A DNA stretch of 34,098 nt. Source: Pseudoxanthomonas sp. (GTDB lineage: Bacteria > Pseudomonadota > Gammaproteobacteria > Xanthomonadales > Xanthomonadaceae). The stretch is taken from contig JAGHZW010000180.1 in assembly GCA_017745195.1 (NCBI GenBank), positions 12,569 through 46,666 on the forward strand, in the 5' to 3' direction. The first letter of the stretch is position 1; the number at the start of each line of letters is the position of its first letter. The position numbers were made by a program, and so were the translations under genes. The notes beneath the pieces were generated by a model. It was not told where the DNA came from. It saw only the letters and a program-made list of their open reading frames with translations, and did not search any database. Below, piece by piece: positions 1 to 34,098 of the stretch.

Positions 1-764
1 ATAGATGTAGGCGCGTTGCTGGTTCGTTCGACGACTGCCAGGCGCTGGTCAAGCGCGCACTCAACGATGCGCAGCTGCAGGCACAGGTGCCGCTGAGTTC
101 GGCCAACAGCATCAGCCTGGGCCGGCTGCTGCCGCAGATGAGCTATTACGCGCATGCCGCGCTGGAACACCGCGCCGCGACCGGTCGCGAGCTCAATTTC
201 GTCATCCCGACCGGCAACCTCGGCAACGCGATGGCCGCGATCCTGGCCCGCGCGCAGGGCGTGCCGATCGGGCGCATCGTGCTGGCGACCAATGCCAACC
301 GGGTGCTGCCGGAATACTTCGCCGGCGACGACTACGCGCCGCGCGCCAGCGTGGCGACCCTGGCCAACGCGATGGACGTGGGGGCGCCGAGCAACTTCGA
401 GCGGCTGCGCTGGCTGTACGCCGGCGACGACGCGGCGCTGCGCGCGGCGTTCACCGCGGTATCGGTGGACGACGAGACCATCCGCGCCACCATCCGCGAG
501 CGCTGGGAGCGTCATGGCGAGGTGTTCTGCCCGCACACAGCCACGGCGGTCCACGTGCTGGAGACGCTGCGTGCGGATGGCGTGGACGGCGACTGGGCGG
601 TGGCTTCCACCGCGCATCCGGCCAAGTTCGAGTCGGTGGTCGAACCGCTGGTCGGGCATGCGGTCGAGGTTCCGCCGGCGCTGGCCGAGCTGCTGGCCCG
701 CCCGGCCCGTGCCGAGCCGGTGCCGCCGGAATACGCCGCGCTGCAGGCGCACCTGCTGGGTTGA
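1..764 (+). CDS. thrC: Threonine synthase, C-terminal part (5' truncated by window edge)
   Basis: Threonine synthase converts O-phosphohomoserine to threonine with pyridoxal phosphate in the cytoplasm. Only the C-terminal third is in the window. The frame is open from base 3 and ends at TGA 762-764. The glycine-rich loop PTGNLGNA, which in this family holds the PLP phosphate, is followed by the family stretch ATNANRVLPEYF, then by NAMDVGAPSNFERL, and near the end by STAHPAKFESVVE. These are typical of the longer, gammaproteobacterial type of ThrC. A GTG at 87 could be mistaken for a start, but family-like sequence (RVAGSFDDC) continues upstream of it in the same frame, so the gene simply runs off the window. 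The first few codons do not match the family obviously and may reflect the window edge. The Schiff-base lysine region lies outside the window. Confidence 0.93.
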   Translation, partial: RCRRVAGSFDDCQALVKRALNDAQLQAQVPLSSANSISLGRLLPQMSYYAHAALEHRAATGRELNFVIPTGNLGNAMAAILARAQGVPIGRIVLATNANRVLPEYFAGDDYAPRASVATLANAMDVGAPSNFERLRWLYAGDDAALRAAFTAVSVDDETIRATIRERWERHGEVFCPHTATAVHVLETLRADGVDGDWAVASTAHPAKFESVVEPLVGHAVEVPPALAELLARPARAEPVPPEYAALQAHLLG

Positions 765-898
765 GTCGGTTCCAGCGGAGGCCGGTCCCATGGTCCCATG
801 GCCCGGCCGCGGCCGCTGCCCTAGGATCGTCGCGAGCCATCGCGTCCGCCGCGCACGAGCGTCGTGCCGACCGCGCGGGGGCACCCTCCGGAGGGCGT

Positions 899-1987
899 AT
901 GGCACTACCGTCAGGCAGCACGGTCGAATCCTTCCGCTGGCGCCGCCCGCTGCGCGCGCTTGTCCCGCTGTTGCTGCTTGCCGCCGCCGCGGCGCTGGCC
1001 CAGGACGTGCCGCGCGGCCCGCTCGACCTCAAGCCGGGCGAATTCCTGTGGCATCCGGAGATCGCCCCGGCCGGACCGGTCGTGCTGGTGGTCAGCCTGG
1101 ACCAGCAACGCGCCTACATCTATCGCAACGGCATTGCCATCGGCGTGTCGACGATCAGCTCGGGCAAGCCGGGCAAGGACACGCCGACCGGCGTGTTCAC
1201 GATCCTGCAGAAGAACAAGGACCACCGCTCCAACCTCTACAACAACGCGCCGATGCCGTACATGCAGCGGCTGACCTGGGACGGCATCGCCCTGCACGGC
1301 GGTGCGCTGCCGGGTTATCCGGCCTCGCACGGCTGCGTGCGCCTGCCGCATCCGCTGGCCGAGAAGCTGTTCGCCATCACCCGCAACGGCGACACCGTGG
1401 TGGTCACCGATGGCCGTGCCGCGCCGACCACGCTGGTCTATCCAGCCGTGCTGGCGCCGGTGTCGGCCAAGGGCCTGCCGCTGGCGGTGCCGGAGGCGGG
1501 CGGCCCCGGCTACAGCTGGGACGACGCGGCCGCACCGGCCGGGCAGGTGGGCGTGGTGGTCAGCCTGGTCGACAAGCGGATCTACGTCCTGCGTGCGGGG
1601 GTGCCGATCGGCGAGGCGCCGTTCGAACTGCTGCCCGGGGAGGCGGGGTTCCGCGGTACCACCCTGTTCGTGATGGGCGAGGGGCCCGGCGCCCATGCCA
1701 GTCCGCTCGATCCGGCCCGGCCCGGGCGCAGCTGGACCGCCTATCCGATCCTGGATGACCCGCGCCCGGCCGCCGAGGGCGCGGCGACCGAACCGGTTCC
1801 GCTCGACCTGCTGCAACGGCCCAGCCTGCCGGTGCGGCTGCCGGACGGGTTTGCGGGCCGGCTCTACGACGTGCTGGTGCCCGGGACCACGGTCCTGGTC
1901 ACCGACCTGCCAGCGATGCGCCCGCTGGACAATGAACAGGAGCCGCAGCCGGTCTTGGAATCCGACGCCGGGGACGGCAAGCTCTGA
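899..1987 (+). CDS. L,D-transpeptidase (YkuD family), exported
   Basis: This is a periplasmic L,D-transpeptidase of the YkuD fold, which forms 3-3 peptidoglycan cross-links or anchors proteins to the wall. The ATG at 899 is chosen because GGAGGG lies just upstream (about 890-895) and the product then begins with a basic stretch followed by a hydrophobic signal segment (LRALVPLLLLAAAAALA). The longer frame from 761 adds 46 low-complexity residues. The product is 362 residues. The catalytic signature is clear: HGGALPGYPASHGCVRLP, with the nucleophile at Cys146. The family domain covers roughly residues 55-170. A second half (about 190-340) contains another weak repeat of the VVVSLVDKRIYVLR type, which looks like a degenerate second YkuD-like strand region without the cysteine motif. 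The next gene, 52 bp downstream on the same strand, belongs to a different L,D-transpeptidase family. Confidence 0.9.
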   Translation: MALPSGSTVESFRWRRPLRALVPLLLLAAAAALAQDVPRGPLDLKPGEFLWHPEIAPAGPVVLVVSLDQQRAYIYRNGIAIGVSTISSGKPGKDTPTGVFTILQKNKDHRSNLYNNAPMPYMQRLTWDGIALHGGALPGYPASHGCVRLPHPLAEKLFAITRNGDTVVVTDGRAAPTTLVYPAVLAPVSAKGLPLAVPEAGGPGYSWDDAAAPAGQVGVVVSLVDKRIYVLRAGVPIGEAPFELLPGEAGFRGTTLFVMGEGPGAHASPLDPARPGRSWTAYPILDDPRPAAEGAATEPVPLDLLQRPSLPVRLPDGFAGRLYDVLVPGTTVLVTDLPAMRPLDNEQEPQPVLESDAGDGKL

Positions 1988-2038
1988 AAGCGGGTCGGGG
2001 CGTGCGTCGACCGGCTCCCCGTATCCGTCACGTGTCCC

Positions 2039-2869
2039 ATGAAGTTGCCGATTTCCGCCCGCCGCTGGCTGGCCCTGGTCCCGCTGCTGGTTCCCGCCGC
2101 TGCCGTCCCCTCCGCGGGCAAGTCCCTTTCGCCGCCGCCGGCATTGCCTGGAGCAGTGCCGGTCGCGGCTGGCGCGGGTGATCAGGGACGGCCCGGGCAA
2201 GGCGACGGCGACCTGGCCGGCCTGCTGGCCCAGACCGCACCGGCGGCCAGTCCGCAGGTCCTGCAGCTGGCGGCGCGGGCGATGTCCTGCGCCCTGCGCC
2301 ATCCGGAGTTCGGGGTCGATCCGCAGCGGCTGGGGGTCATCGACTATTCGCGGCCATCCACCGAGCCCCGGCTGTGGGTGTTCGACCTGGCCCGGCACAA
2401 GCTGCTGTTCGAAGAGTGGGTCGCGCACGGGCGCAACAGCGGCGAGAACCTGACCACGCGCTTCTCCAACCGCGACGGCAGCTACATGACCAGCCTGGGC
2501 GGCTTCACCGCGCAGGAAACCTACATGGGCGGGAATGGCTACTCGCTGCGCCTGCGCGGGCTGGAGCCCGGGTTCAACGACCATGCCCGCGACCGCGCGA
2601 TCGTCATCCACGGCGCGCCGTACGTGAACCCGTCGGCGGCGAAGCTGCAGGGCCGCCTCGGCCGCAGCCTCGGCTGCCCGGCGGTACGGCCGGTGGTGGC
2701 GCGGCAGCTGATCGATTCGATCCGCGGCGGCACCTTCGTCTTCGCCTACTACCCGGATCGCGACTGGCTGCAGCGCTCGCAGCTGCTCAGTGGCGAATGC
2801 GCCGGGGCTGGTGCCGCGGCGCCGGTCATCGCCGCAAATCGGACGGCGGCGACCGCAAGGCTGCGCTGA
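2039..2869 (+). CDS. Murein L,D-transpeptidase catalytic-domain protein (YkuD_2 type), exported
   Basis: The product has 276 residues. It begins with a cleavable-looking signal segment (about residues 8-25) and then a low-complexity linker. The domain from about residue 75 onward resembles the YkuD_2 group: a lipid- and murein-facing protein with SLGGFTAQETYMGGNGYSL, then IVIHGAPYVN, then GRSLGCPAV. The probable nucleophile is Cys213 in SLGCPAV, and the histidine of VIHGAP is the probable partner. The sequence is unrelated in detail to the upstream transpeptidase although the chemistry is likely the same. The two genes are 51 bp apart and may be co-transcribed. No strong Shine-Dalgarno sequence is seen before the ATG at 2039. 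The specific peptidoglycan substrate cannot be told from sequence. Confidence 0.85.
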   Translation: MKLPISARRWLALVPLLVPAAAVPSAGKSLSPPPALPGAVPVAAGAGDQGRPGQGDGDLAGLLAQTAPAASPQVLQLAARAMSCALRHPEFGVDPQRLGVIDYSRPSTEPRLWVFDLARHKLLFEEWVAHGRNSGENLTTRFSNRDGSYMTSLGGFTAQETYMGGNGYSLRLRGLEPGFNDHARDRAIVIHGAPYVNPSAAKLQGRLGRSLGCPAVRPVVARQLIDSIRGGTFVFAYYPDRDWLQRSQLLSGECAGAGAAAPVIAANRTAATARLR

Positions 2870-2925
2870 ACGATCCGGCGCCGGCACGGGCCGGCACGGC
2901 ACATCCGCATCGAACTGCGCGCCGG

Positions 2926-2954
2926 CCCTGCCGCGGACCGGTGATGCGGCAGGG
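2926..2954. terminator. Hairpin between convergent genes
   Basis: A perfect 9-bp inverted repeat (CCCTGCCGC at 2926-2934, GCGGCAGGG at 2946-2954) with an 11-nt loop lies between the transpeptidase gene (+) and the GntP permease gene (-), which converge here. There is no T-run on either side, so it would be a weak or factor-assisted bidirectional terminator. Confidence 0.4.
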
Positions 2955-2986
2955 TGTCCGGACGCACGGCCGCGCCGTCGGTGGCG

Positions 2987-4390
2987 TCACACCCAGCCGG
3001 TGGCGTAATACAGCGCGATCACGAAGAACACCGCCAGGGTCTTGATCGCGGTGATCGCGAAGATGTCCTTGTAGGACTGGCGGTGGGTCAGGCCGGTCAC
3101 CGCCAGCAGGGTGATGACCGCGCCGTTGTGCGGCAGCGTGTCCATGCCGCCGGACGCCATCGAGGCCACGCGGTGCAGCACGTCCATCGGGATGCCGTAG
3201 GCGTGCGCGTTGGCGATGAAGGTGTCGCCCATCGCCGCCAGCGCGATACTCAGGCCGCCTGATGCCGAGCCGGTGATGCCGGCCAGCACCGTCACCGACA
3301 CGGCCTGGTTGACCAGCGGGTTGGGAATCGCGCCCAGCGCGTCGGCGACCACCAGGAAGCCGGGCAGGGCGGCGATCACCGCGCCGAAGCCGTATTCGGA
3401 GGCGGTGTTCATCGAGGCCAGCATCGCGCCGCCGACCGCGCTCTTCGTGCCATCGGCGAAGCTGGCGGTCACCGGTTTCCAGGCGAAGGCGAGCACGCTC
3501 AGGATGCCGACCAGCAACGCGCCCTGGACCGCCCAGATCGCCGCGACCTTGGCGACTTCCTGTACCACCGGCACGGGGTTGCCGATGGTCGAGGGAATGA
3601 ACTCGTGGTGGGTCCCGTACCACTGCGGGATCCAACGGGTGAGCAGGAAGTTGGCGACACCCACCAGCAGCAGCGGCAGGATCGCGATGAAGGGATGGGC
3701 GAGGCGGTCGCCGCGGAACGGTTCGGGTTCGTTGCGCAGCTCGATGCCGCTGGCGTAGCCGTCGCCGTTGCGCACCGCGACCCGGCGGCGCCATTCCAGG
3801 TAGGTCATGCCCAGGGCCAGGATGAACACGCCGCCCAGCGTGCCCAGCACCGGTGCCGCCCAGGCGGTGGTACCGAAGAACGCGGTGGGGATGATGTTCT
3901 GGATCTGCGGGGTGCCCGGCAGCGCATCCATGGTGAAGGTGAACGCACCCAGCGCGATCGTGCCGGGGATCAGCCGCTTGGGGATGTCGTTCTGGCGAAA
4001 TAATTCCGCGGCGAACGGGTACACCGCGAAGACCACCACGAACAGCGACACGCCGCCGTAGGTGAGCAGCGCGCAGACCAGCACGATCGACAGCATCGCC
4101 CGTCGCGCGCCGACCAGGCGGATGGTCGCCGCCACTATCGACTTGGAAAAACCCGACAGTTCGATCAGCTTGCCGAACACCGCGCCGAGCAGGAACACGG
4201 GGAAGTACAGCTTCAGGAAGCCGACCATCTTCTCCATGAACAGGCCGGTGAACATCGGCGCGACCAGCGACGGATCGATCAGCAGCACCGCGCCCATCGC
4301 CGCGATCGGGGCGAACAGGATCACGCTGTAGCCGCGGTAGGCGACCACCATCAGGAACGCCAGCGCCGCCAGCACGATCAACAACGACAT
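2987..4390 (-). CDS. GntP-family permease (organic acid:H+ symporter), possibly for 3-hydroxybutyrate
   Basis: This is a polytopic inner-membrane carrier of the gluconate:H+ symporter (GntP) family, 467 residues from the ATG at 4390. The longer frame adds 22 non-hydrophobic residues that do not look like a start. About twelve hydrophobic segments are visible, beginning with MSLLIVLAALAFLMVVAYRG. Family-like stretches include GGVSLFVVVFAVYPFAAELF, the segment DALPGTPQIQNIIPT, and a late SASGGLSIALAAMGD. Members of this family carry gluconate and other small hydroxy- or keto-acids. The gene is divergent from a TonB-dependent receptor (167 bp apart) and lies near 3-hydroxybutyrate dehydrogenase and oligomer hydrolase genes. 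This makes 3-hydroxybutyrate a plausible substrate, but the sequence alone does not show it. A 16-bp motif shared with the bdhA promoter region lies 68-83 bp upstream of its start. Confidence 0.88.
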   Translation of the reverse strand: MSLLIVLAALAFLMVVAYRGYSVILFAPIAAMGAVLLIDPSLVAPMFTGLFMEKMVGFLKLYFPVFLLGAVFGKLIELSGFSKSIVAATIRLVGARRAMLSIVLVCALLTYGGVSLFVVVFAVYPFAAELFRQNDIPKRLIPGTIALGAFTFTMDALPGTPQIQNIIPTAFFGTTAWAAPVLGTLGGVFILALGMTYLEWRRRVAVRNGDGYASGIELRNEPEPFRGDRLAHPFIAILPLLLVGVANFLLTRWIPQWYGTHHEFIPSTIGNPVPVVQEVAKVAAIWAVQGALLVGILSVLAFAWKPVTASFADGTKSAVGGAMLASMNTASEYGFGAVIAALPGFLVVADALGAIPNPLVNQAVSVTVLAGITGSASGGLSIALAAMGDTFIANAHAYGIPMDVLHRVASMASGGMDTLPHNGAVITLLAVTGLTHRQSYKDIFAITAIKTLAVFFVIALYYATGWV

Positions 4391-4457
4391 CGCCCACCCC
4401 GGCCGCCTCCATGGCGGATGCGGCGCAGTATCCGCAGCGCTCCGGGTGCGGCCCACT

Positions 4458-4473
4458 GTACCAATGGCCGATG
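4458..4473. promoter_or_regulatory. Candidate operator shared with the bdhA/oligomer-hydrolase intergenic region
   Basis: The 16-mer GTACCAATGGCCGATG matches GTACCAAAGTACGATG at 12785-12800 at 13 of 16 positions, counted by hand. Both copies are in divergent intergenic regions of genes that may serve 3-hydroxybutyrate use. The one here lies between the GntP permease (start 4390) and the TonB-dependent receptor (start 4558). A LuxR/NarL-type regulator is encoded in the same locus and could bind it. This is inference from conservation only. Confidence 0.4.
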
Positions 4474-4557
4474 CCGTGGCGTCGTCGCCTGGCCCAGGAT
4501 GCGCAGCATCGGAGGCATGTGCCTGCCGGAATGTCTGTACCTGGGAGGAGGGGACTG

Positions 4558-6771
<2,214 letters not shown>

Positions 6772-6802
6772 CCGCGGCGTCCCCTCTCCCCGCGGGAAGG
6801 CA

Positions 6803-6828
6803 CGGCGGCGGGCTTCGGCCCGCCGTCG
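6803..6828 (+). terminator. TTCG-capped GC hairpin after the receptor gene
   Basis: CGGCGGGC (6806-6813), a TTCG tetraloop, and GCCCGCCG (6818-6825) form a perfect and very stable hairpin 34 bp after the receptor stop codon. No clear T-run follows, so it may stabilise the 3' end rather than terminate on its own. Confidence 0.5.
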
Positions 6829-6891
6829 TCGCGTTATGCTGGGGACGGAAACTTCGACGGGGGAAGCGGTGCGTTCGAACGCTGAGGCGCC

Positions 6892-9800
6892 ATGCTGAGC
6901 TTGTGGCTGGTCGCCTTGGCCGGCCTGCTGTGGCTGGCGCTGATGTTCGGCACCGCCCTGTACGGCGAGCGTCGTCCGACCCTGTTCGCCGGCCAGTGGC
7001 GCCATGTCTATGCGCTGTCACTGGCGGTGCACTGCACCAGCTGGACGTTCTACGGCACCGTCACCCAGGCCGCGCGCTACGGCTGGCCGCTGCCGCCGAC
7101 CTTCGTCGGCGCGATCCTGTTCTATGCGCTGGCGGTCGCCTTCATGGTCCGGCTGGTGCGGCTGGCGCGCGAGACCAACGCCACCTCGCTGGCCGACCTG
7201 ATCGCCACCCGGCTCGGCAAGGACGCGTGGCTGGCGGCCACGGTCACCGCGGTCGCCGCGCTGGGCCTGATCCCGTACATCGCCCTGCAGCTGAAGGCGG
7301 TGACGATGAGTTTCGCCACGCTGACCCGCAGCGCCGCCGACGGCGGCCCGTTCTGGCGCGACGGCGCGCTGTACGTCGCCCTGGCGATGGCCCTGTTCGC
7401 GATGCTGTTCGGCACGCGCCGGGCCAGCGCGGCCGAGCACAACCGCGGCCTGGTCCTGGCGATGGCGGTGGAGTCGCTGTTCAAGCTGGCGGCGATGCTG
7501 GCGCTGGGCGCGTTCGTCTGGTTCGGCCTGGATCCGCTGCCGGCCGACGTGCCGCCGCCGCCGGCCGCGCCCGCGGGCGGCTTCCTGCCGCTGGTCCTGC
7601 TCGGCGGCCTGGCGATGTTCATCCTGCCGCACCAGTTCCACGTCGGCGTGGTCGAGTGTCGCGACGAGCGCGACGTGCGCACCGCGCGCTGGCTGTTCCC
7701 GCTGTACCTGCTGCTGATCGCCGCGCCGACCCTGCCGCTGGCGTACGCAGGCCGCGCCCTGCTCGGCGATGCGGTGCCATCGGACATGTATGCGCTGGCG
7801 CTGCCGTTCTCGCAGGGGCACGAGGGCGTGGCCCTGTTCGCCTTCCTCGGCGGGCTCAGTGCGGCCACCGGCATGGTCGTGGTCAGCACGCTGACCCTGA
7901 GCCTGATGATCGGCAACCACTGGTTCGCGCCGGGCCTGCTACGTGGTGCGTGGGCGCGCGATGGCGGCGGCGACCGCCGCGGCGACCTGATCCGCCTGCG
8001 CCGCGCCGGCATCGCCGCGATCATGCTGCTGGCCTGGGCCTACAGCCGGCTGGTCGCCGGCAACGAAGCGCTGGCCGACGTCGGCGCGTTGTCGTTCTCG
8101 GCGCTGGCCACGCTGGCGCCGGTGCTGGGCTTCGCGGTGTGGCGGCCGCAGACGCCGCCGCGCGCGGCCGTCATCGGCGTGGTCGTCGCGTTCGCGACCT
8201 GGGCCTGGGTGCTGCTGGCGCCGACCCTGGCCGCGGCCAGTGGACTCGATGCGCAATGGCCGGACGCGGGCTGGCTGGAGCAGGGCCCGTTTGGACAGCG
8301 CTGGCTCGCGCCCAACGGCCTGTTCGGCCTGACCGGATGGAGTCCGCTAGGCCGCGCGGTCGGTGCCAGCCTGTTCATGGGCACGGTGGCCACGGTGCTG
8401 GCGATGGCCTGGCGACGCGAGGCACCGCATCGCGCCAGCCGCAACCTCGATGCCGATGCGCTGCGCGACGCCGGCCGCCGGTTCCTGTCCGGCGAGAAGG
8501 TGGCCGAACTGCTGGCGCGCGCGCCACGCAGCGGCCCGGTACCGGCGCTGGTCGAGGCACAGGTCGAGCGCGAACTGTCGGCGGTGCTGGGCTCGGCCTC
8601 CGCGCGCCTGCTGCTGGACGCGGCGCGGCGCGAGAGCGGCGATCTGGACACGGTGGCGGCGATCGTCGGCGAGGCCTCGCAGGACCTGCGCTTCAACCAG
8701 CAGGTGCTGCAGGCCGCATTGCAGAACATGAGCCAGGGCATCAGCGTGATCGACCGCGAGCAGCGGCTGGTGGCCTGGAACCGGCGCTACGCCGAGCTGT
8801 TCGATTACCCGGACGAGCTGTTGCAGGTCGGCCGGCCGATCGCCGAACTGACCGCCTGGTCGCTGCGCCGGCAGGCGCCGGCCGATGTCGACGAACGCCA
8901 GGTCGCGCGCGCGGTGGAGCGGCGCCTGGCGTTCATGCGCCACGGCAGTCCGCACCTGACCGAGCGCGTGTTCCCGGATGGCAGCATCGTCGAGATCCGC
9001 GGCAACCCGATGCCCGGCGGCGGCTTCGTCGCCACCTTCACCGACGTCACCGAGTTCCGCGACACCGAGCGCGCGCTGATCCAGGCCAACGAGACCCTGG
9101 AGCTGCGCGTGGTCGAGCGCACCGCGCTGCTGGAAACCGCCAAGCAGGAAGCCGAGCACGCCAACGACGCCAAGAGCCGCTTCCTCGCCGCGATCGGCCA
9201 CGACCTGCTGCAGCCGCTGCATGCGGCACAGCTGTTCGTCGATTCGCTGTCGCAGCAGCTGTCGACGGCGTCCGCGGGCACGGACGCATCCGTCGCGCAC
9301 GCGCCACCGCCGCGCGAGACGCTGCGCCAGCTCGGCGGCGCGCTGGACTCGACCACCGACCTGCTCACCGGCCTGCTCGACATGTCGCGGCTGGAAGCCG
9401 GCGGACTGGTGCCGGCACCGCGCGCGTTCCCGCTGGACGAGGTGCTGGCGCCGCTGGCCGAGCAGTTCCGCGCCATGGCCGGCGAGCGCGGGCTGCGCTT
9501 CGGCTACCGGCCGACCACGGCCTGGGTGCACAGCGATCCGCAACTGCTGCGCCGCGTGCTGCAGAACTTCCTCGCCAATGCGGTGCGCTATACCGTGCGT
9601 GGCCGCGTCGTGCTGGGCGTGCGCCGCGTCGATGGCCGCGTGCGCGTCGAGGTGCACGACACCGGTCCAGGCGTGCCCGATGAGGCGCGCGAGGCGATCT
9701 TCGAGGAGTTCCGGCGTGGCGACGATGCGCCAGGGCAGGGGCTGGGCCTTGGCCTGTCGATTGCCGACCGCATCGCCCGGTTGCTGCAGGCGCCACTGAC

Positions 9801-10281
9801 CCTGCGCAGCCGGCCCGGGCGCGGGTCGGTGTTCGCGGTGGAGGTCGAACGGGCGTCGCCGCCGGCGGTTGTCGCCCAGGTGCGCGCGCACGGCGCGGCG
9901 CAGGGACTGGCCGGCCGCCGCGTGCTGCTGGTCGACAACGATGCCGATGCACTGGCCGCGCTGGCCCGGCTGCTGGCCGGCTGGGGCTGCGAGGTCGCCA
10001 CCGCCGCCGACGGCGAGGGCGCGGCGGCCGCAGTGGCGCAACAGCCTGCGGACCTGTGGCTGTTCGACTACCACCTCGATCGTGGCGACACCGGCGTGCT
10101 GCTGGCATCGCGGCTGGCCGGCCGCTACGGCGCCGCGCCGTGCCTGGTCCTGTCGGCCGACGCCAGCGACGCCACCCGCGCGGCGGTGCAGGATGCCGAG
10201 CTGGGCCTGCTGGCCAAGCCGGTGCGGCCACTGGCGCTGAAGTCGGTGCTGGACCGGATGCTGGCTGCAAGCCGGATGTGA
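6892..10281 (+). CDS. Hybrid sensor histidine kinase with N-terminal Na+/solute-symporter domain (CrbS/MxtR-like)
   Basis: The product has 1129 residues. Residues 1 to about 510 form a polytopic sodium/solute-symporter-like (SLC5) module with a dozen hydrophobic segments. A PAS domain follows at about 600-720 (ALQNMSQGISVIDREQRLVA). Next come a coiled-coil linker and the dimerisation/phosphoacceptor box FLAAIGHDLLQPLHAAQLF with His770, then an HATPase domain (N box LQNFLANAVRYT near 890, DTGPGVPDE near 923, GQGLGLGLSIADRIA near 946). A receiver domain from about 1009 has phosphoacceptor Asp1059 in LFDYHLD and a late lysine in LLAKPVRP. This architecture is that of CrbS/MxtR sensors, which pair with a LuxR-type regulator and control acetate assimilation in other gammaproteobacteria. 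A matching regulator is encoded nearby on the other strand (11264-11929). Whether the symporter module transports or only senses is not evident. Confidence 0.92.
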   Translation: MLSLWLVALAGLLWLALMFGTALYGERRPTLFAGQWRHVYALSLAVHCTSWTFYGTVTQAARYGWPLPPTFVGAILFYALAVAFMVRLVRLARETNATSLADLIATRLGKDAWLAATVTAVAALGLIPYIALQLKAVTMSFATLTRSAADGGPFWRDGALYVALAMALFAMLFGTRRASAAEHNRGLVLAMAVESLFKLAAMLALGAFVWFGLDPLPADVPPPPAAPAGGFLPLVLLGGLAMFILPHQFHVGVVECRDERDVRTARWLFPLYLLLIAAPTLPLAYAGRALLGDAVPSDMYALALPFSQGHEGVALFAFLGGLSAATGMVVVSTLTLSLMIGNHWFAPGLLRGAWARDGGGDRRGDLIRLRRAGIAAIMLLAWAYSRLVAGNEALADVGALSFSALATLAPVLGFAVWRPQTPPRAAVIGVVVAFATWAWVLLAPTLAAASGLDAQWPDAGWLEQGPFGQRWLAPNGLFGLTGWSPLGRAVGASLFMGTVATVLAMAWRREAPHRASRNLDADALRDAGRRFLSGEKVAELLARAPRSGPVPALVEAQVERELSAVLGSASARLLLDAARRESGDLDTVAAIVGEASQDLRFNQQVLQAALQNMSQGISVIDREQRLVAWNRRYAELFDYPDELLQVGRPIAELTAWSLRRQAPADVDERQVARAVERRLAFMRHGSPHLTERVFPDGSIVEIRGNPMPGGGFVATFTDVTEFRDTERALIQANETLELRVVERTALLETAKQEAEHANDAKSRFLAAIGHDLLQPLHAAQLFVDSLSQQLSTASAGTDASVAHAPPPRETLRQLGGALDSTTDLLTGLLDMSRLEAGGLVPAPRAFPLDEVLAPLAEQFRAMAGERGLRFGYRPTTAWVHSDPQLLRRVLQNFLANAVRYTVRGRVVLGVRRVDGRVRVEVHDTGPGVPDEAREAIFEEFRRGDDAPGQGLGLGLSIADRIARLLQAPLTLRSRPGRGSVFAVEVERASPPAVVAQVRAHGAAQGLAGRRVLLVDNDADALAALARLLAGWGCEVATAADGEGAAAAVAQQPADLWLFDYHLDRGDTGVLLASRLAGRYGAAPCLVLSADASDATRAAVQDAELGLLAKPVRPLALKSVLDRMLAASRM

Positions 10282-10445
10282 TGGGTCGCCGCATGGTCCG
10301 TCGACCCGGCGTAGGCCTGTGTCGGGTGCGACGGCCGCTCGCGGGAGGCGGGACATTCGTCCGCGGCGCGCGCCGGAATGGGCGGGCTGGCCGATGCCGG
10401 CTGGACGGCCCGGTAGAATCCGCCGTTTCCACGCGGATCAGCCCC

Positions 10446-10934
10446 ATGCCCTATACCCCCATCGTCGCCACGCTCGGCTATGTGTTCTCGCCCGACCGCA
10501 AGCGGGTGCTGATGGTCCACCGCAACGCGCGGCCGGACGACCACCAGCTGGGCAAGTACAACGGCCTGGGCGGAAAGATCGAGCGCGACGAGGACGTGGT
10601 GGCGTGCATGCGCCGCGAGATCCGCGAGGAGGCCGGGATCGAGTGCGAGTCGATGCAGTTGCGCGGCACGATCAGCTGGCCCGGCTTCGGCAGGAACGGC
10701 GAGGACTGGCTGGGCTTCGTCTTCATCATCGACGGCTGGAGCGGCACGCCGCTGGAGTCCAACCCGGAAGGGGCGCTGGAATGGGTCGAGGTCGACCGCA
10801 TCCACGAGTTGAACCTGTGGGACGGCGACCGCCGGTTCCTGCCGCTGGTGTTCGACGCCGATCCGCGCGCCTTCCATGGGGTGATGCCGTACCGCGACGG
10901 GAAGATGGAGTCCTGGAGCTTTTCGCGGATCTGA
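10446..10934 (+). CDS. Nudix hydrolase (8-oxo-dGTP diphosphatase-like)
   Basis: This is a cytoplasmic Nudix pyrophosphohydrolase of 162 residues from the ATG at 10446. The in-frame region upstream is low-complexity and overlaps the kinase gene. The Nudix box is complete: G-x5-E-x7-REI-x-EEAGI, in GKIERDEDVVACM followed by RREIREEAGIE. The surroundings (YTPIVATLGYVF, LMVHRNARPDDHQLGKYNGLGG) match the MutT-like group that is annotated as 8-oxo-dGTP diphosphatase or general NUDIX protein in xanthomonads. It sits between the sensor kinase and its probable regulator with no obvious functional link. The substrate is unproven. Confidence 0.87.
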   Translation: MPYTPIVATLGYVFSPDRKRVLMVHRNARPDDHQLGKYNGLGGKIERDEDVVACMRREIREEAGIECESMQLRGTISWPGFGRNGEDWLGFVFIIDGWSGTPLESNPEGALEWVEVDRIHELNLWDGDRRFLPLVFDADPRAFHGVMPYRDGKMESWSFSRI

Positions 10935-10948
10935 TCCCGCCAGAAAAG

Positions 10949-10975
10949 CGCGCATGTTCCACGGCATGCGCGTTT
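10949..10975. terminator. Hairpin with flanking A and T tracts after the Nudix gene
   Basis: CGCGCATG (10949-10956) and CATGCGCG (10965-10972) pair perfectly around an 8-nt loop. AAAA stands before the stem and TTT after it, so it could act in both directions. The T tract is short. It lies 14 bp after the Nudix stop codon. Confidence 0.5.
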
Positions 10976-11210
10976 GTCCACACCGGGTGTGGAAAGCGGA
11001 TGGAAAAGAATGTGGATAACCGCGCAGGCGGCTTGCGCGGCAAGGCTGTCAAGATGTGTGGCGAAAATTTGACCAGGCCGCGGCAGGTGTGCGTCCGGGT
11101 TTTCCACACCCCGTGTGGATGAACTGCGGACAATCATGTGGATAACCGTCGTCACGCCTTGTGTGACGTGGTCGTCAAGAGGGTTGGCGGAAAAATGACC
11201 AGGCGGTTGC
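10974..11210. repeat. Two tandem ~126-bp imperfect repeats with DnaA-box-like 9-mers and TCCACAC palindromes
   Basis: The 329 bp between the Nudix gene and the response regulator contain no gene. Three blocks occur twice at a constant offset of 125-126 bp. The first is a palindrome: TCCACACC-G-GGTGTGGA at 10977-10993 and TCCACAC-CCC-GTGTGGA at 11103-11119. The second is ATGTGGATAACCG, which contains TTATCCACA, the perfect DnaA-box consensus, on the minus strand (11011-11019 and 11137-11145). The third is a 31-nt block starting GTCAAGA and ending TGACCAGGC (11048-11078 and 11173-11203), identical at 25 of 31 positions by hand count. Three further 9-mers are one base off the DnaA consensus: TTGTCCACA (10974), TTTTCCACA (11100) and, on the minus strand, TCATCCACA (11114-11122). 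No dnaA, dnaN or other origin-linked gene is nearby, so this is probably not the chromosomal origin. A DnaA-titration or reactivation site is one possibility. Confidence 0.75.
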
Positions 11211-11263
11211 AGCGTTCGCGCTGCGCCGCCGAGGTTCCACGCGGCGATGGCGCCGCGGTGCGC

Positions 11264-11929
11264 TCAGGCTTCGAGCTGGCGGCTGGGGTCGCTCAGTTCC
11301 AGTTCGCGCAGGACCACGCCGGCCTGGGTCCGGTTGCGCACGCCGAGTCGTTCGAAGATCGCCGACAGGTGCGCCTTGACCGTGCGCTCCTGCACGTCCA
11401 GGCGGTCGGCGATCTGCTTGTTGAGCAGGCCCTGCGCGACCAGGCTGAGCACGCGGAACTGCTGCGGCGACAGGCTGGCCAGGCGTGCGGCCAGCTCGGT
11501 GTCCTGGTGCGAGGACTGCGCCCGCGACACCGACGCGCGCAGCGAGGCCGGCAGCCACTGCTCGCAGGCCAGCACGCTGCGGATCGCCTCGCGCAACTCG
11601 TCCAGGCCGGAGCTCTTGGGCAGGTAGCCGGCCGCGCCGTGGTCGAGCGCGCGGCGCACCACGCGCGGGTCGTCATTGGCCGAGACCACCACCACCGCCA
11701 CCGCCGGGAACTGCGCGCGGATCGCGGCCAGCCCGGCCAGGCCATGGTTGCCCGGCATGTGCAGGTCGAGCAGGACCAGGTCGATGTCGGCGCGCGATTC
11801 GAGCGCGGCGAGCACGCCGTCCAGCGATTCGGCCTCCAGCACCTGCAGCTGGGCCACCGCATCGGCGGCCGCGCCGCGCAGGGCGGCGCGGAACAGCGGG
11901 TGGTCGTCGGCGATCAGCAGGGTCGGCAT
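11264..11929 (-). CDS. LuxR/NarL-type response regulator (CrbR/ErdR-like)
   Basis: The product has 221 residues from the ATG at 11929. An N-terminal receiver domain (about 1-120) has acidic residues Asp8/Asp9 in LLIADDHPLFR, phosphoacceptor Asp55 in LVLLDLHMPG, and the conserved lysine in GYLPKSSG. A C-terminal LuxR-type helix-turn-helix follows (LSPQQFRVLSLVAQGLLNKQ, then IADRLDVQERTVKAHL). The start lies only 20 bp after the stop of the 3-hydroxybutyrate dehydrogenase gene on the same strand, so the two probably share a transcript. The likely partner is the hybrid kinase at 6892-10281, since SSF-type hybrid kinases are classically paired with this class of regulator. A candidate operator lies in the promoter region of the dehydrogenase gene, which would make the system autoregulatory. 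The pairing and target genes are inference. Confidence 0.9.
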   Translation of the reverse strand: MPTLLIADDHPLFRAALRGAAADAVAQLQVLEAESLDGVLAALESRADIDLVLLDLHMPGNHGLAGLAAIRAQFPAVAVVVVSANDDPRVVRRALDHGAAGYLPKSSGLDELREAIRSVLACEQWLPASLRASVSRAQSSHQDTELAARLASLSPQQFRVLSLVAQGLLNKQIADRLDVQERTVKAHLSAIFERLGVRNRTQAGVVLRELELSDPSRQLEA

Positions 11930-11949
11930 CGGGCGACGGGGCAGGGCGG

Positions 11950-12708
11950 TTACTGCACCGTCCAGCCGCCGTCCAGCACCAGCGTCTGACCGGTCATGTT
12001 GCGCGCGGCCGGCGACATCAGGAACGCGGTCGTTCCGGCCAGTTCGTCCATCTCGATGAACACGCCCTTGGGCATCGGCTTGAGCATCACCTGGCTGACC
12101 ACGTCGGCTTCGGAGATGCCGCGGGTGCGTGCCTGGTCGGCGATCTGTTTGTCGACCAGCGGGGTTTTGACGTAGCTGGGGCAGATGGTGTTGATGGTGA
12201 TGTCGGTGTCGGCGGTCTCCAGCGCGATCACCTTGGAGAAGCCGACCAGGCCGTGCTTGGCCGCCACGTAGGCGCTCTTGTACGGGCTGGCGACCAGCGC
12301 GTGGATGCTGCCGATGTTGACGATGCGGCCGAAGCCGCGCTCGCGCATGCCGGGCAGCACCGCACGGGTGAGGCGGGCCACGCCGACCAGCATCACCTGG
12401 ACCAGGAAATCCCACTTGGCCACCGGGAAATCTTCCAGCGGTGAGACATGCTGCAGGCCGGCGTTGTTGACCAGTACCTCGACCGGCCGCGAGATCGCGG
12501 CCAGCGCCGCGGCCACGCTGTCGTCGGAGGTCACGTCCAGCGCGACCGCCTCGGCCGAACCACCGGCCGCGCGGATCTCGGCGGCCACCGCGGCGGCACC
12601 GTCCAGGGCCAGGTCGCTGGCGATGACGTGGTGGCCGGCGCCGGCCAGCGCGTGGGCGATGCCGGCGCCGATGCCGCTGGCCGCGCCGGTGATGAGGATG
12701 CTGCGCAT
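11950..12708 (-). CDS. bdhA: 3-hydroxybutyrate dehydrogenase (SDR family)
   Basis: This is a cytoplasmic NAD-dependent short-chain dehydrogenase that oxidises (R)-3-hydroxybutyrate to acetoacetate. The product is 252 residues from the ATG at 12708, the family length. The nucleotide-binding TGAASGIG is at about residues 7-14, NNAG at 81-84, and the catalytic set Ser134, Tyr147 and Lys151 lies within NIGSIHALV and SPYKSAYVAAKHG. Strong subfamily markers are NNAGLQHVSPLEDFP and a C terminus reading GQTLVLDGGWTVQ. It is the first gene of a probable operon with the LuxR-type regulator and is divergent from the oligomer hydrolase gene (130 bp). Together these would turn exported or internal 3-hydroxybutyrate oligomers into acetoacetate. 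Confidence 0.92.
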   Translation of the reverse strand: MRSILITGAASGIGAGIAHALAGAGHHVIASDLALDGAAAVAAEIRAAGGSAEAVALDVTSDDSVAAALAAISRPVEVLVNNAGLQHVSPLEDFPVAKWDFLVQVMLVGVARLTRAVLPGMRERGFGRIVNIGSIHALVASPYKSAYVAAKHGLVGFSKVIALETADTDITINTICPSYVKTPLVDKQIADQARTRGISEADVVSQVMLKPMPKGVFIEMDELAGTTAFLMSPAARNMTGQTLVLDGGWTVQ

Positions 12709-12781
12709 GGGGGACGTCCGGAGGGTTGGCGGGGATGTGGCGTTCGCTGCGGCCAGCTTAGCAAGCGTTGCCGGGAGCGGC

Positions 12782-12800
12782 TTGGTACCAAAGTACGATG
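12782..12800. promoter_or_regulatory. Palindrome TTGGTACCAA within a motif shared with the GntP/receptor intergenic region
   Basis: TTGGTACCAA (12782-12791) is a perfect 10-bp palindrome and overlaps GTACCAAAGTACGATG (12785-12800), which recurs with 13 of 16 matches at 4458-4473. The site lies in the 130-bp divergent region between bdhA and the oligomer hydrolase gene. On the minus strand a TTGCTAAGCT box resembling an extended -10 follows about 27 nt downstream of the palindrome, a suitable distance for an activator near -40. No direct evidence of binding exists. Confidence 0.45.
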
Positions 12801-12838
12801 ACGGGCGCGGCCCGCACCGGTAGCGTGCAGCATCCCTC

Positions 12839-14710
12839 ATGCCGGCCCATGCCATGCGCCATCCCGCCGCGCCACGCCTGATGCTTCCACTGCTCGTCCT
12901 CGGTGCCGGCCTGCTGGCCGCCTGCGGCAGCACCCCCCGACGCGAGGCCAACGGATCCGGAGCCACCGCCATGATCGAACCGCAGCGCGTCACCGAACAC
13001 CGCGGCAGCGACGACCTGCTCAGCGCCGGCCTCGGCCTGGACGGGCTGCGCGCGATGGCGCCGCCGGCCTTCGCCGACGCCGCGCATCCGACCGCGGCCG
13101 AACTGCGCCGGCGTGCGATCTGGAGCAACTGGCGCGGCATCGCCGACCTGTCGCCGGGCGGTGGCTACGGCTCCGTGTACGGCAGCGTCGTCGCGGTGCC
13201 GGGACGCGAGTATTCGGCGCTGGCGACGCTGCCGGGCGCGAAGCAGCCGCATCGCGTGCTGGTGCAGGTGCCCGACGCCTTCGACCTGGACAAGCGCTGC
13301 GTGGTGGTCGCGCCGGCCTCCGGCTCGCGCGGTGTCTACGGCGCGATCGCCGTGGCCGGCCCGTGGGCGCTGCCGAAGGGGTGCGCGGTGGCCTATACCG
13401 ACAAGGGGGCGGGCAGCGATTACGTGGATCTCGACGCCGGCATCGGCGTACGCCTGGACGGCACGCCGGGCCGGATCGGCGAAGCTACCGACCTGGCGTT
13501 CGCGCCGGAGGTCCCGGCCGGAGCAACCGGCGTGGCGGTCAAGCACGCCCATTCGCAGGACAACCCGGAAGCCGACTGGGGCCGGCACGTGAAGCAGGCG
13601 GCGGAGTTCGCGCTGTCCGCGCTCGGCCGCGCCTTTCCGCAGGCCGCGCCTTTCACCTTCGACAACACCCGGGTCATCGCGGTCGGCATCTCCAACGGCG
13701 GCGGCGCGGTGCTGCGCGCGGCCGAACTCGACGGCGACTGGCTGGATGCGGTCGTGGCCGGCGAGCCGAACGTGTTCGTCGACGGCCATGGCGGCCGTCC
13801 GCTGTACGATTTCGGCACCGAGGCGGCGTTGCTGATGCCGTGCGCGCTGCTGCACCTGCCGGCCGAACGCCTGCCGCAACCGCCGCTGCGTGCCCAGGTC
13901 GAACCGGTGTGGGCGGCGCGCTGCGCCACGCTGCAGGCCGCCGGCATGATCACCGGCGCGGACACCGCCACGCAGGCGCGCTCGGCCTACGAACGGATGC
14001 GCGCCACCGGCTGGACCGACGAGGCACTGCAGGCCGGCGCGCTGAGCGTGGGCTTCGACCTGTGGCGCTCGGTGGCGGTGACCTACGCCTCGGCCTATGG
14101 TCGCTCCGGCATCGGTGCGCACCCGTGCGGCTTCGCGTTCTCGGCGCAGAACCCCGACTTCAGCCCGCGAGCGGCGACCGATGCCGAGCGCGGCGTGTGG
14201 TGGTCCGATGCGGCCGGCATTCCGCCCGGCAATGGCGTCGGCATCGTCGATCCGAAACTGGCACCGCCGGACTTCACGCTGGCTGGCCTGCGCTGCCTGC
14301 GCGACCTGTACGCGGAGAAGGGCGAGGCCGCCGACCGCGTGCGCGCCGGGATCGCGGCCACCCGCGCGGCGATGCCGCGTGCCGGCCTGCCGGTGCTGGT
14401 GGTGCACGGCACCGACGACGGACTGGTGCCGCCGGCGTTCACCAGCGCGCCCTACGTGGCTACCGCGCGCGCCGAAGGTCGCGACCAGGTGCGCTACTGG
14501 CGGGTGCGCAACGGCGAGCACTTCGATGCGTTCCTCGCCCTGCCGGCCTACGGTGCGCGCTACGCGCCGATGCTGCCCTACGTGTATGCCGCGCTCGATC
14601 GCGTCGCCGCGCACCTGGACGGGCAGGCGGCGATGCCGGGCGACGCGGTGATCGAGGCGCGCGGGCGTGGCACCGGCGCGGTGGACCAGGCCCAGTTGCC
14701 GTTGCCGTAA
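12839..14710 (+). CDS. D-(-)-3-hydroxybutyrate oligomer hydrolase, lipoprotein-like signal
   Basis: This enzyme cleaves short 3-hydroxybutyrate oligomers to monomer. The product is 623 residues, and the whole length resembles the 3HBOH family: DDLLSAGLGLDGLRA, then AAELRRRAIWSNWRGIADL, then VPGREYSALATLPGA, then VVVAPASGSRGVYGAIA. The probable nucleophile is Ser285 in VGISNGGGAVL, with later HGTDDGLVPP and NGEHFDAF supplying likely acid and histidine. The N terminus has a hydrophobic segment ending LLAACGS, a lipobox, so the protein is probably an exported lipoprotein. Starts at 12839 or at the ATG at 12854 both keep this signal. The gene is divergent from bdhA. An exported hydrolase, an outer-membrane receptor and a permease in one locus would suit scavenging of external oligomers. 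Confidence 0.9.
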   Translation: MPAHAMRHPAAPRLMLPLLVLGAGLLAACGSTPRREANGSGATAMIEPQRVTEHRGSDDLLSAGLGLDGLRAMAPPAFADAAHPTAAELRRRAIWSNWRGIADLSPGGGYGSVYGSVVAVPGREYSALATLPGAKQPHRVLVQVPDAFDLDKRCVVVAPASGSRGVYGAIAVAGPWALPKGCAVAYTDKGAGSDYVDLDAGIGVRLDGTPGRIGEATDLAFAPEVPAGATGVAVKHAHSQDNPEADWGRHVKQAAEFALSALGRAFPQAAPFTFDNTRVIAVGISNGGGAVLRAAELDGDWLDAVVAGEPNVFVDGHGGRPLYDFGTEAALLMPCALLHLPAERLPQPPLRAQVEPVWAARCATLQAAGMITGADTATQARSAYERMRATGWTDEALQAGALSVGFDLWRSVAVTYASAYGRSGIGAHPCGFAFSAQNPDFSPRAATDAERGVWWSDAAGIPPGNGVGIVDPKLAPPDFTLAGLRCLRDLYAEKGEAADRVRAGIAATRAAMPRAGLPVLVVHGTDDGLVPPAFTSAPYVATARAEGRDQVRYWRVRNGEHFDAFLALPAYGARYAPMLPYVYAALDRVAAHLDGQAAMPGDAVIEARGRGTGAVDQAQLPLP

Positions 14711-14730
14711 CACCGGAGCCCGCCGCCGCG

Positions 14731-14755
14731 CGTGGGCCGTCATCCGCGGCCCACG
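14731..14755 (+). terminator. GC hairpin after the oligomer hydrolase gene
   Basis: CGTGGGCCG (14731-14739) and CGGCCCACG (14747-14755) pair perfectly over 9 bp with a 7-nt loop, 20 bp after the stop codon. No T-run follows, so termination would need help or the hairpin may protect the mRNA end. Confidence 0.4.
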
Positions 14756-14787
14756 TCCGCCGCGGTTATGCTGGCCGTGTTCCCGCC

Positions 14788-15414
14788 ATGGCCGACCGCA
14801 TGACCCGCCACTTCTCGATGCTGCGCGATTTCCAGCTGGCCGACTGGTTCACCCTGGCCAACGCGTTCTGCGGCACCGGCGCGATCTTCGCGGCGATGCG
14901 CTTCCTGCACGAGGGGCGCACCGGCGACCTGCTGCTGGGCATGGCGCTGATCCCGCTGGCCTTCGTCTTCGACGCGCTCGACGGCCGCATCGCCCGCTGG
15001 CGCAAGTCGTCCTCGACCCTGGGCCGGGAGCTGGACTCGCTGGCCGACATCATCTCCTTCGGCGTCGCCCCGGCGGCGCTGGCCTATGCCTGCGGCATGC
15101 AGGGCGGCTGGGACTGGCTGGTGCTGTCCTGGTTCGTCTGCTGCGGGGTCAGCCGCCTGGCCCGTTACAACGTCACCGCCGAGCAGCTGTCCGAGGGCGA
15201 GGACAAGGTGAAGTACTTCGAAGGCACGCCGATCCCGACCAGCCTGGTCCTGGTCATCGTGCTGGCGGTGGCCACCGCGCTGGGCCGGATCGGCGCCGAC
15301 CTGTGGGGCGGCTACTGGCAGCTCGGGCCGTGGCGGCTGCACCCGCTGGTCCTGCTGTTCGCGGTGTCCGGCTCGCTGATGATCAGCAAGACCCTGCGCA
15401 TCCCCAAGCCCTGA
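14788..15414 (+). CDS. pssA: CDP-diacylglycerol--serine O-phosphatidyltransferase
   Basis: This inner-membrane CDP-alcohol phosphatidyltransferase makes phosphatidylserine, the precursor of phosphatidylethanolamine. The product is 208 residues from the ATG at 14788; an ATG four codons later is an alternative. The complete class motif D-x2-DG-x2-AR-x8-G-x3-D-x3-D is present, with Asp62, Asp65-Gly66, Ala69-Arg70, Gly79, Asp83 and Asp87. Several hydrophobic helices follow (for example LVLVIVLAVATALGRIG). The N-terminal FQLADWFTLANAFCGTGA is typical of the membrane-embedded PssA type rather than the E. coli soluble type. It lies upstream of phaE but a link between phospholipid and PHA synthesis is not implied by sequence. 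Confidence 0.87.
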   Translation: MADRMTRHFSMLRDFQLADWFTLANAFCGTGAIFAAMRFLHEGRTGDLLLGMALIPLAFVFDALDGRIARWRKSSSTLGRELDSLADIISFGVAPAALAYACGMQGGWDWLVLSWFVCCGVSRLARYNVTAEQLSEGEDKVKYFEGTPIPTSLVLVIVLAVATALGRIGADLWGGYWQLGPWRLHPLVLLFAVSGSLMISKTLRIPKP

Positions 15415-15464
15415 AACCGGGGCGCCACGCGGCGCTGCTAGAATCGGGGCGTACCGGAGGATCC

Positions 15465-16961
15465 ATGGCCAACGCACCGTTCGGACAATTTCCCGGCGAT
15501 TTCGAATCGCTCGCCCGGCAGTACTGGAATACCTGGAACGAGCTGCTCGGTCGCGGCAGTTCGTTCGACGCCTGGGGCCTGGCCGGCGGCATGCCGCCCG
15601 GGCTGGGCGGGATGGACCCGGGCACCTACGACTGGTACCAGCGCATGCAGCGGCTGGCCGCCGACTTCAGCGGCGGTGGCCGCGCGCCCGACATCGCCCG
15701 CGCCTGGCGCGAGATGCTGGACGTGCAGGGCACCGACGCGTTCGGTGGACTGCTGCGCTCGATGCACGGCGGACTGGCCGGCGGCGCCTGGCTGGAGCAG
15801 ATCCGGCCGCTGCTGGACATGCTGCTGCGCCCGCTGCGCGAGCAGAGCGCCGAATGGCTGCAGCGTCCGGCCTTCGGTCCGGCGCGCGAACACCAGGAGC
15901 GCCTGCAGGCGCTGGCCCTGGCCTGGCAGGAATGGGAGCAGCGCAACGAAGCCTTCAACGCGGTGCTGGCCCAGGCCGTCGAAAGTGCACATGCGCGCTT
16001 CGAGAAGTTGCTCGGCCAGCACGATGCACCCGGCAAGCGCCTGGAATCGGCGCGCGCGCTGTTCGACCTGTGGATCGACGCGGCCGAGGAGGCCTGGGCC
16101 GAAATCGCGCTGTCGGACGAGTACCGGCACGTCTATGCGGAGATGACCAACGCGCTGATGCGGCTGCGGCTGGGCCTGCAGCGCGAGGTGGAGCAGTTCG
16201 GCACGCTGCTGGGCCTGCCCGGGCGCAGCGAGCTGGATGCCCTGCACCGCAAGGTCGCCGACCTGGAGCGCTCGCTGCACGCCGCACGACGCGGCAAGCC
16301 GGTCCAGGCCGCGCGTACGGCGCCGCCGCCGCGTGCGCGGCGTGCCGCGGCGGCCGTGGAGCCGGTCGCCGATCCGGTCGTCGAAAAAGCGGCCGCCGCC
16401 GTGGCGCCATCGAAGAGCACGCGCAAGCCTGCACGCAGCCCCGCCCGGAAGAAGGCCGTGGCGAAGCGTCCGTCCCTGCGCAAGCCGATGCCGGCGAACA
16501 CGAAGAAGGCTGATCGGAAGGCTGATCGGGCCACGTCGCGTCCGGCGGCGGTGCGTTCGGTCGCGGCCACCACGGCGGTCAAGGCCGTCGAGGCGAAGCG
16601 CGCTTCGGCCGGTGCGAAACAGGCCCAGGCCACCACGGCCGATGCGACGCCTCGGGTGAGCATGGCCACGCCGGAGAAGAAGGCCGCGAAGGCCGCGGCC
16701 CGCGTGGCGGCTGCGAAGCCTGCGGCCGCAGGCGTGCAGTCCACGACAGCGACCGCTTCCCGCAAGCCTGCGGCAGTGGCGCCGGTCGAGCGCAAAGCCG
16801 GTGTCCGCAACGGCACGCGGGCGGCCAGGACGGCGTCGACGCGTGCGCCGGCGACGGCCAAGGTCGTGTCGATGAAGGACTGGGTCAGCCGCAACCTGGG
16901 CGAGAAGGAGCCGGCCGGCAAGGGCAAGTCCGGTGGCCGCCGTGGAGGACGTGACCGATGA
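15465..16961 (+). CDS. phaE: Class III PHA synthase subunit PhaE with a long histone-H1-like tail
   Basis: PhaE is the non-catalytic partner of PhaC in class III polyhydroxyalkanoate synthase and works at the granule surface. The start at 15465 follows a GGAGG at 15456-15460 and gives MANAPFGQFPGDFESLARQY. The product is 498 residues, longer than usual for the family. Residues 1 to about 280 look like ordinary PhaE: helical, with ALAWQEWEQRNEAFNAV, then ARALFDLWIDAAEEAWAE, and a coiled coil (LDALHRKVADLERSLHAAR) where the family normally ends. From about 280 to 498 the protein is almost entirely Lys, Arg, Ala, Pro, Ser and Thr (KPARSPARKKAVAKRPSL, for instance), like histone H1 or the phasin PhaF. 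It ends with a short ordered-looking segment, MKDWVSRNLGEKEP. The stop overlaps the phaC start by 4 bp. Confidence 0.92.
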   Translation: MANAPFGQFPGDFESLARQYWNTWNELLGRGSSFDAWGLAGGMPPGLGGMDPGTYDWYQRMQRLAADFSGGGRAPDIARAWREMLDVQGTDAFGGLLRSMHGGLAGGAWLEQIRPLLDMLLRPLREQSAEWLQRPAFGPAREHQERLQALALAWQEWEQRNEAFNAVLAQAVESAHARFEKLLGQHDAPGKRLESARALFDLWIDAAEEAWAEIALSDEYRHVYAEMTNALMRLRLGLQREVEQFGTLLGLPGRSELDALHRKVADLERSLHAARRGKPVQAARTAPPPRARRAAAAVEPVADPVVEKAAAAVAPSKSTRKPARSPARKKAVAKRPSLRKPMPANTKKADRKADRATSRPAAVRSVAATTAVKAVEAKRASAGAKQAQATTADATPRVSMATPEKKAAKAAARVAAAKPAAAGVQSTTATASRKPAAVAPVERKAGVRNGTRAARTASTRAPATAKVVSMKDWVSRNLGEKEPAGKGKSGGRRGGRDR

Positions 16962-18052
16962 GCCAGGCACACGGCGGATCGACCGGCCCGCTGCATTTCA
17001 ATCCGCTGGACTTGGCCCAGGAAGCCTGGGAATTCCAGAAGCGCCTGGCCGACGGCATGCGCGTGCTCGGCGAGGTGCCGGAGGTCGACTACGGCGCCAC
17101 CGCGCGCGAGGAAGTCTGGCGCGATGGCAAGACCGTGCTGTACCGCTTTGTCGGCGACGCACCGGCCACGGCCAAGGGCCCGCCGCTGCTGATCGTCTAC
17201 GCGCTGGTCAACCGCCCGTACATGGTCGACCTGCAGCACGACCGCTCGCTGGTGAAGGGCCTGCTGGCGCTGGGCCTGGACGTGTACGTGATCGACTGGG
17301 GCTACCCGGACCGCTCCGACCGCTACCTGACCCTGGACGACTACATCAACCGCTACATCGACGGCGCGGTGGACCACCTGGTCGAGGCCAGCGGCGGGCC
17401 GGTGAACCTGCTCGGCGTGTGCCAGGGTGGTTCGTTCTCGCTGTGCTATTCCTCGCTGCATCCGGAGAAGGTGCGCAACCTGGTGACCATGGTCACCCCG
17501 GTCGACTTCCAGACCCCGGACAACATGCTGTCCAGCTGGGTGCGCGAGCTCGACGTGGACCTGTTCGTCGACGCGCTGGGCAATGTCCCGGCCGACCTGA
17601 TGAACGCCAGCTACCTGATGCTCAAGCCGTTCCGGCTGAACCTGCAGAAGTACGTCGGCCTGGTCGACACGCTCGACAACCCGAAGGCGGTCGAGGACTT
17701 CCTGCGCATGGAGAAGTGGATCTTCGACTCGCCCGACCAGGCCGGTGAAGCCTTCCGTGACTTCATCAAGCAGTTCTACCAGGGCAACGCCTTCGTCAAC
17801 GGCACCGCCACCATCGGTGGGCAGAAGGTCGACCTCGGCTTCGTCGACATGCCGGTGCTGAACATCTACGCCGAGCAGGACCACCTGGTGCCGCCCGATG
17901 CCTCGCGCGCGCTGGCCGGCCTGGTCGGCAGCGACGACTACACCGAGCTGGGCTTCAAGGGCGGGCACATCGGCATCTACGTGTCCAGCCGCGCCCAGCG
18001 CGAAGTGCCGGCCGCGATCCACCGCTGGCTGGCGGCGCGCCGCGGCACCTGA
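16958..18052 (+). CDS. phaC: Class III poly(R)-hydroxyalkanoate synthase catalytic subunit PhaC
   Basis: This alpha/beta-hydrolase-fold polymerase joins (R)-3-hydroxyacyl-CoA units into PHA. The product is 364 residues, the normal length for class III. The ATG overlaps the phaE stop (ATGA), which implies translational coupling. The lipase-like box is GVCQGG with nucleophile Cys155. The other triad members are Asp308 in YAEQDHLVPP and His337 in GGHIGIYVSSR, at spacings close to those of class III enzymes. Substrate is probably 3-hydroxybutyryl-CoA or another short-chain monomer, as is usual for class III. No phaA or phaB is in the window, so monomer supply comes from elsewhere. The next gene begins 2 bp after the stop. 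Confidence 0.95.
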   Translation: MSQAHGGSTGPLHFNPLDLAQEAWEFQKRLADGMRVLGEVPEVDYGATAREEVWRDGKTVLYRFVGDAPATAKGPPLLIVYALVNRPYMVDLQHDRSLVKGLLALGLDVYVIDWGYPDRSDRYLTLDDYINRYIDGAVDHLVEASGGPVNLLGVCQGGSFSLCYSSLHPEKVRNLVTMVTPVDFQTPDNMLSSWVRELDVDLFVDALGNVPADLMNASYLMLKPFRLNLQKYVGLVDTLDNPKAVEDFLRMEKWIFDSPDQAGEAFRDFIKQFYQGNAFVNGTATIGGQKVDLGFVDMPVLNIYAEQDHLVPPDASRALAGLVGSDDYTELGFKGGHIGIYVSSRAQREVPAAIHRWLAARRGT

Positions 18053-18054
18053 GC

Positions 18055-18474
18055 ATGGCGCGGGGCGGGCCGGCGCTGGCAGGGCCACGCGCAGGGCGAT
18101 GGCCACGCTGCCTGGCCTGGCTGCTGGTCGGCGCGTTCACCATGACAACGCATGCGCAGGTGCCGGCCACCGTCGCCGACGCCGAGATCCGCGCGCTGAT
18201 CGCGCAGCTCGGCCAGTCGTCGTGCCGCTTCCAGCGCAACGGCCGCTGGTACGACGCCGTCGCCGCGCAGGCGCACCTGCAGCGCAAGTACGACTGGGCG
18301 CAGCGGCGCGGCATGGAAGGCGACGCGGAGGCGTTCATCGAGCGCGCCGCCAGCCGCAGCAGCTTCAGCGGCCGCGCCTACCGGGTCGCCTGTCCCGGCC
18401 AGGCGGAAGTGGACGCCGGTGACTGGTTCCGCAAGCGGCTTGCAGCGCTGCGCGCGGCCGCGCCGGCGCGCTAG
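18055..18474 (+). CDS. DUF5329/YfeK-like exported protein
   Basis: This protein of 139 residues has an N-terminal basic stretch and hydrophobic signal (about residues 18-35, ending TTHAQ), so the mature part is probably periplasmic. The mature part matches the layout of the DUF5329 (YfeK) group: EIRALIAQLGQSSCRFQRNG, then RWYDAVAAQAHLQRKYDW, then a region with SFSGRAYRVACPG. Two cysteines, in SSCRFQ and VACPG, could form a disulphide. The start is 2 bp after the phaC stop, so it may ride on the phaE-phaC transcript. No function is known for the family and none is proposed. Confidence 0.7.
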   Translation: MARGGPALAGPRAGRWPRCLAWLLVGAFTMTTHAQVPATVADAEIRALIAQLGQSSCRFQRNGRWYDAVAAQAHLQRKYDWAQRRGMEGDAEAFIERAASRSSFSGRAYRVACPGQAEVDAGDWFRKRLAALRAAAPAR

Positions 18475-18505
18475 ACTGCCCGCAACAGCCCGACGGAGCC
18501 AGCGC

Positions 18506-18715
18506 ATGAACGCCAGCAATGTGAGTCCCGGACTGTCCCGCTCGCTGAACGACCGCATGATCGCCGGCGTGATGGGCGGCATCGCCCATCGCTACGGCTG
18601 GAGCTCCACCTGGCTGCGGATCATCTACGTGGTGGTTTCGCTGGCCTCGGCCGCGTTCCCCGGCATCCTCGTCTACCTGGTGCTGTGGCTGCTGATCCCG
18701 AACGAAGCCGATTGA
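18506..18715 (+). CDS. PspC-domain small membrane protein
   Basis: This is a 69-residue protein from the ATG at 18506, with GACGGAG upstream. It is essentially one PspC domain: SLNDRMIAGVMGGIAHRYG followed by WLRIIYVVVSLASAAFPGI and a second hydrophobic half LVYLVLWLLIPNEAD. Two membrane segments are likely. In other bacteria PspC is part of the phage-shock envelope-stress response, but stand-alone PspC-domain proteins of this size are common and their role is often unknown. No pspA or pspB is nearby. Confidence 0.85.
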   Translation: MNASNVSPGLSRSLNDRMIAGVMGGIAHRYGWSSTWLRIIYVVVSLASAAFPGILVYLVLWLLIPNEAD

Positions 18716-18728
18716 AGAACCGGGCATC

Positions 18729-19223
18729 GTGAACGGCGGCAACCCGCGCACGTCCCGCGCGCTCGGTTGGGTGCGCTGCCTGGGCCTGGTGCTCGGCGCG
18801 GCATGGGCATCGCCATGGACCCTGGTCGGCATGCTCGCCGGCGTGGCCGGCATGCCTGCCGGCGCCGCGCCGCGCTTCAGTCGCCGCGAATGCGCGATCG
18901 TGTTCCATCGGTGGCCGTGGGGCCCGGGAGGGGCGATGACCCTGGGCAATGTCATCCTCGCCACCGGCGACGACCTCGACCTGCGCTGCGCCACCTACGA
19001 ACACCGTGCCGGCCGCTGTTCGCATCCGGCGGTGCGGCTGGGCGACCACGAGCGCGCGCACGTGTACCAGTACATGCTGCTCGGGCCGCTGTTCGTGCCG
19101 GTGTATTTCCTCTGCGGCGGTATTTCGGTGCGCAATCCATTCGAACGCGCCGCCGACCGCTACGCGATGCATGGCCATGGCTGGTGGCCTTCGCGGTCAC
19201 GGCATCGGCCTTCATCGCACTGA
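18729..19223 (+). CDS. Uncharacterised exported or membrane protein with an HExxH motif
   Basis: This 164-residue protein begins at a GTG (18729), 13 bp after the PspC gene. A hydrophobic N-terminal region (about residues 13-47) could be a signal or anchor. The middle contains GAMTLGNVILATGDDL, and then DHERAHVYQYMLLGPLFVPV, in which His107-Glu108-x-x-His111 is a zinc-binding HExxH motif. NPFERAADRYA follows with Glu139 placed where a third metal ligand would be expected. This layout resembles DUF4157-like or other predicted zinc-peptidase fragments. The C-terminal dozen residues (after GHGWW) are basic and poorly structured. I do not recognise a named family, and peptidase activity is only suggested by the motif. 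Confidence 0.65.
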   Translation: MNGGNPRTSRALGWVRCLGLVLGAAWASPWTLVGMLAGVAGMPAGAAPRFSRRECAIVFHRWPWGPGGAMTLGNVILATGDDLDLRCATYEHRAGRCSHPAVRLGDHERAHVYQYMLLGPLFVPVYFLCGGISVRNPFERAADRYAMHGHGWWPSRSRHRPSSH

Positions 19224-19385
19224 ATCGCGCGTGATCCAGTGCACGATCCGTGCATGAATCGCAATGTGTGCGTCAGCGCACCGAAACATCCGCCCTCTAA
19301 CTTCTGTTGTACGGAATCCTAACGTCCCGCTGCGCAGACTGCGTACGTCGACCGGACGCAACACAGAAGAAGAGGTAACGGCCGA

Positions 19386-19622
19386 ATGAGCATCGTCCTT
19401 TACGTGGGTGGCAGCAAGGATGGCACCCGCGGTTTCGTCCCGCACGGATTCACCAAGTCGATGCGGGAAACCGTGGAATACGGACGCGAGATCTACGTCG
19501 AGCACATGGTCCGCCTGGCCCGCTACGGCACCGTGCGGATCATGGCCCTGGAAAGCCTGTGCGAAGACATCATCGCCGGCCTGGTGGCGCGGCACTACGA
19601 CGCCGCCGCTGCCGCGGCCTGA
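19386..19622 (+). CDS. Unrecognised 78-residue protein
   Basis: The ATG at 19386 follows an AAGAGGT Shine-Dalgarno region at about 19369-19375. The codon use is normal for the window, so the gene looks real. The product starts MSIVLYVGGSKDGTRGFVP and continues with an amphipathic, helical part (REIYVEHMVRLARYGTVRIM, ESLCEDIIAGLVARHYD) and ends in a run of alanines. It has no signal or membrane segment and is probably cytoplasmic. I do not recognise the family. It has 162 bp of its own upstream region, which contains a small GCACG-ATC-CGTGC hairpin, and no obvious operon partners. Confidence 0.65.
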   Translation: MSIVLYVGGSKDGTRGFVPHGFTKSMRETVEYGREIYVEHMVRLARYGTVRIMALESLCEDIIAGLVARHYDAAAAAA

Positions 19623-19686
19623 GGCACACCGCGGCAGCCACGTACTGCGGGGTGATCGCGGCGCCGATGCGTTCGCCGCGATCCGC

Positions 19687-19974
19687 TCAGGCGCTGCCGA
19701 GCCGGGTCACGTCGATGACCCGGTCCAGCCAGAGGTAGTGCGGCGCCGCATCACCTTCGAGCGGCTCCAGGCGCAGAAGCGCGTTGTAACCCTGGTCACC
19801 GTCATCCGGACGGAACAGCTGCAGGGACGGCCGCGTTGCAACCACGCCGGCCAGGACGCGGCCATCGTCCAGGGTGATGCGGACCTGTTCCTCGTCGTCC
19901 AGCGCGTGGATCAGGGCATTGAGCCGTGCGACGCCTTCGTCACCGGCCAGCAGGCGTTCGGGCAGCTCGTTCAT
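19687..19974 (-). CDS. DUF3247-family protein
   Basis: The product is 95 residues from the ATG at 19974. The longer frame to 20130 adds residues that do not look like protein. It reads MNELPERLLAGDEGVARLNA, then VRITLDDGRVLAGVVATRPS and ends DRVIDVTRLGSA. This matches the small DUF3247 family of xanthomonads. The central part (VRITLDDGRVLAGVV) is like the Sm-fold or other small beta-barrel proteins in character, but no function is known. It is divergent from the DUF3141 gene across 343 bp. Confidence 0.75.
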   Translation of the reverse strand: MNELPERLLAGDEGVARLNALIHALDDEEQVRITLDDGRVLAGVVATRPSLQLFRPDDGDQGYNALLRLEPLEGDAAPHYLWLDRVIDVTRLGSA

Positions 19975-20025
19975 GTCGCTACTCCGCGCTCGGATTCCGG
20001 ACAAGAATGCGTCGCCGGCCGCGAG

Positions 20026-20042
20026 CGGTCCGTGACGGACCG
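20026..20042. promoter_or_regulatory. Perfect palindrome in the DUF3247/DUF3141 divergent region
   Basis: CGGTCCGT-G-ACGGACCG is a perfect 8-1-8 inverted repeat 51 bp upstream of the DUF3247 start. The whole gene-free stretch 19975-20317 (343 bp) otherwise shows an AT-richer patch near 20160-20178 (TTCTTTTACACT) that could be a promoter for the DUF3141 gene, but no convincing -35/-10 pair. The palindrome could be an operator or an mRNA hairpin. Confidence 0.35.
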
Positions 20043-20317
20043 GCAAGCTTCGGTGTCGATGATCCGCGTCGGTGCCGCGGGGCGAAGAGACCTCATTCTC
20101 CGTGTCCGCTTGCTGGGCCGCGGAATTCATCAGCCGGGACCGCCCAGGCCCAATCGGCGTGTCACAGTTCTTTTACACTCTGGCTGCGGCCGCCTGCGGC
20201 TGCAGGACGGCGCCACGGAATCGTTGGGATGGCACCTGCAACCGGAGGGCTTCCGGATCTTCCGTAGGCGGTCGCATGCAAGATTTCCCCATCTGCAACC
20301 TGCGAAGGGGTACCGGT

Positions 20318-22627
20318 ATGGATATCGAATCGCTTGCGCGCAGCCAGGATGTCGCCGGCAAGGTCGCCCGCTTGTTCGAGAAGCGCGTGGCGAACGCCGA
20401 CAGGCAGTTGCAGGAGCGGCTGCAGCGCGCGTGGAAGGCGCACACGGAAGAGGCCATGGCCAATCCGCTGGCGCCCTGGCAGGTATGGTCGGAATGGTCG
20501 GCCTATGCGGTCGACTTCGGCCAGCGCTCGGTGCTGTTCTGGGACACGCTCCGCCAGCGTGGCAACAACTATCTCGAGCATGTGCAGCGCGGCCAGCCGC
20601 CGGTGCTGCACTTCGACCACGAGACCGTGCTCGACGGCCGCCACTTCGAAAAGCCGGTCAACTACGCGCTGGTACGCATCATCCCGCCGGCCGGCGTCAC
20701 CGTCGATGCGACGCGGCGTCCGTACCTGATCATCGATCCGCGCGCCGGGCACGGGCCGGGCATCGGTGGCTTCAAGGATGACTCGCAGGTCGGTGTCGCG
20801 CTGCGGGCCGGGCATCCGGTGTACTTCCTGGTGTTTTTCCGCGAGCCGGAACCCGGCCAGACCCTGCTGGACGTATGCGCGGCCGAACAGCGCTTCGTGC
20901 GCAAGGTGCGCGAACTGCATCCGGACAGCCCGAAGCCGGCGATCGTCGGCAACTGCCAGGGCGGCTGGGCGGCGATGATGCTCGCGGCCTCCGATCCCGA
21001 CGACACCGGCCCGCTGGTGATCAACGGCGCGCCGATGTCCTACTGGGGTGGTGCCTGGCAGGACGGCGAGGGCGACAACCCGATGCGCTATTCGGGCGGA
21101 TTGCTGGGCGGCAGCTGGCTGGCATCGCTCACCGCCGACCTCGGCAACGGGATCTTCGACGGCGCCTGGCTGGTGCAGAACTTCGAGAACCTCAACCCGG
21201 CAAACACGTTCTGGGACAAGTACTACCACGTGTTCGCCAACGCCGACACCGAACCGCCGCGCTTCCTCGAGTTCGAGCGCTGGTGGGGCGGTTTCTACCT
21301 GATGAACCGCGAGGAGATCGAGTGGATCACGCGGAACCTGTTCATCGGCAACAAGCTGTGGTCGGGCGAGACGCGCGGCGCGAATGGCCGGTCCTTCGAC
21401 CTGCGCGACATCAAGGTGCCGATCATCCTGTTCGCCTCGATGGGCGACAACATCACCCCGCCGCAGCAGGCCTTCAACTGGGTCGCCGACATCTACGGCA
21501 GCACCGAGGAGATCAAGGCGCGCGGCCAGGTCATCGTCGGCCTGCTGCACCAGGACATCGGCCATCTCGGCATCTTCGTCTCCGGCCGCGTGGCGAAGAA
21601 GGAGCATGCGCAGATCGTGTCGGTGCTCGGGTCGGTGGAGCTGCTGCCGCCCGGCCTCTACGCCATGGAGATCGTCGAGACCACCGGCGGGGACGGCAAG
21701 CCTGCCTACGAAGTGATGTTCCATGAGCGTCGGCTCGAGGACCTGGTGCATCGCTTCAACCGCTTCGAGCGCGCCGACGAGCGGCCGTTCGAGACCGTGG
21801 CGCAGGTGTCCGAATTCAACCAGCGCGCCTACGAACTGTTCGCACGGCCGCTGGTGCAGTCGCTCGCCAGCGAGCACACCGCGCATCTGGCCCGCGAGTT
21901 CCATCCGTTGCGCGCGCAGCGGTGGATCTTCTCGGACCGGAATCCGTGGCTGGGCTGGCTCGGCTACGCCGCGGAGGTGGTCAAGCAGCAACGCAGGGTC
22001 GTGCCGCCCGATGCGCCGATGCGCCGGAGCGAGGCGCTCTACGCGGAAATGGTCAGTGCCTCGCTCGACTATTACCGGGGCATACGCGACGCAAGCAGCG
22101 AAGCGGCGTTCTTCGCGATCTATGGCGGGCTGTTCCCGGCCTATCTCGGCGCGGCCCCGGACGATGCCGGACCCGACGCGCTGGATGACGCCCGCGGCCT
22201 TCCCTTCGTCCAGGAGGCGATCGCCGCGGTAGCCGAAGGCGGATACGCGGAGGCCTTCGTGCGCGCCTGCGCGCTGCTCGCGCCGCACGGCGACCTGTCG
22301 ATTTCGCGGCTGGTGCTGCGCCAGGACATCGCGCGCGACTACGCGGACCTGCTGCCGGCGCTGTCGGTCGAGGAGTGGCGCCGGATCCGCGGCGAACAGG
22401 AAATCATCGTCCGCTACGCGCGCGAGCAGGCGATCGGGACCCTGCCCGGGTTGCTGGCGGACGCCGAGGACCGCGAACGCTTCCTGCTGCTGCTCCGGCG
22501 CCTGCTTGCCGACGAGCGCGTCCGCCAGCTGGGGCACTCGGCCGAACAGGCCGCCACCCTGGAGCGGATCCGCGGGGCGCTCCGCCGCAAGCCCGCGCGG
22601 CGGGCTGCCGCACGCAGGAAGGCCTGA
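20318..22627 (+). CDS. DUF3141 protein with a PHA-synthase-like Cys-Asp-His triad
   Basis: The product is 769 residues from the ATG at 20318, chosen for the GAAGGGG Shine-Dalgarno about 8 nt upstream. An ATG at 20276 would add 14 residues. The N-terminal part (1-110) is helical and phasin-like (ANADRQLQERLQRAWKAH, then AVDFGQRSVLFWDTLRQRG). The central alpha/beta-hydrolase domain has YLIIDPRAGHGPGIGGFKDD and a box GNCQGGWA with Cys213. A plausible acid is Asp377 (SMGDNITPP), and a plausible base is His416 (DIGHLGIFVSG, very like GGHIGIYVS of PhaC). The C-terminal 300 residues are helical and end in a basic KPARRAAARRKA tail. It is followed by a pta/ackA remnant and a fabI homologue, the usual partners of this family. 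Its reaction is unknown. Polymer-related acyl transfer is an inference. Confidence 0.85.
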   Translation: MDIESLARSQDVAGKVARLFEKRVANADRQLQERLQRAWKAHTEEAMANPLAPWQVWSEWSAYAVDFGQRSVLFWDTLRQRGNNYLEHVQRGQPPVLHFDHETVLDGRHFEKPVNYALVRIIPPAGVTVDATRRPYLIIDPRAGHGPGIGGFKDDSQVGVALRAGHPVYFLVFFREPEPGQTLLDVCAAEQRFVRKVRELHPDSPKPAIVGNCQGGWAAMMLAASDPDDTGPLVINGAPMSYWGGAWQDGEGDNPMRYSGGLLGGSWLASLTADLGNGIFDGAWLVQNFENLNPANTFWDKYYHVFANADTEPPRFLEFERWWGGFYLMNREEIEWITRNLFIGNKLWSGETRGANGRSFDLRDIKVPIILFASMGDNITPPQQAFNWVADIYGSTEEIKARGQVIVGLLHQDIGHLGIFVSGRVAKKEHAQIVSVLGSVELLPPGLYAMEIVETTGGDGKPAYEVMFHERRLEDLVHRFNRFERADERPFETVAQVSEFNQRAYELFARPLVQSLASEHTAHLAREFHPLRAQRWIFSDRNPWLGWLGYAAEVVKQQRRVVPPDAPMRRSEALYAEMVSASLDYYRGIRDASSEAAFFAIYGGLFPAYLGAAPDDAGPDALDDARGLPFVQEAIAAVAEGGYAEAFVRACALLAPHGDLSISRLVLRQDIARDYADLLPALSVEEWRRIRGEQEIIVRYAREQAIGTLPGLLADAEDRERFLLLLRRLLADERVRQLGHSAEQAATLERIRGALRRKPARRAAARRKA

Positions 22628-22657
22628 CACTTCGTTGGATGCGAACAGGAGTAGGGG

Positions 22658-22969
22658 ATGGACGGACACCACGAGAAGTACCAGCGCCTGATCGATTTCT
22701 GCCGCACGCTGCCGCCGACGCCGACCGCCATCTCGCACCCCTGCGACGCCGGTTCCCTGCGCGGCGTCGCCGAGGCGGCCGGGCCCGGGCTCATCCAGCC
22801 GATCCTGGTCGGGCCGCGCGCACTGGACGCGCATGCGAACGGGCAGGGCCGGCCGAGGATCAGCACGGCGGCCAGCCGGGTCTCCACCTGGGTCATTCCC
22901 ACCGACGAAGAACTGATGATCGCCCAGCACACGCGGCGGCTTGTCGCCGCGCCGGCCACGACGGAGTAG
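22658..22969 (+). pseudogene. In-frame chimera of phosphate acetyltransferase N terminus and acetate kinase C terminus
   Basis: This 103-codon ORF has its own Shine-Dalgarno (CAGGAG) and stop codon. Residues 1 to about 54 match the start of the phosphate acetyltransferase (enoyl-CoA hydratase/phosphate acetyltransferase type) that follows DUF3141 genes: HEKYQRLIDFCRTLPPTPTA, then HPCDAGSLRG and LIQPILVGPRA. Residues from about 55 match the end of acetate/propionate kinase: LDAHANG, then RISTAASRVSTWVIPTDEEL and MIAQHTRRLV. The usual operon order is DUF3141, pta, ackA, fabI. An internal deletion from early pta to late ackA, joined in frame near 22820, explains the ORF. Neither half keeps an active site, so a remnant is likelier than a working protein. 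The reading frame is nevertheless intact and fabI starts 3 bp after it, so translation may persist for coupling. Confidence 0.78.
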
Positions 22970-22972
22970 AGC

Positions 22973-23755
22973 ATGGCAACGGACGGTTCAGGCCGGGTAC
23001 TCGATGGCGCCAAGGCGCTCGTCGTCGGCATCGCCAACGACAGCTCGATCGCCTACGGCTGCGCGAAGGCGTTCGCGGAAACGGGCGCCGACCTGGCGAT
23101 TACCTACCTCAACGACAAGACCCGCGGTTTCACCGAACCGCTGGCCCGCGAACTCGGCGCGCAGATCTACCTGCCGCTGGACGTGGCCCGCCCGGGCGAA
23201 CTGGAGGCGGTGTTCGAGGTGGTCGAGCGGCAGTGGGGCAAGCTCGACATCCTCGTGCACTCGATCGCCTGGGCGCCGAAGGAAGACCTGCAGGGCGGCC
23301 TGCTCGAGTCCTCGGCAGCGGGGTTCGCGCAGGCGATGGACGTGTCCTGCCATTCCTTCGTGCGCATGGCGCGGCTGGCCGCGCCGCTGATGAAGGACGG
23401 CGGCACGATGTTCGCGATGAGCTACCACGGCGCCAACAAGGTCGTGCCCAGCTACAACCTGATGGGGCCGGTGAAGGCCGCGCTGGAAGCCTGCTGCCGC
23501 TACCTCGCCTACGAACTGGGGCCGCAGGGCATCCGCGTGCACGCGATCTCGCCCGGCCCGCTGAAGACGCGCGCCGCCTCCGGACTGAAGGACTTCGACC
23601 TGCTGCTCAACGCCGCCGCACAGCGGGCACCGCTCGGTGAACTGGTCGACATCCTGGACGTCGGCTTCACCTGCGCCTACCTGGCCACGCCGTATGCGCG
23701 CCGGTTGTCCGGAGAAACCCTGTACGTCGACGGCGGCTTGAACATCATGGCCTGA
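22973..23755 (+). CDS. fabI: FabI-type enoyl-[acyl-carrier-protein] reductase
   Basis: This is an SDR-fold enoyl reductase of 260 residues. The cofactor loop reads VVGIANDSSIAYGCAKAF, and the catalytic residues are Tyr151, Tyr161 and Lys168 (Y-x9-Y-x6-K, the FabI spacing) within AMSYHGANKVVPSYNLMGPV and its following lysine. The C-terminal SGETLYVDGGLNIM is typical. The gene lies 3 bp after the pta/ackA remnant and 3' of the DUF3141 gene. In such operons the FabI homologue is usually a second copy, not the housekeeping enzyme. Its in vivo substrate may therefore be an acyl chain specific to this operon. The housekeeping fabI was not seen in this window. Confidence 0.88.
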   Translation: MATDGSGRVLDGAKALVVGIANDSSIAYGCAKAFAETGADLAITYLNDKTRGFTEPLARELGAQIYLPLDVARPGELEAVFEVVERQWGKLDILVHSIAWAPKEDLQGGLLESSAAGFAQAMDVSCHSFVRMARLAAPLMKDGGTMFAMSYHGANKVVPSYNLMGPVKAALEACCRYLAYELGPQGIRVHAISPGPLKTRAASGLKDFDLLLNAAAQRAPLGELVDILDVGFTCAYLATPYARRLSGETLYVDGGLNIMA

Positions 23756-23768
23756 CCGCGCGGGCCAC

Positions 23769-23804
23769 AAAAAAGAAGGGCCAGGCTGGGAGGCCTGGCC
23801 CTTC
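23769..23804 (-). terminator. Rho-independent terminator of tRNA-Leu
   Basis: A perfect 12-bp stem (23775-23786 with 23793-23804) encloses a 6-nt loop. On the minus strand it is followed by six T residues (A69-A74 on the plus strand), so it is a classical intrinsic terminator for the tRNA gene, which ends 12 bp upstream. It also lies 19 bp after the fabI stop and may block that convergent transcript, though it lacks a T-run in that direction. Confidence 0.9.
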
Positions 23805-23815
23805 TATCAAGCATG

Positions 23816-23901
23816 TGGTGCCGAAGGTGGGACTCGAACCCACACGGTTTTAAGGCCGGCGGATTTTGAGTCCGCTGCGTCTACCATTCCGCCACTTCGG
23901 C
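23816..23901 (-). tRNA. tRNA-Leu (anticodon CAA)
   Basis: On the minus strand the acceptor stem is GCCGAAG (5', from 23901) paired with CTTCGGC. The anticodon stem-loop is GCGGA-CTCAAAA-TCCGC, giving anticodon CAA, which reads UUG. A long variable arm (GCCGGCCTTAAAACCGTG region) marks it as a class II tRNA. The T arm reads GTGGGTTCGAGTCCCAC. The CCA end is encoded (23816-23818). The gene stands alone with a strong terminator behind it. Confidence 0.97.
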
Positions 23902-23938
23902 GCGGGCCGGCAGTATAGCGGCCGCGGCAGGCGGGCGG

Positions 23939-24532
23939 CTATCGGCAGGCGTCGGTGCCCAGCAGGCGCTCCTCGCGGCGCAGCCAGCCTTCGGCGCCGG
24001 GGGGCTCGGTCGTTTCGGGCACGAATACGTGGCAGCGCAGCAGCTGGCGCTGGTAGACGTGCAGGGAGACGGCGATGTCGTCGCTGCTCGGGTTGCGGAT
24101 GGCGTGGTACTCGTGCGGCGGGATCAGGCTGCCGGCGCTGCCGGGGCCGGCCTCGATGTCGCCCATCCGGGTGAAGCGCCAGCGCGCGTGCTCGCCGTCG
24201 CGCTCGCAGGGTTCGTACTGGGTGATCGCCAGGCGCCCGTGCCAGACGCCCTCGACGCACCAGGCGCCGTCGTGGTCGTGGATGTGGGTGCCCTGGCCGG
24301 GTCCCCAGGTCATCGCGACCACGCTGTAGCCCAGCTCCGGGCTGACGTGCAGTTCGCGGCGCGCGTAGTGGTCTCCGATCGGCTGCAGCACCGCGCGCGG
24401 CAGGCCGACCTCGCGGTCGGCGAACAGGGTCACCAGCGCCTGCCGCAACGCGGCGGTGACGGCGGCTTCGTCATCCAGCTGGACCGCCGCATCGAGCGCG
24501 GCGACCAGTCGTTCCTTGCCGGGGAAATGCAC
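23939..24532 (-). CDS. Cysteine dioxygenase-type thiol dioxygenase (cupin)
   Basis: This cytoplasmic non-haem iron enzyme of the CDO_I family oxidises cysteine, or a related thiol such as 3-mercaptopropionate, to the sulfinic acid. The product is 197 residues from the ATG at 24532. The iron-binding motif reads GTHIHDHDGAWCVEGVWHG, with His83 and His85, and a third ligand is expected at His143 (PHEYHAIRN). The cysteine at 92 lies where CDO enzymes often carry the Cys-Tyr crosslink partner, but the tyrosine was not traced. It is 76 bp downstream of the metX gene on the same strand, so it may be co-transcribed with the synthesis of sulfur amino acids. Whether cysteine or another thiol is the substrate is not decided by the sequence. 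Confidence 0.8.
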   Translation of the reverse strand: MHFPGKERLVAALDAAVQLDDEAAVTAALRQALVTLFADREVGLPRAVLQPIGDHYARRELHVSPELGYSVVAMTWGPGQGTHIHDHDGAWCVEGVWHGRLAITQYEPCERDGEHARWRFTRMGDIEAGPGSAGSLIPPHEYHAIRNPSSDDIAVSLHVYQRQLLRCHVFVPETTEPPGAEGWLRREERLLGTDACR

Positions 24533-24608
24533 GGTCGAGGGGTTCCGCTTGGGCCGGCGTGCAGCCTAGTGCACGGCCTGTTAGCAGAATGTTTCCCGTG
24601 TAACCGTG

Positions 24609-25742
24609 TCAGAGCGCGTCGAGGAAGTCGCGCACGGCCGGCCCGAAGTGCTCCAGGTCGACCAGGAAGGCGTCATGGCCCTGTGGCGAATCCATGCCGA
24701 TGAAGCCGGCGCGGGCACCGCCGCGGGCCAGGCCCTCGGCCACTTCCTGCTGCTGCTGCACCGGGAACAGGATGTCGGTGTTGGCGCCGATGGCCAGCGC
24801 GCGCTCGACCCTGATCCGCGCCAGCCCAGCCATCACGTCGCCGCCGCCGGCTTCGGCCAGGTCGAACCAGTCCATCGAGCGGCTCAGGTACAGGTAGCAG
24901 TTCGGGTCGTAGCGGCGGACGAAGCGGCGGGCGTGGCCTTCCAGGTAGCTTTCGACCTGGAATTCCAGCCCGAACGGGTCGTCGGCCGCCGGCACCATCT
25001 GCTCGTCGAGGCGGACGCGGCCGAAGCGGCCGTCCCATTCCAGCGCCGAGCGGTAGGTGATCACGCCGAGCTTGCGCGCGATGCGCATGCCCGACTCGGG
25101 ATAGCTGTCGTCGTCGTACTCGCCGCCGTTCCAGTTCGGATCGAGCCGGATCGCCTCGCGCTGCAGCGAGCGCACGGCGATGGAGAACGGCAGGGCGCGC
25201 GCGCTGCCGGAGATGTTGATGTGCGAGCGGGCGATGCCGGGGTGGCGGGCCAGCAGCGCCAGCGCGGTCATCCCGCCCATCGAGTTGCCGATCACGCAGG
25301 CCAGCTGGCCGATGCCGAGCCCACGCACGACCTCGGCCGCGGCGTCGGCGATGTCTTCGATCGACAGCTCCGGGAACGCCAGCCGGTACGGCGCGCCGGT
25401 GGCCGGATCGATCGAGGCCGGGCCGGTGGAACCCTTGCAGCTGCCCAGCGAATTGACGCAGACCACGAACCAGCGGTCGGTATCGATCGCCTTGCCCGGG
25501 CCGAGCATGCCTTCCCACCAGCCTGGCGCCGGATCTTCGGCGTTGGAGGCGGCGTGCGCGTCGGGCGAAAGGCCGGTGACGATCAGCACCGCGTTGCCGA
25601 GCTGCGCGTCGGGCGTGCCCCAGGTTTCGTAGGCGATGCGCGCACCGTGCAGCGCGCCGCCGCGCTTCATCGGGAACGGCGACGACAGCGCGTGGAAGCG
25701 GCTGCCGGGCGGGATGAATTCGTGGGTCGGGGCCGGGGACAT
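24609..25742 (-). CDS. metX: MetX-family O-acyltransferase (homoserine/serine O-acyltransferase)
   Basis: This alpha/beta-hydrolase acyltransferase has 377 residues, the family length, from the ATG at 25742. Nucleophile Ser154 is in VIGNSMGGMTA, and family motifs include ETWGTPDAQLGNAVLIVTGL and the loop NSLGSCKGSTGPAS. Late GHDAFLVDLEHF supplies the histidine. MetX homologues acetylate homoserine for methionine synthesis, but in xanthomonads relatives of this family have been reported to act as serine O-succinyltransferases in cysteine synthesis. The loop reads NSLGSCKGS rather than the NVLGGCQGS I associate with acetyltransferases, which is suggestive. The neighbouring cysteine dioxygenase gene fits cysteine metabolism. 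The specific acyl donor and acceptor are not proven. Confidence 0.87.
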   Translation of the reverse strand: MSPAPTHEFIPPGSRFHALSSPFPMKRGGALHGARIAYETWGTPDAQLGNAVLIVTGLSPDAHAASNAEDPAPGWWEGMLGPGKAIDTDRWFVVCVNSLGSCKGSTGPASIDPATGAPYRLAFPELSIEDIADAAAEVVRGLGIGQLACVIGNSMGGMTALALLARHPGIARSHINISGSARALPFSIAVRSLQREAIRLDPNWNGGEYDDDSYPESGMRIARKLGVITYRSALEWDGRFGRVRLDEQMVPAADDPFGLEFQVESYLEGHARRFVRRYDPNCYLYLSRSMDWFDLAEAGGGDVMAGLARIRVERALAIGANTDILFPVQQQQEVAEGLARGGARAGFIGMDSPQGHDAFLVDLEHFGPAVRDFLDAL

Positions 25743-25830
25743 AGGGGCCGGAGTTTACCGGCATCGGCCGCCGCTGTTGGCGGGCGTACCGCGGGAAACT
25801 GATTCCCGCCGATGGCGGCCTGCATTCCAC

Positions 25831-25850
25831 GGAGCGGCGGAGGCCGCTCC
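25831..25850 (-). terminator. GC hairpin after the ccm operon
   Basis: GGAGCGGC (25831-25838) and GCCGCTCC (25843-25850) form a perfect 8-bp stem with a GGAG loop, 26 bp beyond the ccmI stop on the minus strand. No T-run follows. The flanking CCAC and ATGG add outer partial pairing. It may instead be one of the dispersed GC hairpins common in xanthomonads. Confidence 0.4.
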
Positions 25851-25876
25851 ATGGTGCGTCGATGGCAGACGCCGGC

Positions 25877-26923
25877 TTATGGCGCGGGTGCGCCGATCAC
25901 CAGTTCGACCGGCTGCGATGCGGGCAGGGTGACCCGCACCGGCGCCGATTCCAGGTCGCCTTCGCCGCGGGTCGCCGTGCCGCTGGCGGACAGGCGCGCG
26001 AACACTTCGACCTCGCGCAGCGCGGACAGCTTCTGGGTCGGCATCGGGCTGTCGGCGTCGTCCAGCACCACCTCCAGCGGCAGGTCCTGCAGGGCGTGGC
26101 GCTCGACCGCGACCGGCATCGGCGGACCGCCGGGCACGCGCGCGATCACGAACACGGTCGCGTCGCCGCGCAGGCGCACGCGCGAGGCGAAGTCCGGATC
26201 CAGCGAGACCTTCACCGCCAGCGTGGTGGCATTCGTCGCCGCGGCAGCGGTGTCGGCGGCCTCGCCCGTTGCAGCGGCCAGCGGCGCCAGGCCGGCTTCG
26301 GCGCGGGCTTCGTTGATCTGCTCGCGCAGGCTGCGCGCGGTGGCCGCATCGACCATGCCCAGCAGCGGCTCCCAGGTCTTCGCCGCTTCGGCGTTCTGCC
26401 CGGCCTGGCGCTGCGACACGCCGAGGAACCAGGTCGCCCGGGCGTTGGCCGGTTCCACTTCGATCGCATGCCGCAGCCAGGCCACGGCCTGGTCATCGAA
26501 ACGCCTTTGCGGATCGGCCAGGGCGCGCGCTTCGGCGGCGTCGACCAGCAGCGCCGCTTCGTCCGGACTCAGCTTCACCGCCTGCGCATACGAATCGCGC
26601 GCGGCGGCATGGTCGCCCAGCGTGGCCTGCGAGCGGGCGAGCAGCGCCCAGCCTTCGGGCTGGGCCGGGTTGCGTCCGAGCTCGGCCTTCAGCTGCACGA
26701 TCGCCTCGTCCAGGCTCTGCGGTGCGGCGGCGGCCGTTTCCTGCAGGCCGGCCGGAGTGCCGATCAAGCGGTACAGGGCGAGCACGCCCACGCCCAGCAG
26801 GAGCACGGACAGGGCCCATGGCCACGGGTGGCGGTTGCGCAACGGCCATAGCACCCACGCCAGCACGCCCAGGGTGATGGCGGTGGCGAGCGCGGCGAAC
26901 AGCGCGGTGGCCGGGATCACCAT
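25877..26923 (-). CDS. ccmI: Cytochrome c maturation protein CcmI (TPR)
   Basis: CcmI delivers apocytochrome c to the haem-ligation complex. The product is 348 residues from the ATG at 26923. Two membrane segments near the N terminus (IPATALFAALATAITLGVLA, then PWALSVLLLGVGVLALYRLI) are followed by a TPR region (EAIVQLKAELGRNPAQPEGW, then LLARSQATLGDHAAARDSYA) at about residues 65-190, and a C-terminal beta-rich domain (VKVSLDPDFASRVRLRGDAT). The start overlaps the ccmH stop by 7 bp, so it is the last gene of the operon. Its layout is that of the longer CcmI type, with the C-terminal domain that binds apocytochrome. Confidence 0.9.
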   Translation of the reverse strand: MVIPATALFAALATAITLGVLAWVLWPLRNRHPWPWALSVLLLGVGVLALYRLIGTPAGLQETAAAAPQSLDEAIVQLKAELGRNPAQPEGWALLARSQATLGDHAAARDSYAQAVKLSPDEAALLVDAAEARALADPQRRFDDQAVAWLRHAIEVEPANARATWFLGVSQRQAGQNAEAAKTWEPLLGMVDAATARSLREQINEARAEAGLAPLAAATGEAADTAAAATNATTLAVKVSLDPDFASRVRLRGDATVFVIARVPGGPPMPVAVERHALQDLPLEVVLDDADSPMPTQKLSALREVEVFARLSASGTATRGEGDLESAPVRVTLPASQPVELVIGAPAP

Positions 26924-27399
26924 TCCTGTTCTCCCTGGTCGTCCGTATCGTCCTTGCCGGCGTTCGCGCCGTCGCGCGCCGGCACCGTGGCTCGGCGGCG
27001 CACGATGTGCCACACCAGCGCGGCACCGCCGAGCAGGACCAGGCCCGGGCCGAACCACAGCAGCCAGGTGCGCGAACCCATCTTCGGCCGGTACAGCACG
27101 AACTCGCCGTAGCGGTCGACCAGGAACTGCTTGATCTCCGCATCCGACTTGCCCTGGCGCATCAGTTCAAGGACCTCGCGGCGCATGTCCTGGGCGATCT
27201 GCGCGTTGGAATCGGCCAGCGACTGGTTCTGGCACATCACGCAGCGAAGCTCGCCGGTCAGCGCATGGAAGCGCGCTTCCTCGGTGGTGCTGGTGAACTG
27301 CGGCGGCGTCGGGTCGCCGACCGGTTCGGCGTGCGCGGAGACGGCCGCCAGCATGGCCAGCAGCGATCCCAGCAGCAGTCCGTGCAGGCGCTGGGTCAC
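26917..27399 (-). CDS. ccmH: Cytochrome c maturation protein CcmH
   Basis: CcmH is a membrane-anchored thiol oxidoreductase that presents reduced apocytochrome c to the ligase CcmF. The product is 160 residues, with a signal or anchor (about 5-24). The active site is LRCVMCQNQ with Cys53 and Cys56, followed by SLADSNAQIAQDMRREVLEL, as in the family. A second membrane segment (WLLWFGPGLVLLGGAALVW) and a charged cytoplasmic tail end the protein. It overlaps the ccmG stop by 4 bp (ATGA). Confidence 0.93.
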   Translation of the reverse strand: MTQRLHGLLLGSLLAMLAAVSAHAEPVGDPTPPQFTSTTEEARFHALTGELRCVMCQNQSLADSNAQIAQDMRREVLELMRQGKSDAEIKQFLVDRYGEFVLYRPKMGSRTWLLWFGPGLVLLGGAALVWHIVRRRATVPARDGANAGKDDTDDQGEQEW

Positions 27400-27989
27400 T
27401 GCGCGCGCTCCACCTGCTCAAGCACCGGCAGCAGTTGAGTCTCCACCACCTCGTCGGTGAGCGGGCCGGTGTACTTCCAGCGGACGATGCCGCTGCCGTC
27501 GACCAGGAAGGTCTCAGGTGCGCCGGCCACGCCCCAGTCCAGCGCGTAGCGGCCTTCCCTGTCGGCGAGCACGACGAAGAACGGATTGCCGAACTGCTCC
27601 AGCCAGCGCAGCGCGTCGGCGGGCTCGTCCTTCCAGTTGTAGCCGATCACGCGCACGCGGCGGGTCTCGGCGAATTTGGTCAGCACCGGGTGCTCCTCGC
27701 GGCACGCCGCGCACCAGCTGCCCCAGACATTGAGCAGGTACGGCGCGCCGCGCAGCTTGGCCGCGGTCACCGTGATCGACGGGTCGTGCAGCACCGGCAG
27801 GGTGAAATCGGGGGCCGGCTTGCCGATCAGCGCCGAAGGCAGCACGTCGCGGTCGGCATCTCCCGAGCGGACCACCCCGTACAGCATCAGCCCGAGCAGG
27901 CCGATGAAGAACAGCGCGCCGATCACCACGGCGACCACGGGCAGGCCCTGCTTCGGGGGAATGGGGGCGCCAGTCTCGGGTGTGCTCAT
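27396..27989 (-). CDS. ccmG: Thiol:disulfide interchange protein CcmG/DsbE
   Basis: CcmG is a periplasmic membrane-anchored thioredoxin-like protein that reduces apocytochrome c. The ATG at 27989 is chosen because GAGAG lies 7-8 nt upstream, overlapping the ccmF stop; a GTG two codons earlier (27995) is possible. The product is 197 residues. A single N-terminal membrane segment (VVAVVIGALFFIGLLGLML) is followed by the thioredoxin-like domain with LIGKPAPDFTLPVL, the active site WGSWCAACREEHP (Cys93, Cys96), and GVAGAPETFLVDGSG carrying the cis-proline loop. Confidence 0.93.
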   Translation of the reverse strand: MSTPETGAPIPPKQGLPVVAVVIGALFFIGLLGLMLYGVVRSGDADRDVLPSALIGKPAPDFTLPVLHDPSITVTAAKLRGAPYLLNVWGSWCAACREEHPVLTKFAETRRVRVIGYNWKDEPADALRWLEQFGNPFFVVLADREGRYALDWGVAGAPETFLVDGSGIVRWKYTGPLTDEVVETQLLPVLEQVERAQ

Positions 27990-27999
27990 GTGCACGCTC

Positions 28000-29922
28000 T
28001 CATGTGGATTTGTCCTCGGGCAGACGACGGAAACGGCGGTCGGTGGCGGTGACCAGGCCGCCGAGCGCCATCAGCGCCGCACCGGCCCAGATCCAGCGGA
28101 CGAAGGGCTTGATGTGCACGCGCACCGCCCAGGCGCCATCGCCCAGCGATTCGCCCAGGGCGACGTAGACGTCGCCGGTCACGCCGGGGCGGATCGCCGC
28201 CTCGGTCATCACCTGGCCGCCGCTGGCGTAGGCGCGTTTTTCCGGATGCAGCAGCACCAGTTCGCGGCCGTCACGCAGCACCTGCACGTGGCCGCGGTCG
28301 GACAGGTAGTTCGGGCCCTGCTGCTGGTCCACGCCCTTGAACACGAAGGTATGGCGGCCGACCTGCAGCGACTGGCCCGGCTTGAGCGCGACCTCGCGCT
28401 GCACGTTCTGCGCTTCCACCAGCAACGCGCCGGCGAGGAACACGCCGATGCCCAGGTGGGCCAGGGTCATGCCCCACATCTCGGCGGTCATGCGCCCGCT
28501 GTTGCGCAGCCGGCTCCAGACGAAGCGCAGCGTGCCCAACGCGATCCAGGCTGCGCCGGCCACGCCGAAGGCCGTCTTCCACGGACCCTGCGGCGCGGTG
28601 AAGTACGCGGCCACGCCGATGCCGGCGGCCACGCCCAGCCACGGCAGCAGCATGGCCACCACGCGCGAGGGCTGGTCGCGCTGCCAGCGGGTCAGCGGGC
28701 CGAACGGCACCAGCGCCACCAGCGGCGCCATCAGCACGAAGAACAGCAGGCCGAAGTAGGGCGGGCCGACCGAGATCTTGCCCAGGCCCAGCGCGTCGGC
28801 CAGCAGCGGGTACAGCGTGCCAAGCAGGATCATCGCGCAGGCGCTGGCCAGCAGCAGGTTGTTGAGCAGCAACAGGGTCTCGCGCGAGGCCGGCTGGAAA
28901 CCGGCACCCGGCGCCAGGCGGCCGGCGCGCAGCGCGTACAGCAGCAGCGAGCCGCCGATGATGAGGCTGAGGAAGACCAGGATGAACAGGCCGCGCGCCG
29001 GATCGGCGGCGAACGCGTGCACGCTGGTCAGCACGCCGGAGCGGACCAGGAAGGTGCCCATCAGCGACAGCGAGAAGGTGGCGATGGCCAGCAGCAGGGT
29101 CCAGCCGGCGAAGCTGCCGCGCTTCTCGGTCACCGCCTGCGAGTGGATCAGTGCCGCGCCGGCCAGCCACGGCATGAACGCCGAGTTCTCCACCGGATCC
29201 CAGAACCACCAGCCGCCCCAGCCCAATTCCGAATAGGCCCACCAGCTGCCCAAGGCGATGCCGACGGTCAGGAACGCCCAGGCGACATTGGTCCACGGCC
29301 GCGTCCAGCGCAGCCAGCGCGCGTCGATGCGGCCGTCGAGCAGGGCGGCGATGGCGAAAGCGAACGGCACCGAGAAGCCGGCCCAGCCGACGTACTGCAT
29401 CGGCGGGTGGATGACCATGCCCGGGTCCTGCAGCAGCGGGTTGAGGTCGCGCCCCTCGGCGGCGGCCGGCAGCAGGCGGATGAACGGATTGGAGGTGAAG
29501 ATCAGGAAGGCGAGGAAGCCGATCGCCACGATCCCCATCACCCCCAGCACGCGCGCCACCACCGGCGTCGGCAGTTGCCGCGAGCACAGCGCCACGGCGG
29601 CGTTCCAGCAGGCCAGCACCAGCGTCCACAGCAGCAGCGAGCCTTCGTGCGAGCCCCACACCGCGGTGTAGCGGTAGACCAGCGGCAGCAGCGAGTTGGA
29701 ATTGATCGCCACGTAGCGGACCGAGAAGTCCTGGCTGACGAAGGCCCAGGTCAGGATCGCGAAGGCGCCGCCGACCAGCAGCAGCTGGGCATACGCGGCC
29801 GGTCGTGCCACCGCCATCCACGCCGCGTTGCCGCGCTGCGCGCCGGCCAATGGCAGCGTGCCCTGCAGCAGTGCGACCAGCAGTGCGAGGGCAAGCAGGA
29901 CCTGGCCGAGTTCAGGAAGCAT
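28000..29922 (-). CDS. ccmF: Cytochrome c haem lyase subunit CcmF
   Basis: CcmF is the large polytopic membrane protein that attaches haem to apocytochrome c. The ATG at 29922 follows a GGAGGC Shine-Dalgarno; the in-frame ATG at 29940 is upstream of that and less likely. The product is 640 residues with about 14 membrane segments. The haem-handling tryptophan-rich motif reads WGGWWFWDPVENSAFMPWL. Other family stretches include SVRYVAINSNSLLPLVYR, then WGSHEGSLLLW, then NPLLQDPGMVIHPPMQYVG, all typical. It lies 10 bp or less from ccmG downstream and 117 bp from ccmE upstream. Confidence 0.95.
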   Translation of the reverse strand: MLPELGQVLLALALLVALLQGTLPLAGAQRGNAAWMAVARPAAYAQLLLVGGAFAILTWAFVSQDFSVRYVAINSNSLLPLVYRYTAVWGSHEGSLLLWTLVLACWNAAVALCSRQLPTPVVARVLGVMGIVAIGFLAFLIFTSNPFIRLLPAAAEGRDLNPLLQDPGMVIHPPMQYVGWAGFSVPFAFAIAALLDGRIDARWLRWTRPWTNVAWAFLTVGIALGSWWAYSELGWGGWWFWDPVENSAFMPWLAGAALIHSQAVTEKRGSFAGWTLLLAIATFSLSLMGTFLVRSGVLTSVHAFAADPARGLFILVFLSLIIGGSLLLYALRAGRLAPGAGFQPASRETLLLLNNLLLASACAMILLGTLYPLLADALGLGKISVGPPYFGLLFFVLMAPLVALVPFGPLTRWQRDQPSRVVAMLLPWLGVAAGIGVAAYFTAPQGPWKTAFGVAGAAWIALGTLRFVWSRLRNSGRMTAEMWGMTLAHLGIGVFLAGALLVEAQNVQREVALKPGQSLQVGRHTFVFKGVDQQQGPNYLSDRGHVQVLRDGRELVLLHPEKRAYASGGQVMTEAAIRPGVTGDVYVALGESLGDGAWAVRVHIKPFVRWIWAGAALMALGGLVTATDRRFRRLPEDKST

Positions 29923-30039
29923 CGCTGCCTCCAGGTGCATGACGGGCGGCCGCGCTGCGTGCAGCGGTACGACAGGACACGTGCGCGTCCTTGCCGACCC
30001 CGTATCCGTGCCGGCGGCCGCCGGCGTCGGCGCGCGCCA

Positions 30040-30501
30040 TCAAGGCGTCGGCTCCGCGGCGTCCTTCACGTCGTGCTTCTTGTGGGCCATGCCCATCTTG
30101 TCGGCCACTTCCTTGGGCATGTAGGTCTCGTCGTGCTTGGCCAGCACGTTCTCGGCGACGAACACGCCGTTCTCCATGCGCCCGGTGGCGACCACCGCCT
30201 GGCCCTCGCGGAACAGGTCCGGGAGGATGCCGGTGTAGGCCACCGCCAGCTGCGCGTCGCCGTCGGTGACCCGGAAGTGCGCATCCAGCGAGCCGTCGGC
30301 GCGCTTGAACGAACCCTTTTCGACCATGCCGCCGAGGCGGAAGCGGGCATGCTCGCCGGCCTCGCCGCGCAGCACTTCGGCCGGCGTGTAGAGATAGGCG
30401 ACGTTGCGCTGCAGGGCCATGGCCACCAGCGAGACGACCACGCCGGAGGCCAGCACCAGCAGCGCCACGAACAGCAGGCGGCGGCGACGCACAGGATTCA
30501 T
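30040..30501 (-). CDS. ccmE: Cytochrome c-type haem chaperone CcmE
   Basis: CcmE carries haem in the periplasm by a covalent link to a histidine. The product is 153 residues from the ATG at 30501, overlapping the ccmD stop by 4 bp. An N-terminal membrane anchor ([20 protein letters not shown]) precedes an OB-fold domain ([20 protein letters not shown]). The haem-binding site is [12 protein letters not shown], with His123 and Tyr127 (HxxxY). The C-terminal tail is charged and His/Lys-rich ([11 protein letters not shown]). A 117-bp gap separates its stop from the ccmF start, with no other gene in it. Confidence 0.95.
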
Positions 30502-30671
30502 CGACTCAACTCCGCGGCCCGGTCGGAACCGGCCGGCTTGCGTTCGCGCCGCGCACGCAGGCGCACGGCACGCAGTTCGCGCCGCACCTGCAGGCGCGGC
30601 GCCAGGAAATCCCACAGGAACGCGGCCACGAACACCGCGTAGGCCCCGATCACGTACGGCAGGTAGCTCAC
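30498..30671 (-). CDS. ccmD: Haem exporter protein CcmD
   Basis: This 57-residue single-pass membrane protein stabilises the CcmABC haem-release complex. It begins with a GTG at 30671, overlapping the ccmC stop by 4 bp (GTGA), and its stop overlaps the ccmE start in the same way. The sequence [20 protein letters not shown] gives the hydrophobic segment, followed by the usual basic cytoplasmic tail. It is easily missed because it is short and lacks an ATG. Confidence 0.88.
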
Positions 30672-31417
30672 GCCTTCTCCTCGGCCAGCTTGCGCACCCA
30701 GTCCTTGCCGGATTCGCGACGCAGGTTGTCGGCGCGGGCACGGTCCAGCAGCGAACCGGCGAACCAGGCCTTGGTGCCGATCACCATCCACCACAACGGC
30801 ATGCGCATGCTCGGGTCCAGGCTCGACTGGCCGAACACGCGGATGGTCTGGCCCTGGTGCAGCGAATCCCACCACTCGACCGAGTAGCGGATCACCGGCA
30901 GCAGGGCGACGCCGACGATCGCCAGCAGGCCGGCGGCACGGGCCGAGGCGCGGCGGTCGTCGCCGGCGTGGTACAGGCCGATCACGCCCAGGTACAGGAA
31001 CAGCAGGATCAGCTCGGTGGTCAGGCGCGGGTCCCAGTCCCACCAGGTGCCCCACATCGGCTTGCCCCAGATCGAGCCGGTGAGCAGGGTGACCGCGGTG
31101 AAGGCCGCGCCGATCGGCGCGCAGGCCATGGCCAGGATCTCGCACAGCTTGATCCGCCAGACCAGGGCGATGGCCGCGTACAGCGCCATCAGCCCGAACA
31201 CGAACATGCTCATCCAGGCCGCCGGCACGTGGATGTAGAGGATCCGCGCGCTGTCGCCCTGCTGGTAGTCGGCGGGGACCACGAACAGCGCCTGCCAGGC
31301 GCCGACGCCCATCAGCAGCAACGCGGCCAGCCAACACCACGGCGCCCAGCGCGTGGCGAAGCGGTCGAAGTACGGCGGTGAGCCGAGTTGGTGGAACCAG
31401 CGGATCACCGGGTTCAT
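30668..31417 (-). CDS. ccmC: Haem exporter / cytochrome c maturation protein CcmC
   Basis: CcmC is a six-helix membrane protein that helps attach haem to CcmE. The product is 249 residues from the ATG at 31417. The frame continues upstream for 79 codons, but that part has no family resemblance. The tryptophan-rich motif is [20 protein letters not shown]. Other family stretches include [20 protein letters not shown] and the late [17 protein letters not shown] gap of 223 bp separates it from ccmB, unusual for this otherwise tightly packed operon. Confidence 0.94.
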
Positions 31418-31640
31418 GGGGAAGGTCGCATCGCTCGCTGGGTGGCGCCGGCCCCCGGTGGGGCGAGCGGGCCGGACTGGCTCGGATTCCTGCATTTTTC
31501 CAGACTCGGCCCGCTGGGGCCAGCCAAGGGCCTGGTCAAAATGTCCAACCCGTTCAGCGCCGCACCGGTGCGCCGTTGCCGGCCCGGGCGACGATGATCG
31601 CGTGGCGTGGCGGGCGCTGCCTTGATCGCGCGCAACCTGT

Positions 31641-32330
31641 TCAGCCCTGCGCAATCCGGATCGCCGCCGCCGCCGCCAGTGGCGCCAGCGCGGCCGAAGC
31701 GACCAGCATGGCCGCCATCAGCAGCAGCGAGCCGCTCGCATCCAGGCCCTGCGCGCTGGCGGTCACGCTGCCGGCGCCGAACACCAGCACCGGCACGTAC
31801 AGCGGCAGCGCCAGCAGTGCGACCAGGATGCCGGAGCGCTTCAGGCCCACGGTCAGCGCGGCGATCACCGCACCGAGCAGGCTCAGCACCGGCGTGCCGA
31901 GCAGCAGGGTCAGCATCAGCATCGGCAGCCGCGCATGCGGCAGGTACAGGAATTCGCCCAGCACCGGCACCACCAGCAGCAGCGGTACCGCGGTGGTCAG
32001 CCAGTGGCCGAAGGTGCGCACCGCCACCAGCCAGGCCAGCGGCACCGGCGCCAGCACCCACTGCTCCAGCGAGCCGTCCTCGGCGTCGCCGCGGAACAGG
32101 CTGTCCAGCGAGAGCAGGCCAGCCAGCAGCACCGCCACCCAGATCGCATACGGGGCGACGAAATCGCGCAGCACCTGCTTCCCGCCGCCGAGGGCGAGGG
32201 CGAACATCACCACCACCAGCAGGGCGAACAGGGCCGGCTGCAGCGCATCGCCGCGGCGGCGCCAGACCAGGCGCAGGTCGCGCAGGAGCAGGGCGCGGCC
32301 GGCCTGCAGCAGGCTGGGCGTGGCGCTCAT
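31641..32330 (-). CDS. ccmB: Haem exporter permease CcmB
   Basis: CcmB is the membrane component of the CcmAB(C)D ABC complex. The product is 229 residues with six predicted membrane segments, beginning after RALLLRDLRLVWRRRGDAL. Typical family stretches are PYAIWVAVLLAGLLSLDSLF, then GDAEDGSLEQWVLAPVP, then LLGTPVLSLLGAVIAALTVG. It starts 10 bp after the ccmA stop and is followed by the 223-bp gap before ccmC. Confidence 0.93.
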   Translation of the reverse strand: MSATPSLLQAGRALLLRDLRLVWRRRGDALQPALFALLVVVMFALALGGGKQVLRDFVAPYAIWVAVLLAGLLSLDSLFRGDAEDGSLEQWVLAPVPLAWLVAVRTFGHWLTTAVPLLLVVPVLGEFLYLPHARLPMLMLTLLLGTPVLSLLGAVIAALTVGLKRSGILVALLALPLYVPVLVFGAGSVTASAQGLDASGSLLLMAAMLVASAALAPLAAAAAIRIAQG

Positions 32331-32340
32331 GCAGCGGTAC

Positions 32341-32988
32341 TCAAGCGATGGCCCCCGGGTTGCGCATCTCCAGCATGCGCGTACGCACCGGCGGCGCGGC
32401 GTAGGCGCCGTGCGTGGTGACGAGGGTGGCCCCGCCGTCGCGCAGGTGCGCCGAGATCATCCGGTTGACCAGGTTGATGCCGTCCAGGTCGAGGTTGGCG
32501 TAGGGCTCGTCGAGCAGCCACAGCGGCGCCGGTGCCAGCCACATCCGGGCCAGGCTCACCCGCTTCTTCTGTCCGGCCGAGAGCTGCCGCGCCGGCGCGT
32601 CCTCGTAGCCGGCCATGCCGGTGATCGCCAGTGCGCCGGCCGGCGACTGGTTCGGCCGGCGCCCGTGCAGGCCGCACAGGAATTCGAGGTTTTCCAGCAC
32701 CGACAGCTCACCCTTCAGTGCCGGCAGGTGACCGAGATAGGCGATCGCATGCGCACGCAGCGCCGGTGCGGCCGGGCGGCCCTGGATCTCGATCCGGCCG
32801 GCATCGGCGCGCAACAGCCCGGCCAGGACGCGGAGCAGGGTGGTCTTGCCGCTGCCGTTGCCGCCCTGGACCAGCAGCGCCTCGCCGGCATCGACCGCGA
32901 AATCGAGCGGACCGAACACCGGCTCCTCGTTGCGGGCGAACGCCAGGCCATGGGCGGCCAGCAGCGGGGAATGGGCGGCATCGGTCAT
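32341..32988 (-). CDS. ccmA: Haem exporter ATP-binding protein CcmA
   Basis: CcmA is the ATPase of the complex that releases haem-loaded CcmE. The product is 215 residues from the ATG at 32988. Walker A is GGNGSGKTT (about 42-50), the ABC signature [13 protein letters not shown], Walker [13 protein letters not shown], and the switch histidine lies in LVTTHGAY. It is the first gene of the operon, and a 21-bp repeat array lies 106 bp upstream of its 5' end. Confidence 0.94.
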
Positions 32989-33093
32989 CGGCGCGCATTG
33001 TACGGGCCGGGCGGGAGAGGCGCCTCGTGCGTCCGTGGAACCACGCCTGCCCGGCTTTCCGGACGCGACGCCGGTGCTGGCACCGCTCCGGCG

Positions 33094-33365
33094 GGGTCCG
33101 GGTGCGGAAGGCCGGGTCCCGGACCCGGATCGCCGGGTTCCTGACTCGGGCCGTCGAGTCCAGGACTCGTGTTGCCGAGTTCCGGGCCCCGGCCGTCGAG
33201 CTCCGGGCTCGGACTGTCCGAGCTTCGGACTCGGCTGTCGGGTTTCTGGACCCGGACCACCGGGTTTCCGGCTCGGTTCGTCGAGTTCCGGACCCGGACT
33301 GCCGAGTTCCAGGCTCGGGCCTTCGAGCTCTGGGCCCTGCGCTCCGGGCTCCGGGTTCGGGATGC
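33094..33365. repeat. Degenerate 21-bp tandem repeat array (about 12-13 units)
   Basis: The gene-free stretch between ccmA and the DUF3293 gene (32989-33405) holds about a dozen 21-bp units in register. Units start at 33114, 33135, 33156, 33177, 33198, 33219, 33240 (22 bp), 33262, 33283, 33304, 33325, with partial units at 33094 and 33346. The core is GRGTYCCGGRCYC followed by a GC-rich spacer ending in GTC or GCC. Many units are close to palindromic by themselves, for example GGGTCC-C-GGACCC and GAGTCC-A-GGACTC. Units are diverged rather than identical, so the array is old or under selection for the pattern. Open frames run through it, but they show a seven-residue periodicity only because the unit is 21 bp. 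Confidence 0.85.
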
Positions 33366-33405
33366 ATTCGGATCGCCCGCCTGGGCGCCAGCCAGCGACG
33401 CGCGG

Positions 33406-33957
33406 TCAATAGATCCAGTCGACCCAGCGATGGGCGGTACCGGCCGGTCGCGGACGATGGATCCTCAGCCGGACCGCCTCACCCTGCCGCCAGTGCAGGA
33501 TTCCGGCCTGGTGGTAGCGGCGGGCGAGGGCGTCGGCCGCGGCGTCGTCGAGCCCGCCCACCAGCCAACCCGGCTCGGACCAGTCCTCCACTCCGCCCGG
33601 TTCGGGCCGGACATGGCCCCGCGAAACCTGCCCGGATCCTTCGCCGCTGCCGGCCAACGCGCGCAGCCTCGGCACGCCGAGCCTGTCCAGTTCCGCACGC
33701 AGGGCCGCGTCGGCTGCATCGTTGGCTTCCTGCGTCCGCAAGACCGACTGCGGATTCCAGGCAGTGACCAGCGTGAACCGGCTCGCCGGCAGCGCCCGTT
33801 CCAGCTCTGCCGGCGCCGGCTGGCCGATCTCCAGCACCACCCACGCACCGTCATCCAGCCACGCCCGGTAGTGCGCGCCGAGGTAGGCGGCCAGCAGCGT
33901 CATCGTGTCCGGTGCGACGGTCGCCGGTGCCGCGTAGGGAATGCTGTTTTGCGCCAT
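33406..33957 (-). CDS. DUF3293-family protein
   Basis: The product is 183 residues from the ATG at 33957. It follows the layout of the DUF3293 family: LLAAYLGAHYRAW, then VLEIGQPAPAELERAL, then FTLVTAWNPQSVLRTQEAND, and a late stretch DWSEPGWLVGGLDDAAADAL. It has an inserted Gly/Ser/Arg-rich segment of about 20 residues around GSGEGSGQVSRGHVRPEPGG before that late stretch. No signal or membrane segment is visible, so it is probably cytoplasmic. The function of the family is unknown. It is divergent from the aminotransferase gene, 69 bp away. Confidence 0.75.
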   Translation of the reverse strand: MAQNSIPYAAPATVAPDTMTLLAAYLGAHYRAWLDDGAWVVLEIGQPAPAELERALPASRFTLVTAWNPQSVLRTQEANDAADAALRAELDRLGVPRLRALAGSGEGSGQVSRGHVRPEPGGVEDWSEPGWLVGGLDDAAADALARRYHQAGILHWRQGEAVRLRIHRPRPAGTAHRWVDWIY

Positions 33958-34026
33958 GGCCCATCATCGCCAGTCGCCGCCATTGCGTACACTCCGCGGT
34001 CCCAGCAACCCCACGCCGGAACCCCG

Positions 34027-34098
34027 ATGCCGTTGCAGATCCCGTCGACCAAGCTGCCCCGGGTGGGCACCACCATCTTCACCGTGATGTCGCAGCTG
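34027..34098 (+). CDS. PLP-dependent aminotransferase (methionine/kynurenine aminotransferase-like), N-terminal fragment
   Basis: Only the first 24 codons are in the window. They read MPLQIPSTKLPRVGTTIFTV followed by MSQL. The block KLPxVGTTIFTxMSxL is the conserved N-terminal arm of the YbdL-type aminotransferases, which act on methionine or other amino acids with PLP. The ATG at 34027 follows the divergent DUF3293 gene by 69 bp. The catalytic lysine and the rest of the enzyme lie beyond the window, so the substrate cannot be assessed. Confidence 0.75.
   Translation, partial: MPLQIPSTKLPRVGTTIFTVMSQL

Follow-up and report, generated by a model that had tools for sequence, protein, structure and literature searches.

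A remnant of pta and ackA fused in frame between DUF3141 and fabI in Pseudoxanthomonas, very probably the scar of a deletion

Introduction

Phosphate acetyltransferase (Pta) and acetate kinase (AckA) turn acyl-CoA into acyl phosphate and ATP. In the window, by which we mean the whole stretch of DNA analysed here (34,098 nucleotides of contig JAGHZW010000180.1 from a Pseudoxanthomonas sp., assembly GCA_017745195.1), an open reading frame (ORF) of 103 codons between a DUF3141 gene and fabI resembles pta at its start and ackA at its end. Deletion-born gene fusions and pseudogene remnants occur in operons, and the locus raises the question of whether this ORF is such a remnant, a translated bridge to fabI, an artefact of assembly or a new small protein.

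Results

The ORF listing and translation placed the fused ORF at 22658-22969 on the plus strand, as the preliminary description of this DNA had it, 30 nt after the stop of the upstream gene of the operon, which encodes an alpha/beta-hydrolase-like DUF3141 protein (20318-22627, plus strand; PF11339, E = 7.4e-253; 80% identity to that of Pseudoxanthomonas koreensis). Profile searches matched residues 3-55 to positions 5-57 of 315 of a phosphate acetyltransferase model (NF008852/PRK11890, E = 3.5e-16) and residues 55-98 to positions 349-392 of 396 of an acetate/propionate kinase model (NF005462/PRK07058, E = 9.8e-7). Residues 1-55 of the P. koreensis pta product align with 22658-22822 (76% identity) and residues 351-398 of its ackA product with 22823-22966 (71% identity), and the chimera first read by eye, a pta start followed by an ackA end, is thus borne out for each half by both the relative and the models. 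Since the halves come, in order, from two different adjoining genes of one operon, the match stands far above chance. By profile and by alignment to the relatives, 22658-22822 (plus strand) holds the first 55 codons of a short, PRK11890-type pta, and 22823-22969 (plus strand) the last 48 codons of ackA with the stop TAG (22967-22969).

Neither enzyme is represented by more than an end piece. A phosphate acetyltransferase (PF01515/PRK11890) has a PTA domain near full length, about 315 residues, at the curated score; the fused ORF reached 59 bits against a cut-off of 413 with the PRK11890 model, over positions 5-57 of 315, and PF01515 was not among its Pfam matches. An acetate kinase (PF00871) has a kinase domain across about 390 residues at the curated score, against which the ORF reached 15.6 bits (cut-off 22), over positions 363-392 of 392. 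The signals around the ORF are in place, as the preliminary description had also noted for the Shine-Dalgarno sequence and the tight spacing to fabI: by sequence reading, an AGGAG (22647-22651, plus strand) lies 6 nt ahead of the ATG, the stop codon ends 3 nt before the fabI ATG at 22973, with the same spacing in the related genome G014, and a Shine-Dalgarno-like GGAG for fabI (22963-22966, plus strand) lies within the final ackA codons. The fabI gene itself (22973-23755, plus strand) is intact and encodes a PRK07533-type enoyl-ACP reductase of 260 residues (NF005717, 436 bits against a cut-off of 337; 88% identity to P. koreensis). Beyond it, in the gap towards a cysteine-dioxygenase-like gene that converges on fabI, the window holds a 13-pair terminator-like hairpin (23774-23805) with its T run on the minus strand; such hairpins are not above chance here, with one site in the scan against a shuffle mean of 2.0.

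Two genomes of the same genus served for comparison, P. koreensis KCTC 12208 (G003; loci L018/L099; NZ_PDWM01000011.1) and G014 (locus L098), and both carry pta and ackA, so that the intact operon, which the preliminary description had proposed to look for in sister genomes, is present there. The order in P. koreensis is DUF3141, pta (315 aa), ackA (399 aa) and fabI (260 aa), consecutively. G014 is colinear with the window across 15857-31918 at 83-87% nucleotide identity, interrupted only at 22821-22826, where the extra stretch of G014 is pta plus ackA, and in a short gap after fabI. One contiguous stretch is therefore gone between colinear flanks, its two ends belonging to different genes that are adjacent and intact in the relatives, and the fused state is derived. 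By alignment coordinates the net deletion is 1847 bp relative to G014 and 1844 bp relative to P. koreensis. In both relatives pta and ackA lie in different frames, with a start-to-start distance of 2 modulo 3, and the fusion is in frame because the loss is also 2 modulo 3; an in-frame fusion of the two genes by chance has a probability of one in three. The junction lies at 22822-22823 (plus strand), give or take one or two codons: the sequence is homologous to pta up to and including VGPRA (22822) and to ackA from LDAHAN onwards (22823), where both relatives read FDAGAN. The switch from pta to ackA had been correctly recognised in the preliminary description but placed at residue 54, one residue earlier than the alignments put it, after residue 55.

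Two further observations were made in these genomes. Window 18467-19613 corresponds to 12643-13755 of L099 and lies upstream of DUF3141 in the window and G014 and downstream of fabI in P. koreensis, which reads as a local rearrangement around the operon. The DUF3141 gene of G014, a one-contig genome of 57% completeness, is split across several frames, apparently through base-level errors of assembly; pta and ackA of this genome each occupy a single frame.

To see how the remnant has changed, the window, P. koreensis and G014 were compared three ways and the substitutions unique to the window counted. Of these, 21 fall at codon positions 1 and 2 of the stub and 16 at its position 3; the corresponding figures for fabI are 13 and 38 (Fisher P = 0.004). 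Over those stub segments, P. koreensis and G014 together have 20 changes at positions 1 and 2 and 35 at position 3, and the difference from the 21:16 of the window is borderline (P = 0.059); the fabI pattern of the window (13:38) does not differ from that of the other branches (43:68, P = 0.11). Of all unique changes, the window accounts for 37/92 in the stub and 51/162 in fabI; the excess in the stub is not significant (P = 0.17). Unique residues in the window, P. koreensis and G014 number 13, 8 and 6 in the stub and 11, 14 and 14 in fabI. The pattern fits a loss of constraint after the deletion, without proving it, the window branch also including changes that preceded the deletion. The frame of the stub is still open, with no insertion or deletion relative to the relatives. 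As a sign of selection the open frame was discarded, 59% of simulated neutral histories with 37 random substitutions remaining stop-free.

The DUF3141 operon was then surveyed more widely. A DUF3141 protein scan gave 187 relatives, and the analysis went on with the best 80. Judged by best hits, DUF3141, pta, ackA and fabI stand in order in 60 of them (one, L050, with a fabI hit of just 26%), three have DUF3141-fabI, two have DUF3141-ackA-fabI (L091 with an ackA piece only), and the remaining 15 are cut by contig ends, rearranged or missing more. The 60 full-order loci among the best 80 of 187 agree with the earlier reading of pta and ackA as usual residents of this position, and because of them we take the intact state to be ancestral. 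In the Paraburkholderia group, DUF3141 exceeded the cut-off in 93 of 144 genomes, and 60 of the listed places were taken, mostly of the subfamily nearest the window's; the four genes stand in order in 41 of the 60 by best hits, or in 38 once L180, L196 and L212, which hold fragments of pta or ackA, are set aside. In the window's order, DUF3141 exceeded the cut-off in 37 of 398 genomes; a set of 20 loci (17 places from the order search, one from the genus and two earlier loci) contains the full operon in four (L268-L271) and DUF3141 plus fabI without the pair in L272, and a full operon with this fabI was not seen in the remaining 15.

Joins comparable to that of the window were recognised by eye in three-frame translations, those common to two genomes being merged, and eight were scored in the Paraburkholderia group: four keep the frame, and two with an intact fabI and two in which fabI is missing or broken do not. 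The in-frame joins are a pta cut to a stub in L192 (864 bp), a pta stub with identical ends in L187 and L209 (861 bp, counted once), an ackA stub of 40 codons in L188 (with L087, Paraburkholderia silvatlantica; 1059 bp), and a DUF3141 end joined to a pta end in L188 and L195 (1004 bp, counted once). Out-of-frame joins ahead of a full-length fabI are that in the ackA of L195 (1000 bp) and the joining of pta to ackA in L180 and L196 (counted once, out of frame as read now); the ackA join of L212 and the joining of pta to the fabI end in L207 are out of frame and have no intact fabI. In L209 fabI is lost and a full-length ackA directly follows the pta stub, and the DUF3141-pta join of L188 and L195 has a broken ackA downstream of it, beyond which fabI is intact. 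Scoring left out loci that lack the pair and show no readable join, among them L047, L086, L094, L215, L216, L218 and L272. By eye, about ten codons kept in L218 resemble a pta start, and a remnant after DUF3141 at about 2130-2210 of L216 resembles the final fabI codons, in a locus with no pta, ackA or fabI hit. Judged from these sequences, the loss of pta and ackA recurs within one operon slot in several other lineages.

A close counterpart of the window's join is that of L180 (G099) and L196 (G111), both of the Paraburkholderia group, in which a pta start is likewise joined to an ackA end between DUF3141 and a full-length fabI. It differs in its limits (pta 1-37, ackA from 311), in being out of frame, in a further loss at the ackA end, and in that these genomes carry other AckA genes, unlike the window's draft genome, in which none was found. 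Its net size varies with the method of alignment, being 1777 bp from blastn pieces and 1775 bp from global alignment; 1777 bp would mean that it was in frame at origin, and as the sequences now stand neither genome has it in frame. P. silvatlantica (L087/L188) shares an in-frame collapse leaving a 40-codon ackA stub before fabI, but its pta is gone except for the last codons, which are joined to DUF3141, and an AckA is encoded elsewhere in the genome.

These joins bear on whether the frame matters. The preliminary description had suggested that the deletion was tolerated because the kept frame preserves translation of fabI, and in a stronger form the in-frame stub would be retained since its translation shields the message and passes ribosomes on to fabI, selection favouring in-frame over out-of-frame scars in this operon. 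The 3-nt spacing from stop to start, which G014 shares, and the position of the fabI GGAG within the retained ackA end speak for such coupling. Among scored joins with an intact downstream operon gene, five of seven are in frame, where chance would give one in three (one-sided binomial P = 0.045), a small, post hoc tally that was scored by eye under a count rule chosen after the data had been seen; all nine scored joins, the window's included, give five of nine. Against selection for the frame stand the loosely constrained codon positions 1 and 2 of the stub and the two joins that are out of frame ahead of a full-length fabI, that of L195 and that shared by L180 and L196, from which it follows that the frame is not required for keeping fabI. 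Tolerance through the kept frame is thus possible for the window and fails as a rule, and we consider selection for an in-frame bridge unlikely. A broader version, in which pta-ackA is a removable cassette of the DUF3141-fabI operon that is repeatedly cut, selection preferring a short translated bridge that couples fabI and the window's fusion being one such bridge, seems to us more doubtful still.

The junction is known from the assembled contig alone, and we weighed whether strains or repeats had been misjoined in a genome that truly has an intact pta-ackA pair. The source genome is a draft of 3.61 Mb in 246 contigs, 87.6% complete and probably a metagenome-assembled genome, which would leave room for such an error; but the junction is interior to a contig of 116,834 bp, gene order and flanks agree with G014, and the genome yielded no other AckA and no short Pta piece in the search. 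A short direct repeat at the junction, as the preliminary description had envisaged, was not found in either relative: within 30 bp of the deletion ends, exact matches reach at most 6 bp in G014 and 5 bp in P. koreensis, less than the random mean of 6.5. With no shared word near the ends, as seen in the relatives, on which an assembler could collapse, a repeat-driven collapse is unlikely, and we hold an assembly artefact to be highly improbable. We likewise rejected a direct repeat as what triggered the deletion; since the repeats were measured in relatives and not in the undeleted ancestor of this locus, the deletion ends may have shared a few bases of microhomology. At the ackA joins of L188 and L195, by contrast, the overlap amounts to 6 to 9 bp, depending on which relative is compared.

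A distant copy replacing the lost step had also been suggested, and the search did not favour it. A profile search of the own genome (87.6% complete, so that an unseen copy is possible) gave no acetate kinase match, and the sole PTA-domain match belongs to a malic enzyme (PF00390, PF03949, PF01515), of which it is the C-terminal part and which we take to be MaeB. An enoyl reductase domain, PF12241, presumably of the FabV type, lies on another contig, and the FabI of the window therefore need not be the sole enoyl reductase. Among 17 genomes of the genus, DUF3141 exceeded the cut-off in five, the own genome included, and an AckA-family match was found in seven, the own genome not among them; nine of the 16 others gave no AckA match, and four of the eight AckA places cover just positions 84-361 of 392. 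Elsewhere, all 21 genomes searched for a backup (nine with the pair or part of it missing or moved and twelve picked because they have scars or lack genes) yielded one or more AckA matches of full size, sometimes the surviving, moved or second-copy gene of the operon. Among the scar genomes searched, only that of the window, at its 87.6% completeness, lacks an AckA match.

No full-length match to the fused ORF came from the 59 other genomes searched or from the 16 other genomes of the genus, and among 113 plasmid records that matched it, coverage never reached 80%; one genome with a full-length match, in the 60-genome set (own included) as in the 17 of the genus, does not describe a conserved stand-alone family of small proteins. 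That the chimera is a new functional small protein is scarcely credible, for all that a start, an SD-like sequence, an open frame without insertions or deletions relative to the relatives and a stop are present, given its one known occurrence, its loosened substitution pattern and its composition from end pieces only (pta model 5-57 of 315, ackA model 349-392 of 396).

Discussion

Very probably the fused ORF was left behind by a deletion of about 1.85 kb and is now a decaying, functionless remnant in an operon that has kept DUF3141 and FabI. The deletion took away the final five-sixths of pta, the short intergenic gap and the opening seven-eighths of ackA, and the remaining ends now form one reading frame. 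It was probably a single event by illegitimate recombination, which fits the absence of exact repeats longer than 6 bp near the ends in the relatives. The product would be a 103-residue chimera with one end piece from each enzyme, and the operon's Pta and AckA would no longer be made. The stub is very probably non-functional, the loss of catalysis being argued from its length, and would be decaying slowly; ribosomes may still translate it up to fabI, as they formerly would have ackA, and, translated or otherwise, it is most likely a remnant.

The deletion scar is in itself an ordinary event, a case of ordinary reductive evolution, and it shares with other deletion-born fusions and pseudogene remnants in operons the joining of neighbours at internal sites, the loss of the sequence between them and the retention of the flanking genes. 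It differs from them in that the pair is cut down in several lineages and in that the stub ends 3 nt before the next gene. We found no account of such a pta-ackA scar in the literature searched, as far as the accessible parts of the papers go. In this reading the pta-ackA pair is expendable to the operon and has been lost repeatedly in other lineages, and it is this recurrence in one operon slot that is worth keeping.

Without Pta and AckA, the operon's own products are no longer able to convert acyl-CoA into acyl phosphate and ATP. In their accessible parts, published sources name DUF3141 as a PHB depolymerase (PMC8050969) or class it with PHA synthases (PMC11878206), and it is also named in PMC8601165; from the first two of these namings, the remaining DUF3141 and FabI proteins may act on hydroxyacyl or enoyl substrates. 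Papers on the low-oxygen response of Burkholderia (PMC3759415, PMC6127331) deal, in the parts accessible, with an acetyltransferase that is not assignable there to the DUF3141 operon type. That DUF3141 and this type of FabI persist without the usual Pta-AckA step argues that the pair is accessory and not the core of the operon's job, and the scars across lineages amount to a natural experiment on which operon parts are required jointly.
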